Assembly: GCA_000171835.1 (NCBI GenBank)
Contig: ABHC01000004.1
Span: 1-64,000, forward strand
Source: an alpha proteobacterium BAL199
GTDB taxonomy: Bacteria; Pseudomonadota; Alphaproteobacteria; Thalassobaculales; Thalassobaculaceae
DNA length: 64,000 nt
Direction of reading: 5' to 3'
The notes beneath the pieces are model-generated. The model was given only the letters and a program-made list of their open reading frames with translations, searched no databases and was not told the origin of the DNA. The position numbers were made by a program, and so were the translations under genes. Positions 1 to 64,000 of the stretch are shown here, in pieces (within the stretch, counting starts at the first letter, position 1; every line of letters starts with the position of its first letter).

Positions 1-621
1 CCGTATCTTGTCGGGATTCTTCACACCCGGCCGGTCCTCGACCCCGGAGGAGGCGTCGACCGATGAGGCGCCCGTGAGGCGGATGGCGGTTGCGACGTTG
101 CCGGCGTCCAAACCGCCGGACAGCATCCAGGGCGTGCCGAGCGTCAGGCCGTCCAGCAGATGCCAGTCGAAGCTCAGCCCGTTGCCGCCCGGCAGCGCGC
201 CCTTCAGGCTCTTCGGCGGCTTGGCGTCGAACAGGATGCGGTCGGCGACGCCGTCGAACGCGCGCGCCGTCTCGACATCCTCGGGGTCCGCCACCGCCAG
301 CACTTTCATGACGGGCAGGCCCGTTCGGGCCTTTATCGCGGAAACTCGTTGTGGGGTTTCGCGACCGTGCAGTTGCAACAGGTCCACTACGCCGGTCGAG
401 GCCACAGCGTCGACCAGCGCATCGTCGGCGTCCACCAGAAGGGCCACCCGGATGACGCCGGCGGGCAACTCATGCGCCAGTTCGACGGCGCGCTCCGGTG
501 TCACGGCGCGCGGGCTGGGCGGATAGAACACGAAGCCGATCAGGTCGACACCGGCTTCGGCTGCTGTCCGGGCAGCCACCGGGTCGTTGATGCCGCAGAT
601 CTTGACCTGGATTGCGGTCAT
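1..621 (-). CDS. trpF: Phosphoribosylanthranilate isomerase, 3' end cut by the window
   Basis: Converts phosphoribosyl-anthranilate to CdRP in tryptophan synthesis (cytoplasmic TIM barrel). Reading the reverse strand from the ATG at 621 gives 207 codons without a stop up to the window edge. The N-terminal KICGI motif is at residues 7-11 with catalytic Cys9. The catalytic Asp is Asp132 in LFDAKPP. The SSGVE...PGVK phosphate-binding end is visible at about 191-201, so only a few residues are missing against the usual 205-220. The start overlaps the pyrF stop in an ATGA, so translation is probably coupled. Family assignment is certain from the motifs; trpB and trpA would be expected further along but lie outside. 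Confidence 0.95.
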   Translation of the reverse strand, partial: MTAIQVKICGINDPVAARTAAEAGVDLIGFVFYPPSPRAVTPERAVELAHELPAGVIRVALLVDADDALVDAVASTGVVDLLQLHGRETPQRVSAIKARTGLPVMKVLAVADPEDVETARAFDGVADRILFDAKPPKSLKGALPGGNGLSFDWHLLDGLTLGTPWMLSGGLDAGNVATAIRLTGASSVDASSGVEDRPGVKNPDKIR

Positions 622-1346
622 GCCGCGATCTCGGCCGCCATCGCCTGGGCGGCGGCAACCGGATCGGCGGCCTGGGTGATCGGACGGCCGATCACCACAT
701 AGTCGGCACCGGCGGCGACCGCGGCTCCGGCGGTCATCGTGCGCTTCTGGTCGTCGCCGACGCTGCCGGCCGGCCGGATGCCTGGGACGATCAGCATGAA
801 ACCCGGCCCACAGGCGGCGCGGATGGCGGCAATCTCCAGCGGCGAGCACACCACGCCGTCGCAGCCCGCGTCCTGGGCCAGCCGGGCCAGGCGCAGCGCC
901 TGCTCGGCCGCGGGCCCGTGCTGGCCAACCGCATCCAGGTCGCCGTCGTCCAGGCTGGTCAGCACGGTAACGGCGATCAGCTTGGGACGCTCGATGTCGT
1001 TCGCCTGCGCGGTCTCGCGGTTGGCGGCGACGGCGGCCTTCATCATGGCGGTGCCACCGGAGGCGTGGATGTTCAGAATCCGCGGCCGGCATGCGGCGAC
1101 AGCGGAGCGTACGGCGCCGGCCACCGTATTGGGGATGTCATGGTACTTCAGATCCAGGAACAGCGGGACCGCGCCGGCCACAGCGCGAATGCCGTCTGGG
1201 CCCTGGGCGTTGTAGAACTCCAGGCCGAGCTTGATGCCGCCGACGGCGTCACTCAGCCGTTCGGCAAGGCCGATCGCCACGCCGCGGTCCGGGGTGTCGA
1301 TGCCGACGAGGATGCGGTCTTTCGGTTGGATGGTGCTTTGGGTCAT
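618..1346 (-). CDS. pyrF: Orotidine 5'-phosphate decarboxylase
   Basis: Decarboxylates OMP to UMP, the last step of pyrimidine synthesis. The 242-residue protein is the usual length for the short bacterial family. The catalytic D-x-K-x-x-D signature is seen in FLDLKYHDIPNTV (Asp65, Lys67, Asp70). The C-terminal GIRPAGS...DQKR stretch and VIGRPI phosphate site are also present. The gene sits between lapA and trpF with ATGA overlaps on both sides (1343-1346 and 618-621), so the three genes are almost certainly one transcription unit. The start is fixed by the lapA overlap. Confidence 0.97.
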   Translation of the reverse strand: MTQSTIQPKDRILVGIDTPDRGVAIGLAERLSDAVGGIKLGLEFYNAQGPDGIRAVAGAVPLFLDLKYHDIPNTVAGAVRSAVAACRPRILNIHASGGTAMMKAAVAANRETAQANDIERPKLIAVTVLTSLDDGDLDAVGQHGPAAEQALRLARLAQDAGCDGVVCSPLEIAAIRAACGPGFMLIVPGIRPAGSVGDDQKRTMTAGAAVAAGADYVVIGRPITQAADPVAAAQAMAAEIAA

Positions 1347-1720
1347 GCGGCCTTTCCGGGACGCCGGTCGACCAGGGCCGGGCGCCGCTCCGCCGGCACG
1401 GCGCGAGCCCGTAACTCCTCCTCGCGGATGCGCATGACGGCGATTTCGCGCTCCAGGTCGTCGGCTCGCTTCTCCGCCCGCTCCGCGCGGCGCTTGTGCC
1501 CCAATTCGCCGGCCCAGGCAATCACCTCGCCGACCACCACGCCGAGCGCGCCGACCAGAAGCACGACGATCGACAACGACACCTCGAGCGCGCCCGGCAG
1601 CGGTTCCAGCCGGATCGGCACCGGTGCCAAGTTGGAAATCGCAAACAGCACCACCAGCACGGTGATCGGAAACACCACGATGAAGGACGCCAGTCGCACC
1701 GCCCAGTTGCGTCGAGCCAT
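1343..1720 (-). CDS. lapA: LapA-domain (DUF1049) inner-membrane protein
   Basis: A 125-residue membrane protein of the lipopolysaccharide-assembly-protein-A family. Two hydrophobic segments (about residues 10-30 and 45-70) are followed by a charged, coiled-coil-like tail with an EKRADDLEREIAVMRIREEE character. I chose the ATG at 1720 because a GAGGAG ribosome site lies just upstream; a longer reading to 1810 is open but its N-terminus is not family-like. In many alphaproteobacteria this gene lies directly after ihfB and before the trp/pyr genes. Here it still precedes pyrF-trpF but is 7.3 kb from ihfB. Function in this lineage is not established; in E. coli LapA/LapB control LPS synthesis. 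Confidence 0.85.
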   Translation of the reverse strand: MARRNWAVRLASFIVVFPITVLVVLFAISNLAPVPIRLEPLPGALEVSLSIVVLLVGALGVVVGEVIAWAGELGHKRRAERAEKRADDLEREIAVMRIREEELRARAVPAERRPALVDRRPGKAA

Positions 1721-1874
1721 GATGCCTGTCTCCTCAAGTGGTTCGGATGCCGCCGGATCCGGTTGCCGGCAGCATATCGGTGCGTTGGTGGTCGAACAAC
1801 GGCGGGCCATGCCGCCGACGATTCACCAGATGGTCACCGCCGACGAAATCTCCAGTGCGGTGCTGGCGGCGGTA

Positions 1875-2624
1875 TCAGCGCTGCTCGCGGTATGGTTCCG
1901 ATCGCGGCCGTCGCTCGAACACCACGATCGAGTCGTAGAATTGGACCGAGAACGTCTCGGCGGCGAACCGGGTTGCCAGAAGATCGCCGGCGCGCTGATC
2001 GGGGCCGACGCTGAACCGCTGCATGGATTTGCCCTCGTCGAAATACGGCTCGTGCAGATGGTCGACCAGCTTCTTCGTATGCTCGATCATCGTGACGCCG
2101 GGGCCGGCGTCGGCGTATCTGGGCCAATAGCTCGTATGGGTGTCTTCGCAGATGTAGATGCCGCGAGGGGTCATGCGCGGGTACAGGAAATTGAAGCTGT
2201 TGATCTGCTGGCGGGCGGAATGCCCGCCATCGTCGATCACCACCTCGAACGGCCCGAACTCGTTCTCGACCCGGGCCAGGAACCGGGGATCGGCCTGGTC
2301 GCCGATGCGCACGGAGATGTTCGGCCGCATGCCGTCGTGGACCATCGAGCGCGGCTGGATATCCAGTCCCACGATCGTGGCGGCATCGCCGAAATACTCC
2401 GACCACAGCGACAGGGAGCCGCCGTTTTTCACGCCGATCTCCAGGACTCGGACCGGCGATCCGCGAAACCGGGCCAGATGGCGCTCATACACATCGAAAT
2501 AATGGTGCCATTTGAAGATCCCGCGATCGTCGGACGACAGAAAGCGGTCGTACAGATCACCGCTGGATTGCGGTCCGCGCGCCGGAATCCGGACGCGATC
2601 ACCAAGCTTCTTGTCGTCGCTCAT
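1875..2624 (-). CDS. Class I SAM methyltransferase, MycE/ElmMI-like (copy 1)
   Basis: A 249-residue SAM-dependent methyltransferase resembling sugar O-methyltransferases such as MycE and ElmMI. The SAM-binding loop is VLEIGVKNGGS (60-70). The acidic pair DDGGH (131-135) and EDTHTSYW (160-167) match the metal-binding region of that family. The ATG at 2624 gives the same length as the paralog at 5471-6220, and the two proteins align without gaps at high identity. The pair flanks the ligase and hydrolase at 2819-5474. The acceptor is unknown; a sugar or aromatic hydroxyl is possible. A bipartite element at 2664-2699 is shared with the paralog. Confidence 0.82.
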   Translation of the reverse strand: MSDDKKLGDRVRIPARGPQSSGDLYDRFLSSDDRGIFKWHHYFDVYERHLARFRGSPVRVLEIGVKNGGSLSLWSEYFGDAATIVGLDIQPRSMVHDGMRPNISVRIGDQADPRFLARVENEFGPFEVVIDDGGHSARQQINSFNFLYPRMTPRGIYICEDTHTSYWPRYADAGPGVTMIEHTKKLVDHLHEPYFDEGKSMQRFSVGPDQRAGDLLATRFAAETFSVQFYDSIVVFERRPRSEPYREQR

Positions 2625-2663
2625 TCTCGATGTTTCCCAGTGCAATGCGGGCCCGCGGTCGCG

Positions 2664-2699
2664 GCCGGCATCCTAGACAACGACTCTGTTCGGGAAAAG
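2664..2699 (-). promoter_or_regulatory. Bipartite upstream element of methyltransferase copy 1
   Basis: On the minus strand the element reads CTTTTCCC, then 15 bases, then CTAGGATGCCGGC, ending 39 bases before the ATG. The same layout occurs before the paralog (6257-6292) with CTTCTCCC, 15 bases and an identical 13-mer. TAGGAT could serve as a -10. Both spacing and sequence are conserved while the 15-base spacer differs, as expected of a promoter or operator. It could also be residual similarity left by the duplication. Confidence 0.5.
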
Positions 2700-2818
2700 C
2701 CGATGCCGGCGCTGACGCTTGGACAACGTCGGTACGGGCCGCTAGCCTGATCCGAAGGTCGCTCGCTTCCGGGCAGACGCCAGCGTGGAGCGCCATCCCA
2801 TTGCATGGAATTCCCGGG

Positions 2819-4627
2819 ATGAACGAGAACCGTCTCGACCTGTTCCTGGCTCCTGACATAGCCGGCGAGGAGCGGGCGGATGGCAGTTTCCGGCTGTGGT
2901 CGCGAACCCCGCTCGGTGCTTATCCACCGACACTCTGCCATCACCTCGAGCAACAGGCTGTTGACTGTCCGGACCGGGTCTTCCTGGCCGAGCGCGACGG
3001 TGCCGGCGGCTGGCTCCGGCTGACCTTCGCGGACATGCAGCAGCGGGCGCGCTGCGTCGCCCAAGGATTGATCGCCCGTCGGTTGGAAGTCGGCGATCCG
3101 GTGCTGATCCTGTCGGAGAACGCGATCCAGCACGCCGTCCTGCAGTTCGGCGCCCTGTATGCCGGCCTCCCGGTCTGCCCGGTGTCGACGGCGTACGCAC
3201 TCGGCTCGACCGACTTCAGACGGTTGCGGGTAGTGGCGGCGCGAATCCAGCCGAGCGTGATCTACGTATCGGATCCCGTTCGCTACGGGCCGGCGCTGAG
3301 GGCACTCGCGGATCACGGCGCCCTGGTACTGACGCCGGGCGACCTCGATGCGCTGGCCATGACACCGATGACCGGCGAGGTGGAGGTACGGCTGGCCGCG
3401 CTCGGCCCCGACACGGTTGCCAAGGTCCTGTTCACCTCCGGTTCGACCGGCGGGCCGAAGGGGGTCGTCAACACCCACCGCATGCTGTGTGCCAACCAGC
3501 AGATGCTGGCGCAGATCTGGCCGTTCCTGACGCGCCGGCCACCGGTCCTGGTCGACTGGATGCCTTGGAGCCACACCTTCGGCGGCAATCACAACCTGAA
3601 CCTCGCCCTGGCCCGCGGCGGCACCCTGTACATCGACGACGGCAAGCCGGTGCCCGGCGGCATCGAGCGCACCGTGGCCAACCTGCGCGAGGTGTCGCCG
3701 ACGCTGTACCTCAACGTGCCGCGCGGCTACGACATGCTGCTGCCGCACCTGGAAGCCGATGCCGGTCTGCGCGACCGGTTCTTCGCCGAACTCGACCTCC
3801 TGTTCTACGGCGGCGCCGGCCTGCCGCAGAGCCTGTGGTCACGGATCGAAGCAGCCGGCATGGCGGCAACCGGCCGGAAGCCGATACTGACCACCGGCTA
3901 CGGCACAACGGAGACCGCGCCGCTGGCGGTTTCGCCGCACTTCCCGGTCGACCGGGCCGGAATGATTGGCGTGCCGGTGCCGGGAACCGAGATCGTGCTG
4001 CGGCCGGAAGCTGGCAAGCTGTCGATCGGGATGCGCGGGCCGCACATCACGCCCGGATATTTGCACGATCCCGAGCGTACCGCCGAAGCCTTCGACGCCG
4101 AAGGGTTCTACCGAAGCGGCGATGCGGTTCGCCTGGTCGATCCGGCTCGGCCTCAGGCCGGCATTGTGTTCGACGGCCGGCTGGCCGAGGATTTCAAGCT
4201 GCTGACCGGCACCTGGGTAGCGGCCGGCGCGCTCAGGGTGGCCGCGGTGGCGGCGTGCGCGCCGGTGGCGCAGGACGTGGTGGTGGCCGGACACGACCGC
4301 GATTTCCTGGCGATCCTGGTCATCCCGAACCTCGGCGAATGCGCTCGGATCGCGGGTCTGCCGGCGACGAGCGAGCCGTCAGCGCTGCTTGCGTCCCAAT
4401 CGGTCCGCGAGATCGTGCGGCGCGGCCTCGCCGCCCACAATGCCGCCAACCCGGCATCCAGCACCGCAATCACCCGCGCCCTGCTGCTGGCGGAGCCGCC
4501 GGACGCGGATGCCGGCGAGATCACCGACAAAGGCTACATCAACCAGCGTGCCGTTCTGGAACGCCGAGCGGCGCTGGTTGAAGCGCTGTACGCGCAGCCG
4601 CCAGACGACGACGTGATCGTGATTTAG
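2819..4627 (+). CDS. Feruloyl-CoA-synthase-like AMP-forming acyl-CoA ligase
   Basis: A 602-residue ANL-superfamily ligase that should activate a carboxylic acid to its CoA thioester via an acyl-adenylate. The ATP loop LFTSGSTGGPKG is at 204-215, followed by GVVNTHRMLCANQQM and VDWMPWSHTFGGNHN, which are typical of feruloyl-CoA synthases. GYGTTETAP follows, and the C-terminal GEITDKGYINQRAVLERR carries the expected catalytic Lys. The start at 2819 lies just after the divergent promoter region; a longer in-frame reading to 2630 runs into the neighbouring methyltransferase and is rejected. No enoyl-CoA hydratase/aldolase or vanillin dehydrogenase is nearby, so ferulate use is not shown. An alpha/beta hydrolase follows 16 bases later. 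Confidence 0.85.
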   Translation: MNENRLDLFLAPDIAGEERADGSFRLWSRTPLGAYPPTLCHHLEQQAVDCPDRVFLAERDGAGGWLRLTFADMQQRARCVAQGLIARRLEVGDPVLILSENAIQHAVLQFGALYAGLPVCPVSTAYALGSTDFRRLRVVAARIQPSVIYVSDPVRYGPALRALADHGALVLTPGDLDALAMTPMTGEVEVRLAALGPDTVAKVLFTSGSTGGPKGVVNTHRMLCANQQMLAQIWPFLTRRPPVLVDWMPWSHTFGGNHNLNLALARGGTLYIDDGKPVPGGIERTVANLREVSPTLYLNVPRGYDMLLPHLEADAGLRDRFFAELDLLFYGGAGLPQSLWSRIEAAGMAATGRKPILTTGYGTTETAPLAVSPHFPVDRAGMIGVPVPGTEIVLRPEAGKLSIGMRGPHITPGYLHDPERTAEAFDAEGFYRSGDAVRLVDPARPQAGIVFDGRLAEDFKLLTGTWVAAGALRVAAVAACAPVAQDVVVAGHDRDFLAILVIPNLGECARIAGLPATSEPSALLASQSVREIVRRGLAAHNAANPASSTAITRALLLAEPPDADAGEITDKGYINQRAVLERRAALVEALYAQPPDDDVIVI

Positions 4628-4643
4628 AGGCAACGCTCCCCGA

Positions 4644-5474
4644 ATGGCCCAGTACGAAACCGACTTCGGTACGGTCGAGGCCCTCGAATGGGGCGACGGC
4701 GACGAACTGCTGGTGCTGCTGCACGCTGCCGCCACCGGTCCGCGGGCCCTGGCCGACCTGGCGGAGCGCTTGGCCACTCCGGGTCGGCGGGTGCTGGTGC
4801 CAGCCCTGGCCGGCTACGGTGGCACCCGGGTCGAAGGCATCGATGATCCGGTGCAGGCCCATGCGACGGTGGCGCGCTGGGCGCTTGACGCCGGTTCCGC
4901 CGCGCGACGGCTGCTGTTCGGGCACTCCATGGGCGGGCTGGCGGCGGTCCTGGCGGCCGACGGACGCCGAGACCTGGGCGCCCTGGTTCTGTACGAGCCG
5001 ATCGTGATGGCGGTGCTGGTACCGGAGGATTCTGTCGATGCTGCCCTGATCCGGGCCGAGGCTGAACTGATCGCGCGGATTTCCCGCGGTGTGTCCATCG
5101 GCGAGCCGGAGGCCGGGATCGCCGCGTTCGTCGAGACTTGGAACGAGATGCGTTGGGTGGAACTGCCGCCACGGCTGCGCGACCGTCTGGTGGCCGATGC
5201 TGTCCGTTTGGCCGAGGAAACCGAGGCGGTGGCGGGCTGTATGCCGGATCCGGCGCTCTGGTCACGGGTGACGGCGCCGACCATGGTCCTGCATGGCGAC
5301 CGCTCGCCGCCGCTGGCGGCCCGCATGGCGACGCGCCTGGCCGGGTTGTTGCCAGCGGGACGACGCACCGAACTCGCCGGGCTCGGACACATGGCGCCGG
5401 CCCTGAACTCGGAAGCAGTGGCCGCCGCGATCGAGACGGCCTTCGCCGCGCCGCCGCGAGAGGCCGGCCGCTAG
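4644..5474 (+). CDS. Alpha/beta-fold hydrolase
   Basis: A 276-residue alpha/beta hydrolase. The nucleophile elbow GHSMGG places Ser95; the likely acid is the Asp in VLHGDRSPP (about residue 223) and the His is in GLGHMAP (His249). It lies 16 bases after the acyl-CoA ligase and is probably co-transcribed. That suggests an esterase or thioesterase releasing or recycling the ligase's acid, but this is inference. No signal peptide is seen. Its TAG stop (5472-5474) and the opposing methyltransferase stop (5473-5471) are read from the same CTAG. Confidence 0.82.
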   Translation: MAQYETDFGTVEALEWGDGDELLVLLHAAATGPRALADLAERLATPGRRVLVPALAGYGGTRVEGIDDPVQAHATVARWALDAGSAARRLLFGHSMGGLAAVLAADGRRDLGALVLYEPIVMAVLVPEDSVDAALIRAEAELIARISRGVSIGEPEAGIAAFVETWNEMRWVELPPRLRDRLVADAVRLAEETEAVAGCMPDPALWSRVTAPTMVLHGDRSPPLAARMATRLAGLLPAGRRTELAGLGHMAPALNSEAVAAAIETAFAAPPREAGR

Positions 5475-6220
5475 CGGATTTCGCGGAAGGGTTCCGCACG
5501 CGCTCGCCGTTCGAAGACGATCATCGAATCGTAGAACAGCACCGAAAAGGTTTCGGCGGCAAAGCGTGTCACCTGCAGGTTTCCCTTGCGGTCTTCCGGT
5601 CGGACGCCGAATCGGGCAAATGCCTTGGCTCCGCCCAGATAGGGTAGGTGCAGATGATCGATCATCTTCTTCGCGTGTTCGATCATCGTCACCCCAGGGC
5701 CGGCGTCGGCAAACTGCGGCCAGTAGCTTGTGTGGGTATCCTCGCAGATGTAGACGCCGCGCTCGGTCATGCGCGGGTAAAGCAGGTTGAAGCTGTTGAT
5801 CTGTTGGCGGGCGGTGTGGCCGCCATCGTCGATCACGACGTCAAACGGCCCGAACTCGTCGTCCAAGCTCGCCAGAAACGCCGGGTCGGCCTGATCGCCG
5901 ATGCGGACGGTGACGTTCGCCCATCGGCCATCAAACGCCAGGGTTTGCGGGTCGACATCGACACCGACGATCCTGGCCTCGGGGCCGAAGAACTCGGACC
6001 ACATTGACAGCGAGCCACCCTTGCTTACCCCGATCTCGAGAACCCGGAACGCTGTGCCGCGGAACCGGCCCAAATGGCGCTCGTAGACGTCGAAATAGTG
6101 GTGCCATTTGTGCACGCCACGGTCATTCCGAGATAGGAACAAATCGTATAAATCGCCGGTGGATTGAACATCCCGGGCCGGAAGCTGGACATGATCACCA
6201 AGCTTCTTGTCGTTGCTCAT
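5471..6220 (-). CDS. Class I SAM methyltransferase, MycE/ElmMI-like (copy 2)
   Basis: A 249-residue paralog of the gene at 1875-2624, same strand and same length. Shared landmarks are KWHHYFDVYERHL, VLEIGVSKGGS, DDGGHTARQQINSFN and EDTHTSYWP; differences cluster in the region before the C-terminal RFAAETFSV block. Conservation of all SAM and metal residues suggests both copies are active, perhaps on different acceptor positions. It converges on the alpha/beta hydrolase, overlapping it by 4 bases. The upstream element at 6257-6292 matches that of copy 1. Confidence 0.82.
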   Translation of the reverse strand: MSNDKKLGDHVQLPARDVQSTGDLYDLFLSRNDRGVHKWHHYFDVYERHLGRFRGTAFRVLEIGVSKGGSLSMWSEFFGPEARIVGVDVDPQTLAFDGRWANVTVRIGDQADPAFLASLDDEFGPFDVVIDDGGHTARQQINSFNLLYPRMTERGVYICEDTHTSYWPQFADAGPGVTMIEHAKKMIDHLHLPYLGGAKAFARFGVRPEDRKGNLQVTRFAAETFSVLFYDSMIVFERRARAEPFREIR

Positions 6221-6256
6221 TCGCAGTCTTTCTGGCGCAGCGCCGATGGGCCCGAA

Positions 6257-6292
6257 GCCGGCATCCTAGCCAGTGCGGGCATCGGGGAGAAG
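6257..6292 (-). promoter_or_regulatory. Bipartite upstream element of methyltransferase copy 2
   Basis: The minus strand reads CTTCTCCC, 15 bases, CTAGGATGCCGGC, ending 36 bases before the ATG at 6220. It is equivalent in sequence and spacing to 2664-2699. Likely a shared promoter or regulator site. Confidence 0.5.
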
Positions 6293-6316
6293 GCTGCGGC
6301 TTGGCCGATGCGGGTG

Positions 6317-6724
6317 TTACGCGTCGGCCAGCGCGTCGTAGCCTCGCCCGAGGAACTGCAGCACGCAGAAACCATTTCCCCACGGATCGGCGAGACCGGC
6401 GACGCGACCCCATTCGTGGCTGCGCGCCGGCGACTCCAGCACTGCCCCGGCGGCAACCGCGCGGGCCACCGTTGCATCGACGTCGTCTACCACCAGGTCG
6501 AGATGGACCGGCGTCCAATGCCGAGCGTAATCGCGCGTCTGGCGCGAGCCCTTGAACGGGGCGCTTCCGACCGACTTGCGCAGCAGATAGATCGGCGCGG
6601 CCAGGCCGAGCAGTTCGATTACGTCGGCTCCGAGCCGCCGGCCGACCCGCACGCCGAACGCGTCGACATAGAACCGTTCGGCGGCGGAAAGGTCGTCGAC
6701 GTCGATATTGACCAGGAGGTTCAT
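6317..6724 (-). CDS. Glyoxalase/bleomycin-resistance (VOC) superfamily protein
   Basis: A 135-residue single-module vicinal-oxygen-chelate protein. The N-terminal half has the typical beta-alpha-beta start (DVDDLSAAERFYVDAFGV). The second half has HLDLVVDDVDATVARAVAAGA and ADPWGNGFCVLQF, the usual VOC ending. The start is the ATG at 6724; the longer open frame to 7030 has no family-like sequence before it. Substrate unknown: VOC proteins include glyoxalases, dioxygenases and antibiotic-binding proteins. It ends 92 bases from methyltransferase copy 2 and reads the same way. Confidence 0.8.
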   Translation of the reverse strand: MNLLVNIDVDDLSAAERFYVDAFGVRVGRRLGADVIELLGLAAPIYLLRKSVGSAPFKGSRQTRDYARHWTPVHLDLVVDDVDATVARAVAAGAVLESPARSHEWGRVAGLADPWGNGFCVLQFLGRGYDALADA

Positions 6725-6788
6725 GGCAGCCTTCGGTGTCCTGGAGTGCCTGGATCTCCGATCTGCAATGCCGGAACGAGTCCCGGCG

Positions 6789-7433
6789 TTACTCCGCCAG
6801 GCGCTGCATCCAGGCGGCCGTCGCCGATGCACCCGGCTGGTCGAGAGCTTCGAGCGCAGCCACCACCCCGCCACGGTCGGCGGCATTCTTGTTTTGGGAC
6901 AACTTGGCTTTGGTTTCGAACCGGTCGACCGCGATGCGGAAGGCGGTGATGCCCTTGCGCATCCGGTCGACCGTGCCGGGTGCCATCTTGTCCATGGTCC
7001 AGGGCCGCTTCGGCAGCAGCGCCGTCTCATGTTCGGCCGACAGGTCGGCCAGCAGCGCCACGACCGTCTCGCCGTCGTCGATCTCGGTCAGCGCACCGGC
7101 GGCGTGGACCGCCAGATAGTTCCAGGTCGGCACTTGGTTCTCGCTGACGTACCAGTCCGGCGAAACGTAGGCATTTGCCCCGGTGAACACCACGGTGGCC
7201 CGCACCGGCGCCTCGGCGGACGATCCGGCGATCAGCCGGGCCATCGGATTGGCCTTGGCGACGTGGCCGCGCAACGCCAGCGTCTCGCCGTCGGCATCCA
7301 CCAGGATCGGCAGGTGCGCGATTTCCACCGCGTCGGCGCCGGTAGCCGCGATCAGCAGGGCGAAGGGATGTTCGCGCATGACCTCCAGAGCAGCAGCGTG
7401 ATCGGCAAGCCGGAAGGCGGGTGGAATGTACAT
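6789..7433 (-). CDS. PaiB-family FMN-binding split-barrel protein
   Basis: A 214-residue protein starting MYIPPAFR, the hallmark of the PaiB family (FMN-binding split barrel, related to pyridoxamine-phosphate oxidases). ANAYVSPDWYVSENQVPTWNY is the conserved central block. PaiB was described in Bacillus as a negative regulator of protease and sporulation genes; in proteobacteria the role is unclear. It is divergent from a MocR regulator (start 7528) across 94 bases. MocR proteins commonly control their divergent neighbour, so it is probably the regulated gene here. Confidence 0.85.
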   Translation of the reverse strand: MYIPPAFRLADHAAALEVMREHPFALLIAATGADAVEIAHLPILVDADGETLALRGHVAKANPMARLIAGSSAEAPVRATVVFTGANAYVSPDWYVSENQVPTWNYLAVHAAGALTEIDDGETVVALLADLSAEHETALLPKRPWTMDKMAPGTVDRMRKGITAFRIAVDRFETKAKLSQNKNAADRGGVVAALEALDQPGASATAAWMQRLAE

Positions 7434-7490
7434 GGTCGGCTCCAGCGGGCGGCAGAACAGGGGTTCGCTTACGCTTATGTTGGTCGTATC

Positions 7491-7523
7491 ATGAGGGCCA
7501 AAGTCGTTTCACTCATGGGGCCA
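7491..7523. promoter_or_regulatory. Direct repeats between PaiB-like and MocR genes
   Basis: CATGAGGGCCAAA and CATGGGGCCAAG are imperfect direct repeats whose GGGCCA cores start 23 bases apart, about two helical turns. They lie just before the MocR start, with the second repeat next to its start codon. MocR/PdxR-type regulators often bind direct repeats in such intergenic regions, so this is a candidate autoregulatory site. Confidence 0.4.
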
Positions 7524-7527
7524 AGAG

Positions 7528-9051
7528 ATGGCGGATGCCTTGCCGGTCTGGAGTGTATTCCAGGTCGACCGCTGCGAAGCCGCGCCGATGCAGGAGCAGA
7601 TCGCCGCTTTCTTCCGGCGAGCGATCGCCGATGGCCGTCTCGGCCCCGGCGCCCGGCTGCCGTCGACGCGCAGTCTGGCCGAGCAGATGGTGGTGGCGCG
7701 CAACACCGTCAGCTTGGCCTATGAACGGCTGGCGGCCGAAGGCTATGTCGAAGGCCGGCGCGGCGGCGGGACCAGGGTCGCGCGCGACCTCCCGGACCTG
7801 ACGCCTAACATTCCAATTTCGACTCGATCGGCTCCGGCGGTCGCACCACCGGTCCGGTTATCGGCCGCCGCGCGGATCATGCTGGGCGAGCGTGTCGGGA
7901 CCGGCGGTTCGGGCTCCGCCTCAATCCCCGAGCCGTTGCAGCCCGGCCGGCCGGGCCTGGACGCGTTCCCGGGCAGGGTCTGGGCCCGCTTGGCCGGTCG
8001 TTTCTGGCGGGAGACGCCGGCCACCGATTTCGGCTACGGCGACCCGGCGGGGCATCCGTTGCTGCGCCACGCACTGGCTCGCTACCTCGGCGCCTTTCGG
8101 GGCCTGTCGCTCGATCCCGATGCGGTCATCGTCACTTCCGGTGCCCAGCAGGCGATCGACCTGGTGTCGCGGGCGCTGCTCGATCCCGGCGACGCCGTCG
8201 TGCTGGAGGAACCCTGCTATCCCGGGCTGCGCGGGCCGATGGCCGCGACCGGGGCGCGGCTGGTGGCGGTGCCGGTCGACACCGAGGGCCTGGACGTGGC
8301 GGCGGCGCGCCGGGCTGCACCCGACGCCCGGTTGGTGACGGTGACGCCGACCCATCATTTCCCGCTCGGTGTGACCCTGTCGCTGGCCCGGCGCCGGGCC
8401 CTGGTCGACTGGGCCGGCGGGTCAGGGTCGGGAGATGACGGGCCGTGGATCCTGGAGGACGATTACGACGGCGAGTTCCGATACAGCGGCCGGCCGGTCC
8501 CGCCGCTGAAGGCGCTCGATGGTGCCGGGCGGGTGCTGTATGTCGGCACCGTCTCGAAAGCGCTGGCACCGGCGTTGCGCATCGGCTTCGTGGTGGCACC
8601 GTCGCCGCTGGCCGAGACCCTGGTGCGGTTGCGTGGCCATTTCGACCGGCAGCCGGCGTTGGATGCCCAGGTGATCCTGGCCCGGTTTCTCGACGACGGG
8701 CATATGGCCGGGCACCTGCGCCGGATGCGGACTCTGTACCGCGACCGCCGCGACGCGCTGGCCGATGCCCTGGAGTCCGCCGTTGGCGCGCGTGCGCGGG
8801 TCGAGCGGCCGGAGACCGGCATCAACCTGACGGTCGACCTGATGGACGGTTCGTCCGATGTGACGGTGGTTGAGGCGGCACGGGCGCGCGGCGTATCGCC
8901 GGCATCGCTGTCCAGCTTCTACCGGGGGACCGCCAAGCGCAACGGGTTGCTGGTGGGGTTTGCCTCGTTGCCGAGGGCACGGGCGACCTGGGCTGCCCGC
9001 ATGGTGCGTGAAGCGATCGATCACGCGGGACGATCAGGCTCCGGGCGCTGA
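7528..9051 (+). CDS. MocR/PdxR-type regulator (GntR winged helix plus aminotransferase domain)
   Basis: A 507-residue fusion. Residues about 15-85 form a GntR winged helix (AFFRRAIADGRLGPGARLPSTRSLAEQM). A linker of about 50 residues follows, then a fold-type-I aminotransferase domain with the PLP lysine in TVSKALAPALR (Lys344). Family members sense PLP or an aminated ligand and activate or repress adjacent genes. The PaiB-like gene is divergent and shares the upstream region, with direct repeats at 7491-7523. Length and domain order are typical, with no lost catalytic residue evident. Confidence 0.9.
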   Translation: MADALPVWSVFQVDRCEAAPMQEQIAAFFRRAIADGRLGPGARLPSTRSLAEQMVVARNTVSLAYERLAAEGYVEGRRGGGTRVARDLPDLTPNIPISTRSAPAVAPPVRLSAAARIMLGERVGTGGSGSASIPEPLQPGRPGLDAFPGRVWARLAGRFWRETPATDFGYGDPAGHPLLRHALARYLGAFRGLSLDPDAVIVTSGAQQAIDLVSRALLDPGDAVVLEEPCYPGLRGPMAATGARLVAVPVDTEGLDVAAARRAAPDARLVTVTPTHHFPLGVTLSLARRRALVDWAGGSGSGDDGPWILEDDYDGEFRYSGRPVPPLKALDGAGRVLYVGTVSKALAPALRIGFVVAPSPLAETLVRLRGHFDRQPALDAQVILARFLDDGHMAGHLRRMRTLYRDRRDALADALESAVGARARVERPETGINLTVDLMDGSSDVTVVEAARARGVSPASLSSFYRGTAKRNGLLVGFASLPRARATWAARMVREAIDHAGRSGSGR

Positions 9052-9057
9052 CGCCGG

Positions 9058-9336
9058 TCAGGTGTTGAGTTTGTCCCGCAGCAGCTTACCGGTCTTGAAG
9101 AACGGCACGAACTTGGAACTGACCTTTACGGCTTCGCCGGTGCGGGGGTTACGCCCGACCCGGGCCTCCCGCTGCTTGACCGAAAACGCTCCGAATCCAC
9201 GCAGTTCGACCCGGTCGCCACGAGCCAGCGCGTTCGAAATCTCGTCGAATATCGTCGACACGATTCGCTCGACATCCCGCTGAAACAGGTGTGGGTTGGC
9301 TTCCGCCAGCCGCGCGATCAATTCGGACTTCGTCAT
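9058..9336 (-). CDS. ihfB: Integration host factor subunit beta
   Basis: A 92-residue HU/IHF-family DNA-bending protein starting [10 protein letters not shown]. The DNA-intercalating loop GRNPRTGE contains Pro64, and the C-terminal [11 protein letters not shown] helix is complete. The ATG at 9336 is preceded by GGAGG. The position just downstream of rpsA is the standard alphaproteobacterial order and supports ihfB rather than hupB. It is separated from rpsA by 217 bases with a hairpin and probably has its own promoter. Confidence 0.95.
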
Positions 9337-9412
9337 GATCGCGAACCTCCGCGATTCCCTGTCGCGAAGCGGCCAGCACCAGTTCACTGGCACACTGTCC
9401 CGCCCCAAATAG

Positions 9413-9442
9413 AAGATTGCCAGCGCGTGTCGGTCAGGTCAA
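9413..9442 (-). promoter_or_regulatory. Possible sigma-70 promoter for ihfB
   Basis: The minus strand shows TTGACC, an 18-base spacer and AATCTT, about 75 bases before the ihfB start. The -35 is good and the -10 weak. It fits the gap between the rpsA hairpin and ihfB. Confidence 0.3.
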
Positions 9443-9498
9443 GCGTAAGTATCTCTAATAGAACCGTTTTTTGACTGAGCCCGCAGCCCTCAACGGAA

Positions 9499-9529
9499 AC
9501 GGGCCGTTCGCTTGCGGCGAACGGCCCGT
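9499..9529 (-). terminator. Hairpin after rpsA
   Basis: Perfect 13-base inverted repeat ACGGGCCGTTCGC / GCGAACGGCCCGT with a 5-base loop, 25 bases after the rpsA stop. On the minus strand it is followed by only TTTCCG, so it is a weak-tract terminator or an mRNA-stabilising structure. Confidence 0.65.
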
Positions 9530-9553
9530 CCGATGTTCCAGAACCGACCGAAA

Positions 9554-11260
9554 TCAGTCGTCGGTCTTGGCGGCCTCTTCGCGCTGACGCAACGCTGCAC
9601 CCAGGATCTCGCCCAGGCTGGCGCCACTATCGGAGGAGCCGTACTCGGCCATCGCCTGCTTCTCTTCGGCGGTCTCGCGCGCCTTGATCGACAGGGTCAC
9701 CTTGCGGCTCTTGGCGTCGATGTTGGTCACCTTGGCGTCGACCTTCTCGCCGACCGCAAACCGCTCGGGCCGCTGCTCCGAACGCTCGCGCGACAGATCG
9801 GTCTTGCGGATGAAGCCGGTCATGCCGTCGCTCAGCTGGACCTCGATGCCGCCTTCGGTGATCTGGGTCACCGTGCAGGTCACCACCACGCCCTTCTTGA
9901 GGCTGGCAGCACCGGAGGTGAACGGATCACTGGTCAGCTGCTTGATGCCGAGCGAAATGCGCTCCTTATCGGTGTCGACATCCAAGACCTTGATCTTGAC
10001 CATGTCGCCCTTCTTGAAGCTCTGGATGGCTTCCTCGCCTGGGATCTCCCAATCGATGTCCGACAGGTGAACCATGCCGTCGATGTCGCCCGGCAGGCCG
10101 ACGAACAGACCGAATTCGGTGATGTTCTTGACCTCACCCTCGATCTCGGTGCCGGTCGGGTACTTGCTGGCGAACTCGTCCCAGGGGTTGCCCATGCACT
10201 GCTTGAGACCGAGCGAGATTCGACGCTTGTTCGGATCGACGTCCAGGATCATCACCTCGACTTCCTGGGAAGTGGAGACGATCTTGCCCGGATGGACGTT
10301 CTTCTTGGTCCAGCTCATTTCGGAGACATGCACCAGGCCCTCGATCCCCGGCTCCAGCTCCACGAAGGCGCCGTAGTCGGTGATGTTGGTCACGCGGCCG
10401 GTGAACTTGGTGCCGACCGGGTACTTGACGTCCACGCCTTCCCACGGATCCGCCTCGAGCTGCTTCATGCCGAGGGAGATGCGCTGGGTCTCCGAGTTGA
10501 AGCGGATGACCTGGACCTTGACGGTCTGGCCGATCTGCAACGCTTCGGTCGGGTGGTTGATGCGGCGCCAGGCGATGTCGGTGACGTGCAGCAGGCCGTC
10601 GACGCCGCCGAGGTCCACGAACGCACCGTAGTCGGTGATGTTCTTGACCACGCCGGACAGGACCATGCCTTCCTTCAGCGAGGCGACCAGTTCGGAGCGG
10701 GCTTCCGCACGGCTCTCTTCGAGAACGGCGCGGCGCGACACCACGATGTTGCCGCGACGACGGTCCATCTTGAGGATCTGGAACGGCTGCGGGGTACCCA
10801 GTAGCGGGCCGATGTCACGCACCGGGCGGATATCGACCTGGGAGCCCGGCAGGAAGGCCACGGCACCCGACAGATCGACGGTGAAGCCACCCTTGACCCG
10901 GCTGAAGATCACGCCGGTCACGCGCTCGTTGCCGTTGAAGGCGCCTTCGAGCTGCGCCCAGGCTTCCTCGCGGCGGGCCTTGTCGCGGCTCAGCATCGCT
11001 TCGCCGTTGCGGTCCTCGAGGCGCTCGACATAGACCTCGACGATATCGCCGGGCTTCAGTTCAGACTTCTGGCCCGGGGACGTGAATTCCTTGACCGCGA
11101 CCCGACCTTCGGACTTCAGCCCGACGTCGATCAGCGCCATGTCGTTCTCGATGCTGACGATGGTTCCCTTGACCACGCTGCCCTCGATCGAGGCCACTTG
11201 GCCGAAGGACTCCTCAAGCAGAGCCTCGAAATCTTCAATTAGGACGTTACTGGTAGCCAT
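9554..11260 (-). CDS. rpsA: 30S ribosomal protein S1
   Basis: A 568-residue S1 protein with six S1/OB repeats. The third to fifth carry the most typical NITDYGAFVDL or NITEFGLFVGL cores, while the first, second and sixth are more diverged, as usual. It unwinds mRNA and recruits it to the ribosome. The ATG at 11260 has AGGAG six bases upstream; the open frame continues to 11596 but only with non-homologous sequence. It follows cmk after 193 bases, the standard cmk-rpsA-ihfB order. A CCCGGG/CCCGGG stem (about 11355-11375) in its leader could play a part in S1 autoregulation, which is untested. Confidence 0.97.
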   Translation of the reverse strand: MATSNVLIEDFEALLEESFGQVASIEGSVVKGTIVSIENDMALIDVGLKSEGRVAVKEFTSPGQKSELKPGDIVEVYVERLEDRNGEAMLSRDKARREEAWAQLEGAFNGNERVTGVIFSRVKGGFTVDLSGAVAFLPGSQVDIRPVRDIGPLLGTPQPFQILKMDRRRGNIVVSRRAVLEESRAEARSELVASLKEGMVLSGVVKNITDYGAFVDLGGVDGLLHVTDIAWRRINHPTEALQIGQTVKVQVIRFNSETQRISLGMKQLEADPWEGVDVKYPVGTKFTGRVTNITDYGAFVELEPGIEGLVHVSEMSWTKKNVHPGKIVSTSQEVEVMILDVDPNKRRISLGLKQCMGNPWDEFASKYPTGTEIEGEVKNITEFGLFVGLPGDIDGMVHLSDIDWEIPGEEAIQSFKKGDMVKIKVLDVDTDKERISLGIKQLTSDPFTSGAASLKKGVVVTCTVTQITEGGIEVQLSDGMTGFIRKTDLSRERSEQRPERFAVGEKVDAKVTNIDAKSRKVTLSIKARETAEEKQAMAEYGSSDSGASLGEILGAALRQREEAAKTDD

Positions 11261-11453
11261 GAATTCTCCTGAAAGCGAACGGACGTCCGCGCTGGGCGCG
11301 TCCGTCGCATCGGCGGCTCGAACTGGGATCGCGTAAGGCCCGATCCTGAACTCGGGCGACCCGGGTCTCCGTTCCCGGGTGTCGACCGAAATCCGCGGCC
11401 GCCGGGTTGGTGGTTGAAGGACCGGCCGGGCACCATGCCTCGACCGGCGTCTG

Positions 11454-12074
11454 CTACGTTCGTGCGTCGATCGCGGCGAGCGCGCGTGCCAGGACCTGCT
11501 CGGGGTCGAGATCAGTCGTGTCGATCTCGACCGCGTCGTCGGCCTTGCGCATCGGCGCCACGGCCCGTCCGGCATCACGTGCGTCGCGCGCCTCAATCTC
11601 GGCGCGAACGCGCTGGTATATACTGGCCTCCCCGCGTTCGAGCAACTCTTTGTGGCGCCGCCGGGCTCGCTCCTCCGCCGAAGCGGTCACGTAGAGCTTC
11701 ACCGGTGCGTCCGGCAGCACCACGGTTCCGATGTCGCGGCCGTCGACCACCGCGCCCGGCGGGGTGTTGGCAAACGCGCGTTGAAAGTCCAGCAACGCCT
11801 GACGAACCGCCGGGATTGCGGCGACTACCGAGGCTGCCGTGCCGACGTCCGGGCGGCGCAGATCGGGCGAGCCGAGCACGCCTTCGTCGAGGGCACGGGC
11901 CGCCCGCTCGGCGGTTTCCGGGTCGTTCGGATCGCCGCCGGCCCGCAAGATCTGCAACGCGGTCGCCCGGTACAATCCGCCGGTGTCGAGGTGGCGCAGG
12001 CCCAGGCACTTGGCCAAGGCCAACCCCAACGTCCCCTTGCCGGCGCCGGCCGGGCCGTCGATTGCGATGATCAC
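11454..12074 (-). CDS. cmk: Cytidylate kinase
   Basis: A 206-residue NMP kinase phosphorylating CMP and dCMP. The P-loop GPAGAGKGT is at residues 7-15; LDTGGLYRA and [11 protein letters not shown] are the CMP-binding motifs, and the [10 protein letters not shown] lid follows. The start is GTG at 12074 and overlaps the aroA stop as GTGA, so translation is coupled. The aroA-cmk-rpsA order is conserved in proteobacteria. Confidence 0.96.
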
Positions 12075-13414
12075 GCCGCCACATCCGTCGCTGGAGCGAT
12101 CGCGGCGCCGGCGCCGTTCATCAGATCGGCGAAACCCGGAAACGAGGTGGCGATGGCGGCGGCGTCGTCGATCGCCACGAACTCTTCCGAGACCATACCC
12201 AGCACCAGGAAGGACATGGCGATGCGGTGATCGAGGTCGACCGGAATGGTGGTTCGGCCGGCCACGCCATTGCTGGCGCCGCGCACGGTCAGGTCGTCGC
12301 CGTCGACGTCGACCCGCACCCCGCAGGCGGTCAGGCCTTGGGCCATGGCGCCGAGCCGGTCGCTTTCCTTGACGCGCAGCTCTTCCAGGCCGCGCATCAC
12401 GGTGGTGCCTTCGGCAACCGAGGCGGCGACCGCCAGGATCGGATACTCGTCGATCATGGTTGGGGCCCGTTCCGGCGGCACCTCGATGCCCCTCAGCGGG
12501 CCGTGCCGGATGATCAGGTCGGCGACCGGCTCGCCGGCCTCGGTGCGCCGGTTGGTCAGGGTGATATCGGCGCCCATCTCGATCAGCGTTTCGAACAGGC
12601 CGAAGCGCAGGGGATTGGTGCCGACGCCGGGGAGGGTGATCTCCGAGCCTTCGACCAGCAGGGCCGCGACGGCCGGGAACGCCGCCGATGACGGGTCGGC
12701 CGGAACCACGACCTTGCGGCCGGTCAGCTCCGGCTGACCGACCAGGGTGATGCGGCGGCCGCCGCCGGGCATGTCCTCGACCCGGACGTCGGCGCCGAAG
12801 TGGCGCAGCATGGTTTCGGTGTGGTCGCGGGTCGGCTTCGGCTCGATCACGGTGGTGTGGCCGGCTGCCCCCAGCCCGGCCAGCAGGATCGCCGACTTCA
12901 CCTGGGCCGAGGCCATCGGCAGGGTGTACTCGATCGGGATCAGGGTCTCCGGACCGATGACCGCCCCCGGCAGGCGCCCGCCCTGACGGGTGGCGAACCG
13001 TACCCCCATTTGCGACAGCGGCGTCATCACCCGGCCCATCGGCCGGCGGCGCAGTGAGCCGTCGCCGGTGAAAATCGTGGTGATCGGCTGCTGGGCGGCC
13101 ACGCCCATCAGCAGCCGGGCTCCGGTCCCGGCGTTGCCGCAGTCGATCACGTCAGCCGGCTCGTCGAGCCCGGAGACGCCGCGGCCGTGCACATGCCACC
13201 TGCCGTCCTTGCCGCGCTCGACCTCGCAGCCGAACGCTCGCATGGCGCCTGCCGTGGCCAGGATATCCTCGCCCTCCAGCAAGCCTTCGATCGTGGTCTC
13301 GCCAACCGACAGGCCGCCAAAGATCAACGAACGGTGCGAGATCGACTTGTCACCGGGAATCCGCAGCGTACCGGTCAGCGGGCGCGCTCGGCGTGACAGC
13401 AGCGGGGTCGGCAT
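12071..13414 (-). CDS. aroA: 3-phosphoshikimate 1-carboxyvinyltransferase (EPSP synthase)
   Basis: A 447-residue EPSP synthase, the sixth step of the shikimate pathway. GDKSISHRS (Lys23) and the ESDRL...HRIAMSF end are intact. Overall wording ([41 protein letters not shown]) resembles the class II CP4-type enzymes. The glyphosate-determining loop reads GNAGTGAR with Gly96, where CP4 has Ala, so the CP4 tolerance determinant is absent. AGGAGG precedes the ATG. It is the first gene of the aroA-cmk pair. Confidence 0.96.
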
Positions 13415-13462
13415 CGGATCCTCCTGGGCGTCTGGATCGACGAGGTCTGAAACGGCGGCGTC

Positions 13463-14866
13463 TTAGCACGCTGCCGGCCGGTCGGCGAGCCAGCGCCGCA
13501 GGTCACGGTCAACGGCTTCCAGTACCGGGGTCCAATCGCCGCGGGTCGCTTGCCGGTAGAGACGGAGCGTTGGGAACCATGGGCAGGTGTCCCGTTCGAC
13601 GCCCCAACGCCAGTCCGGGCGGATGTGCAGGATGCCCCAGGCCGGTCTGCCGAGGCCGCAGGCCTGATGAATTGTCGAGTTCGAGATCGAGATCACCATG
13701 TCGGTCGCCGCGAGCTGGGCGGCGAATCCGTCCAGATCGCTCAAGGCGTCGATCTCGGGATCGTGGGCAATGTCGACCCCGATGGCGGTTCGGGCCTCGT
13801 TCAGGTCAGCCGACACGTCGCCGTATTGTACGGACAGGAACAACGCATCCTGCTCGCGCAGCAGCGATCCCCATTGAGCGAGAGGCACGTTCTTGCCCTT
13901 GAACGCAGCGTTGCTCGACTTCCAGGCGATCCCGATCAGCGGACGGCCACCGGACCTAGCGTGGTATCGGGCGCGCAGGTCGGCAACTCGGCTCGGATCG
14001 GGGATCAGCCAGGATTGCGGCCCACATCCGAACGAAGCGGAGTCGGGCCGCAGGAGCCTTCCCAGATGTCCTTGCGGAATTTGCGCGCCGACCGAGGGAG
14101 CGGTCAGCCGTGGATCGGGCGGATCGGCGCGGGCAACCACGTCGAATTCGGGAAACGAGCGAGCGAACAAGGGCACCAGCCGCGGGTCGCACTCCAGCAC
14201 GACATGGCCGACCCGCAGCGCCATTTCCGGGAGCAGGCTGGCGAATTGCATTTCGTCGCCGACATTCTGGTCACCCCAGACCGCCAGAGACAGCTTCGGG
14301 TCGGTATGTCCGTCCCAGAACGGTTGCGGCAATCGGTCCGGACGCGGCCGGGCGTGTTTGAGACGAAGCCGCCGGTCGTACAGCGGCCACCCCTCCGTCC
14401 ACCGGCCAAGCGAGAGGAGGAGCATGCCCAGATCAAAGGCGTTGCTGTCGGATCGTGGATCGAGCACCAGGGATCGCCGGCCCGCTCTGACCGCCCGGTT
14501 CCAGTCACCGGCTTGGCGCAGAGCCGTGAACAGGTTGTGGGTTGCCGGTCGATCGGCCGGATTCAACAGCAACGCTCGTCGAGCCGCCCGGCGCGCCTGC
14601 TCCGGCCTGCCAAGCACATGCGCAAGCGCGCCCAGCAGACACCAGCTGTCGACGTGGCCCGGGGTAATGATCGTTGCGCGCTCCGCCGCGGTTCGCCCGG
14701 TGTTCAATGCGCCGGTCCGCTGGTGGGCGAACGCCATCATCGCGACCAGTGCATGCCGCCCTGGATCCAGCGCGAGGCCGCGCCGGGCGGCTTGGATTGT
14801 GGCGAGCTCGTCACCGGACAGATGGGCCCGGGATGCACGCTTGTGCCAGTGATCGGCCGTGGTCAT
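13463..14866 (-). CDS. TPR protein with C-terminal glycosyltransferase-like domain
   Basis: About 467 residues from the ATG at 14866. The N-terminal half shows TPR-like helix pairs (AAERATIITPGHVDSWCLLG, ARRALLLNPADRPATHNLF, GRRSLVLDPRSDSNAFDLG). The C-terminal half (PLIGIAWKSSNAAFKGKNVPLAQW ... TDMVISISNSTIHQACGLG) resembles the GT9/heptosyltransferase-like domain often fused to TPRs in alphaproteobacteria. Alternative starts at 14920 and 15007 are open, but none has a clear ribosome site and 15007 would run up to the divergent gene. It may glycosylate a surface protein or polysaccharide; no target is evident. It lies 48 bases upstream of aroA on the same strand. Confidence 0.7.
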   Translation of the reverse strand: MTTADHWHKRASRAHLSGDELATIQAARRGLALDPGRHALVAMMAFAHQRTGALNTGRTAAERATIITPGHVDSWCLLGALAHVLGRPEQARRAARRALLLNPADRPATHNLFTALRQAGDWNRAVRAGRRSLVLDPRSDSNAFDLGMLLLSLGRWTEGWPLYDRRLRLKHARPRPDRLPQPFWDGHTDPKLSLAVWGDQNVGDEMQFASLLPEMALRVGHVVLECDPRLVPLFARSFPEFDVVARADPPDPRLTAPSVGAQIPQGHLGRLLRPDSASFGCGPQSWLIPDPSRVADLRARYHARSGGRPLIGIAWKSSNAAFKGKNVPLAQWGSLLREQDALFLSVQYGDVSADLNEARTAIGVDIAHDPEIDALSDLDGFAAQLAATDMVISISNSTIHQACGLGRPAWGILHIRPDWRWGVERDTCPWFPTLRLYRQATRGDWTPVLEAVDRDLRRWLADRPAAC

Positions 14867-15009
14867 TGCGGGGTCCGATTTCGTTTTAGGTGACCGATCA
14901 GGGAAGTTTGCCTTTGACATGAGTCCACGAACATGGATATTCCGCCGCCACACCGCCCTCCGGGTGTTTTCGCGGGGCGACAACGTCGGACAGACGCGGA
15001 GCAACAACG

Positions 15010-15465
15010 GTGGTCAAGCCGGAATGGGGCATCAAGCGTCTCTGCCAATCGTGCGGGGCGCGCTACTACGACTTCTTACGCAGCCCGATCGTGTGCCCGA
15101 GCTGTGGCACAACGTTCGACTCGGAGGCTGTGCTGAAGAGTCGACGCGCGCGGCCGCTGCCGGCCGACGATCCTAAGCCCAAGGCGCGGGTTAAGGACAA
15201 GGTCGATCCGGAAGAGGCGGACGACGAGGAAGAGGAAGATCTCGACGAGGAAGAGGATGTCATCGTCGATGACGATGATATCGACGACGAGGAAGAGGAC
15301 GATGTGGTCGTCGATCCGGTGAAGCGCTCACCGGATGCGGTCGTTGCCGATGACGATGACGACGATGACGCCGTTGTTGCCGTTGTCGACGACGACGATG
15401 ATAACGACACGATCTCTCTCGACGAGGTCGAAGAACCCGACGAACCGGACGAGGAAGAGCGCTGA
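15010..15465 (+). CDS. FYDLN-acid (TIGR02300) zinc-ribbon protein with long acidic tail
   Basis: A 151-residue protein starting at GTG with GGAG upstream. The N-terminal 35 residues form a zinc ribbon with Cys12, Cys15, Cys29 and Cys32 (RLCQSCGARYYDF...VCPSCG), matching the alphaproteobacterial FYDLN-acid family; here the motif reads YYDFL. From about residue 65 on, the sequence is mostly Asp and Glu in runs of 3-7. Function is unknown in the family. The divergent position next to the aroA block is typical. The repetitive GAC/GAT/GAA codons are coding low complexity, not a DNA repeat array. Confidence 0.85.
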   Translation: MVKPEWGIKRLCQSCGARYYDFLRSPIVCPSCGTTFDSEAVLKSRRARPLPADDPKPKARVKDKVDPEEADDEEEEDLDEEEDVIVDDDDIDDEEEDDVVVDPVKRSPDAVVADDDDDDDAVVAVVDDDDDNDTISLDEVEEPDEPDEEER

Positions 15466-15573
15466 TTCAAGACGCGGGGGCGACGTAGAGCGCCCTCGAT
15501 AAACCCCTTGATCACCCAGGGCGTACCCGCTACCTACTGCGGGCGCTCCGGGAGACTGGGGCACCCAGGTTTC

Positions 15574-15649
<76 letters not shown>

Positions 15650-15657
15650 AATCCGCT

Positions 15658-15697
15658 GCGAGGCCCGAAGCAAACCGCTTCGGGCCTCGCTTCGTTT
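15658..15697. terminator. Strong hairpin terminator after tRNA-Ala
   Basis: A 14-base perfect stem GCGAGGCCCGAAGC / GCTTCGGGCCTCGC with a 5-base loop starts 9 bases after the tRNA CCA and is followed by TTCGTTT. It can also stop minus-strand transcription from the M20 peptidase operon ending at 15722. Confidence 0.85.
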
Positions 15698-15721
15698 CGG
15701 GCGTTGGCGGGCGCTCGCCGG

Positions 15722-17119
15722 CTACCGGCGGAACCCGGCGTAGTCCGCGGCGGTCTGCTTTCCGAGCCGACGCAACAGGGCGACCCAGGCGGCGAAGCCG
15801 TCGTCGAACGCCGACAGCCGGATGAACTCGTTCGGGGCGTGGAAGTCCTCGTCCGAGGTCGAGAACGAGAACATCACGGTGTCGATGCCGAGCGCGCCGC
15901 GCACGATGTCGGACAGTGGCAAGGTGGCACCGTTTCGTACCCGCAACGGTACTGTTCCGGTGGTCTCCTCCAGGGCCGCCTCAGCCGCCAGCAGCAGCGG
16001 ATGGGCGTCGGGGACCAGATAGGCAGCCGAGTGATGGCCCTCGCGGATTTCAAGGGTCACGCCGGCTGGGCAGTGGGTCCGCAGATGGCGGATCACCGCC
16101 GCCGCCGCGTTGGCCGGGTCTTGGCCGGGCACCAGCCGCATCGACAGCTTGGCGTGAGCGAGGTTCGGGATGACCGTCTTGCCGCCGGCACCGGTATAGC
16201 CGCCCCACACCCCGTTGGCGTCGATGGTCGGCCGGTACCACAGCCGCTCCAGGGTGCCGTAACCGGATTCGCCGGCAGGTTCGGCGCGGAGACCGGCAAA
16301 CAGCCCAGCATCGTCGAACGGGATCGCCGCCAGCGACCGACGCTCAGCGTCGGACGGCTCGACCACGCCGTCGAGAAAGCCTTTGACCGCCGGCGTCCCA
16401 TCCGGCCGGTGCAGGCTGGCGATCAGGCGGGCGGCAACGTGCAGCGCGTTCGGCACGATCCCGCCATATCGACCGGAGTGCAGGTCCTTCACCGCGGTGG
16501 TGACGCTGAACTCCAGGGCGGCGATGCCGCGCGAGCCGACCGCGATGGTCGGCAGGTCGGCGCGCCATCGGCCGCCATCGGCCGACAGCACCACGTCGGC
16601 GTCAAGCAATGCACGGTTGCCGTCAAGGATAGCGCCCAGGGTGGCGCTGCCGACCTCCTCCTCGCCCTCCAGCAACAGCTTGACGTTGACCGGCAGCCGA
16701 CCCTCGGCGGCGAGGAACGCCGCCAGGGTCTCCAGCGCGATCGAGGACGGGCCCTTATCGTCGGAGGCGCCGCGGGCGTACAGGCGGCCGTTGCGGACGG
16801 TCGGCTCGAACGGCGGGCTGTGCCAAAGCTCGGCGGGGTCCGGCGGCTGCACGTCGTAGTGTCCGTAGACCAGGACGGTCGGGCTGCCGGGTGCCCCGGT
16901 CCATTCGCCGTACACCGCCGGATGGCCGCCGGCTTCCAGCAATCGCACGTTGGCAAACCCGGCCTCAGTGATCCGCCGGATCAGGATCGCGCGGGCAGCC
17001 GCCATGCCGTCGGCATAGGCGGGATCCGTGCTGACCGACGGCGCGCGCAGCAACTCGCCTAGGCGTTCCAGGATGCCGGCCCGGTCGGCGGCCAGCCGGG
17101 CGAGCACCGGATCGGTCAC
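15722..17119 (-). CDS. M20-family metallopeptidase (dipeptidase type)
   Basis: A 465-residue zinc peptidase or deacylase. Metal motifs are YGHYDVQP (His and bridging Asp region), ARGASDDKG (Asp), GEEEVGS (catalytic Glu pair) and DLHSGRYGG in the dimerisation domain, giving the CNDP/ArgE-like dipeptidase pattern. The start is GTG at 17119, overlapping the SDR stop as GTGA; a longer frame running into the SDR gene is a shadow. It is the last gene of the four-gene minus-strand unit downstream of MarR. Together with the divergent peptide-type ABC transporter it could hydrolyse the imported compound. Confidence 0.88.
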   Translation of the reverse strand: MTDPVLARLAADRAGILERLGELLRAPSVSTDPAYADGMAAARAILIRRITEAGFANVRLLEAGGHPAVYGEWTGAPGSPTVLVYGHYDVQPPDPAELWHSPPFEPTVRNGRLYARGASDDKGPSSIALETLAAFLAAEGRLPVNVKLLLEGEEEVGSATLGAILDGNRALLDADVVLSADGGRWRADLPTIAVGSRGIAALEFSVTTAVKDLHSGRYGGIVPNALHVAARLIASLHRPDGTPAVKGFLDGVVEPSDAERRSLAAIPFDDAGLFAGLRAEPAGESGYGTLERLWYRPTIDANGVWGGYTGAGGKTVIPNLAHAKLSMRLVPGQDPANAAAAVIRHLRTHCPAGVTLEIREGHHSAAYLVPDAHPLLLAAEAALEETTGTVPLRVRNGATLPLSDIVRGALGIDTVMFSFSTSDEDFHAPNEFIRLSAFDDGFAAWVALLRRLGKQTAADYAGFRR

Positions 17120-17871
17120 GAGCGGCCCCCATCGACCGAGAGGACCTGCCCGCTGATCCAGGCGGCCGCGTCGGAGGCGAAGAACAGCACGGCGGCGGCG
17201 ATGTCGTCGGCGGTGCCCAGCCGCTTGGTGTGGACGCCGTCGACCAGCCGCTTCTGTCCCTCCGCCCCATAGCTTTCCCATTGCCGCTCGGTCGCGGGAT
17301 TGGAGCGCACGAAACCGGGTGCCACCGAGTTGACCGTGATGCCGAACGGCCCAAGTTCCCAGGACAGCTGCCGGGTCAGCCCGACCAGGGCGTGCTTGGC
17401 GGCGGCGTAGGCTTGGATGCCAGTCAGGCTGGGCCGCAGGCCTGCGCCGGACGATACGGTAACGATACGACCGCGCCCCGTGGTTTTCATCGATGGTGCG
17501 GCGGCCTGGGCCAGCCAGAACGCTCCGTCGACGTTCGACTGGAACAAGCGATGCCAATCCGGCTGCGACACCTTCTCGATCGGTCCGCCGACCTGGCCGC
17601 GCACCCCGCCGGCCGCGAGTGCCAGGACATCGACCTGGCCGCTGCGCTCGATGACATCGGCGACCAGTCGGTGGGTGGCGTCGCGGTCCGACAGGTCAAG
17701 GATATGCGGCGTGCCGCCGAGTTCATCCGCTGTCTTGGAGACGCCGTCGCCGTCAAGGTCGGCGAGGTGGATGGTTGCACCGGCGTCGTGGAACGCCTTG
17801 GCGATAGCCCGTCCGATGCCCTGGGCGGCACCGGTGACGATTACGACGCGGCCGTCGAAGCGGATCTGCAT
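17116..17871 (-). CDS. Short-chain dehydrogenase/reductase
   Basis: A 251-residue classical SDR. The cofactor site is TGAAQGIG (residues 13-20); the catalytic Ser lies in VTVSSGAG and the Tyr/Lys in YAAAKHALVG, with a C-terminal SGQVLSVDGG. Asp after beta-2 (ADLDG) suggests NAD preference. It overlaps the preceding ketopantoate-reductase-like gene by 31 bases and the M20 gene by 4. Substrate unknown; an alcohol/ketone step of the same pathway is likely. Confidence 0.87.
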   Translation of the reverse strand: MQIRFDGRVVIVTGAAQGIGRAIAKAFHDAGATIHLADLDGDGVSKTADELGGTPHILDLSDRDATHRLVADVIERSGQVDVLALAAGGVRGQVGGPIEKVSQPDWHRLFQSNVDGAFWLAQAAAPSMKTTGRGRIVTVSSGAGLRPSLTGIQAYAAAKHALVGLTRQLSWELGPFGITVNSVAPGFVRSNPATERQWESYGAEGQKRLVDGVHTKRLGTADDIAAAVLFFASDAAAWISGQVLSVDGGRS

Positions 17872-18881
17872 GTGTCGACCAGGATCTGGAGGGTTTCACC
17901 GGAAAGCGGGCGCCGACCCTCCTCCACATCGTGGACGAGGTCGACCAGGGTACGGATGCCGGGAACGTCGACCCCGACCTCGCCAGCGATCTCGGCGATG
18001 ATGGCGATCTGCACGTCGACCTCGGTGCGGCGCTTGCGCACGGCGAGGTCGCGCCACACCCCCGAATGGGTCTTGGCGGTCTGGCTGGTGTAGTCGGCCA
18101 GCGCGGCGATGCAGGCACGCGCGGCGTCTTCTGAGGCGCCGGGCAGGAAGGCCGCCGGGTCGAAGCCGGAGAAGCCGCGCGGCTGTACGCCTTTGGCCAC
18201 CGCGACCGCCATGACCTCGCGCCCCAGCCGGACCCACGCCGGCGTGCGGGTCTGGTCGGCGAAATTGGCCGACATCGAGTCGTTGGTGAGCGCGGTGCCG
18301 AACAGCATCGCGCCGTAGCCGAGCTTGCCCCACAGGTAGGACCAGATGTCGTCGGTCAGTTCGGCGTCCGGCTCGAACACCTGCATCAGGCGGTGCATGG
18401 CGCGGGTCCGCTCGCCGATGGTGCGGTCGACCTCGCCGACCACGCAGGCCCCGCGGTTGCCGTACAGGATCCGGCCCGGCCCGTGCCAGTCGGCGCCGAA
18501 GTTCACGAAGCAGCCCATGGTCCGCGCCTCGCCGACCCGGCGGGCGATGATGATCTCGTTCAACCCGTTCTGCGCCGACAGCACGAAGCCGTCTTCGGCC
18601 AGATGCGGCGCCAGCCGGTCGACCGCCCCGGCGGTGTGGTGGGCCTTCACCGCCAGCACGATCCGGGAGTAGGTGCCGGTCAACTGGTCGGGTGTGACGG
18701 CGGGGACGATCTGGGTGAATTCGTCGATTGGCCCTTCGATCGTCAGGCCGGTGGTCCGGCAGGCCTCGACGTGCTCGGGCACGATGTCGACCATCAGCAC
18801 GTCAATGCCGGCCCGCGCCCAATAGGCGCCGAGCGTGCCGCCGATGGCACCGGCACCCCAGATCAGGATCGGATCGGCCAT
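17841..18881 (-). CDS. Ketopantoate reductase-like (PanE/ApbA family) dehydrogenase
   Basis: A 346-residue protein with N-terminal GAGAIGGTLGA Rossmann loop, the catalytic-lysine region LAVKAHHT and the helical ApbA C-terminal domain (LWGKLGYGAMLFGTALTNDSM). It would reduce a 2-keto or 2-oxo-acid using NAD(P)H. It is longer than true PanE (about 300) and lies in a catabolic operon, so a role other than pantothenate synthesis is likely. The ATG at 18881 follows GGAGGG. It overlaps the creatininase-like gene by 19 bases. Confidence 0.82.
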   Translation of the reverse strand: MADPILIWGAGAIGGTLGAYWARAGIDVLMVDIVPEHVEACRTTGLTIEGPIDEFTQIVPAVTPDQLTGTYSRIVLAVKAHHTAGAVDRLAPHLAEDGFVLSAQNGLNEIIIARRVGEARTMGCFVNFGADWHGPGRILYGNRGACVVGEVDRTIGERTRAMHRLMQVFEPDAELTDDIWSYLWGKLGYGAMLFGTALTNDSMSANFADQTRTPAWVRLGREVMAVAVAKGVQPRGFSGFDPAAFLPGASEDAARACIAALADYTSQTAKTHSGVWRDLAVRKRRTEVDVQIAIIAEIAGEVGVDVPGIRTLVDLVHDVEEGRRPLSGETLQILVDTCRSASTAAS

Positions 18882-19573
18882 GGTCCCTCCAGTGCTTCGC
18901 GGGTTTCCTCGACGCCGATCTTCCACAGCGCCAGCATGTCCGGGTCGGGCTTCTGCCAGTCGCCGCCGAAATTGCCGTCGCCCAGCAGTTGGCGGGCGGC
19001 GTCCGGTCCACAGGCCTTCAACAGGCCGGTGTCGACCATCGGCTTGGTGCCGTCGGGCGCCGGGGCGTGGGCCAGCCGGGTCCACGGAAAATTCTCCATC
19101 CAGCTGGCGTGGCTGCCGACCTTGTCGATGCGCTGGACCTCGGCCCAGGTGCGCGGCGCGTTCCACCACTGATGCCAGCGGATCGACATCTCCGGCCATT
19201 CCGCCATCAGTTCCTGGGCGAGGGCGGCGACCGGCTGGTTGCCGCCGTGGCCGTTGACCAGCAGTACCCGGCGGAAGCCGCTGCGCCGGAACGATGCGAC
19301 CAGGTCGCGCGCCACCGCCAGCAGGGTCTCGACCCGCAGGGTGACCGATCCCGGGAAGGCGCCGAAATACGGCGCGATGCCGAACGGGATGGCCGGATAG
19401 ACCGGCACACCCAGCGGTTCCGCTGCGTCGACCGCGACCTTCTCGGCCAGGATCATGTCGACGCAGAGGGACAACTGGGCGTGCTGCTCGGTCGAGCCGA
19501 TCGGCAGGACGCAGCGATCGTCGTCCTTCAGGTACCGCTCGACCTGCATCCAGTTCATGTCGGCTATGCGCAT
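18863..19573 (-). CDS. Creatininase-family amidohydrolase
   Basis: A 236-residue metal-dependent amidase fold. The first metal motif is GSTEQHAQLSLCVD (Glu, His, Asp) and the second VNGHGGNQP, with further ligands expected in the middle. The family hydrolyses cyclic or linear amides (creatinine, formamides). The start overlaps the MarR stop as TGATG. It belongs to the MarR-creatininase-PanE-SDR-M20 transcription unit and is a further C-N hydrolase in this window. Confidence 0.85.
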   Translation of the reverse strand: MRIADMNWMQVERYLKDDDRCVLPIGSTEQHAQLSLCVDMILAEKVAVDAAEPLGVPVYPAIPFGIAPYFGAFPGSVTLRVETLLAVARDLVASFRRSGFRRVLLVNGHGGNQPVAALAQELMAEWPEMSIRWHQWWNAPRTWAEVQRIDKVGSHASWMENFPWTRLAHAPAPDGTKPMVDTGLLKACGPDAARQLLGDGNFGGDWQKPDPDMLALWKIGVEETREALEGPWPIRS

Positions 19574-20148
19574 CAGGCCGGATCCTTTCCGGAGAGGGTG
19601 TCGTCGTCGATCTCGTCCGCCCAGTTCGGGGTGTCGAGAACGATCTTGGCGAGCAGGTTGGACAGGGTGTCGCGTTCGGCCGGCGACAGGGTCTGCAGCA
19701 TTCGTTCCTCGAACAGAACGAACTGCGGCAGAGTGTCGTCGAACATGGTCCGGCCGGCCGGCAGCAGGTGAAGGGTCTGGTTGCGGCGGTCGGCGGCGTC
19801 GGTACGCTTCTCGATCAGTCCCAGGCTGACCAGTTTCTCGATTGCCCGGCTCAAGGTGTTCTTCGGGAAGCCCGAGGAGATCGCGATGTCGCGGGCCAAC
19901 GCGCCGTCGAACAGGCCGAGCGAGTAGATCACCACGAATTCAGGCCGGCTCAACCCGGTCTGCTTCTTGATCCAACCGTAGAGCGGGGAGTTGTAGCGCA
20001 ACGCGATGTGGTTGAACCGGAACGCGAACCAGCACGGGTTCCGCCACAGCTTGGCTTCGGTGAGCGCTTGCAGCCCGGTGGTGCCGTGCGGGATCGACAT
20101 CGGAAGGACGTTGTCGTCCCTCCCGGAAACGTGATTGGGGCGTGCCAT
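19573..20148 (-). CDS. MarR-family transcriptional regulator
   Basis: A 191-residue winged-helix regulator. The DNA-binding part lies at about residues 70-125 (ARDIAISSGFPKNTLSRAIEKLVSLGLIEKR, then the wing DAADRRNQTLHLLPAG). It is the first gene of the minus-strand catabolic unit and divergent from the ABC transporter. Two related inverted repeats with core AGTTCCAAAT in the intergenic region (20161, 20215) are the likely operators, one only 13 bases before its own start, implying autoregulation. Ligand unknown; probably the imported compound or its first product. Confidence 0.87.
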   Translation of the reverse strand: MARPNHVSGRDDNVLPMSIPHGTTGLQALTEAKLWRNPCWFAFRFNHIALRYNSPLYGWIKKQTGLSRPEFVVIYSLGLFDGALARDIAISSGFPKNTLSRAIEKLVSLGLIEKRTDAADRRNQTLHLLPAGRTMFDDTLPQFVLFEERMLQTLSPAERDTLSNLLAKIVLDTPNWADEIDDDTLSGKDPA

Positions 20149-20160
20149 GAATGACCAATT

Positions 20161-20176
20161 AGTTCCAAATCGAACT
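20161..20176. promoter_or_regulatory. Putative MarR operator 1
   Basis: AGTTCCAAATCGAACT has perfect AGTTC/GAACT arms around a 6-base centre. It shares AGTTCCAAAT plus GAA with the second site 54 bases away. A TTGACT that could act as a plus-strand -35 begins at its edge. Confidence 0.55.
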
Positions 20177-20214
20177 TGACTGGGAAATTCTCGCCTCTCA
20201 ATCTGTTAAAAACA

Positions 20215-20231
20215 AGTTCCAAATGGAAGCT
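20215..20231. promoter_or_regulatory. Putative MarR operator 2
   Basis: AGTTCCAAATGGAAGCT contains TTCC/GGAA arms around AAAT, a second copy of the site at 20161 on the transporter side of the divergent region. Confidence 0.55.
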
Positions 20232-20322
20232 TTGGTGCTCCAGGCCGGTTCACCCGGACGGAGCGCGGAGAGCCGCCGCCGGGGGCGTCGGACCTTCAAG
20301 GACAACGACGAGGAGGCAGAGG

Positions 20323-21912
20323 ATGAAATTCGCAAAATTGCTCCAGGTCAGTGCCGTAGCCCTTGGGCTCGGCGTGGCCGCAGCAGGGGCTTCGGCGCAG
20401 ACGCTCACCGTTGGGGTGCGCGGCGGGCCGGAATCCATGGACCCGCACTACTCGGCGCTCGGCGTACACGCCGACGCGATGAAGCATGTGTTCGACACCC
20501 TGGTCTGGTCGGGCGACGACCTGCAGATCGAGCCGGGGTTGGCCGAATCCTGGAAGCCGCTGGACGACACCACCTGGGAGTTCAAGCTCCGCAAGGGCGT
20601 GAAATTCCACGATGGCTCCAATTTCACCGCCGAGGACGTGAAGTTCTCGATCGAGCGGATCCCAGTGGTGACCGGCCCGACGACCCTGCTGATTTATGTG
20701 CGGCGGGTGAAGGAGGTCGTGATTATCGATCCCCACACCGTGCACCTGAAGACCGACGGCCCGGCGGCGACCCTGCCGAACGATTTTGTGCGGTTGTTCA
20801 TCGTCTCGCACAAGGCGGCGGCCGATTTCTCGACCAAGGAAACCGCAGCCGGCGGGTTCAACTCCGGCAAGGCGGCGATCGGCACCGGCCCCTACAAGTT
20901 CGTCTCGTGGGAGCCGAAGGGTGACCTCGTGCTGGAGCGGTTCGACGGCTACTGGCGTGGCAAGGGTCCGTGGGCCAAGGTCGTGCGCAAGGAGATGCCG
21001 AACGACTCGTCGCGTCTGGCGGCCCTGAAGGCCGGTCAGGTCGACCTGATCAACTACGTCTCCTCGGCCGACTGGCAGGCGCTGAAGCGCGACCCGAAGA
21101 CCGACACCTTCCTGGCCGACAGCGTCTACGTGATGAACCTGCAGCTCGACCAGCGCGAGAGCACCCCGAAGGTCTATGACCTCGACGGCAAGCCGCTGGC
21201 CAAGAACCCGCTGCGCGATCCCAAGGTGCGCGAGGCGCTCGATCTCGCCATCGACCGTCCGACGATGGTCGAGGTGGTGCTGGAAGGCCTGGGCACACCG
21301 AACAACCAGTTGATGCCGAAGGGCTTCTTCGGCTGGAGCGCCAAGGTTCCGGCACGTTCGCCCGACCCGAGGCGCGGCAAGGCGCTGCTGGCCGAAGCTG
21401 GTTATCCGAACGGCTTCATGATGGACCTGTACTGCACCAGCGACCGGCTGCCGGGCGATGGTGCCATCTGCCAGGGCCTCGGCCAGATGTTCGCGCAGAT
21501 CGGCGTCAAGACCAACGTCAACGCCATCTCGCGGTCGGTCTACTTCCCGGCCCAGGCGAAGAAGGAATACTCGATCTTCATGAACGGCTGGGGCACGCTC
21601 ACCGGCGAAGCGTCCTACACGCTGGGCTCGATGGCGCATTCGCCGAACGCCGAGCTGAAGCTCGGAGCGTTCAACCGGATCGAGTACAGCAACCCGAAGG
21701 TGGACGAACTGCTGCAGGCGGCCGGGCGGGAGCTTGATGCTCCGAAGCGCAAGGCACTGTACGAGCAGGCGATGGACCTGATCATGGCCGATCGCGCCTA
21801 CATCTCGATCGTTACCCTGCAGACCGTGTGGGCGTCGGACAAGGGCAAGCTGAAGATGACCCCGCGGACCGACGAGGACACGCTGGCGTTCTTCATCACG
21901 CCGGGCAAGTGA
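20323..21912 (+). CDS. ABC transporter substrate-binding protein (SBP family 5, Dpp/Opp type)
   Basis: A 529-residue periplasmic binding protein with a Sec signal peptide (MKFAKLLQVSAVALGLGVAAAGASA, cleavage about residue 25). The family-5 pattern includes GGPESMDPHYSAL, LAESWKPLDDTTWEFKLRKGVKFHDG and the AIGTGPYKF...WRGK block. Ligands of the family include peptides, opines and other amide compounds. An AGGAGG-rich leader precedes the ATG at 20323; the longer frame from 20176 lies in the operator region and is rejected. A strong hairpin separates it from the permease genes. Confidence 0.92.
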   Translation: MKFAKLLQVSAVALGLGVAAAGASAQTLTVGVRGGPESMDPHYSALGVHADAMKHVFDTLVWSGDDLQIEPGLAESWKPLDDTTWEFKLRKGVKFHDGSNFTAEDVKFSIERIPVVTGPTTLLIYVRRVKEVVIIDPHTVHLKTDGPAATLPNDFVRLFIVSHKAAADFSTKETAAGGFNSGKAAIGTGPYKFVSWEPKGDLVLERFDGYWRGKGPWAKVVRKEMPNDSSRLAALKAGQVDLINYVSSADWQALKRDPKTDTFLADSVYVMNLQLDQRESTPKVYDLDGKPLAKNPLRDPKVREALDLAIDRPTMVEVVLEGLGTPNNQLMPKGFFGWSAKVPARSPDPRRGKALLAEAGYPNGFMMDLYCTSDRLPGDGAICQGLGQMFAQIGVKTNVNAISRSVYFPAQAKKEYSIFMNGWGTLTGEASYTLGSMAHSPNAELKLGAFNRIEYSNPKVDELLQAAGRELDAPKRKALYEQAMDLIMADRAYISIVTLQTVWASDKGKLKMTPRTDEDTLAFFITPGK

Positions 21913-21935
21913 TCCGACGGGTATGATCCGAACGG

Positions 21936-21963
21936 CGGGCCGGGCGAGCGATCGCCCGGCCCG
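21936..21963 (+). promoter_or_regulatory. Intercistronic hairpin between binding protein and permease genes
   Basis: A perfect 12-base stem CGGGCCGGGCGA / TCGCCCGGCCCG with a GCGA loop, 23 bases after the binding-protein stop and without a T-tract. Such structures stabilise the upstream mRNA or attenuate read-through, giving more binding protein than membrane components. Confidence 0.6.
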
Positions 21964-22003
21964 TCGCGTTACCCTGATCGTATGACGGGAGGCTGCCCGG
22001 GCA

Positions 22004-22978
22004 ATGTCCGGCTACATCATCCAACGCTGCCTGCAGGCCGTCGTCGTCATGTTCGCCATGTCGGTGATCGTGTTCGTCGGCGTGTACGCCATCGGGAACC
22101 CGATGGACGTGCTGATCCCGTTGGACGCGCCGCAGGACGTGCGCGCGTTGATCATCGCCCGGTTCGGGCTCGATCTGCCGTTGTGGAAGCAATATCTGGT
22201 CTTCCTCGGCAACGTCGCCCAGGGTGATTTCGGCCGCTCGTTCGTCTACGCCATCCCGGTGCTGGACCTGATCGTCAGCCGCCTGCCGGCGACCCTGGAG
22301 TTGACCCTGGCGGCAGTGATCGGCGCCGCGGCGATCGGGGTGCCGCTCGGCATTTGGGCCGGCTACCGGCCCGATGCGCTGTCGTCGAAGACCATCATGG
22401 GGGTCTCCATCTTGGGCTTCTCGGTGCCGACCTTCTGGGTCGGGCTGATCCTGATCCTGACCTTCGCGGTCTGGCTCGGCTGGCTGCCGGCGGGTGGGCG
22501 TGGTCCGGTCGACGTGGTGCTCGGCGTGGAATGGAGCATTTTCAGCCTGGAGGGCCTGTCCCATCTGCTGCTGCCGGCGGTCAACCTCGCCTTGTTCAAG
22601 CTGGCCATGATGATCCGTCTGGCCCGAGCCGGTACTCGTGAGGTGATGCTGACCGACACCATCAAGTTCGCCCGCGCCGCCGGACTGTCGGAGGGCACCA
22701 TTGTCCGGCACCACGTCCTCAAGCTGATCGCGGTACCGATCGTCACCGTGTTCGGCCTGGAACTCGGCTCGACCCTGGCGTTCGCCGTGGTGACCGAGAC
22801 GATCTTTTCGTGGCCGGGCGTCGGCAAGCTGATCATCGACTCGATCACCAGTCTCGACCGGCCGGTGATGGTCGCCTACCTGATCCTGGTGGCGCTGTTG
22901 TTCGTCACCATCAACCTGCTGATCGACCTCGCCTACGCGGTGCTCGATCCGCGGGTTGCCCGCAGCCGTGCCGCATGA
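22004..22978 (+). CDS. ABC transporter permease (DppB/OppB type)
   Basis: A 324-residue inner-membrane permease with about six membrane segments, the first at residues 9-31. The BPD_transp_1 EAA-like loop appears as FARAAGLSEGTIVRHHVLKLIAVPIV, which docks to the ATPases. It is the first of two permeases and overlaps the next gene as ATGA. The GGAGG at about 21989 suits the ATG at 22004. Confidence 0.93.
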   Translation: MSGYIIQRCLQAVVVMFAMSVIVFVGVYAIGNPMDVLIPLDAPQDVRALIIARFGLDLPLWKQYLVFLGNVAQGDFGRSFVYAIPVLDLIVSRLPATLELTLAAVIGAAAIGVPLGIWAGYRPDALSSKTIMGVSILGFSVPTFWVGLILILTFAVWLGWLPAGGRGPVDVVLGVEWSIFSLEGLSHLLLPAVNLALFKLAMMIRLARAGTREVMLTDTIKFARAAGLSEGTIVRHHVLKLIAVPIVTVFGLELGSTLAFAVVTETIFSWPGVGKLIIDSITSLDRPVMVAYLILVALLFVTINLLIDLAYAVLDPRVARSRAA

Positions 22979-23856
22979 GCGAAGCAGCCACCCCCCTCGG
23001 ACGGTTCTGGGCCGATTTCAAGGACAGCCCGGTGGCGGTGGTCGCCCTGGTGGTTGTGGTCGCGATCGTGGTGCTGGCGATCGGGGCTCCGTGGATCTCT
23101 CCACAGAATCCCTATGATCTCGGCGGGCTGTCGCTGCTCGACGCCCGGCGTCCGCCTGGCCATATCGGTACCGGCGGCTATGTCCATTGGCTCGGCACCG
23201 ACGCCCAGGGCCGCGACCTGCTGTCGGCGATCCTGTACGGGCTGCTGATCTCGGTGCAGATCGGCTTCATGGCGGGCTGCGTGGCCCTGGCGGTCGGCGC
23301 CTCGCTCGGCGTGATCGCGGCCTATGCCGGCGGCCTGATCGAAACTTTGATCATGCGGATCGTCGACCTGCAGCTGTCGTTCCCGGCGATCCTGCTGGCG
23401 CTGGTGCTGGTCGCCCTGCTGGGCCAGGGCAAGGCCCAGTTGGTCACGGCCCTGGTCGCCGCCCAGTATGCGTACTTCGCCCGGACCGCCTATGGCGCCG
23501 CCACCACGGAGCGCCGCAAGGATTATATCGAGGCCGCGACCGCCACGCCGCTGTCCCGCACCCGGGTCATCTTCCGGCACCTGCTGCCGAACTGCATGCC
23601 GCCGCTGATTGTGGTCGCGACCGTGCAGATCGCCAATTCGATCTCGCTGGAGGCCACCCTGTCGTTCCTCGGCCTCGGCCTGCCGGTGACCGAGCCGTCG
23701 CTGGGCATGCTGATCTCCAACGGCTTCGTCTACATGATGAGCGGCCGCTATTGGATCTCGGTCTACCCCGGCATCGCGCTGATCGTCCTGATCGTCGCCA
23801 TCAACCTGGTCGGCGACCAGATCCGCGACCAGCTGAACCCGAGGCTCCGGCGATGA
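22975..23856 (+). CDS. ABC transporter permease (DppC/OppC type)
   Basis: A 293-residue second permease. The N-terminal OppC segment (AVVALVVVVAIVVLAIGAPW) precedes the GTDAQGRDLLSAILYG signature, and the EAA loop is YIEAATATPLSRTRVIFRHLLPN. The start at 22975 lies in the ATGA overlap with the previous gene; the longer frame from 22810 is a shadow. It also overlaps the first ATPase by ATGA. Confidence 0.93.
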   Translation: MSEAATPLGRFWADFKDSPVAVVALVVVVAIVVLAIGAPWISPQNPYDLGGLSLLDARRPPGHIGTGGYVHWLGTDAQGRDLLSAILYGLLISVQIGFMAGCVALAVGASLGVIAAYAGGLIETLIMRIVDLQLSFPAILLALVLVALLGQGKAQLVTALVAAQYAYFARTAYGAATTERRKDYIEAATATPLSRTRVIFRHLLPNCMPPLIVVATVQIANSISLEATLSFLGLGLPVTEPSLGMLISNGFVYMMSGRYWISVYPGIALIVLIVAINLVGDQIRDQLNPRLRR

Positions 23857-24824
23857 GCGCACTGCTTCTCGAAGTTCGCGACCTGCGCACCCACTTCTTC
23901 ACCCGCGCTGGCGTGGTGAAGGCGGTCGACGGCGTGTCGTTCACCATGGAGCGCGGCCAGGTCCTGGGCCTGGTCGGCGAAAGCGGATCCGGCAAGTCGG
24001 TCACCGGTTTCTCGTTGCTGGGTCTGGTCGATCCGCCCGGTCGGATCGTCGGCGGCTCGATCCGGCTCGACGGCGAGGAGCTGGTCGGGATGCCGCTGGA
24101 CGAACTGCGCCGGCTGCGCGGCCGGCGCATTGCCATGGTGTTCCAGGATCCGATGATGACCCTGAACCCGGTGTTGACGGTCGGCGCCCAGATGACCTTG
24201 GCGATCCGCGCCCACGAGAAGGTCACCGGCGTAGCGGCGCGCGAACGGGCGGCGAGCGTGCTGACCCGCGTCGGCATTCCGGACGCCGCCGCCCGGCTGG
24301 ACGCCTACCCGCACGAGTTCTCCGGCGGCATGCGCCAGCGGGTGGCGATCGCCATCGCCATGACCCACAGCCCCGGCCTGATCGTCGCCGACGAGCCGAC
24401 CACCGCGCTCGACGTCTCGATCCAGGCGCAGATCCTCCACGAGATGCGCGAGCTGTCGCGCGAGAGCGGCACCGCGCTGGTGTGGATCAGTCACGACCTT
24501 GCCACCGTCTCCAGCGTCGCCGAGCGCATCATGGTGATGTACGCCGGCCGCTTGGTGGAGGAGGGACCGACTGCGACCGTGCTGCGCGACCCGCGCCACC
24601 CCTACACCCGTGGCCTGCTGGACTCGTTGCCCGCCACCGCCCGGCCCGGGCAGGAGCTGCGGCAGGTGCCCGGCAACACCCCGTCGCTGCTGGCGTTGCC
24701 GCCGGGCTGCCCGTTTGCGCCGCGCTGCGTGCGGGCCAGTGAGCGATGCGTCGAGGATCCCGAGCACCGTGTCGACGCGGTGCGGGCCTTCCGTTGCCAT
24801 CACCCGCTGGAGCGCGCGGCATGA
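23853..24824 (+). CDS. ABC transporter ATP-binding protein (DppD/OppD type)
   Basis: A 323-residue ATPase. Walker A GESGSGKS is at 42-49, the signature is [11 protein letters not shown], Walker [13 protein letters not shown] and the switch His is in WISHDLA. The C-terminal OligoHPY domain with the CPFAPRC cysteine motif is intact and may hold an iron-sulfur cluster, as in related proteins. ATGA overlaps link it to both neighbours. Confidence 0.94.
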
Positions 24825-25855
24825 GCACGGCGTTCCTCACCCTTGACGGCATCAGCAAGCGGTTCGATCCGCGCCTGACCCTGGGCGACCGCATTGCCGC
24901 CCGCTTCGGCGCCACGGTCGAGGACCGTCCGGTCCGCGCGGTCACCGAGGTCAGTCTGACGATCAACCCCGGCGAAACCTTGGGACTGGTCGGGGAATCC
25001 GGCTGTGGCAAGTCGACCCTCGGCCGGATCGTCGCCGGGATCCTGCCGCCGACCGCCGGAACCGTGACGATCGACGGCGAGCCGGTGCTGCACAACGGCC
25101 GCAAAGTCACGACCCGGGTGCAGACGGTGTTCCAGGACCCGTTCGCCTCGCTCGACCCGCGGATGCGGATCGGCGACACCGTGGCCGAGGGTCCGATCGC
25201 CCACGGCCTGGTCACCAAGGCGAACGCGGCCGACTACGTGCGCGGCTGGCTGCAGCGCGTCGGCCTGGAACCGGATTTCGCCGACCGCTACCCGCACCAG
25301 TTCTCCGGCGGGCAGCGCCAGCGCGTCGCAATCGCCCGGGCGCTGGCGATGCAGCCCGATCTGCTGGTCTGCGACGAACCGGTGGCCTCGCTCGACGTCT
25401 CGATCCAGGCGCAGATCATCAACCTGTTCCTCGAATTGCGCCGTGACCTGGGGATCACCTGCCTGTTCATCAGCCACGATCTGGGCGTGGTCCGGCACGT
25501 TTCCGACCGGGTGGCGATCATGTATCTCGGCCGGATCGTCGAGGTCGGCAGCACCGAGCAGATCTACCGCGACCCCAAGCACCCCTACACCCGAGCCCTG
25601 CTGGACAGCGTGCCTCGGCTGGTGCTGGAGGACGATGCGCTGGTCGAGTTCAACGCGATCACCGGGGAAATCCCGTCACCGCTGGCGCCGCCGCCGGGCT
25701 GCACCTTTCACCCTCGCTGCCCGCTGGCGGTCGACGCCTGTCGGCGCGATGTGCCGGCGTTGATGGCGGACGGTACGGACCGGCTGGTGGCGTGCCATGT
25801 CCGGGCGATGGAACGGAACGCTGCCGCAACGACCGCGCTGGAGGAAGGCCGATGA
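24821..25855 (+). CDS. ABC transporter ATP-binding protein (DppF/OppF type)
   Basis: A 344-residue partner ATPase. Walker A is GESGCGKST (58-66); FSGGQRQRVAIARAL and DLLVCDEPVASLD follow, with FISHDLGVV. An insertion before Walker A (about residues 14-38, DPRLTLGDRIAARFGATVEDRP) is typical of OppF-like subunits in this subgroup. It ends with a CTFHPRCPLA OligoHPY motif. ATGA overlap joins it to the NodB-fold gene, placing that enzyme firmly in the transporter operon. Confidence 0.94.
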   Translation: MSTAFLTLDGISKRFDPRLTLGDRIAARFGATVEDRPVRAVTEVSLTINPGETLGLVGESGCGKSTLGRIVAGILPPTAGTVTIDGEPVLHNGRKVTTRVQTVFQDPFASLDPRMRIGDTVAEGPIAHGLVTKANAADYVRGWLQRVGLEPDFADRYPHQFSGGQRQRVAIARALAMQPDLLVCDEPVASLDVSIQAQIINLFLELRRDLGITCLFISHDLGVVRHVSDRVAIMYLGRIVEVGSTEQIYRDPKHPYTRALLDSVPRLVLEDDALVEFNAITGEIPSPLAPPPGCTFHPRCPLAVDACRRDVPALMADGTDRLVACHVRAMERNAAATTALEEGR

Positions 25856-26742
25856 CCGATCCGGAACCCTGGCAGTGGCCGGAGGAAACCTGGCGCCGCA
25901 CGGTCGACCAGGTGCGCGCCGGACGGGCGCTACGGCCGGCGGCGTGGCCCGGCGGCAAGAAGGTGGCGGTGGCGCTGTCCTTCGATTCCGATCACGAGAC
26001 CAACGAGCTGCGCGACGGCGGCCGCTCGATCGGCCGGATGTCCTGGGGCCAGTACGGAACCCGCAAGGGCATCCCGCGGATCAAGGCGGCACTCGACAAG
26101 GCCGGCATCAAGGCGACGTTCTTCGTTCCGGCGGTCGCCGCCCTGCTGCATCCCGATGAACAGCGGATGCTGGTGGGCGAGGGCCACGAGATCGGCATCC
26201 ACGGCTGGATCCACGAGCTGAACTCGGTCCTTCCCTACGAGGCCGAGCGGGACCTGATGTTCCGGGCCACCGACACCCTGGAGCAGATCACCGGGGTGCG
26301 CCCGGTCGGCCTGCGCACGCCCAGCTGGGACTTCAGCCCGAGCACCCTGCGGATCGAGCGCGAGCTCGGGCTGCTTTACGATTCTTCGCTGATGGCCGAC
26401 GACGACTGCTACGAACTGCTGGAGGCGGGCGAGCCGACCGGCATCGTCGAACTGCCGGTCGAGTGGATCCGCGACGACGCGGTGTACTTCAACATGCACC
26501 GGTTCTCCGGACTGCGGCCGTACACCGCCCCGGAGACGGTGTTCGACGTGTTCCGCCGTGAGTTCGACCGGGCGCGTGAGGAGGGCGGGCTGTTCCTGCT
26601 GACCATGCACCCGCACGTCATCGGCTACCGGTCGCGCATCTGGATCCTGGAGCGGCTGATCGAGCACATCCAGGCGACCGGCGACGCCTGGTTCGCGACC
26701 CACGCCGAGGTGGCACGCTACGCCAGGGACAACGCGGCCTAG
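25852..26742 (+). CDS. NodB-fold polysaccharide deacetylase/cyclic-amide hydrolase-like protein
   Basis: A 296-residue NodB-fold protein that keeps canonical metal residues. Motif 1 is SFDSDHE (Asp45, Asp47), motif 2 IHGWIHE (His117, His121), motif 3 GLRTPSWDFSP and motif 5 MHPHVIG. No signal peptide is seen, so it is cytoplasmic, unlike cell-wall deacetylases. With the peptide-type transporter and creatininase-like enzyme nearby, amide hydrolysis of an imported compound is more likely than polysaccharide deacetylation. Its TAG stop overlaps the stop of the opposing FAD gene in a single CTAG. Confidence 0.85.
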   Translation: MTDPEPWQWPEETWRRTVDQVRAGRALRPAAWPGGKKVAVALSFDSDHETNELRDGGRSIGRMSWGQYGTRKGIPRIKAALDKAGIKATFFVPAVAALLHPDEQRMLVGEGHEIGIHGWIHELNSVLPYEAERDLMFRATDTLEQITGVRPVGLRTPSWDFSPSTLRIERELGLLYDSSLMADDDCYELLEAGEPTGIVELPVEWIRDDAVYFNMHRFSGLRPYTAPETVFDVFRREFDRAREEGGLFLLTMHPHVIGYRSRIWILERLIEHIQATGDAWFATHAEVARYARDNAA

Positions 26743-28139
26743 GCTTCGGCGGCCAACCGTGCTGCTTGCTCGCCGGCGATGTGCCCCAGGGTCGTGGCGG
26801 TCAGCAGGCCGTTGCCGGACAGATAGCCCCACACCTGCGAGCCGGACACCCCGCAGGCCGCCCCGCCGCCGGCGAACAGATTCGGCAGTGCCGTGCCGTC
26901 GCGGCGCAGCACCCGCGCGTCGGCGTCGATGCGCAGGCCTCCCTGGGTGTGGAACAGCGCGCCGGTCACCCGGACCGCGTAGTAGGGAGGCTGCAGTTCG
27001 GGTTGTCCGGTGAAGTCGCGGCCGAACGGGTCGGTCGTCTCGCCACGGGCGCAGCGCGCGGCGTGCTCCACCGTCTGCGCCAGCGCCGCGATCGGCAGGT
27101 CCAGCGCCGACGCTATGGCATCCAGATTCTCGAACCGCCGCACCGCCCCGGCCTTGTCGGCCGCCCGGTAGTCGTCGAAGCCGAGGCCAAGGTCGTGCAG
27201 GCGCTGGTCGTACAGGTTGAAAGCGATGCCGTCCGGTTGGGCCAGGACGCTGACCGCCTGCTCGGAATAACCGTGATGCTCGTCGGAGAACCGCCTGCCC
27301 TCGCGGTTGACCTGGATGCCGCCTTCCATCATCAGCGCCCAGGTGATCAGCACGCCGTGCGGGTGGGCGACCGAGCCGTGCCCCTGGTAGGCGGTCATGT
27401 GCACCGCCTCGCCGCCCAGGGTCTCGCCCCAGCGCACTGCGTCGCCGCGGTTGCCGGTGTGGCCGAAATACAGCGCGTCGGCCATCTCGGGGATGTGCGT
27501 GCGCACCATTGCCGGATCGCCGCCGTAGCCGTTGCAGGCCAGGACCGATGCTTGGCAGCCGAGATCCTCGCCTCCGCCGTCCGGGCGCTCGATCCGCACC
27601 CCGCCGATCCGGCCGTCGGTGTCGGCGTACAGGGCAGAGACCCGGGCGTTGCCGACAATGTCGACTCCGGCAGCCTCGGCGGCGTTCAGCAGCGCGCCCA
27701 GCAGGGCAGCACCGGTGCGCTCGGGATGGGCGTGCATGCGCCGGACGCTGTGGCCGGGATACAGGAAGCCGTCGAGCAGCACGAACGGCAGCCCCCATCG
27801 CTCGGCCAGCCAATCGATGGTCCGGCCGGAGCGTCGGCACACCGCTTCGACGATGGCCGGGTCGGCCTGCCCGCCGTTCTTGCGCTGGATGTCGTCCGCC
27901 ATTAGCGCAACCGGATCCTCGATGCCGGCCGACGCCTGAAAGCGGGTGCCGCAGGCCGGGATGAAACCGGAGGACAGCGCGGTCGATCCGGACGGCACCG
28001 GGTCGCGCTCCAGCACCACCACCTCGCAGCCGGCGTCGCGTGCCGTCAGGGCCGCGATCAGGCCGCAGGCCCCGCCGCCGACCACCAGCACCGGGGCTTC
28101 GGCGGTGAAGTCGGCCTCGGCCAGGGGCCGGACGGTCAT
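26739..28139 (-). CDS. FAD-dependent oxidoreductase (fumarate reductase/ketosteroid dehydrogenase flavoprotein family)
   Basis: A 466-residue flavoprotein. The dinucleotide site is VLVVGGGACGLIAAL (about 17-31) with GSTALSSGFIPACGTR for FAD. The C-terminal LFHTQGGLRIDADARVL and LFAGGGAACGVSGSQ...GYLSGNGLLTA match the FAD_binding_2 family. No signal peptide or heme motif is present. It overlaps the isochorismatase-fold gene as ATGA and is the last gene of a six-gene unit. A paralog lies at 46338-47699. It probably introduces or reduces a C=C bond next to a carbonyl. Confidence 0.85.
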   Translation of the reverse strand: MTVRPLAEADFTAEAPVLVVGGGACGLIAALTARDAGCEVVVLERDPVPSGSTALSSGFIPACGTRFQASAGIEDPVALMADDIQRKNGGQADPAIVEAVCRRSGRTIDWLAERWGLPFVLLDGFLYPGHSVRRMHAHPERTGAALLGALLNAAEAAGVDIVGNARVSALYADTDGRIGGVRIERPDGGGEDLGCQASVLACNGYGGDPAMVRTHIPEMADALYFGHTGNRGDAVRWGETLGGEAVHMTAYQGHGSVAHPHGVLITWALMMEGGIQVNREGRRFSDEHHGYSEQAVSVLAQPDGIAFNLYDQRLHDLGLGFDDYRAADKAGAVRRFENLDAIASALDLPIAALAQTVEHAARCARGETTDPFGRDFTGQPELQPPYYAVRVTGALFHTQGGLRIDADARVLRRDGTALPNLFAGGGAACGVSGSQVWGYLSGNGLLTATTLGHIAGEQAARLAAEA

Positions 28140-28756
28140 GACCCGGCGGCCTCGAACGCCGCGGTCGCCTGGTCGACGCTCCAGATTTCGGCGACCGGGC
28201 GCAGGGCGGCGATGGCGGTGTCGTGGATCTCCGGGGTGAAGGCGGCACAGCCGTCCGCCAGCACGACGGCGTGGAAGTCGCGGACATGGGCGTCGCGCAC
28301 CGTCGATGCCACCCCGCCGTTGGTGACGATCCCGGCGAACACCAGGGTCTCGATCCCGGCGCGGCGCAGCACCCATTCCATCCGGCTCATATAGAACGCC
28401 GAGAACGCCACCTTCTCGATCTTGAAGGTCGAGGGCTTCAGTTCGTCTACAAGGTCATGGCCCCAGCCGCCGGCCACGAAGTCGCCGGCCCGCAGGAACG
28501 GCCGGATCTTGAGCAGGTGTTCGCTGATGTAGGGCTCGCCGTCCGGGCCGTGCACCAGGGTGAAATGGGTCGACATCACCGGGCTGCCGGCGCTCCGGGC
28601 GGCCTGGACCACCGGCGTCAGCCGGGCCGGCAGGGCGGCGATCTGGGCGACCTTGGCACCGCCACGGCCGTACGCGCCATCGGGGTGGATGAAATCGTTC
28701 TGCAGGTCGACAAGCACCAGCGCGGTATGCTTCGGATCGGCAATTCCGTGGCTCAC
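28136..28756 (-). CDS. Isochorismatase-fold protein lacking the usual cysteine nucleophile
   Basis: A 206-residue protein of the isochorismatase-like hydrolase superfamily. Asp17 (LVDLQNDF) and Lys115 (KIEKVAF) of the triad are present, but the nucleophile position reads IVTNGGVAST with Gly148 where amidases have Cys. PhzD and EntB-type isochorismatases also lack this Cys and cleave vinyl ethers by acid catalysis. It is therefore probably not a classical amidase, unless it works by another mechanism. ATGA overlaps join it to hyuA and the FAD gene. The family member at 49102 keeps its Cys. Confidence 0.8.
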   Translation of the reverse strand: MSHGIADPKHTALVLVDLQNDFIHPDGAYGRGGAKVAQIAALPARLTPVVQAARSAGSPVMSTHFTLVHGPDGEPYISEHLLKIRPFLRAGDFVAGGWGHDLVDELKPSTFKIEKVAFSAFYMSRMEWVLRRAGIETLVFAGIVTNGGVASTVRDAHVRDFHAVVLADGCAAFTPEIHDTAIAALRPVAEIWSVDQATAAFEAAGS

Positions 28757-30828
28757 GACGGCTCCTTGCGGCGGACCATCAGGTTGCCGAAGCGGTCGAC
28801 TTCGGCCTGCAGGTCGGGCTCGACGAAGATCGTGGCGTCGGATTGTTCCAGAACCGCCGGTCCGGGAATCACCGCTCCGACCGGAAGGGCGAGGCGGTCG
28901 AAGATCGCGGCGTCGTGCCAGGCGCCGTCGACGAATACCGGACGACGGCCGCGTGCGGCGGCCTCCACCGATCCGTCCGCACCCGGCGCCAGGATCGACA
29001 GGCCGAACTTCGGCCGGCGGCCGACGGCGGTCACCCGCACGTTCAGCACCCGGATCGGCAACCGTTCCAGCACCCTTCCGTAGACCTCGCGATAGCGCGC
29101 CTCGAAGGCGGCCCGCACTGCGTCACGCTCGATCCCCAGGCCATCGGACCCACCGTCGCCGTCGCGGATCGTCAGTGGCACCGCCACCGTGTGGGTCTGG
29201 CCGAGATAGGACATGTCCAGTTCGACCAGGGTCTCGCGGCCCTCGAACGCGACTCCGGCCCGGTCGAGCAACGCCTGCCCCTCGTCGCGGAACGCCGCAG
29301 CCTCGTGGTCCACCGCGTCGATGTCGACGGTGTCCAGGAGGCCGTTGATGGTGCGCACGAAGTCGTGGCGCATGTCGGCGATCACGCAGCCGAGGGCGCT
29401 GGTCACCCCGGGGAAGCGCGGCACCAGGGCGCCGGCCAGGCCGACTTCCTTGATCAGGGCCCCGGCGTGCAGCGCACCGCCACCGCCGAACGGCATGGCG
29501 ACGAAGCTCTTGGGGTCGTGGCCGCGCTCGATCGAGACCAGCCGGATCGCGCCGGCCATCCGGCTGTTGGCGACCTTAATGATCGCCTCGGCCGCGGCCA
29601 TCACCGACAGGCCGAGCGGCTTGCCAACGGTCGTCTCGATCGCCGCTTTCGCAGCCTCGACGTCGAGGCGGGCGAGCTTGCCGCCGATCGGCCGCTCGGC
29701 GTTGATCCGGCCGAGCACCACATTGGCGTCGGTCACGGTCGGCCGATCGTTGCCGAGCCCGTAGCACACCGGGCCGGGGTCGGAGCCGGCGGATTCCGGG
29801 CCGATCTGCAGCAGTCCGCCACGGTCGACCCAGGCGATCGAGCCGCCGCCGGCGCCGATGGTGGTGATCTCGATCATCGGCTGGCGCACCACCATGCCGA
29901 AGTCGATCGAGGTCTGCGGCGTCAGCGCGGTCTGGCCGTCGACCACCAGCGACACGTCGAAGCTGGTGCCCCCCATGTCGCAGGTGACGATGTTCGGGAA
30001 TCCCGCCGAGGTGGCGATGTGGGCGCCGGCGATCACGCCGGCCGCCGGCCCGGACAGCGCGGTGCGGATCGGCACCCGGCGCGCGGTGTCGACGGTCATC
30101 ACCCCGCCGTTCGACTGCACGATCAGCACGTCGCCGGCGAATCCGTCGCCGCGCAACGCGTCCTGCAGCCGCTGCAGATAGTTGGCGACCACCGGTTGCA
30201 GGTAGGCGTTCAGGGTGGCGGTCGAGATCCGCTCGAACTCGCGGATCTCCGGCAGGATGCGGTGCGATCCGGTGACGTGCTCGTTCGGCCAGACCGCCCG
30301 CACCGCTTCCAGGGCGGCTTCCTCGTTGGCGGTGTTGGCGTAGGCGTTGATGAACGCCACGGCCACCGCCTCGCAGCCGTCGGCCAGCAGCCGTTTGGCC
30401 GCCGCCGTCACCGCGTCGAGGTCGACCGGGGTGTGGATGCTGCCGTCGGCCAGCACCCGTTCCGGGACCTCGAGCCGCCGGTCGCGCGGGATCACCGGTT
30501 CGAACTGACCCCACAGGCCCCAGGTGGTGGGCCGGTCGCGCCGGCGCATCTCCAGCACGTCGCGGAAGCCGGCGGTGGTGATGATGCCGGTGGCGGCACC
30601 GCGCCGCTCCAGCAGCGCGTTGGTGCCGACCGTGGTGCCGTGCACCACCGTGGCGACGGCACCGACCGTATCGACACCGGAACGGATGCCGGCCAGGAAG
30701 CCCTGGGACTGGTCCGGCCGGGTCGACGGCACCTTGCGGATCTCGCCGGTGCCGGTCTGCTGGTCCAGGATGAACACGTCGGTGAAGGTACCGCCGACGT
30801 CGACCCCGATGACGTAGCGGCCGCTCAC
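28753..30828 (-). CDS. hyuA: Hydantoinase/oxoprolinase family subunit A
   Basis: A 691-residue ATP-binding subunit of the hydantoinase A/acetone carboxylase family. The N-terminal ASKHA phosphate loop is GVDVGGTFTDVF (residues 8-19); a second acidic loop is CDMGGTSFDVSL. HGTTVGTNALLER, ALSGPAAGVIAG and MPFGGGGALHAG are strongly typical. It acts with HyuB in ATP-dependent ring opening of lactams or imides (N-methylhydantoin, 5-oxoproline, caprolactam) or, in relatives, carboxylation of ketones. Overlaps HyuB by ATGA. Confidence 0.92.
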   Translation of the reverse strand: MSGRYVIGVDVGGTFTDVFILDQQTGTGEIRKVPSTRPDQSQGFLAGIRSGVDTVGAVATVVHGTTVGTNALLERRGAATGIITTAGFRDVLEMRRRDRPTTWGLWGQFEPVIPRDRRLEVPERVLADGSIHTPVDLDAVTAAAKRLLADGCEAVAVAFINAYANTANEEAALEAVRAVWPNEHVTGSHRILPEIREFERISTATLNAYLQPVVANYLQRLQDALRGDGFAGDVLIVQSNGGVMTVDTARRVPIRTALSGPAAGVIAGAHIATSAGFPNIVTCDMGGTSFDVSLVVDGQTALTPQTSIDFGMVVRQPMIEITTIGAGGGSIAWVDRGGLLQIGPESAGSDPGPVCYGLGNDRPTVTDANVVLGRINAERPIGGKLARLDVEAAKAAIETTVGKPLGLSVMAAAEAIIKVANSRMAGAIRLVSIERGHDPKSFVAMPFGGGGALHAGALIKEVGLAGALVPRFPGVTSALGCVIADMRHDFVRTINGLLDTVDIDAVDHEAAAFRDEGQALLDRAGVAFEGRETLVELDMSYLGQTHTVAVPLTIRDGDGGSDGLGIERDAVRAAFEARYREVYGRVLERLPIRVLNVRVTAVGRRPKFGLSILAPGADGSVEAAARGRRPVFVDGAWHDAAIFDRLALPVGAVIPGPAVLEQSDATIFVEPDLQAEVDRFGNLMVRRKEPS

Positions 30829-32558
30829 GACGCCGCCCTCGCGCTGCGCAGGGTCTCGGTTGCGGTCCGGTCGAGCGTCAGGTCAGGGTCAATCGAAACG
30901 CCGTAGTCGACTTCGGCCCGACCGCGGCTGACATAGCCGAGGCGCACGTCACGGGCCACCTGCTCGGGGTCGCGCTCCAGCGGGGCGCCGTAGCCGCCGC
31001 CGCCAGGACTCTCGATGCGGACATGCTGGCCCTGCCGCAGCTTGATGCCAACCATCTTGGATGCCATCGGCGGGCTGGCCTCACCGGTATCGGTGTCGAA
31101 GAAGAAGGCGTTCATCGCAGCGTCGGCGCCGCCGGCGATGCCTTTCGGTGGGTGCCGCCCGCGGTCACCGAACAGGAACGCCTCGCCGGATTTTTCCAGA
31201 AGCTCGATCTCGTAGATCGCACCCAGGCCGCCGCGGCTCCGGCCCGGTCCGCCGCTGTCCGGGCGCAGCGCCCACTGGGTGAAGCGGATCGGATAGGCGG
31301 CCTCCAGGATTTCCAGCGGCGGGATGGTCGCGGTCGAGATCGGGGCGTTGCCGTGATTCAGGCCGTCGCCCTGCGGGTGGCCGCCGTGACCGCCGCCGAA
31401 GAACGAGAACATCACCCAGCGCCGCCCGTCGGCCCGGTGCCCGGCCAGCGACAGGGCGTTGATGGTGCCGTAGGCGTGGCCGTTGCTGCGCGCCGGGTCG
31501 GCCTGGGCGATCGCGCTGAACACCACGTCGATGATCCGCAGGATGGTCTCGGTGTAGCCGCCGACCGGCTTGGGTGCGACCACGCTGAGTAGGGAGTCCT
31601 CCGGGATCACGAAGGTGATCGGATCGAGCACGCCGGCGTTGGCCGGCACGTCGGTGAAGACATGCTTCAGCGCCACGTAGCAGCAGGCGACGGCGGTCGA
31701 GCGGGCGATGTTCACCGGACCCTGGCAGGCCTTGGCCGAGCGCGAGAAGTCCAGGGTCATTCGGTCGCCGGCGATCGTCAGGTCGAGGGCGATCCGCAAC
31801 GGCTCGTCGACGATGCCGTCATTGTCCAGCCAGTCCTCGGCCGAATAGGTGCCGTCCGGCAGTTCGGCGATGTTGGCCCGCATCAGCTGTTCGGCCCGTC
31901 GGCGCAGCTCGACCAGGGCTTCGCGGATGATCGCCACACCGTACTCGTCGATCAGCGCGTCGAGCCGGCGGCCGCCGAGTTCCAGGGCGCTGAGCTGGCC
32001 GTTCAGATCGCCGTACAGCGATCCGGGCTGGCGCGAATTGCTCTGCAGAATGTCGACGATGTCCTGGCGGAAAATGCCGCGGTCGTACAGCTTGACCGGC
32101 GGGATCAGCATGCCTTCCTGGAAACACTCGGTGGCGGCCGGGTTGTAGTTGCCGGGCACGTTGCCGCCGACATCGTGCCAGTGCCCGACCGAGGCCAGGT
32201 AGCAGACCAGTTCGCCGTCGCGGTAGTACGGCCGCACCAGCCGGAAGTCCGACAGGTGGGTGCCGCCGTCGTACGGGTCGTTGAAGATGTACAGGTCGCC
32301 CTCGGCCATCCCGCCGCTGCGCGCCGCCTTGTCGATCACCGCCCGCACCGCGAACGCGTTGCTGCCGACGAAGATCGGCAGGCCGGACTTGCCCTGCACC
32401 AGGGTGTCGCCGGTTTGCGGGTCGTACAGTCCGTGCGACGCGTCGTGGGCTTCGGCGATGATCGGGTTGAAGGCGCTGCGGAACAGGGTCGCGTCCATTT
32501 CGTCGGCGATCTGCTCCAGCCGGCCCTTCATGACCGCCAGGGTGACCGGATCGATCAT
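30825..32558 (-). CDS. hyuB: Hydantoinase/oxoprolinase family subunit B
   Basis: A 577-residue HyuB partner. Landmarks are the N-terminal MIDPVTLAVMKGRLEQIADEM, FNDPYDGGTHLSD, GHWHDVGGNVPG, SGGPGRSRGGLG and the C-terminal ESPGGGGYG. Metal binding through the NDPYDGGTH and GHWHD histidines is expected from characterised relatives. It overlaps the lyase gene upstream and hyuA downstream by ATGA. The substrate is probably a cyclic amide, but acetophenone-carboxylase-like activity cannot be excluded. Confidence 0.92.
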   Translation of the reverse strand: MIDPVTLAVMKGRLEQIADEMDATLFRSAFNPIIAEAHDASHGLYDPQTGDTLVQGKSGLPIFVGSNAFAVRAVIDKAARSGGMAEGDLYIFNDPYDGGTHLSDFRLVRPYYRDGELVCYLASVGHWHDVGGNVPGNYNPAATECFQEGMLIPPVKLYDRGIFRQDIVDILQSNSRQPGSLYGDLNGQLSALELGGRRLDALIDEYGVAIIREALVELRRRAEQLMRANIAELPDGTYSAEDWLDNDGIVDEPLRIALDLTIAGDRMTLDFSRSAKACQGPVNIARSTAVACCYVALKHVFTDVPANAGVLDPITFVIPEDSLLSVVAPKPVGGYTETILRIIDVVFSAIAQADPARSNGHAYGTINALSLAGHRADGRRWVMFSFFGGGHGGHPQGDGLNHGNAPISTATIPPLEILEAAYPIRFTQWALRPDSGGPGRSRGGLGAIYEIELLEKSGEAFLFGDRGRHPPKGIAGGADAAMNAFFFDTDTGEASPPMASKMVGIKLRQGQHVRIESPGGGGYGAPLERDPEQVARDVRLGYVSRGRAEVDYGVSIDPDLTLDRTATETLRSARAAS

Positions 32559-33448
32559 GCATCGTCTCCGAAGTTCGAGCCGTCATAGGCCTTGCCGCGC
32601 GCCAGGAAAGCCGGGGTTTCGATCAACTGGTTCAGCGAATCAAACAGGTTCATCCGCTCCAGGAACGGGCCGGTGCCGCCGTGGGTCTTCAGGCTTCCGT
32701 AGTACTCACCCAGCAGGCGCGACAGCGCCCGCACGGTGCCGCCGGGGAAGATCGCCAGTTTGAAGCCGATCTCTTGCAGCGTGGCGGCGTCGTGCAGCGG
32801 GGTGTGCCCGCCCTCGACCATGTTGGCCAGCAGCGGAACCCGGCTGCCGAACCGGGCGACGATGCCATCCATCTGGTCCCGGTCGCGCGGCGCTTCGACG
32901 AACAGCACGTCGGCCCCCGCCTCCAGATACCGCTCGGCTCGCTCCAGGGCGGGCTCGTAGCCTTCCACCGCGATCGCGTCGGTGCGGGCGATGATCAGGA
33001 AATCCTCGCTCTTGCGCGCGTCGACCGCAGCCTTGACCTTGCCGACCATGCCGGCCGCCGGAACCAGGGTCTTGCCGGCGAGGTGGCCGCAACGCTTCGG
33101 CATGGCCTGATCTTCAAGCTGGATCGCCTGGGCACCGCAGCGCTCGAAGCTGCGCACGGTACGGATCACGTTCAGGGCGTTGCCGAAGCCGGTGTCGCCG
33201 TCGACGATCACCGGGGTTGCGACCCGGTCGGTGATCGCAGTCAGGGTGTCGGCCACCTCGGCCATGCCGAGCAGCCCAATATCCGGCATGCCGTACCGGG
33301 TATAGGCGATCGACGCGCCCGACAGGTACAGCGTGCCGAACCCGGCTTGCGAGGCGATCAGCGCCGACAGTGCGTCGTAGATGCCGGGGGCAACCACCAG
33401 TTCGTCGCCGGCCAACTGGCTGCGGAGCGTGGGAAGCGGTGCGCTCAT
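32555..33448 (-). CDS. Isocitrate lyase/PEP mutase superfamily lyase (copy 2)
   Basis: A 297-residue TIM-barrel lyase. The metal and substrate loop is DGDTGFG (83-89) and the catalytic loop KRCGH has Cys120, as in 2-methylisocitrate lyase and dimethylmalate lyase. It should perform retro-Claisen cleavage of a hydroxy-diacid or triacid to a 2-oxoacid plus a carboxylic acid. It follows copy 1 by 57 bases and overlaps hyuB by ATGA. Substrate-binding details differ from copy 1, so the two may handle different intermediates. Confidence 0.87.
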   Translation of the reverse strand: MSAPLPTLRSQLAGDELVVAPGIYDALSALIASQAGFGTLYLSGASIAYTRYGMPDIGLLGMAEVADTLTAITDRVATPVIVDGDTGFGNALNVIRTVRSFERCGAQAIQLEDQAMPKRCGHLAGKTLVPAAGMVGKVKAAVDARKSEDFLIIARTDAIAVEGYEPALERAERYLEAGADVLFVEAPRDRDQMDGIVARFGSRVPLLANMVEGGHTPLHDAATLQEIGFKLAIFPGGTVRALSRLLGEYYGSLKTHGGTGPFLERMNLFDSLNQLIETPAFLARGKAYDGSNFGDDA

Positions 33449-33505
33449 GTCGACGGTCCTCGCGCCTGGGAATTCGACGGGTACGGGCAGGCCCGACAGG
33501 CCGTG

Positions 33506-34405
33506 CTACTCCACCGCGTACAGCTTTTCGAGGGCGTCGTAGGACGCCTTATCGACCAGACGCTGGCGTTCATCGAAACCAGCCAGCCGATCCTTGACCG
33601 CATCCAGGCCGCCGTCGCGCTTCAGCGCGCCAAGCACTTCGCCCATCGCCCGCATGGCGGCCTGCAGCGGGGTGTTGGCGTACAGCACGATTGAGAACCC
33701 GATGTCGGCGAGTGCCTGCTGCGGCAGCAGCGGTGTGCGGCCGCCGACCACCAGGTTGGCGACCTGGGGCACCGACAGGCGTTGAGTGATCGTGCGCATC
33801 TCCTGCTCGGAGGTCGGAGCCTCCACGAAGGTCATGTCGGCGCCGGCCTCGATGTAGCGCTCGGCCCGTTCGATGGCGGCGTCGAGACCTTCGATGGCAC
33901 GGGCATCGGTGCGCGCCATGACCAGCAGGTTGGAGTCCTCGCGGGCATCGACCGCGGCCTTGATCTTCGACACCATCTCGGCGACCGGGATCACGCCCTT
34001 GCCGTCGAAATGACCGCATTTCTTGGGAAACACCTGGTCTTCCATCTGCACCGCGCAGGCGCCGGCCCGCTCCAGCACCCGCACCGTGCGGCGGGTGTTG
34101 ACGGCGTTGCCGAAGCCGGTGTCGATGTCGACGATCATCGGCAGGGTGCAGATCTCGCCGATCGCCTCGGTGGTGTGGGCCAGTTCGGTCAGGGTCACCA
34201 GGCCGATGTCCGGTACGCCGAGCAGGGTGTTGGCGATCCCGGCGCCGGTGACGTAGATCGCGTCGAAGCCGACATCCTGGATGACCCGGGCGGTCAGCGC
34301 GTTGGCGGCACCCGGCACCAGTATCGCGCGGCGCTCGTTGACGGCGGCGCGCAGACGTTTGCGCCGATCGGAGATCCGGTCACCCGAAGCGCTGCCACCT
34401 GCCAT
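33506..34405 (-). CDS. Isocitrate lyase/PEP mutase superfamily lyase (copy 1)
   Basis: A 299-residue relative of the next gene. The loop is DIDTGFG (93-99) and the catalytic KKCGH at 128-132 has Cys130. EDQVFPKKCGHFDGK matches oxaloacetate-decarboxylase/methylisocitrate-lyase-like enzymes. It is the first gene of the minus-strand unit reaching to 26739, with a good promoter and the GntR-type palindrome at 34456-34492. No methylcitrate synthase lies nearby, so this is not a standard prp operon. Confidence 0.87.
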   Translation of the reverse strand: MAGGSASGDRISDRRKRLRAAVNERRAILVPGAANALTARVIQDVGFDAIYVTGAGIANTLLGVPDIGLVTLTELAHTTEAIGEICTLPMIVDIDTGFGNAVNTRRTVRVLERAGACAVQMEDQVFPKKCGHFDGKGVIPVAEMVSKIKAAVDAREDSNLLVMARTDARAIEGLDAAIERAERYIEAGADMTFVEAPTSEQEMRTITQRLSVPQVANLVVGGRTPLLPQQALADIGFSIVLYANTPLQAAMRAMGEVLGALKRDGGLDAVKDRLAGFDERQRLVDKASYDALEKLYAVE

Positions 34406-34455
34406 CGTTCACTCCCGTCCCGGCTGCTTGAACGTCTTGTTCCCGTTTGTCGGTC

Positions 34456-34484
34456 AATAAACGATGACTCATGGGTTCCGTCAA
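34456..34484 (-). promoter_or_regulatory. Sigma-70-like promoter of the lyase-hyuBA operon
   Basis: The minus strand reads TTGACG, 17 bases, TTTATT, ending 51 bases before the lyase start at 34405. The -35 lies inside the palindrome 34480-34492, so binding there would block it. Confidence 0.6.
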
Positions 34485-34492
34485 CTGTTGAC
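34480..34492. promoter_or_regulatory. GTCAACTGTTGAC palindrome (candidate GntR operator 1)
   Basis: Perfect palindrome with 6-base arms around one base, in the divergent region between the lyase operon and the AtuA gene. It covers the minus-strand -35 and a plus-strand TTGACA. Related sites are at 41811, 49853 and 53783. Confidence 0.65.
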
Positions 34493-34564
34493 AATTTACG
34501 GAACGGCGTTGGACGATCCGCCGGTTCATCGTCGGTCGAGCGCGTCCGCGCCGGAAGGAAAATC

Positions 34565-35935
34565 GTGGCTGTCTCAAGCGCCACCTGCCGCATGCTGTCG
34601 ACCAGTGGGATCCTCGGTTACGGATTTCCCGAGAGTTCGCTGGAGCTCGGAATGGCGCGCGGCATCCATATGCTGGGCGTCGACGGCGGCAGCACCGATC
34701 CGGGTCCGCACTATCTCGGCTCCGGCAAGACCCTAAACTCCCGCCGGGCCATGCGCCGGGACCTTCAGCTGATGCTGCGCGCCGCCCGCAAGCACGGTGT
34801 GCCGCTGGTCATCGGCACCTGCGGCGGGGCCGGTGGGGCCCCGCATGTGGCGATGACCGCGGACATCGTCCGGGCGCTGGCCGCCGAAGACGGTCTGCAT
34901 TTCCGCCTGGCGACCATCGACGCCGAGCAGGACAAGGCCACGTTGAAGCGCGCCCATGGCGAGGGTCGGATGGCCCGCCTGCCGGGCGGTCCGACGCCGG
35001 ACCCGGCCGCCATCGACCGGTCGGAGCGGATTGTGGCGATGATGGGGCCCGAGCCGATCGCCGCCGCCCTCGATGGTGGTGCCGAGGTGGTGCTGGCCGG
35101 GCGTTCCAGCGATCCGGCACCCTGGGCGGCACTGGCGATGCGCAATGGCTTGCCCCCCGCGCCCGCCTGGTACGCCGGCAAGATGCTGGAATGCGGCGCC
35201 ACCCCGGCGGTGCCGAAGGGCCATGATTGCCTGCTCGTCGATGTCGATGGGGACAGCGTGATTCTGGAGCCGGCGGCGCCGGAGCGGCGCTGCACACCTT
35301 CGTCGGTCGCTAATCACAGCCTGCATGAGAACCCCAGCCCGTGCATCCATGTCGAGCCGGGCGGTATCCTCGACACCACCGATTGCCTGTTCGAGGCGGT
35401 GTCGGATCGGGCGGTGCGGGTGTCCGGCATGACTTGGCAGAAGCAGCCCTACACTGTGAAGCTGGAAGGTGCGGAACTCGCCGGCTACCGCGCGATCACG
35501 GTATGCGGCACCCGCGACCCGCTGCTGATCGCCACCCGCGACGACTTCCTGGCCCGGGTGCGCGACGCCGTCGCCCAGAAGGCGGCCGCCCTCGGGGTGG
35601 AGCCTGACGAGTACCGTCTGATCATCCGGCGCTACGGCGTAGACGGGGTAATGGGGCCGGCCGAGCCGTTGCGCGACGCCCGCCCACACGAGATCGGCTT
35701 CGTCATCGAGGTCGTTGCTTCAGACCAGGAAACCGCCGATTCGGTGCTGGCACTGGCCCGGGTCACCATGCTGCACACCGACTTTCCCGGCCGGTTGTGC
35801 CGCGAGGGCAACATGGCGTTCCCGTACTCGCCGTCCGACATCTCGACCGGACCAGTCTACCGGTTCTCGGTGTTCCAGACCATGGCGCTGGACGATCCGC
35901 TGGCGCCGTTCCCGATTCACTACGAGGACTTGTGA
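34565..35935 (+). CDS. AtuA-family (DUF1446) protein
   Basis: A 456-residue protein of the acyclic terpene utilisation AtuA family. Typical parts are GYGFPESSLE near the start, GVDGGSTDPGPHYLGSG, IGTCGGAGGAPH and VLAGRSSDPAPWAALAM. GTG at 34565 with GGAAGG upstream is chosen; the open frame further upstream crosses the regulatory region. The biochemical role of AtuA is unresolved; it occurs in terpene, acyl-CoA and unknown catabolic clusters. The DUF4387 partner follows in a TGATG overlap. Confidence 0.85.
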   Translation: MAVSSATCRMLSTSGILGYGFPESSLELGMARGIHMLGVDGGSTDPGPHYLGSGKTLNSRRAMRRDLQLMLRAARKHGVPLVIGTCGGAGGAPHVAMTADIVRALAAEDGLHFRLATIDAEQDKATLKRAHGEGRMARLPGGPTPDPAAIDRSERIVAMMGPEPIAAALDGGAEVVLAGRSSDPAPWAALAMRNGLPPAPAWYAGKMLECGATPAVPKGHDCLLVDVDGDSVILEPAAPERRCTPSSVANHSLHENPSPCIHVEPGGILDTTDCLFEAVSDRAVRVSGMTWQKQPYTVKLEGAELAGYRAITVCGTRDPLLIATRDDFLARVRDAVAQKAAALGVEPDEYRLIIRRYGVDGVMGPAEPLRDARPHEIGFVIEVVASDQETADSVLALARVTMLHTDFPGRLCREGNMAFPYSPSDISTGPVYRFSVFQTMALDDPLAPFPIHYEDL

Positions 35936-36267
35936 TGGCGGCGATCCGGGATATCGCGAAGGTCTGCAAGAGCAAGAACGCCGGTCCGTTCCAGTTGACC
36001 ATCGACGTGGTGTTCGAGACCCGAGCCCAGTACGACTCGGTGGCGGCGACCGGGGTTCTGAACGCTGAGCTGATCGGCCGTCTGTACGGGGTGGAACCGG
36101 ACGAGGTTCTGTTCACGCCCTACCCGGCGGGGCTCGCCTTCAAGGCGACGATTCCGCGGGCGATCCCGGCCGGCGACCTCGGCGATACCGACGTCTACGG
36201 TTGCCAGCAGCACGCGCCGCTGCTGGACGTGGACATTCCGGTCAACTGGCCGGCGGCGGAGCGTTGA
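35935..36267 (+). CDS. DUF4387 domain protein (AtuA partner)
   Basis: A 110-residue protein, the usual small partner encoded after or fused to AtuA. The N-terminal IRDIAKVCKSKNAGPFQLTIDVVF and the ...YGCQQHAPLLDVDIPV end are conserved features. Translational coupling by TGATG implies a complex with AtuA. Function unknown. It converges on the GntR gene across 34 bases. Confidence 0.82.
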   Translation: MAAIRDIAKVCKSKNAGPFQLTIDVVFETRAQYDSVAATGVLNAELIGRLYGVEPDEVLFTPYPAGLAFKATIPRAIPAGDLGDTDVYGCQQHAPLLDVDIPVNWPAAER

Positions 36268-36301
36268 GGCGGGGACGGTGAGTCAGTTTGCGGTCATGAC
36301 C

Positions 36302-37006
36302 TCAGGCGACGTCGCTGGCAGGCGTGGCTTCGCTTGCCATGTGGTGCTCCAGGCTGGCCCGGCTGCTTTGGATGTGTGCGCGCATGGCGGCCTCGGCGGC
36401 GTCGGGGTCGCGGGCTTCCAGCGCTTCCAGCACCCGGCGGTGCTCCTCCAGCGCCTGCTTCGGGCGGCCGGGGCGGGTGCTGAGCCGCTGACGGTACAAC
36501 CGCAGCAACGAATACAGTTCCTCGTCGAGCATCTGGAACAGCCTAGCGTTGCCGCTGGCCTTGACGATCCGGTAGTGGAAATCCAGGTCGCCGCCACCCT
36601 GGAAATAGCCCCGGCCGCTGACCACGGCGTCGTCCTGGGCGTGCTGCTCCAGCATCTTCTGCAGGCGCTTCAACTCGGCCGGCTTGATCCGGGTGGCGGC
36701 CAGCCGGCAGGCCATGCCCTCCAGGCTCTCGCGGATCACCAGCAGGTCGATCAGTTCGTCATTGCGCAGCGAGATCACCCGCGCGCCCAGGTTGGCCACC
36801 CGCTCTACCAGGTTGCGGCCCTCCAGCCGACCGATCGCCTCGCGCAGCGGGCCGCGGCTGATGCCGTAGCGCTTGGCCAGGGTGGTCTCGCTCAACCGTT
36901 CTCCCGGCTTCAGTTCACCGGTCATGATCGCCTGCTCCAGGCGCTCGAACGCCAGGGACGACAGGTTGGCGGAGACCAGGGGTTGCGCGAAATCGGTGTG
37001 TGCCAC
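36302..37006 (-). CDS. GntR-family regulator with FCD domain
   Basis: A 234-residue FadR-subfamily regulator. The winged helix is at residues 18-78 (AFERLEQAIMTGELKPGERLSE...GISRGPLREAIGRLEGRNLV). The all-helical FCD domain carries the metal-ligand set Asp140, His144, His189 and His211, so it should bind a metal and a carboxylate-type effector. The GTG at 37006 has GAGGAA upstream; an ATG at 37036 is possible. It lies last in a unit with two NodB-fold genes. FadR-type proteins bind short palindromes, so I infer the GTCRACWGTTGAC sites are its operators. Confidence 0.88.
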   Translation of the reverse strand: MAHTDFAQPLVSANLSSLAFERLEQAIMTGELKPGERLSETTLAKRYGISRGPLREAIGRLEGRNLVERVANLGARVISLRNDELIDLLVIRESLEGMACRLAATRIKPAELKRLQKMLEQHAQDDAVVSGRGYFQGGGDLDFHYRIVKASGNARLFQMLDEELYSLLRLYRQRLSTRPGRPKQALEEHRRVLEALEARDPDAAEAAMRAHIQSSRASLEHHMASEATPASDVA

Positions 37007-37054
37007 GTGTCTGTTTCCTCGCTCGGTCGCGGGCATTGCCCCGCCTTTGTCTTG

Positions 37055-37966
37055 TCAGCCGCCGGTCGGCTGCGTCTTCATGTGCCCGGCCACCTCGCCG
37101 AGCGTTGCCTGCCAGAGGCCGTCGAAGTCGGCGATCCGGTCCAGCGCCTCGTTCAGGTAGCGGATGCGGTGCGGCATGCCGAACAGCCAGGGATGAATGC
37201 CCAGGCCGAAATACCGGCCGGACGACGCTCCCTCGGCATGGAGCACCGACAGGGCCTCCTCGATCAGCGCCGGATAGCGCTGGGTGAAGACCCGGCGGTG
37301 CCACAGCAACTGCACATCGTCCCATTCCGCCTGACTGGGGATCGAAATCAGAGAGGGCTTGGTGGTCATCCGGTACGGCTGGTCGTCGTTCGGCCAGTCG
37401 GCAACATACTCCAAGCCGGCCTCGGCCAACAGTTGCGGCGTGCGGACCGTCTCGCCGTAGTCCTGGGCGACCCAGCCGCGTGGCCGGGAGCCGGTCGCGT
37501 CGGCCACGGCCGCGATCGCCTTCTCGATCAGGTCGCGCTCCTGCCGTTCGGTGAGCTTGGCCGTGACCATGCGGGTGGCGTGGGTGCCGTGGGCCGCGAA
37601 CTCCCAGCCGCGCCGCCGGCACTCCTCGATCAGAAACGGATAGCGCTCGCAGGCAGCGGCGTTGACCGCGACGGTCGGGCGGATGCCGTGCCGGTCCAGC
37701 GCGTCGAAGATCCGGAAGATGCCGACACGGTTGCCGTATTCCCGCAGGGTGTAGGCGCGGAAGTCGGGCCGGAAATCGCCCATCGGATCCTTGAAGCGGG
37801 GGTCGCGGACGGCGGCCGCCGGCGGGTCGAGCTCCCAGTGTTCCAGATGCAGGATCACCGCGAACGCCACGCGTGCGCCATTGGGCCAGGACATCGGCGG
37901 CCGGTTCGGCAGGGCCGAGAACGGGTACAGGTCGTGGTCCATGCCGGGTGCGCGGAACGACGGCAT
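37055..37966 (-). CDS. Divergent NodB-fold hydrolase (PuuE-like)
   Basis: A 303-residue cytoplasmic NodB-fold protein. The usual Asp-Asp motif 1 is replaced by LEHWELD (41-47). Motif 2 reads AHGTHATR (His126), where the HxxxH second ligand is not conserved. REYGNRVGIFRIFDALDRHGI and IHPWLFGMPHRIRYL identify the subgroup. The PuuE allantoinase is a NodB-fold enzyme reported to work without metal, so a ring-opening amidohydrolase is a reasonable guess. ATG at 37966 with GAGGAGG upstream; a 1-base gap to the preceding paralog. Confidence 0.8.
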   Translation of the reverse strand: MPSFRAPGMDHDLYPFSALPNRPPMSWPNGARVAFAVILHLEHWELDPPAAAVRDPRFKDPMGDFRPDFRAYTLREYGNRVGIFRIFDALDRHGIRPTVAVNAAACERYPFLIEECRRRGWEFAAHGTHATRMVTAKLTERQERDLIEKAIAAVADATGSRPRGWVAQDYGETVRTPQLLAEAGLEYVADWPNDDQPYRMTTKPSLISIPSQAEWDDVQLLWHRRVFTQRYPALIEEALSVLHAEGASSGRYFGLGIHPWLFGMPHRIRYLNEALDRIADFDGLWQATLGEVAGHMKTQPTGG

Positions 37967-37967
37967 G

Positions 37968-38846
37968 TCAGGCCTCCTCGCCCGGCTGTTGTGCCAGGTA
38001 CCAATCGGCGATCTGCTTGCCGGTGGCCAGCCACACCCCGTCCCGCTCCACGATGTGGCGCAGCGCGCGTTCCAGGTGCCGGATGCGATGCGGGTGTCCC
38101 ATGATGTACGGGTGCAGCGCGATGCAGACCACGCGGCCATGCTCGGCACCCTCGTCCCACAGGGTGTCGAAGTGATCGGTCACCATCCGCGCGAATTCCT
38201 CGCCCTCGAACGGATGGCGCCAGACCATCGCGTCGTTGACGTCCATCTGGTACGGCACGGTCACCAACTGGCCGCTGCGCACCCGCATCCGGGTCGGCTG
38301 GTCGTCGTGGTACCAGTCGCAGTAGTAAGTGATGCCGGCTTCGGCGACGAGGTCGGGGGTGTTGTGGGTGAAGGTCGCGGCCGGCGAGAACCAGCCGGCG
38401 AGCTGTTTGCCGGTGAACCGCCGGTAGGTCTCGACGCAGTCGGCGATGATCGCCCGTTCGTCGTCCTCGGCGAGGCCCCAATGGTACTGGGTGTTGTAGA
38501 CACCGTGGCACAGCACGTCCCAGTCGCGCTCGATCATCGCCTCGCAGATCTCGGGGTAATGCTCCCAGTTGGCAATGTTGAGGGAGACCGTGCACGGAAT
38601 GTTCAGCCGGTCGGTGACCTCCATCATCCGCCACAGCCCGACCCGGTTGCCGTAGTCGCGGGTGCCGTAGCCCAGCACGTCCGGGTGCGGCATGCGCGGC
38701 CACGGGTCGCGCGGCCCGATCGGGTCCGGCCGATATTCATAATGCTCCACGTTCGGCACCACCCAGACGGCCACGCGGGCGTCGTTAGGCCAGCGCAGGC
38801 GTGGGCGGGTTACGATCGGCGAATACGGCACGCGCTCAGCACTCAT
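37968..38846 (-). CDS. Divergent NodB-fold hydrolase (PuuE-like)
   Basis: A 292-residue paralog of the next gene. Motif 1 is NVEHYEYRP (32-40) and motif 2 LCHGVYNTQ (His114, Asn118), so the classical Asp/His/His triad is absent. RDYGNRVGLWRMMEVTDRLNI and LHPYIMGHPHRIRHLERAL match the group. It is the first gene of the unit NodB-NodB-GntR, divergent from the dihydropyrimidinase-like gene across 56 bases that show no copy of the palindrome. Confidence 0.8.
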   Translation of the reverse strand: MSAERVPYSPIVTRPRLRWPNDARVAVWVVPNVEHYEYRPDPIGPRDPWPRMPHPDVLGYGTRDYGNRVGLWRMMEVTDRLNIPCTVSLNIANWEHYPEICEAMIERDWDVLCHGVYNTQYHWGLAEDDERAIIADCVETYRRFTGKQLAGWFSPAATFTHNTPDLVAEAGITYYCDWYHDDQPTRMRVRSGQLVTVPYQMDVNDAMVWRHPFEGEEFARMVTDHFDTLWDEGAEHGRVVCIALHPYIMGHPHRIRHLERALRHIVERDGVWLATGKQIADWYLAQQPGEEA

Positions 38847-38902
38847 CGCCGCCCTCCAGGATTGGGCACCGGCAGGCGCCGGACAGTAGAGGAGAGAATT
38901 CC

Positions 38903-40294
38903 ATGACCAAGATCGACCTGAGACTGGCGGACGGTGACGTGCTGCTGCCCGGCGTGGGCTTCCGCCGGGTCGACGTGCTGGTCGCCGACGGGCGTGTCGC
39001 GGCGGTGACCGAACCCGGTGCCGGTCCGACCGCCACCGAAACGATCGCGCTCGGCGGCTTGACGGTGCTGCCCGGTGCCTGCGACGTGCACCTGCATCTC
39101 GGCCACGGCAGCGACATCTCCCGGCCGCGCCAGCCCTCGGACGCCGATACCGAGACGGCGGCCGCCGCGGTCGGTGGCGTGACCAGCTTCATCCCCTATG
39201 TGATGAGCACCACGCCGTACGCTCCGCTGTTCGACGAGTTGAAGTCGATCACCGAGGAAGGCGCGCGCATCGATTTCGGCTTCCACTTCGTGATCAGCAC
39301 CGACGAGCAACTGGCGGAACTGCCGCGCTACATCACCGAGTTCGGGGTGCCGACCGCCAAGCTGTTCATGAACATCCGCGGCGACGAGGGCGCCCGTCTC
39401 GGCCTGCCCGGCACCGACGACGGCTTCCTGTTCAGGCTGCTGGAAGTGCTGAAGGCCCATGGCGGCATGCTGTGTCCGCATCCGGAAAACATCGAGGTCG
39501 CCTGGGTGCTGCGCGACCGGGTGCTGGATGCCGATCCGGCGGGAGCCGGCGGGCTCGCCACCTGGAACGCCACCCGCCCGCCGTTCGTGGAAGCCGATGC
39601 GATTCGCCGCGCGACGTATTTCGGGCGGGTGGTCGGCGCACCGGTCTACACCGTCCACACCTCGTCGGCCGAGGCTCTGGCGGCCGCGGTCGAACAGCGC
39701 CACCAAGGCAGTCGGGTCACCATCGAGACCTGCACTCACTACCTGACCCACGACACGACCAGTGCCGTCGGCGCGCTGGCCAAGGTCAACCCGCCGCTGC
39801 GCGACCCGGCCGACCGGGAGGCGCTGTGGGAGGGCATCCGCAACGGTGACATCGACACCGTGGCGACCGATCACATCCACCGCCCGGTATCGTCGAAGGA
39901 TGGCGGCATCTGGAAGGCCCAGCCGGGCTTTCCGGGGCTCGATGCGTTCCTGCCCGCATTGTTCAGCGAGGGCCACCACCGCCGCGGCATCCCGCTGGAG
40001 CGGCTCGCCGACCTGGTAACCGCGAATCCGGCCGACGCGATGGGTCTGTCGCCGCGCAAGGGCCGGATCATGCCGGGTGGCGATGCCGATTTCAGCATCC
40101 TCGACATGAAGTCGCGCTGGACGGTGGAGCGCTCTGGCCTCGCCACCGACGCCGGCTACTCGGTCTATGAAGGCCAGGAGATGACCTGCCGGGTGGTGCA
40201 CACCATCGTGCGCGGCGCCTTCGCGGTGCGGGACGGAAAACTGAACGACGGCGCGCGCGGCACCGGCCGCTTCATGCCCCGCCGCCTCACCTGA
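38903..40294 (+). CDS. Dihydropyrimidinase/hydantoinase-like amidohydrolase
   Basis: A 463-residue amidohydrolase with a complete binuclear metal site: DVHLHLG (His63, His65), carbamylated Lys153 (TAKLFM), His193 (CPHPE), His252 (VHTSS) and Asp323 (ATDHIH). It hydrolyses cyclic ureides or imides such as dihydropyrimidines, hydantoins or dihydroorotate. The ATG at 38903 follows GAGGAGAG. The start lies divergent from the NodB-fold pair; together they suggest ring-opening chemistry. The C-terminal loop composition differs enough from known hydantoinases that the substrate cannot be named. Confidence 0.88.
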   Translation: MTKIDLRLADGDVLLPGVGFRRVDVLVADGRVAAVTEPGAGPTATETIALGGLTVLPGACDVHLHLGHGSDISRPRQPSDADTETAAAAVGGVTSFIPYVMSTTPYAPLFDELKSITEEGARIDFGFHFVISTDEQLAELPRYITEFGVPTAKLFMNIRGDEGARLGLPGTDDGFLFRLLEVLKAHGGMLCPHPENIEVAWVLRDRVLDADPAGAGGLATWNATRPPFVEADAIRRATYFGRVVGAPVYTVHTSSAEALAAAVEQRHQGSRVTIETCTHYLTHDTTSAVGALAKVNPPLRDPADREALWEGIRNGDIDTVATDHIHRPVSSKDGGIWKAQPGFPGLDAFLPALFSEGHHRRGIPLERLADLVTANPADAMGLSPRKGRIMPGGDADFSILDMKSRWTVERSGLATDAGYSVYEGQEMTCRVVHTIVRGAFAVRDGKLNDGARGTGRFMPRRLT

Positions 40295-40325
40295 TCTCCA
40301 GGCGGTCGGCGCGCCGGTGCGGCGC

Positions 40326-41720
40326 CTAGCCACGGCGGTACCGGGCGGCGTACAAGCGGCCGGCCAGAATGTCCGAACCGTCCAGCATGGTCGCGTCGGA
40401 GGAAACCTCACGGCCGATACCGATCTCCCGCTCGGCGATGAACCGCTCGGCCAGCCAGCCTTGCACGGTTGCTGCCGGCAGCGGCTGAAACGGCCCCTGA
40501 TTCGGGATCTGCGCGCGGGATTCCACGTCGTGCCAGTGCCGGCCGTAGTCGGAATCGAGGTTGCGAATGCTGGCGACCACATGTCCCCCCGGCTTCAGCA
40601 CCCGGCGCACCTCGTCGAGCATTCGTTGCGGATCCGGCATGTGTTCCAGTACCTGCGGCAGGACCACGGCATCGACGCTGGCATCGGCATGGGGCAGGAC
40701 GCCCTGCGGCATCAACTCGGTGTGCAGGCGGTCCACCGGCAGCTGTTCCTGGCGGAAACGCTCGACGATGAAGGTCAGGTTGTGCGGCGACAGTTCCGCC
40801 AGATGGAGCTCGACCTTTGGGTTCAGCCGGCGGCGGAGTTCGACGCTGTAGGTTCCGCCCCACGGCATCACCTCGACGACGCGTGCGCCCGTCTGCAGGT
40901 CCGGCAGCAGGTCGAGTTCGACCTTCGTCGCGGCACCCTGGCGCCGCGACACGTAGACCCCGGCCAGCGGCGACTTCGCCCACACCGAATAGCCGCGGAA
41001 GTCGCCGATCTGTCCCCAACTCCACTGCCGTGGGTCCCAGAGCGCGAACGGGTTGTCATCGTTTCGGATCCGGAAGAATGGATACTCGTCGGCCAGCTTG
41101 ACCGGATAGCGGGTCACCGCCGGCCGGTCGAACCGGTTCCAGGAGTGCACCTCGGTGAACGGCCGGCGCGGCGCCTTCATCGGCGGCGCCGACGGCCGCG
41201 GTCGGCCGATCGCCAGCGCGCCCTGGATCTCGAAGGTCGGCGGCACGCCCATCATCTCGGCCAGCGCCACCTTGTCGCCGATCCCGGCGTTCCAGATCGC
41301 CGAGAATCCGCGCAGATGCGCGCTCAGCATCATGTGGTAGGCGGCGCCGGCGACCGACTGCACCACCGAGAAATTGCCGTGGGTCCAGCCCTTCTGGAAG
41401 CACAGGTAGATCAGCGCCGAGCATTCGGCGAAGTGATGGTTGCCGCCGGAGATCTCGTGGGCGCGCAGCTTCAGCGCCGGATCGTCGATCACGATGAAGT
41501 GCCATTGCTGCTGGTTGCAGGACGACGGTGCTTCGGTGCCGTCCCGCACGATCTCCGCCAGGACCGAGCGGTCGATCGGCGAGCCGTCGAAATCCCGACA
41601 GGAGCAACGGGTGGCGAGTACGTCCAGGATCTCCCGCCAATCGGGTCGACGCGGTGCCAGCGCCGTGGCGCCGACAGGTTCCACCGTCATTGGTGCGTTG
41701 GCGGTAGCGCCCTTGGACAT
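40326..41720 (-). CDS. Nitroreductase-methyltransferase fusion protein
   Basis: A 464-residue two-domain protein. Residues about 27-185 are a nitroreductase/FMN domain (ATRCSCRDFDGSPID with the FMN-contact Arg, EAPSSCNQQQWHFIVID, HMMLSAHLRGFSAIW). A linker of about 80 residues contains RNDDNPFALWDPRQWSWG. Residues about 265-460 are a class I SAM methyltransferase (VVEVMPWGGTY at 281-291, LPQVLEHMPDPQRMLDEVRRVLKPGG). The reading frame is continuous, so the fusion is genuine. The SAM loop is atypical (MPWGG for GxGxG). The palindrome at 41811 lies upstream. It may reduce and methylate one substrate; unknown. Confidence 0.82.
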   Translation of the reverse strand: MSKGATANAPMTVEPVGATALAPRRPDWREILDVLATRCSCRDFDGSPIDRSVLAEIVRDGTEAPSSCNQQQWHFIVIDDPALKLRAHEISGGNHHFAECSALIYLCFQKGWTHGNFSVVQSVAGAAYHMMLSAHLRGFSAIWNAGIGDKVALAEMMGVPPTFEIQGALAIGRPRPSAPPMKAPRRPFTEVHSWNRFDRPAVTRYPVKLADEYPFFRIRNDDNPFALWDPRQWSWGQIGDFRGYSVWAKSPLAGVYVSRRQGAATKVELDLLPDLQTGARVVEVMPWGGTYSVELRRRLNPKVELHLAELSPHNLTFIVERFRQEQLPVDRLHTELMPQGVLPHADASVDAVVLPQVLEHMPDPQRMLDEVRRVLKPGGHVVASIRNLDSDYGRHWHDVESRAQIPNQGPFQPLPAATVQGWLAERFIAEREIGIGREVSSDATMLDGSDILAGRLYAARYRRG

Positions 41721-41781
41721 CCTGTTTTTCTCCCGTTTGCACGGGTATTCCAACCCGCGCCATCCTTGTTCCAGCAATGCG

Positions 41782-41810
41782 TTGACAGCAGGCCGCCGCA
41801 CCGCAAAAAT
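41782..41810 (+). promoter_or_regulatory. Promoter of the TRAP transporter operon
   Basis: TTGACA, 17 bases, AAAAAT on the plus strand, directly followed by the palindrome at 41811-41823, which would cover the transcription start. The dctP-like start lies about 150 bases downstream. Confidence 0.5.
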
Positions 41811-41823
41811 GTCAACAGTTGAC
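41811..41823. promoter_or_regulatory. GTCAACAGTTGAC palindrome (candidate GntR operator 2)
   Basis: Perfect palindrome with 6-base arms around one base, between the nitroreductase fusion (minus) and the TRAP operon (plus). It contains TTGACA on the minus strand and TTGACC on the plus strand. Placed immediately after the plus-strand -10. Confidence 0.65.
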
Positions 41824-41970
41824 CGATTGTCGTGGTTGCGCTCAGGCTCTGCCCCGGCGGTTGATGCGCTCTTTCGTTCGTGATCCTGCAAGGTGACGGG
41901 ACGAGATGCCGGTCGACGGTGATCAGGGGACTTAAGAAGCCAGAGCGTCTACGGGGAACGGAGGTAAGCA

Positions 41971-42996
41971 ATGAACAAGCCAATGCGCATGCTCGTCCAG
42001 GCCGCGGTTGTGCTTTCGACGGTGTCGATCGCCACTGCAGCCCAGGCCGAAGCCGAATTCAAGCTGCGCTGGGGCCATTATCTCGGCAACAGCAAGTTCC
42101 TGAAGCCCGAGCAGGACTTCGCCAAGGCGATTGAGGAACGCACCAAGGGTCGCGTGACGATCGAGATTGCCTACGCCGGCGCGCTCGGCAAGGGCAATGA
42201 GGTTCTGACCCTGGCCGGCCGCGGCGCCATCGACATGGCCTCGGTGGTTCCAGGCTACTACGCCGACCAACTGCGGTTCTGGAAGGCTTTCCAGATCCCG
42301 TTCGTGTTCAGCTCGCCGAAGCAGGCGATCGAGGTGTCGATCGCGTCCTACAAGGAACTGCCGCCGTTCAAGGCCGAACTGGACAAGATGAACGTGCGGT
42401 TCCTGTTCCATCAGCCGCTCGGCCAGTACTACCTGACCGGCCCGTCGGCGGATTGCGACTCGGTGGACGGCCTGAAGGGCAAGAAGGTCCGCAGCTTCGG
42501 CGCCGATATTCCGCAGGTCCAGGGTGCGATCGGCGCGGTCCCGGTGACGATCGGCGTCGGCGACATCTACGAGGCGCTGCAGCGCGGCTCGCTGGATTAT
42601 TCGTTCCTCAACCCGGGCAACATCGAAGCCAACAAGCTGTATGAGCCGGGCAAGTACAGCTGCGGCCCGATCATGTCGATCGCCGGGCACCTGATTGTCA
42701 TCGGCAACCGGACCTGGGATCGTCTGCCCAAGGACATCCAGGACATCTTCCTCGACCAGGCAGCCAAGAGCCAGGCCGAGTACATCCCGTTCCTCGACGC
42801 GATTGAGGGCGAGGCGATGGAGAAGATCAAGGCGGGCGGCGGCATCTTCAAGCCGTTCCCGGCCGCGGAAATGGCGAAGTGGCGCAAGGCCTCGCCGGAT
42901 CTGCTGGCGGCCTGGGTCAAAGGCATGGAAGCCGACGGTCGCGGTGCCGAAGCCGCGGCGGTCGCCAAGCGGTGGCGCGAGTTGACCGCGAACTGA
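41971..42996 (+). CDS. TRAP transporter substrate-binding protein (DctP family)
   Basis: A 341-residue periplasmic binding protein with signal peptide (residues 1-27, ending ATAAQA). Core patterns are FKLRWGHYLGNS, the EIAYAGALGKGNEVL loop and GLKGKKVRSFGAD, with the conserved Arg that normally grips a carboxylate. Ligands are therefore organic acids. GGAGGTAAGCA precedes the ATG. First gene of a complete DctP-Q-M set; the cluster's catabolic genes probably process its cargo. Confidence 0.9.
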   Translation: MNKPMRMLVQAAVVLSTVSIATAAQAEAEFKLRWGHYLGNSKFLKPEQDFAKAIEERTKGRVTIEIAYAGALGKGNEVLTLAGRGAIDMASVVPGYYADQLRFWKAFQIPFVFSSPKQAIEVSIASYKELPPFKAELDKMNVRFLFHQPLGQYYLTGPSADCDSVDGLKGKKVRSFGADIPQVQGAIGAVPVTIGVGDIYEALQRGSLDYSFLNPGNIEANKLYEPGKYSCGPIMSIAGHLIVIGNRTWDRLPKDIQDIFLDQAAKSQAEYIPFLDAIEGEAMEKIKAGGGIFKPFPAAEMAKWRKASPDLLAAWVKGMEADGRGAEAAAVAKRWRELTAN

Positions 42997-43076
42997 TGCG
43001 GCGACCACACTGATCCCCGGCCGGTGCCCTTCCCGGGCATCGGCCGGTACCTTTTGAGGAAGGCAGCATCGCTTCC

Positions 43077-43634
43077 ATGACGGTGATTGCGAAGATTCTG
43101 GAACGGTTGGCCTTGGGTGTCCTTCTGGTGGGCGGTGTCGGCATGCTGCTGTCGATGTTCCTCGGTACTGCCGACGTGATCGGGACCCAGATGCTGGGCC
43201 GCCCGGTGCCGGGGGCGCTCGAGATTACCGAGAGCACCATGGTGCTGATCGTGTTCGGGGCGCTGACCTACGGGCAGATCCGGCGCAGCCACATCCGGGT
43301 CGAGTTGCTGTACACACGGTTGCCGCCGCGCGGGCGGGCCGCCCTGGATGTCCTGGCCGACGCCTGCGGATTGCTGTTCTTCGGCCTGCTGTTCTGGCAG
43401 GCGGTCAACGAGGCGCAGTTCAGCATGCAGATCGGCGAGGCTACCGACGGGCTGATCCGGTTCCCGCTGTATCCGGCCCGCATCATCCTGGCGACCGGCA
43501 CCGGCCTGCTGCTGGTGCGCCTGGTCCTTGACGTGATCGTCGATACGCAGCGGCTGATCGACGGCACCGAACTCGAGGTTCCGGTCGATCCGGCGTACGC
43601 CGATCTGATCGCCCTCGACGCCAAGAAAAACTAG
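43077..43634 (+). CDS. TRAP transporter small permease (DctQ family)
   Basis: A 185-residue membrane protein with four hydrophobic segments (about 14-36, 53-72, 92-112 and 130-150). GRPVPGALEITESTMVLIVFGAL and GQIRRSHIRVELLYTRL match DctQ. It bridges binding protein and DctM. The ATG at 43077 lies some 15 bases after GAGGAAGG. It follows dctP by 80 bases and precedes dctM by 20. Confidence 0.9.
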   Translation: MTVIAKILERLALGVLLVGGVGMLLSMFLGTADVIGTQMLGRPVPGALEITESTMVLIVFGALTYGQIRRSHIRVELLYTRLPPRGRAALDVLADACGLLFFGLLFWQAVNEAQFSMQIGEATDGLIRFPLYPARIILATGTGLLLVRLVLDVIVDTQRLIDGTELEVPVDPAYADLIALDAKKN

Positions 43635-43654
43635 AGCAGCAGAGAGGTAGCGCG

Positions 43655-44968
43655 GTGCTGGATCCGGCCACGACGGGCGTCATCGTTACGGTGGTGCTGT
43701 TCGTCATGCTCGCCCTGGGCGTGCACATCGGCGTCTCGCTCGGTCTCGGCGGCATTCTCGGCATCTATCTGGCGATCGGACCGGATGCGGCATGGGCGCA
43801 GTTGGCGACCATTCCGTTCAGCACCACCAATTCGTTCACGCTGGCGGTCATCCCGCTGTTCATCCTGATGGGATCGCTGGCCACTCAGGCGTCGCTGACG
43901 ACGGATCTATACCGGGCTGCCTACGCCTGGATGGGCCGGCTGCCGGGTGGGCTGGCGATCGCCACCACCATGGCGTCGGCGGCGTTCGGCGCGGCCTGCG
44001 GGTCGACCATCGTCAATGCCGCGGTGTTCACCCGGATGGCGATGCCGGAGATGGTGCGGTTCGGCTACGACAAGCGGTTGAGTGCCGGCTGCATCGCGGC
44101 GGCCGGGACCCTGGCGTCGCTGATTCCACCCAGCATCCTGATGGTGGTCTACGCGATCATCACCGAGCAATCGATCGCCAAGCTGCTGATGGCCGGTCTG
44201 GTGCCGGGGCTGCTGTCGGCCGGCGTGTTCGTAACCGGCATCGTGGCAATCGCCTACTGGCGGCCGGAGCTGTGCCCGCGTCCCGACATCCAGATCCCGT
44301 GGAGCGAGCGCTGGGAGTCGCTGAAGCACATCTGGGGCATCGGATTCCTGTTCGTGCTGGTGATCGGCGGCATCTATTTCGGCTGGTTCATCCCGACCTA
44401 CGCCGGGGCGATCGGCGCGTTCGGCGCGTTCCTGATCGTGCTGGGCAAGGGCCGGTTGTCGCGCGCCGGCATGGTCGACACCTTCAAGGATGCCGGCACT
44501 ACCACCACGGTGATCTTCATCATCGTGATCGGCGGCATGCTGTTCGCGCGGTTCCTGACCTACACCGGTCTGATCTCGGGGATCTCCGACGCTCTGCTGG
44601 CAATGGAGCTCAACCCCTATCTGTACCTGCTGTGCTTCGCCGGCCTGTATCTGATCCTCGGCATGTTCGTGGAGCCGATCGCGATCATGGTCATGACCCT
44701 GCCGATCATGTTTCCGATCCTGATCGGTGCCGGGTTCGACCCGATCTGGCTGGGGGTGATCTCGGTCAAGCTGGCGGAGATCTCGCTGCTGACGCCGCCG
44801 GTTGGGCTGAACGTCTACGTGGTGCGCAGCGCCTCGCCGATCCCGCTCAGTCTGGAAGAGGCGTTCGCCGGCGTGACGCCGTTCGTGCTGATGGACGTGT
44901 TCACGCTGGGTCTGCTGATCGCGTTTCCGGCGATCTCGTTGTTCCTGCCGAACCTGATGAGCTACTGA
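43655..44968 (+). CDS. TRAP transporter large permease (DctM family)
   Basis: A 437-residue membrane protein with about 12 hydrophobic segments. LGGILGIYLAIG, FILMGSLATQASL, AFGAACGSTIVNAAVF, IPPSILMVVYAIITEQSIAKL and TPPVGLNVYVV are standard DctM blocks. It catalyses sodium- or proton-coupled solute movement. The start is GTG at 43655 with GAGAGG upstream. It converges with an MmgE/PrpD gene, overlapping by 7 bases. Confidence 0.92.
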   Translation: MLDPATTGVIVTVVLFVMLALGVHIGVSLGLGGILGIYLAIGPDAAWAQLATIPFSTTNSFTLAVIPLFILMGSLATQASLTTDLYRAAYAWMGRLPGGLAIATTMASAAFGAACGSTIVNAAVFTRMAMPEMVRFGYDKRLSAGCIAAAGTLASLIPPSILMVVYAIITEQSIAKLLMAGLVPGLLSAGVFVTGIVAIAYWRPELCPRPDIQIPWSERWESLKHIWGIGFLFVLVIGGIYFGWFIPTYAGAIGAFGAFLIVLGKGRLSRAGMVDTFKDAGTTTTVIFIIVIGGMLFARFLTYTGLISGISDALLAMELNPYLYLLCFAGLYLILGMFVEPIAIMVMTLPIMFPILIGAGFDPIWLGVISVKLAEISLLTPPVGLNVYVVRSASPIPLSLEEAFAGVTPFVLMDVFTLGLLIAFPAISLFLPNLMSY

Positions 44969-46341
44969 CCGGTCGCGCGCAGCGCTTGAGTGAGCGGGCC
45001 GAGGTCGGGCGCACGATCGAGGCCGAGCACCGCCGCCTGAACGGCTGCGGCCGCGTCGGCGGTCAGCGTCCGACCGGCGTTGGTCGCGAACTTCGCCAAC
45101 ACCGCATCCGTGGCAACCGGCCGTCCGGGAGCGCCGCGCACGTCGTCGACCCGGGCTTGACGCACTGAGCCGTCGGTCAGGCGCGCCTGGATGACGGCTT
45201 CGAAGCGTTGCGGGAACTGGTGCCCTTCCATCGGCCGCCAATCCATGCGCCGCGCCACCGACACGATCGCCGGCGCCGGCGGGGCGGCAAACGTGTCGAT
45301 ATCCATCCGGCCGTCCACCAGCAGGGCGGCGAGGCAGTAGGCCAAGCCCCATTTGCCGTCGTAGCCGCTGGCCGGATGCTGGCGACGCTCCCACGGCTCG
45401 CAGATCAGCGGCGCTTCCGGTTGCGGCACTTCGCAGGTCAGTGACGCCAGGGTGTCGACGGTCAGCCCGCCGTCGATCAGGTCTTGCAGCGCTTCCAGGA
45501 ACGGGTGGATGTAATGGCAGCACGGATACAGCTTGAAGGCGGCGTCCGGCAGGTGCCAGACAGAGCCGAGATCGTCGAGTACCCGGTCAAGTCGACCCGG
45601 CGCTTCCGGATCGCGGGCGAACGCCGCCAGGAAGCCGAAGCGGCCCTCCAGGATGCTGGCCGGTCCGGTCATGCCGGACTGGGCGAGGGCTGCGGCCGCG
45701 ATTCCGGTGTGGGCGGCCCATCCGGGGTGCAGCGCCTTCACGGTGCTGCCGTCGCTCAGGAACTCCATCAGGCCGGACGCCTGGCTGCCGGCGATACCGA
45801 TTGCCGATACCGCGGTGCCCTCATCCAATCGCCCGACCGCACTGGCGGCAACCGCGCCGCCGATAGCGCCGCCGACCGCCGAGATCTGGAACCCATGGGC
45901 CTGGAACGCCCCAGGCGCTGACAGACCGAGGCGGATCATCACTTCCCAGGCGGCCAGATAGCCGGCCAGCAGGGTCGCGCCATCGCCGTCGGCTTCCTCC
46001 GCGGCCGCCAGGGCGGCCGAGGCTGCAACCGCGCTGCCATGCACCACCGAACGGGTGTGGGTGTCGTCAAATTCGAGCGAATGGATCAACGATCCGTTCA
46101 GCAATGCTGCGGCCGTTGCGGTCATCCCATTGGAATTTCCGAGTCCGGTCGACCGGCCGGTGTCCCCGCCGATCCGCCGTGCCGCCTGGGCCCAGCGTTG
46201 CGAGAGCGGAACGGTCGACGCCGCCAAACCGACGCCGAGCGCGTCCAGGAGATGCAGTTTGGCGGCCTCGATCACCGGCCCCGGGATCTGATCCAGGCCC
46301 AAGGTCGTGGCGAACTGGGCAATGCGCCGGGCGGTGGTCAT
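44962..46341 (-). CDS. MmgE/PrpD-family protein (copy 1)
   Basis: A 459-residue member of the 2-methylcitrate-dehydratase-like family. LHLLDALGVGLA, NGSLIHSLEFDDTH, VKALHPGWAAHTGI and YPCCHYIHPFLEAL are typical. The family also includes cis-aconitate decarboxylase and iminodisuccinate epimerase, so dehydratase activity is only one option. It overlaps the FAD gene upstream by ATGA and ends the unit isochorismatase-MmgE-FAD-MmgE that begins at 49815. Confidence 0.85.
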   Translation of the reverse strand: MTTARRIAQFATTLGLDQIPGPVIEAAKLHLLDALGVGLAASTVPLSQRWAQAARRIGGDTGRSTGLGNSNGMTATAAALLNGSLIHSLEFDDTHTRSVVHGSAVAASAALAAAEEADGDGATLLAGYLAAWEVMIRLGLSAPGAFQAHGFQISAVGGAIGGAVAASAVGRLDEGTAVSAIGIAGSQASGLMEFLSDGSTVKALHPGWAAHTGIAAAALAQSGMTGPASILEGRFGFLAAFARDPEAPGRLDRVLDDLGSVWHLPDAAFKLYPCCHYIHPFLEALQDLIDGGLTVDTLASLTCEVPQPEAPLICEPWERRQHPASGYDGKWGLAYCLAALLVDGRMDIDTFAAPPAPAIVSVARRMDWRPMEGHQFPQRFEAVIQARLTDGSVRQARVDDVRGAPGRPVATDAVLAKFATNAGRTLTADAAAAVQAAVLGLDRAPDLGPLTQALRATGQ

Positions 46342-47699
46342 GCCTTGTCCTGGATCTCGGCAGCGGCCCGCAGTCCGGCGATCCGGCCGAGGCCAAGCGC
46401 GGTCAGCAGTCCGTTGCCCGAGGCGTAGCCGCCGGCGCCGGTCTGGCCGCTGATCCCGACCGCGGCCCCACCGCCGGCGAACAGGTTCGGGACCGCCGTG
46501 CCGTCCGGGCGCATAACCCGGGCACTGGAGTCGACCAACAGACCGCCCTGGGTGTGGAACAGCCCCGGCTTGACCCGCACGATGCCGAGCGGCGGCTGCA
46601 GCGGGGCAAGGTTGAAATGCGTACGTCCGAACGCATCCGGTGCCTCGCCGCGCGCAGCAGCGTTATAGGCGCCCACCGTGGCTGCCAGGCCCTGCGGGTC
46701 GAGTTCCATGGCGTGTGCCAGAGCCTGCGGCGTGTCGGCCCAGCGCACGCCGCCCATCGCGGCCATTTCGGCGTATTCTTCCTCGTGCTCGGCGACTTCG
46801 TGGATGCGCCGGTCGTAGACCGCGTAGGCGAACTCGCCCTGTGCCATCACGTTGGGCGCGAAGCCGGAGTAGCCGGCGTCCTCGTTGCCGAAGCGCGTGC
46901 CGTCGGCGCTGACCAGGATCCCGCCCTTCTCGATCGTGGTCCAGGACAGTAGGCTGCCCTGCGGGTAGGCGACCGCCGCGTAGCCCTGGTAGGCACCCAT
47001 GTTGCCGAGCGCGGCGCCGACCTGTTCGCCCCAGGCGACCGCCTCGCCGGTGCTGCCGAGTGCGCCGAAGTAATCGGCGGCGGCAATCTCCGGGCACCAG
47101 CGGGCTACCATCTCGCGGTTGCCGGCGAAGCCGTTGGTCGCCAGCAGCAGCTTGCGGCAGGCGATGGTCTCGCCGCCGACCCGCGCGCCGACGACAGCGC
47201 CGCCCTCGACCACAAGGCTTTCGGTCGGGTTGCCGACGGCCAATGGGATTCCACGATCGCTAACAAACCGCAGCAGGTCGTCGACCAGGTCCTGGCCGCG
47301 ACGCGAGCGCGGGGCGTGCAAGCGCGGAACCGAATGGCCGACGTGCTTGTACTCGGTGATCAGCCCCATGCGGGCACCGAGGCCGTCTATCAGCCATTCG
47401 ACCAGCGAAGCCGATTGTTCGGCCATCAGCCCGGTCAGCGGATCGGCGTCGTGGTGCCCGCTGACGCCCATCAGGTCAGTGACCATCCGGTCGGGCGAGT
47501 CCGCGATGCCGGCGTCGCGCTGGTAGCGGCTGCCGGCCCCCGGCACCGATCCGGTGCTGAGCGAGGAGTTGCCGCCGGGGCGGTCCAGCTTCTCGACGAT
47601 TGCCACCTGGATCCCGGCATCGTGGGCGGCGACTGCAGCAGCCAAGCCACAGGCGCCGGCGCCGACCACCAGCAGGTCGAGCGTGTCGTCGGCGCTCAC
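46338..47699 (-). CDS. FAD-dependent oxidoreductase (fumarate reductase-type flavoprotein, copy 2)
   Basis: A 453-residue paralog of the flavoprotein at 26739. Dinucleotide loop VVGAGACGLAAAV, FAD segment GGNSSLSTGSVPGAGSRYQ, and the C-terminal GLFHTQGGLLVDSSARVM with NLFAGGGAAVGISGQTGAGGYASGNGLLTA. The start is GTG at 47699, overlapping the next gene's stop as GTGA; the longer frame to 48791 is a shadow. It sits between two MmgE/PrpD genes, consistent with oxidation/dehydration steps on one chain. Confidence 0.85.
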   Translation of the reverse strand: MSADDTLDLLVVGAGACGLAAAVAAHDAGIQVAIVEKLDRPGGNSSLSTGSVPGAGSRYQRDAGIADSPDRMVTDLMGVSGHHDADPLTGLMAEQSASLVEWLIDGLGARMGLITEYKHVGHSVPRLHAPRSRRGQDLVDDLLRFVSDRGIPLAVGNPTESLVVEGGAVVGARVGGETIACRKLLLATNGFAGNREMVARWCPEIAAADYFGALGSTGEAVAWGEQVGAALGNMGAYQGYAAVAYPQGSLLSWTTIEKGGILVSADGTRFGNEDAGYSGFAPNVMAQGEFAYAVYDRRIHEVAEHEEEYAEMAAMGGVRWADTPQALAHAMELDPQGLAATVGAYNAAARGEAPDAFGRTHFNLAPLQPPLGIVRVKPGLFHTQGGLLVDSSARVMRPDGTAVPNLFAGGGAAVGISGQTGAGGYASGNGLLTALGLGRIAGLRAAAEIQDKA

Positions 47700-49096
47700 G
47701 GACGAGCGCCCTTGGTCATTTCCGCGACCGTCCGGTCCCAGGGGGCGGACAGCAGCGCCGGATCCAGCGCAACCAGGCGTTCCAGCAGCGGCGCCATCGC
47801 CGGGTACGGTACGGCTACGATGCCGCGGATCTTGTCGCGGATCACCGACGGGTCGAACGGTCGGTCCGGTCCGCCGCGCGCGCTCAGGCATTCCTCGGTC
47901 ACCTTGGCGCCGTCGGCAGTCTCGACGGTAACCCGGGCCGGCCGGTCGTTCGGCCATTCCGGTTCCGGATCGAACGCCCCGATCGACACGGTCTCGCGCA
48001 AGGCGGCGGTTTCTCGGTCGCGCAGGGTCGAGGCGTGGAACGCCTCGGCGCCAGCGTGCCCGTGGCGGGCGGTCGAGGCCAGGATGTGCTGCATGGAGAA
48101 TTTGGCGGCCAGGGTGGTCGCCGGGTGCACGTTGTCGAGCTTCTGGCCGCGCCAGTGGGTGTCGATGTGAATGGCTTTGACCGCCGCGCCGCCGCCAGGG
48201 ACCTGCTCCAGGGCCGCCAGCATCGCCTCCACGGCCGAGTGTGCGTATTGGCAGCAGGCGTGCAGCTTGTGATAGCCGTCGGCCAGCGCCCAGGAGGAAC
48301 CGAGCTCGATCGTCAGTTCTCCCGGGTGGGTTTCGCCACCGAACGCGGCGGCATAGACGTCGTGCAGGCTCTCGGGTCGCCCGGTAATCCCGAAGCTTGC
48401 CCAATCGACGGCGCGCAGGCCGGACCAGGCACCGACGCCCGGCCAGACGTTGCGGACCAGCGCCCCCTGGACCGTGTGGTTGAACGGTCCCGGTACCACC
48501 ATGGTGGCGGCCGAGCCGATGGCCGCCGCTGCGGTTTCGGCCGGCAGGCGGCGCAGGGCGGCAACCGTGGCGGCTGCGCCGACCGCCGCCAGGCTGCCGT
48601 GCGGGTGCAGCGTTAGGGTCGACCAGGTGAAGGCGCGGGCCACCCGGGCCGCGGTCTCGTATCCGATCGCGAGTGCGCGCAGGGTGTCTTCGCCAACCGC
48701 GCCGATCGCCTCGGCCTCGGCCAGCAGGGCAGGCACGCAGTACAGCCCGGCGTGGCAGATCACCCGGCGGTAGCCTTCGTCGAGTTCGCACCAGTCGGCG
48801 GCACTGCCGTTCGCGGTCGCCGCGGAATACCGATCAAGCCTCTGGCCACGAGCGTTGAACACGGTGGCCTCGGCCGCGCCGGACGAACGCGCCATGCCGT
48901 CGTGCAGGCCGATCAGTTCCGGCTCGTCGCGCGCCGCCACGATGGCGGCGAGGTCATCGGCCAGCACCACGGCGGCGCGGCGCTGGATCGCCGGTGGAAT
49001 GTCGGACCAGCGCAGCGTCGAGGACCACCGGGTCAGGCTGGCAAGGCCTTCTGCGATCAAGTTGGCGTCGGATGGGCTCGGCGTGGGGCCGTCCAT
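47696..49096 (-). CDS. MmgE/PrpD-family protein (copy 2)
   Basis: A 466-residue MmgE/PrpD protein. WCELDEGYRRVICHAGLYCVPALLAEAE, TLHPHGSLAAVGAA, ADGYHKLHACCQYAHSAVEAM and VHPATTLAAKFSMQHI match the family. It is only distantly similar to copy 1, so the two probably act on different intermediates. The ATG at 49096 follows GGGGAG embedded in the previous gene's end; an upstream GTG at 49105 is less likely. Confidence 0.85.
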   Translation of the reverse strand: MDGPTPSPSDANLIAEGLASLTRWSSTLRWSDIPPAIQRRAAVVLADDLAAIVAARDEPELIGLHDGMARSSGAAEATVFNARGQRLDRYSAATANGSAADWCELDEGYRRVICHAGLYCVPALLAEAEAIGAVGEDTLRALAIGYETAARVARAFTWSTLTLHPHGSLAAVGAAATVAALRRLPAETAAAAIGSAATMVVPGPFNHTVQGALVRNVWPGVGAWSGLRAVDWASFGITGRPESLHDVYAAAFGGETHPGELTIELGSSWALADGYHKLHACCQYAHSAVEAMLAALEQVPGGGAAVKAIHIDTHWRGQKLDNVHPATTLAAKFSMQHILASTARHGHAGAEAFHASTLRDRETAALRETVSIGAFDPEPEWPNDRPARVTVETADGAKVTEECLSARGGPDRPFDPSVIRDKIRGIVAVPYPAMAPLLERLVALDPALLSAPWDRTVAEMTKGARP

Positions 49097-49101
49097 GGCG
49101 T

Positions 49102-49815
49102 TCACTCCCCGGCTGCGCGTGACGCGCCGCTGCCGGCCGCCACCTTTTGCAGGGCGGCGATGGCGTCGGCGGTCGGCATGACGTCGGCGTATTTCGCGTT
49201 CATGTCCCACAGATTGGCGGCGTGCGAGGTCGGGCTGCGGTCGTAGACGCATTCCTGCGGCACGATGACCTTGAAGTTATAGGCGAAGGCGTCGCTGACC
49301 GAGGACCGCACGCAGCCGCTGGTGGTGCAGCCGGTGACGAACAGGGTATCGGCGCCCAGGTCGATCAGGTGGCTGACGAGCGGGGTACCGAAAAACGCGC
49401 TCGGGTGCTTCTTTGGCAGCAGCACGTCGCCTTTCTGGGGTGCGACCTCGGCGACGAATGCGTAGCCCTTGGCGTCGATCGTCATGATCGACGGCACCTT
49501 CTCGGCCAGCCGTCCGGAATCGGTGTCGGCGTTCTTCGGCGCCACATGCGGGTACAGCACCGGCAGGCCGAGACGACGGAACTCGGCGAGCAGCGGGGCG
49601 ATGTGATCGACCGCGGCCCAGCCGACGTCTCCGCAGGCGGTCGGGTACTCCTTGATGGCGTCCCAGTAGGGCAGGCGCTTGGTTCCGACGGTGCGGTACT
49701 GGACGTCGATGATCAGCAGCGCCGGCCGCGCGCCGACCCCGCCGGAGCGACCGAATCCGGCGGCCTCGTAGCGCCGCTCCTCCTCCTCGGTGATGACGCT
49801 GCTCCAAGGGCGCAT
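49102..49815 (-). CDS. Isochorismatase-family cysteine amidase (N-carbamoylsarcosine amidase type)
   Basis: A 237-residue hydrolase with a full triad: Asp37 (IIDVQY), Lys136 (LLPKKHPSAFFG) and Cys168 (GCTTSGCVRSS). The TTSGCVR form resembles N-carbamoylsarcosine amidohydrolase and biuret hydrolase, which release ammonia or carbamate from ureido or amide substrates. GGGAGG stands five bases before the ATG. It is the first gene of the minus-strand unit, with the palindrome at 49853 lying 38 bases upstream of its start. Confidence 0.87.
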   Translation of the reverse strand: MRPWSSVITEEEERRYEAAGFGRSGGVGARPALLIIDVQYRTVGTKRLPYWDAIKEYPTACGDVGWAAVDHIAPLLAEFRRLGLPVLYPHVAPKNADTDSGRLAEKVPSIMTIDAKGYAFVAEVAPQKGDVLLPKKHPSAFFGTPLVSHLIDLGADTLFVTGCTTSGCVRSSVSDAFAYNFKVIVPQECVYDRSPTSHAANLWDMNAKYADVMPTADAIAALQKVAAGSGASRAAGE

Positions 49816-49852
49816 TGTGGCCTCCCAATCGATGATTCGACGGCGGAAAATT

Positions 49853-49865
49853 GTCGACAGTTGAC
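49853..49865. promoter_or_regulatory. GTCGACAGTTGAC palindrome (candidate GntR operator 3)
   Basis: Same site with one arm mismatch, in the divergent region between the cysteine amidase (minus) and a NodB-fold gene (plus). TTGACG on the plus strand could act as a -35; another half-site TTGTCAA lies at about 49881-49887. Confidence 0.55.
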
Positions 49866-49944
49866 GGAGCGTCCGGCGCGTTGTCAAGATACCGGCGGCG
49901 CGCTTCCGCCGTTTCCCGAACGCTGCTGACCGGTGGACCGACCC

Positions 49945-50838
49945 ATGCAATTGCCGAAGCACGATCGCTACGACTACGTCCCCCTCAGCCGCCGGCCCGA
50001 CTACTCCTGGCCTGACGGCAAGCGCCTGGCGGTGTGCTTCTGCAACAACATCGAGGTGTTCGGCTTCCTGTCCGGGCTCGGCAGCGACAGCACGGTGTTG
50101 AACGCCCCGCAGACCACCCGCAACTACGCTTGGCGGGACTACGGCAACCGGGTCGGCCAGTGGTACCTGTTCGACCTGCTCGACGAGATGCGGGTCCCGG
50201 CGTCGCACAACCTGAACTCGCTGCTGCTGGACGATTGCCCGGAGATCGGCGAGCGGATCCGCCAGCGCGGCGACGAGGCGGTCGGGCACGGCCGCACCAA
50301 CGCCGAGCGCCAGGACGTGCTGAACGAAACCGACGAGGCCCGGTTGATCGCCGAGTCCACCGACGGGATCGCCCGTCACATCGGGATCCGGCCCAAGGGC
50401 TGGCTTGGCCCATACCTGGCGCAAACCCCGGTCACGCTCGATCTGCTGAAGGAGGCCGGATACGACTACGTCATGGACTGGCCGGCCGACGACCAGCCGT
50501 TCTGGATGCGCACCCGCTCCGGCCCGCTGCTGTCGGTGCCGTACTCGATCGAGCTGAACGATTCGCCGGCCATGGTGTTCCGTCAGCATTCGGCGCGGGA
50601 CTTCGAAGATATGATCGTCGACCAGTTCGACGAGATGCTGCACCAGTCGGCCAAATGGCCGTTGGTGTTCACCGTGGTGATCCATCCGTTCGTGATTGGT
50701 CAGCCGTTCCGGCTGCGCGCCCTGCGCCGGGCCATGCAGCGGATCCTGGCCAAGCGCGAACAGCTGTGGATCACCACGCCGGGCGAGATCGCCCGCTATT
50801 GCGCCAGCCTGCCGGCCGGGATCATCCCGGGATCCTGA
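49945..50838 (+). CDS. Divergent NodB-fold hydrolase (PuuE-like)
   Basis: A 297-residue third member of the divergent NodB group. Motif 1 is NNIEVFGF (34-41) and motif 2 VGHGRTNAE (His115, Asn119); YAWRDYGNRVGQWYLFDLLDEM and IHPFVIGQPFRLRALRRAM are shared with the two at 37055 and 37968. Start ATG at 49945 chosen; GTG at 49933 is also open. It is under the palindrome at 49853 and overlaps the converging amidase gene by 17 bases. Confidence 0.8.
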   Translation: MQLPKHDRYDYVPLSRRPDYSWPDGKRLAVCFCNNIEVFGFLSGLGSDSTVLNAPQTTRNYAWRDYGNRVGQWYLFDLLDEMRVPASHNLNSLLLDDCPEIGERIRQRGDEAVGHGRTNAERQDVLNETDEARLIAESTDGIARHIGIRPKGWLGPYLAQTPVTLDLLKEAGYDYVMDWPADDQPFWMRTRSGPLLSVPYSIELNDSPAMVFRQHSARDFEDMIVDQFDEMLHQSAKWPLVFTVVIHPFVIGQPFRLRALRRAMQRILAKREQLWITTPGEIARYCASLPAGIIPGS

Positions 50839-52138
50839 TCCGCCCGGCCCACGGGTCGACGATCCGCGACACCGCCTCGGCGGCCGCCAGCAGCGCGCCG
50901 TCGGCGAACCGGAACCCGACCAGCTGAACCGCCAGCGGCAGGCCGCCCGGGCCATCGCCGGCCGGGATCGCCACTGCCGGAACGTGCAGCAGGGTCCACA
51001 GCGATTGCAGGATCGGGCTGCCGGTGTGGCTGTCGCTCAAGACATCGGCTTCGCCGGAGGCAGCCAGGGTCAGCACGGCGTCGACGTCGCGGTAATGACC
51101 CTCGAACGCCACCCGGCTGTGCGCGGCATAGTCGAGGGCGGCTTTCAGGTCAGCCGGGCTGATGCCGGTGCGATTCTCGGCGTGGCTGCGCAGGCCGTCG
51201 TGCAGGCGGTCGCCATAGGCTCGGGCGTGCGGCAGGAAGGCGGCCCGGCCCTCGCCGCGCATCACCGTTTCCTTGGCATCGTTGAGGTTTCGCAATGAAT
51301 TGGGCAGTTCGCGTGCGATGACCGTGGCTCCGGCCGCTTCCAGTTTCCGCACGGCGGTATCGAGGGCAGCGTGGGCGCCGGCGGATGCAGTATCGGCATA
51401 GGGAGTGCGGCACACCGCGACCTTCAGACCGCTCACTTCCCGAGCTGTTTCGTTCGGCAACCCGCACACCGAAGCGACCAGCGCCAGATCAGCGACGCTG
51501 CGGCCGTACCAGCCGATGGTGTCGAGCGTTGCGGCGTACAGCTTGGCACCCTCGCGGCTGACGGCACCCCAGGTCGGCTTCATGGCGTAGACGCCGCAAT
51601 AGGCCGCCGGGCGGATCACCGACCCACCGGTCTGAGTCCCCAGGGTCAGCGGGACCTGCAGGTCGGCGACCGCGGCGCCGGAGCCACTGGACGACCCCCC
51701 GGCAGTGCGTGCCGGGTTGTGGGGGTTGAGGGTGCGCGCCAGGCGGCCGCCGGACGCGAACTCGATTGTGTCGGTTTTGCCAAGCGGGATACCGCCGGCG
51801 GCGCGGAGCAAGGCCACGGTCCCAGCGTCATCGATGGCGACCCGGTCGGCGTGCAGCGGCGAGTTGTGGGTGCCGGGCAGGCCGGCAACGTCGATCACGT
51901 CCTTCACCCCGAACGGTACGCCGTGCAGCGGACCGCGCCGGGTCCCTGCCGCCTGTTCGGCGTCCAGGCGGGCGGCGGTGGCCAGCGCGCCGTCCCGGTC
52001 GACGTGCAGCCATGCCCGAACCATATCGTCACGGGCGTCGATCTGCTCCAGGCAGGATTGCACCAGCACGCGGGCAGTGAGCGTCCCCTCGGCGATCGCC
52101 CTGGCGGCTTCGGATGCAGTCAGGTGTGCCGGCGTCAT
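50822..52138 (-). CDS. Amidase-signature family amidase (copy 1)
   Basis: A 438-residue amidase with the Ser-cisSer-Lys triad: Lys79 (GVPFGVKDVIDVAG), cis-Ser about 149 (TAGGSSSGSGAAV) and nucleophile Ser173 (GTQTGGSVIRPAAYCG). It hydrolyses a carboxamide, ureide or similar. The ATG at 52138 overlaps the upstream amidase as ATGA with GAGGAG ahead. No tRNA-amidotransferase partners lie here, so it is not GatA. Confidence 0.87.
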   Translation of the reverse strand: MTPAHLTASEAARAIAEGTLTARVLVQSCLEQIDARDDMVRAWLHVDRDGALATAARLDAEQAAGTRRGPLHGVPFGVKDVIDVAGLPGTHNSPLHADRVAIDDAGTVALLRAAGGIPLGKTDTIEFASGGRLARTLNPHNPARTAGGSSSGSGAAVADLQVPLTLGTQTGGSVIRPAAYCGVYAMKPTWGAVSREGAKLYAATLDTIGWYGRSVADLALVASVCGLPNETAREVSGLKVAVCRTPYADTASAGAHAALDTAVRKLEAAGATVIARELPNSLRNLNDAKETVMRGEGRAAFLPHARAYGDRLHDGLRSHAENRTGISPADLKAALDYAAHSRVAFEGHYRDVDAVLTLAASGEADVLSDSHTGSPILQSLWTLLHVPAVAIPAGDGPGGLPLAVQLVGFRFADGALLAAAEAVSRIVDPWAGRIRIPG

Positions 52139-53715
52139 TTGGTGCTCCTCGTCGACTGATCGCGACTGGCGTCTGGGGCGAACACCAGCGCCGATTCCAA
52201 AGTGTCCGGCAGCGGGCAGGGGAGGCGGGCAATGCTCTCGGCCATGCTGTGCCGCAGCCGCGTGGCCCGGCCGTCGCGTGACGGGGCTGACGGTGGTTGG
52301 GCGTACCGGTCGGGCAACCGGTCCGGATCGGAGGGCCGTCGGTCGCCGAGCCCGACCAGGGGCTCCAGCGCGGATGCGATGCGGATCAGGACGCCTTCGC
52401 CGAACGCCGGGGCCGCCAACTGGACGTTCAGGGGCAAGCCGTCTGGGTTGAGCCCGGTCGGCAGGCACAGGGCCGGCAGGCCGGACAGGCTGAACGGCCC
52501 CATGGTGGAATCGCCGGTGAACCGGATGCAGCCCCGTTCGTCGTCGAGCCGGGGTGCGGTGGTGGCGGTGCCGAGGCACAGCAGGGCATCGCAGCCGGCC
52601 ATCGCATCAACGACGGCAGCCGACAGCGTACGGCGCCAGCGCAGGGCGTCGAGGTAGTCCGCGGCGGATACCCCGGCGGCGGCTTCGAGTTTGTCGCGCA
52701 GGGCGGAACCGATCGGTGCCTTGGGGTCGTCGAGCCAGCGCCGGTGGATGGCGAAGCTTTCGCAGGCGTTGATGATCCGCCCGCAGGCCCGGAAGTCGCG
52801 GGCGCTGTAAGGCAGGATGCGTTCGACCACCCGCGCCCCGAGCCGCGCGAGCGTAGCGACCGTCCGTTCGAAGCTCTCCGCGACTGCCGGATCGGCTGCC
52901 GGATCGGAATCATGGGAAGGGCGAACCACGGCGACGGTCAATCCGGCCGGGGATCCGATGGACTGCGCCGACGCGGTGAAGATGGCAGTCGCGCTGCCCG
53001 GATCGGCCGGATCGAACCCGGCGATCGCCTGCAGCACCAGCCCGGCATCCTCGGCGGTGCGGGCCAACGGGCCGATGTGATCCTGGGACGGGCAGTTCGG
53101 CAGCATCCCGGTGCGCGGCACCAGACCATAGGTCGGCTTCAGTCCGACCAGCCCGCAGGCGGCGGCCGGCAGCCGTACCGAGCCGCCGGTGTCGGTGCCG
53201 ATCGCGAACGGAGCCATGCGGGCGGCAACGGCCGCTCCCGCCCCGGTGCTGGATCCGCCGGTGAAGTGGTCGGGGTTCCACGGGTTGCGCGCCGGCGCCA
53301 TCGGGAGGTCATCGTACACCGCGCCGGTGCCGGTCCCGAACTCGTAGGTGTTCAGCTTGCCGAGCAGGATGGCGCCGGCGTCGCGCAGCCGCCGGTGGAC
53401 CGTGGCCTCGGGGCCGTCATCGATCGGCAGTCGCGAGTTGGCGCGGGTCGGCATCTCGGCGGTGCGCAGGATGTCCTTCAGGCCGTAGGGGACGCCGTGC
53501 AGCGGACCACGGCTGTGGCCATCGCCAATTTCGGCATCGGCCCGGTCCGCCTGGGCTCGGGCTCCTTCGGCGTTGACGACGACCCAGGCGCGCAGGGTGG
53601 AGTCCAGTCGTTCGATCCGCTCCAGGCAGGACTCGACGAGCGTTCGCGACGTCAGCGATCCGGCGGCGATGGCGCGGGCGGCCTCGGCCAGGGACAGATG
53701 GCAAGGATCGGGCAA
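52135..53715 (-). CDS. Amidase-signature family amidase (copy 2)
   Basis: A 526-residue amidase with Lys80 (GVPYGLKDIL), cis-Ser155 (TGGSSTGAG) and Ser179 (GTDTGGSVRLPAAACG). It starts at TTG (53715) with GGAGG five bases upstream, a convincing ribosome site for a rare start. It is longer than copy 1, with an extra C-terminal stretch of about 60 residues after LEPLVGLGDRRP. The palindrome at 53783 lies upstream, so the two amidases form one regulated unit. Confidence 0.87.
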   Translation of the reverse strand: MPDPCHLSLAEAARAIAAGSLTSRTLVESCLERIERLDSTLRAWVVVNAEGARAQADRADAEIGDGHSRGPLHGVPYGLKDILRTAEMPTRANSRLPIDDGPEATVHRRLRDAGAILLGKLNTYEFGTGTGAVYDDLPMAPARNPWNPDHFTGGSSTGAGAAVAARMAPFAIGTDTGGSVRLPAAACGLVGLKPTYGLVPRTGMLPNCPSQDHIGPLARTAEDAGLVLQAIAGFDPADPGSATAIFTASAQSIGSPAGLTVAVVRPSHDSDPAADPAVAESFERTVATLARLGARVVERILPYSARDFRACGRIINACESFAIHRRWLDDPKAPIGSALRDKLEAAAGVSAADYLDALRWRRTLSAAVVDAMAGCDALLCLGTATTAPRLDDERGCIRFTGDSTMGPFSLSGLPALCLPTGLNPDGLPLNVQLAAPAFGEGVLIRIASALEPLVGLGDRRPSDPDRLPDRYAQPPSAPSRDGRATRLRHSMAESIARLPCPLPDTLESALVFAPDASRDQSTRSTK

Positions 53716-53782
53716 CGGGACCTCCGGAGCGCCGCGACCGAATGGGGCGGATCCACAGAGTCAGGTCCGACCCGATCAAGCT

Positions 53783-53795
53783 GTCAACAGTTTGC
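53783..53795. promoter_or_regulatory. GTCAACAGTTTGC site (candidate GntR operator 4)
   Basis: One intact half-site and a degenerate second arm, 68 bases upstream of the TTG start of the amidase pair and between it and the dioxygenase stop. TTGACA on the minus strand may serve as the -35; the -10 is poor. Confidence 0.45.
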
Positions 53796-53823
53796 AGACT
53801 TCGCCGGTGCGGATCGGCATGGA

Positions 53824-54720
53824 TTAGCTCTGTTCGGTCAGGACGAAATCGGTCTCGACCGACCAGTACGGGTTCGACACGCCGAGTTCGGCGGCCTTGA
53901 CCGGGTCGTCGCGGTGGACGAACGTCCGGATCAGGCTTTCCTTCACGCCGAACACCGCGTCCTCGGTCAGGTAGGGGTCGTCGTCGACGAAGATGTGGGT
54001 GGTGACGGTCTCGTAGCCATCGGCCGAGACGATGTAGTGCAGGTGCGCCGGCCGGGTGTTGCCGCGGCCCATGGCGCGCAGCATCTGGCCGACCGGCCCG
54101 TCGTCCGGGATCCCGTAGTAAGTCGGCTTGACCGAACGGTACCAGAGCCGGCCGTCGGCGCCGGTCCGGAACACCCCGCGCAGATTGTGCTCCGGCTGAA
54201 TGCCGGGCTGCTGGCTGTCGTAGAAGCCGTCATGGCTGGTCTGCCAGGTATCGACGACGGCGCCCTCGATCGGGTTGCCGTCGGTGTCGACGACCTTGCC
54301 GGTGACCACCAGCGGCTCGCCCTTGCCGTCGTCGGAGATGGTCGCGCCCATCGGGCGGGTCGGCGCGTTCTCGACGTGGAACGGTCCGAGCACGGTGTTC
54401 TCCGTGGCGCCGGTCGGCCGGCGCGTGTTGATGGCGTCGACCAGCATCGACACGCCCAGAACATCGGACAGCAGGATGTACTCCTGGCGCCGGTCGTCGC
54501 ACATCTGGCCGGTGGCGGTCAGGAACTGGATCGCCGCCATCCACTCGTCCTGGGTCGGCTCGACCTCCTTCACCACGGCGTGCAGGTGCCGGATGACCGA
54601 TCCCATGACCTTGGCCATCCGCGGCGTGCCGGTCCCACTCATCCGCTCGATCACGACATCGGCGGAATTGGCCTCGGTGAAGTAGGTGATGTCGATGTCT
54701 TCTCGCACCGAATCGGTCAT
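53824..54720 (-). CDS. Intradiol ring-cleavage dioxygenase (catechol/hydroxyquinol type)
   Basis: A 298-residue Fe(III) dioxygenase that cleaves catechol-like rings between the hydroxyls. The iron ligands are Tyr167 (DGFYDSQ), one of Tyr201/202 (PTYYGIP), His226 and His228 (RPAHLHYIV). The N-terminal dimerisation helices are present, and the GVFRTGADGRLWYRSVKP block matches hydroxyquinol 1,2-dioxygenases. The ATG at 54720 follows GGGGAGG. No muconate cycloisomerase or maleylacetate reductase is nearby. It lies upstream of the amidase pair on the same strand. Confidence 0.88.
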   Translation of the reverse strand: MTDSVREDIDITYFTEANSADVVIERMSGTGTPRMAKVMGSVIRHLHAVVKEVEPTQDEWMAAIQFLTATGQMCDDRRQEYILLSDVLGVSMLVDAINTRRPTGATENTVLGPFHVENAPTRPMGATISDDGKGEPLVVTGKVVDTDGNPIEGAVVDTWQTSHDGFYDSQQPGIQPEHNLRGVFRTGADGRLWYRSVKPTYYGIPDDGPVGQMLRAMGRGNTRPAHLHYIVSADGYETVTTHIFVDDDPYLTEDAVFGVKESLIRTFVHRDDPVKAAELGVSNPYWSVETDFVLTEQS

Positions 54721-54822
54721 ATGCAACCTCCCCGACTTCCAGGTGAATTCGACCGTGGATCCAACCTTAATACCGGCGCGGAGATGGCTGGTCCACGCCG
54801 AGCACCCGGATGCGACCGGCGC

Positions 54823-57800
54823 CTATTCCGCAGGGCGGTGCAGGGCTGCCGGGGTGACGGCGCTGTCAGCGGCGGTCTCGCGGCTTCGGGACAGCAGGGT
54901 GTAGGCGGTCGGCACCACGAACAGGGTCAGGACCGTGCCGAAGGTCATGCCGCCGACGATCACCCAGCCGATCGCCTGCCGGCTCTCCGCCCCGGCGCCA
55001 TGGGCCAGGGCCAGCGGCACCGCGCCGCCGACCATGGCGCCCGTGGTCATCAGGATCGGCCGCAGCCGCAACGTGGCCGCTTCGACCACCGCGTCCCGCA
55101 CGGATTTGCCGTCGTCGCGCAGGCGGTTGGCGAACTGCACGATCAGGATGCCGTGCTTGGTGATCAGGCCGATCAGGGTGATCAGGCCGATCTGGCTGTA
55201 GATGTTCAGGGTGCCGCCGGTCAGGTGCATCGCGCCGAGCGCGCCGGCCATCGACAGCGGTACCGTCAACATGATGATGAACGGGTCGACGAAACTCTCG
55301 AACTGCGCCGACAGCACCAGATAGATGAAGCCGAGCGCCAGGATGAAGATGAAGACGAGGCTGGCGCCGGTTTGCTTAAACTCGCGCGAGATGCCGCCGT
55401 AGTCGTGCCGGGTGCTGGCCGGCAGGATTCGGTCGGCGGTTTCCTCCAGGTAGGTCAGGGCCTCGCCCAGCGTGTAGCCCGGGGCCAGGTTGCCGGTGAT
55501 CTTGGCGGCGCGCAGCTGGTTGAAGCGGTTCAGCGCCTTCGGTGAGACCGTCTCCTCGACCGACATCAGGTTGGTCAGCTGCACCATGCTGCCGTCATGG
55601 CCGCGGACATAGATGTCCTGCAGGTCGCCGGGAGTGCGCCGGTCGCCGGGCGCCACCTGCACGATCACGTCGTACTGCTCGCCGTTCGAATTGAACCGGG
55701 TCACCTTGCGGCCGCCCAGCAGGGTCTCCAGGGTCCGTCCGACCGTCAGCACGCCGGCGCCGATGTCGGCAATCCGGTCGCGGTCCAGTTCGACCTCAAT
55801 CTGCGGCTTGTTCAGCTTCAGGTCGCTGTCCAGGTTGACCAGCTTGTCGTTCGCCGACACCGCCTCCAGGAACTGCTTCACGTACAGGTCAAGCTGCTCG
55901 TAGGGCTCGGCGGTCAGGATCAGGAACTCGATCGGCCGGGCGCGTGGGCTCTGTCCGAACGACCCGGGATTGTTCACCGACGCGCGCAGGCCGGCGACCT
56001 TGCGGATTTTCGGCTGCAACTGGCCGGCGATGTCCATCTGCGAGCGCTCCCGCGTCTCCCAGGCATCAAGTTGCGAGAACGAAATGAAATCGGTCACTTC
56101 CGGCGAGCCGGAAATGATGAAGTACCGGCTGACCTCCGGGACCTTGGTAAGCAGAGTCTCGACCTGCAGCCCGTAGCGGCTGGTGAAGTCGATGGTCGAG
56201 CCCTCCGGGGCCGAGCCGGCGATGAACAGCACGCCGCGGTCCTCGATCGGCGCCAGCTCGGATTTCAGCGACGTCAGCAGCAGGTACGAGCCTCCGGCGA
56301 CCGCGATCACCATACCAACGATCAGCCATCGGACCGCCAGGGTGCCGACCAGCAAGCGCCGGTAGCCGCTGTTGAGGGCGTCGAGCCCGCGTTCCAGAAA
56401 CCCGGCGATCGGCCCGGGTTTCCCATGGTCGCGCATCAGCTTGGAGCACATCATCGGGCTCAAGGTCAGGGCGACCATGCCCGACACCAGCACCGCCGCC
56501 GCCAGCGTCAGCGCGAACTCCGTGAACAGCTTGCCGGTCCGGCCCGGCGAGAACGCCACCGGCGCATACACCGCGGCCAGGGTCAGGGTCATCGCGACGA
56601 CAGCCCCGGAGATTTCGCCAATGCCGACGATCGCCGCACGGAACGGCTTCATGCCGTTCTCGATGTGACGGTGGATGTTCTCCAGCACCACGATCGCGTC
56701 GTCGACCACCAGGCCGATCGCCAGCACCATGGCCAGCAGGGTCAGAGTGTTAATAGAGAACCCGAGCGCATACATGAAGGCGCAGGCCCCGATCAGCGAC
56801 ACCGGAATGGTCACCAGGGGTATCAGGGTGGCGCGGACGTTGTGCAGGAAGAAGAAGATCACCAGGACGACCAGGACCACGGCCTCGGCGATGGTCATGA
56901 AAACCGCCTCGATCGAGCGGTCGATGAAGATCGACTTGTCGTAGGCAACCTCGGCGTTCATGCCGGCGGGCAGGTCGTGCTGGATGTCGGGCATCACCTC
57001 GCGCAGCGCCACCGAGACGTCGAGCGGGTTGGCTACCGCCTGTTTTACGATGCCCAGAATGACGGCGTTGTCACCCTTGTAGCGGGTGGTGCGGCGCTCG
57101 TCCTCCGGCCCGATCTCGACGCGGGCCAGATCGCCGATCCGCACCGCGAAGCCGGAGGCATCCTTCACGACGATCCGGCGAAACTGCTCCGGTGTCGTCA
57201 GGCCAGTGCGTGACAGCACCGTGAACTCGCGGTCCAGGCTCTCGATCCGCCCCGACGGCACCTCGACGTTCTGCTGGCGCAGCGCGCTCTCGATGTCCTG
57301 GACCGTCAGGTCGTAGGCCGCCATCCGGGTCCGGTCGACCCAGATCCGCATGGCGTAGCGCCGTTCGCCGAAGATCCTGACTTCCGCCACGCCGGGCAGG
57401 TTCTGCAGCCGGTCACGGATATAGCGGTCGGCGTAGTCGGAGATTTCGATCGGGCTGTGCCGGTCGCTGGTGAACGCGATGAAGATGATGGATTGAGCAT
57501 CGGCCTCGACCTTGGCGATCACCGGCTCGTCGACCTCGTCGGGCAGACGACCGCGCACCCGGCTGACCCGGTCGCGCACGTCGCTGGCGGCAACGTCGGA
57601 ATCGGCACTCAGCAGGAAGCGTACGGTGATCCGGCTGGTCTCCGGCCGGCTGACCGATTCCAGGATCTCGATCCCCTCGATGCCGGCGATCGACGCCTCC
57701 AGGATCTGCGTCACCTGGCTTTCGATGATCTGGGCGCTGGCACCAGGGTAGTTGGTGGCGACCGACACCACCGGCTGGTCGATGTTCGGGTATTCGCGGA

Positions 57801-57900
57801 CCGTCAGCCGGAAGAACGAGACGATGCCGACCAGCAAAACCAACAGACTGACGACGGTCGAGAACACCGGCCGCCGAATGAAGAAATCCAGCGTTCCCAT
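54823..57900 (-). CDS. RND efflux inner-membrane transporter (HAE1/AcrB type)
   Basis: A 1025-residue RND pump. The N-terminal FIRRPVFSTVVSLLVLLVG helix, GLVVDDAIVVLENI proton-relay Asp pair (about residue 405), the large periplasmic loops and a C-terminal GLITKHGILIVQFAN repeat are typical. It exports drugs, solvents or metabolites in exchange for protons. The adaptor gene ends one base upstream (stop at 57902). No outer-membrane TolC homologue is in the window. Whether it exports intermediates of the neighbouring pathway is unknown. Confidence 0.93.
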   Translation of the reverse strand: MGTLDFFIRRPVFSTVVSLLVLLVGIVSFFRLTVREYPNIDQPVVSVATNYPGASAQIIESQVTQILEASIAGIEGIEILESVSRPETSRITVRFLLSADSDVAASDVRDRVSRVRGRLPDEVDEPVIAKVEADAQSIIFIAFTSDRHSPIEISDYADRYIRDRLQNLPGVAEVRIFGERRYAMRIWVDRTRMAAYDLTVQDIESALRQQNVEVPSGRIESLDREFTVLSRTGLTTPEQFRRIVVKDASGFAVRIGDLARVEIGPEDERRTTRYKGDNAVILGIVKQAVANPLDVSVALREVMPDIQHDLPAGMNAEVAYDKSIFIDRSIEAVFMTIAEAVVLVVLVIFFFLHNVRATLIPLVTIPVSLIGACAFMYALGFSINTLTLLAMVLAIGLVVDDAIVVLENIHRHIENGMKPFRAAIVGIGEISGAVVAMTLTLAAVYAPVAFSPGRTGKLFTEFALTLAAAVLVSGMVALTLSPMMCSKLMRDHGKPGPIAGFLERGLDALNSGYRRLLVGTLAVRWLIVGMVIAVAGGSYLLLTSLKSELAPIEDRGVLFIAGSAPEGSTIDFTSRYGLQVETLLTKVPEVSRYFIISGSPEVTDFISFSQLDAWETRERSQMDIAGQLQPKIRKVAGLRASVNNPGSFGQSPRARPIEFLILTAEPYEQLDLYVKQFLEAVSANDKLVNLDSDLKLNKPQIEVELDRDRIADIGAGVLTVGRTLETLLGGRKVTRFNSNGEQYDVIVQVAPGDRRTPGDLQDIYVRGHDGSMVQLTNLMSVEETVSPKALNRFNQLRAAKITGNLAPGYTLGEALTYLEETADRILPASTRHDYGGISREFKQTGASLVFIFILALGFIYLVLSAQFESFVDPFIIMLTVPLSMAGALGAMHLTGGTLNIYSQIGLITLIGLITKHGILIVQFANRLRDDGKSVRDAVVEAATLRLRPILMTTGAMVGGAVPLALAHGAGAESRQAIGWVIVGGMTFGTVLTLFVVPTAYTLLSRSRETAADSAVTPAALHRPAE

Positions 57901-57901
57901 G

Positions 57902-58996
57902 TCAGGACTTGCCCGGGCTCGGTCCGTTTACGACTTCAACCTGCGCGCCGTCCCGCAGTTGCTGGTGGCCGGCGGTGGCAACCACCGCATCGGCGGTCAG
58001 GCCGCTGCGCACTTCGACGAATCCTGGGAGGCGCTGGCCTATCGATACCGCAGTCCGAACGGCCTTGCCGCCGTCGATGCGGTACACGAACAACTTGCCT
58101 GCATCCTGAAACAGCGCTGACTCCGGCATGACGATGGCGTCCGGCCGTTGTTCGAGGACAATGCGGATGCGCGCGAACAACCCCGGCAGCAGGTTGCGGT
58201 CGGGGTTGTGGACCCGGGCGCGCAGGCGAACCGCCCGGCCGTCGACATCGACGATCGGGTCGACCGCCACGATCTCGCCGACGATGGTCTCGCCAGGCCG
58301 AGCGTCGACGGTCATCCGGACCGGCAGGCCGACGCGCAGGTTCGGCAGGTAGGTTTCCGACACTCGGAAATCGACCTTCAGGGGATCGATACTGGCCAAC
58401 TCGACGATGCTGTCGCCCGGGCTGAGATAGGCGCCGGCGCTGATCGAGCGGAAACCGACCACCCCGGCGAACGGGGCGACGATTTTGGTTTTGGCGAGCC
58501 GCGCCTCGGCCAGAGTCAAGTTGGCGCGGGCGACGTGGAACGCGGCGGAGGCTTCGTCTCGAGATCGCAACGTTCCGGTGCCTTGGGTCGCCAAGGTTGA
58601 CGCACGCTCGTAGTTGGCAGTCGCCAGATTGACGTCAGATCGGGCCTTCGCCAGTTCCGCGCTCAGAATGTCGGCGTCCAGATCGATCAGAACGGCGCCC
58701 GCTTCGACCCGGTCCGCTTCCTGGAAGTTGATGCGGGCGACCCGGCCGGGAATTTCCGGCGAAATCACCACCGACTCGTTTGCAACCAGGGTCCCGAAGG
58801 CCCGGATGTCCTCGACGATGGTGTCGAGGGTCACGGCGACCGCTTCCACCGCCACTCGGGCGCGTACCGGTGCTGGCGCCGGGTTGGCGTTCGCCGGAGC
58901 AACGGTCGATTGCGACTGGTGGAGGACGAACACGCCGCCGCCAAGCGCCAGCGCGATTGCCGCGCCTAGAACGACGGACCACCTAGGTGTTGCCAT
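57902..58996 (-). CDS. RND efflux periplasmic adaptor (membrane fusion protein)
   Basis: A 364-residue membrane fusion protein with an N-terminal anchor (about 9-25). The lipoyl-like halves flank a helical hairpin (SPEIPGRVARINFQEADRVEAGAVLIDLD ... KTKIVAPFAGVVGFRSISAGAYLSPGDSIVEL) and a C-terminal beta-barrel follows. It links the RND pump to an outer-membrane channel. First gene of the pair; its ATG at 58996 faces a 271-base AT-richer gap. Confidence 0.92.
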   Translation of the reverse strand: MATPRWSVVLGAAIALALGGGVFVLHQSQSTVAPANANPAPAPVRARVAVEAVAVTLDTIVEDIRAFGTLVANESVVISPEIPGRVARINFQEADRVEAGAVLIDLDADILSAELAKARSDVNLATANYERASTLATQGTGTLRSRDEASAAFHVARANLTLAEARLAKTKIVAPFAGVVGFRSISAGAYLSPGDSIVELASIDPLKVDFRVSETYLPNLRVGLPVRMTVDARPGETIVGEIVAVDPIVDVDGRAVRLRARVHNPDRNLLPGLFARIRIVLEQRPDAIVMPESALFQDAGKLFVYRIDGGKAVRTAVSIGQRLPGFVEVRSGLTADAVVATAGHQQLRDGAQVEVVNGPSPGKS

Positions 58997-59207
58997 TGCC
59001 GGCTTGTCTCACAATGTGGGGTCTGAACCAGTGGAACGGCGTCGGAATCCTGAAGATGCTAAACCACGGAAATAGAAACATCATCTCATCATATCTTAAG
59101 GCTGATGCTGCGGGAACGGTCAACCGTCCACCATGGGCTCCTCTCGGGAATTGCAGAGGCGTGCGATATCGTGCCGGAGACACCGTGATCGCCCATTCAT
59201 CGAAAGC

Positions 59208-59237
59208 ATTGCAAATGCTATAAGCATTGGTTGCAAT
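59208..59237 (+). promoter_or_regulatory. Nested inverted repeats before the stand-alone receiver gene
   Basis: Outer arms ATTGCAA/TTGCAAT enclose inner arms ATGCT/AGCAT. The centre supplies TATAAG (59219-59224), which with TTCATC 17 bases upstream resembles a promoter whose -10 lies in the palindrome, 31 bases before the receiver start. Confidence 0.4.
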
Positions 59238-59267
59238 CCAGCGAATGAGATGTCACGGGGTCACTGC

Positions 59268-59663
59268 ATGCCGGTTCGACGGGGAATCGTAATCGAGGAT
59301 ACCAAAGGTGACCGGGAGCTCATGCTGGAGCTCCTGCGTTCGACTGGAATAGCCGAAGTGACCGGTTACGCCGCGTTCCCGGCGTCGTTCGACCCGCCGA
59401 TCAGCGACGACTGCCTGATCGTCCTGGACTTGGTCCTGGGCGCCGGAGTTGACGGCGTCCAGGCGCTGGAGAAGCTGGCCGCCGCGGACGTCCATCAGGC
59501 TCCGGTGATGATCGTCAGCGGGCAACTCGCCTCGATGCTGGGAGTGGTCGAGAGCTATGGTCAGGCGCTTGGGCTGAACATCGTGGCAACGATCGAAAAA
59601 CCGATTCCGACCGACGCGTTCCAGAAGGTTCTGAACAGGCTGGGTGGCAACAAGGTCGCCTGA
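59268..59663 (+). CDS. Single-domain response regulator (receiver)
   Basis: A 131-residue CheY-like receiver without an output domain. The acidic pocket is IVIEDTKGD, the phosphorylated residue Asp54 (LIVLDLVLG) and the switch-region Lys111 (IEKPIP). The ATG at 59268 is preceded by GGGG; ATG at 59250 is also open. It may be a phospho-shuttle or regulator for the histidine kinase and diguanylate cyclase encoded convergently next door. A candidate promoter with a palindrome lies at 59208. Confidence 0.8.
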   Translation: MPVRRGIVIEDTKGDRELMLELLRSTGIAEVTGYAAFPASFDPPISDDCLIVLDLVLGAGVDGVQALEKLAAADVHQAPVMIVSGQLASMLGVVESYGQALGLNIVATIEKPIPTDAFQKVLNRLGGNKVA

Positions 59664-59692
59664 ATCGCACGCAGCCGTCGACGCGTGGATTG

Positions 59693-60593
59693 TTAAGGTC
59701 CGGCGATCTGGTTTCGACCGTTTGCCTTGGCTTTGTACAAATTTGCGTCGGCTGCGCTCAGGCTTGTCTCAAGCGCGGTATCCATACCGACGATGGTGCA
59801 TGAAGCGCCGAGGCTGATCGTCACATGATCGGCGGCAGTGGCGCCGGCGTGCGGGATTCCAAGCTGTGCCACGGCGGCTCGCATGCGCTCGGCGATTTCC
59901 CGTGCGCCCTCGGCCGGGGTCTCCGGCAGCAGGCATACGAATTCTTCCCCGCCGTAGCGCGCCAACAGGTCAGCCGGGCGATGCACGGTCTTGCGCAACG
60001 CGCCGGCGATCTGCCGCAGGCAGGCGTCGCCTTCCTGGTGCCCATAGCGGTCATTATAGTGCTTGAACTGATCGACATCGATCATGATGACCGACATCAA
60101 CCGGGCGTGTCGGCGAGCCCGCTGCCACTCGACCGCCGCGTATTCGTCGAACCGCCGACGGTTAGCGATCCCGGTCAGGCCGTCCAGATATGCGAGGCTG
60201 GTCAGGTGATCGCGGTGGCGCTTCAGTTCCAGATGGGTGCGCACCCGGGCGCGGGTGATCGAGGCGTTGATCGGTTTGGCGACGTAGTCGACCGCGCCGA
60301 GGGCGAGCCCGGCTTCCTCGTCGGTCTGCTGATCGAGGGCGGTGACGAAGATCACCGGGATCTGAGCGGTGATCGGGTTATCCTTCAGGCGTCGGCATAC
60401 TTCATAGCCGTCCATCTCGCCCATCACGACGTCCAGAAGGACGATGTCCGGCAGTTCGGCCTCGGCGGTTGTGATCGCCGAAGCGCCGTCGGTACAGAAC
60501 AGGATCTCACCGTCATCTTCCAGAACCGCGGCCAGCAGATCGATGTTGGTCGGCTCGTCGTCGACGATCAGGATTTTCGGCAAGGCGGCTGCG

Positions 60594-60601
<8 letters not shown>
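59693..60601 (-). CDS. Response regulator with GGDEF output (diguanylate cyclase)
   Basis: A 302-residue protein. The receiver has Asp57 (IVLLDVVMG) and Lys109; the cyclase domain has the active GGEEF (217-221) and an inhibitory I-site RPAD (208-211) five residues before it. It should make c-di-GMP on phosphorylation and be inhibited by product, a PleD/WspR-like design. It overlaps the upstream hybrid kinase gene by 8 bases, so the kinase is its likely input. Located in the cytoplasm; no membrane segment. Confidence 0.92.

Positions 60602-64000
<3,399 letters not shown>

Follow-up and report, generated by a model that had tools for sequence, protein, structure and literature searches.

A conserved nitroreductase-methyltransferase fusion protein in a palindrome-linked gene cluster of Alphaproteobacteria

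Introduction

The closest described systems to the protein analyzed here are the AlbA-type subunits (CDOA) of cyclodipeptide oxidases (CDO) on the redox side and small-molecule class I methyltransferases on the other. In the part of the CDO literature drawn on here (PMC11055893), residues R24, R28, N55 and R175 of AlbA are placed at the FMN, Ser54 lies above the flavin and P136 at its si face. The same part of that source reports that the partner in AlbAB supplies residues around FMN, that CDOA/CDOB fusions exist, and that the FMN-linking cysteine is confined to part of the CDOAs. It also describes many hydantoin and allantoin genes in the neighborhoods of AlbA-type/CDO genes and suggests 2,4-imidazolidinedione-like substrates for CDO-type enzymes.

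Here we describe a gene of alpha proteobacterium BAL199 that joins a nitroreductase fold and a class I methyltransferase fold in a single chain. The gene (40326..41720, minus strand) lies in a window of 64,000 nucleotides, by which we mean the whole stretch of DNA that was analyzed (contig ABHC01000004.1, positions 1 to 64,000). A literature search, mostly outside subscription journals, found no paper on such a fusion, its function or its gene cluster. We propose, with somewhat less than even confidence, that the fusion protein is a bifunctional enzyme belonging to a catabolic regulon that is under GntR control and serves a cyclic amide, most likely a carboxylate-bearing ring of the hydantoin or imide kind.

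Domain analysis of the fusion protein

The minus-strand frame running from 41720 to 40326 translates into 464 codons without interruption. A mechanical ORF call opens this frame at TTG 41891; in our judgment ATG 41720 is the better start, because relatives align from near residue 27 and because the longer start would overlie the operator described below. The 464-aa protein matches the Pfam models Nitroreductase (PF00881, 67 bits against a curated cut-off of 23.5), which places it in the nitroreductase superfamily, and Methyltransf_11 (PF08241, 50.1 bits against 21.2). Among the best 25 of 34 NCBIfam matches none is above its own cut-off, and no RutE model is found among these 25. One scan of genome contigs yielded 37 loci that encode a relative of the fusion, and the alignment used throughout has 36 rows, namely the window protein and 35 of the 37 loci (two incomplete copies, L048 and L057, were left out). 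Its mean column identity is 66%, and the 35 whole fusions are 51-81% identical to the window protein. An AlphaFold2 model built from this alignment has a mean pLDDT of 85.9 and a pTM of 0.82, with residues 1-21 below a pLDDT of 50 and 39 further residues between 50 and 70. Foldseek and VIA-align comparisons match residues ~23-204 with nitroreductases and residues 231-464 with class I methyltransferases. The first-pass annotation of this stretch had read one uninterrupted frame holding a nitroreductase domain and a class I methyltransferase with an atypical SAM loop (MPWGG), in a candidate regulon. The translation and the 36-row alignment bear out the frame, the Pfam matches agree on both domains, the alignment supports the loop, and a palindrome upstream of the fusion upholds its place in the regulon.

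The nitroreductase-fold domain, defined by PF00881 and by fold matches, covers residues 30-200 (41121..41633, minus strand). It superimposes on 9exv (Z 20.0, rmsd 2.6, 170 aligned) and on 4dn2 (Z 19.8, rmsd 2.4, 167 aligned); fold matches within Z 1 of each other are counted as tied here and below. Like AlbA/CDOA (PF00881; 8uc3, 9exv), the domain combines the nitroreductase fold with counterparts of the four FMN-site residues: R24, R28, N55 and R175 of AlbA (8uc3) align with R38, R42, N69 and K182 of the fusion, which are the same in all 36 rows save for one gap at R38 (Arg42, 41595..41597, minus strand, is invariant in 36/36). FMN binding by this half is predicted, as these aligned positions are conserved. 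Unlike AlbA, with which it shares 24-26% identity, the fusion carries Cys68 (41517..41519, minus strand; invariant in 36/36 rows) in place of Ser54 and has no counterpart of the flavin-linking Cys115, which falls in an AlbA insertion; unlike AlbA/CDOA it has a methyltransferase fold on the same chain. Invariant W143 aligns with AlbA P136 (8uc3), and in the part of PMC6017928 considered, HUB-type nitroreductases have a Trp at the matching position.

Membership in the cyclodipeptide oxidases was rejected, there being no CDOB (PF19585) above the cut-off in the BAL199 genome, where the best match (12.9 bits against 28.7) lies on another contig. The best PDB sequence matches of the nitroreductase half are the minimal nitroreductases 4dn2, 3ge5 and 4g8s (E 3.5e-14 to 1.5e-10; 26-28% identity), which, unlike the fusion, are single-domain proteins with putative names. 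Iodotyrosine deiodinase and BluB belong to the same superfamily; the former is among the top Foldseek matches, and the latter (TIGR02476) was rejected with 41.8 bits against an equivalog cut-off of 150.

The C-terminal half opens with the joint and a conserved cap (residues 201-260; 40941..41120, minus strand), followed by the core of a class I methyltransferase fold (residues 261-464; 40329..40940, minus strand; PF08241 and fold matches). Residues 223-260 have a mean majority identity of 0.85, with 18 of 38 positions invariant in the 36 rows, the highest conservation among the segments drawn in this half; the corresponding values are 0.50-0.76 in the eight segments of residues 261-464 and 0.77 for residues 30-200. 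Structure prediction for the linker, which the first-pass annotation had suggested, gives a conserved cap whose helix 235-247, present in both predicted models, superposes on the N-terminal region of methyltransferase structures. With this match and the high conservation of residues 223-260, the segment between the domains is no ordinary linker.

Folded alone, residues 201-464 (264 residues) give a pLDDT of 88.4 and a pTM of 0.90, and this model matches 1vlm (Z 20.4, rmsd 2.5, 198 aligned), CmoM 8joz (Z 19.8, rmsd 3.1, 217 aligned) and SpnF 4pne (Z 19.0, rmsd 2.8, 203 aligned). The resemblance to RebM, MitM, CmoM, SpnF and TM1293 extends over nearly the whole C-terminal half, which like small-molecule class I methyltransferases keeps the motif II acid and an LEH..P...RVL.PGG region. 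Unlike these five proteins, with which it shares 16-25% identity, it has MPWGG in place of the GxGxG of motif I. The remodelled motif I reads E283-x-M-P-W-G-G-T290 (40851..40874, minus strand), with MPWGG (residues 285-289) in register with the glycine motif of RebM. W287, G289 and T290 are invariant in all 36 rows, residue 283 is E in 33 and D in 3, and P286 is P in 33. The features of class I methyltransferases present here are a Rossmann-like fold and an acid that ends strand 2, that is, the motif II residue Glu309 (40794..40796, minus strand; E in 34 and D in 2 of 36 rows), at what we take to be the ribose-binding position of such enzymes. A glycine-rich motif I is lacking, with the last of the three glycines alone in register. 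The C-terminal half is a member of the methyltransferase fold and, from its sequence, a candidate SAM enzyme, although SAM binding is not assured because motif I has lost two of its three glycines.

Another conserved element of this half is the loop P406-N-Q-G-P-F411 (40488..40505, minus strand), in which P406, Q408, G409 and P410 are invariant. Eight of the 50 VIA-align matches listed run the chain of a nitroreductase, of NfsA/NfrA type in seven cases, through model residues 406-411, and the loop may therefore pack on the nitroreductase core. These observations bear on the main rival to our proposal, according to which the methyltransferase half has lost methyl transfer and would act as a lid or partner that completes the flavin site, with the PNQGPF loop reaching the nitroreductase core. 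The replaced GxGxG with its invariant tryptophan, the eight matches through the loop, and a peak of conservation that lies outside the SAM motifs all speak for such a role, as does the precedent of a separate CDOB subunit around FMN in AlbAB and of CDOA/CDOB fusions, described in the cited part of PMC11055893. We nevertheless regard it as unlikely: the motif II acid is kept in every row as E or D, solved structures of small-molecule methyltransferases are matched by residues 201-464 with Z scores of 18-20, and the contact of residues 406-411 is read from residue ranges of a predicted model.

It is also conceivable, but improbable, that the methyltransferase half uses SAM or a similar bound cofactor to catalyze another step, such as a cyclization or an isomerization, as SpnF does. 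The unusual motif I and the place of SpnF among the best fold matches would fit this, but RebM, UbiG, CmoM and MitM, which are named methyltransferases, match about equally well (Z 18.0-19.8).

Genomic neighborhood of the fusion gene

In order to determine the conserved neighborhood, gene calls of the window were compared by tblastn with the 37 loci, several of which are short contigs; some of the matches at 25-40% identity are paralogs. The gene caller was simple, and the fusion in one locus (L036), missed by the caller, is shown by tblastn. The window cluster includes a protein similar to methylisocitrate/alkylmalate lyases of the PEP mutase family (33506..34405, minus strand; PF13714), which scores 313.3 bits on prpB, below the cut-off of 354.4, and whose PDB matches are petal death protein, PrpB and dimethylmalate lyase. 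Next are an AtuA-like protein (34592..35935, plus strand; PF07287) and a DUF4387 protein (35935..36267, plus strand; PF14330), each found in 8 of 37 loci, and a GntR/FCD regulator recognized by family scans (36302..37006, minus strand; 26 of 37 loci). Two PuuE-like deacetylase-fold hydrolases, also assigned by family scans, follow on the minus strand (37055..37966 and 37968..38846). Convergent with the fusion gene is an allantoinase/hydantoinase-like cyclic amidohydrolase (38903..40294, plus strand; PF01979; 264.4 bits on AllB, below the cut-off of 357.85).

On the other side of the fusion is the TRAP solute-binding protein DctP (41971..42996, plus strand), which matches NF037995 above its cut-off as well as PF03480 and has no PDB match at E 1e-20. 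The putative TRAP small (43077..43634, plus strand) and large (43655..44968, plus strand) subunits are conserved neighbors that we labeled by position and by our own reading. Beyond them lie, on the minus strand, an MmgE/PrpD family protein (44962..46341; PF03972, PF19305), an FAD-binding dehydrogenase/reductase of the flavocytochrome c/TcuA-like kind (46338..47699; PF00890; best NCBIfam score 230 against 285), and a second PrpD-like protein (47696..49105), whose best PDB sequence matches are IDS-epimerase and IRG1 and which has no NCBIfam match. They are followed by an isochorismatase-fold amidohydrolase resembling RutB and biuret hydrolase (49102..49815, minus strand; PF00857; 48.6 bits on RutB, below 377.95) and by a third PuuE-like hydrolase (49945..50838, plus strand; PF01522; PuuE allantoinase in PDB at E 2.1e-21). 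Two putative amidases, accessory and named by our own reading, follow on the minus strand: the first (50822..52138) has a homolog in 8 of 37 loci, and the second (52135..53715) is listed for 8 of 37, a count that includes, in some loci, 29-36% matches sited where the first amidase stands. By tblastn, homologs of the TRAP subunits are present in 29-30 of the 37 loci, of the flavoprotein in 28, and of the lyase-like, RutB-like and hydantoinase-like genes in 27 each. The reactions of the cluster enzymes are uncertain, because those scanned fall short of the cut-offs set for the activities in question.

Family scans of accessory genes in a few loci added a D-hydantoinase above its cut-off, a carbon-nitrogen hydrolase and two Asp/Glu/hydantoin racemase family proteins in L034, an asparaginase-family protein in L046, a 2OG-Fe oxygenase in L037, and in L043 a below-cut-off match to an ABC substrate-binding protein of the kind that serves branched-chain amino acids. 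Other loci have genes of equal size in the corresponding positions. Two SnoaL-like small proteins adjoin the third PuuE-like gene in L034 (285-1045), and genes of 125-130 aa, matched by size and position, occupy this place in several other loci. The association is looser in an Afifella sp. (L049), where the fusion is accompanied by GntR genes and the retrieved stretch lacks most of the cluster, and in L024, where the fusion stands in a different gene context.

Among 98 related genomes, the RutB-like gene is present in 11 of the 12 that carry the fusion, the exception being an 81% complete genome (G023). Three of the 98 have a RutB-like gene (67-72%) without the fusion; in two of them (L078, L079) a hydantoinase-like gene (37%) lies beside it, in the third (L080) a lyase-like gene, and the neighborhoods differ. 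No replacement for the fusion was identified in these three neighborhoods.

The genes of the cluster share a palindrome, GTCAACNGTTGAC (GTCAAC-N-GTTGAC). Within the window it occurs between the fusion and TRAP genes as GTCAACAGTTGAC (41811..41823) and between the lyase-like and AtuA-like genes (34480..34492), both without mismatch, and with one mismatch between the RutB-like and third PuuE-like genes (49853..49865); each of these candidate operators lies between divergent genes. Three more window sites (36193, 53783 and 59119) have 2 mismatches, which is about chance level. Site 53783 reads GTCAACAGTTTGC and precedes by ~70 bp the minus-strand amidase gene with its start at 53715; the same 13 bases are found in intergenic DNA of L051-L054.

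Up to 400 bp upstream of the fusion match, the palindrome is present with 0 mismatches in 19, with <=1 in 23 and with <=2 in 27 of the 37 loci, against 17, 21 and 27 of 740 stretches of 400 bp drawn at random from these loci, a background that may include some true sites. Altogether 65 sites with <=2 mismatches were counted in 33 of 37 loci against 18.7 expected from simple base shuffles; none was found at this threshold in L024, L037, L038 and L048. In L049 a site at 11728 lies on the downstream side of the fusion. The neighboring GntR protein presumably binds the palindrome.

Ahead of the cluster, the window contains a second catabolic-looking block (26739-33415), whose labels are our reading of gene calls and homologies. 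It comprises hydantoinase A/B-like genes, another isochorismatase-like gene and an FAD gene, ends with a second lyase-like gene (32555-33415), and holds no palindrome at <=2 mismatches.

Distribution and selection

The loci that encode the fusion belong to Thalassobaculum, Rhodobacteraceae and allied MAGs, Microvirga, Afifella, Aliihoeflea, Tianweitania and Falsigemmobacter; others are titled just Proteobacteria or Alphaproteobacteria, and the short contig L048 is titled Pseudomonadales. The fusion is found in 12 of the 98 related genomes, including the BAL199 genome and a broken copy, and it is rare in the wider samples: 2 of 385 genomes from the class (BAL199 included) and 1 of 398 from the phylum (BAL199 itself). 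In the phylum sample one genome (G436) matches the nitroreductase half alone, in a 173-aa frame. Plasmid records contained no relative of the fusion at E 1e-20. When profiles of the two halves were run against the 385 class genomes, with at most 9 (redox) and 6 (methyltransferase) candidates scored per genome, the two fusions scored 327-334 bits on the redox profile and 426-450 bits on the methyltransferase profile, and the next best matches 73.2 and 55.5 bits. Given this drop in score, the sampled class genomes revealed no separately encoded protein closely related to either half.

Nei-Gojobori dN/dS in nine pairs that we picked ranges from 0.027 to 0.166 in the redox half and from 0.124 to 0.262 in the methyltransferase half, the latter being higher in each pair. 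Both halves are under purifying selection in the nine pairs tested. The pairwise distances of the two halves are correlated (Mantel r 0.83, with 0 of 2000 label shuffles as high), which is the expectation for one protein inherited whole.

A nitroreductase or flavin reductase that acts on foreign compounds in general, with an incidental methyltransferase and no role in a pathway, would agree with membership in PF00881. It is very improbable, since the fusion recurs in one palindrome-linked cluster and is as rare as the class sample indicates. That a sequencing or assembly error joined two genes, the refutation named in the first-pass annotation, can be dismissed, because 35 of the 37 loci encode both halves in one frame and a further copy (L048), cut by the contig end, is open up to that end; nothing was found in favor of such an error, and the one broken frame, three pieces in three frames in a MAG (L057, on a contig shared with L010), is itself perhaps a sequence error, given the intact fusions elsewhere. 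The annotation had also allowed for a known family with a function: the architecture does form a conserved family, but no paper giving it a function was found.

Predicted function

In the proposed bifunctional enzyme, the N-terminal half would act with FMN as a minimal nitroreductase-type oxidoreductase, hydrogenating or dehydrogenating a C-C bond adjacent to the amide of the ring, and the C-terminal half would bind SAM through the rebuilt motif I and methylate either this substrate or the product of the redox step. An unstable intermediate would thereby stay inside one protein. Ring opening and nitrogen release could then fall to the PuuE-like, hydantoinase-like and RutB-like hydrolases, and cutting of the carbon skeleton into central metabolites to the flavoprotein and the PrpD-like and lyase-like proteins. 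Both reactions and their order are inferred; we propose the redox chemistry and the methylation from the hydrolases of the cluster and from the association of CDO and hydantoin genes reported in the cited part of PMC11055893. Like many CDO genes, the fusion gene lies near hydantoin/allantoin-type genes. A hydantoin- or imide-type ring fits the company of an AlbA-like flavoprotein with hydrolases for cyclic amides, an amidohydrolase of carbamoyl type and, in L034, members of the racemase family. Tetrapyrrole-derived maleimides, thiohydantoins and nicotinate-like routes were also considered as the substrate class, and the data single out none of them. Ergothioneine use was rejected, the hydantoinase-like neighbor scoring 200 and 192 bits on two ErtD models with cut-offs of 600 and 650.

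Several lines of evidence count for the bifunctional enzyme. The fusion itself is conserved, with counterparts of the FMN-site residues and with E309 kept despite the changed motif I; the dN/dS of both halves and their correlated distances point the same way, as do the hydantoinase-like and RutB-like neighbors, the co-occurrence with the RutB-like gene and the upstream palindrome. Methyl transfer is the weakest link of the proposal, being unusual in a breakdown pathway, which counts against it. The lost motif I glycines, the lack of a PDB match for the TRAP binding protein at E 1e-20 and the below-cut-off scores of the cluster enzymes also weigh against it. The contexts of L049 and L024 and the four loci lacking the palindrome count against it as well, and the three genomes with a RutB-like gene and no fusion imply that steps related to the cluster can do without the fusion.

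Both halves belong to large known superfamilies, and the conserved fusion, the non-glycine SAM loop and the cluster point to chemistry absent from the literature found. It is possible, if rather doubtful, that they represent a flavin-plus-SAM family whose motif I (ExMPWGGT) is of a new type and which couples redox chemistry to methylation of a cyclic amide, as part of an undescribed pathway with a final cleavage of the methylisocitrate-lyase type. The fusion adds a partner-fused case to the CDO-type nitroreductases reported beside hydantoin genes. The cluster, with a palindrome of its own, offers a handle on a compound that is apparently consumed by a range of Alphaproteobacteria.
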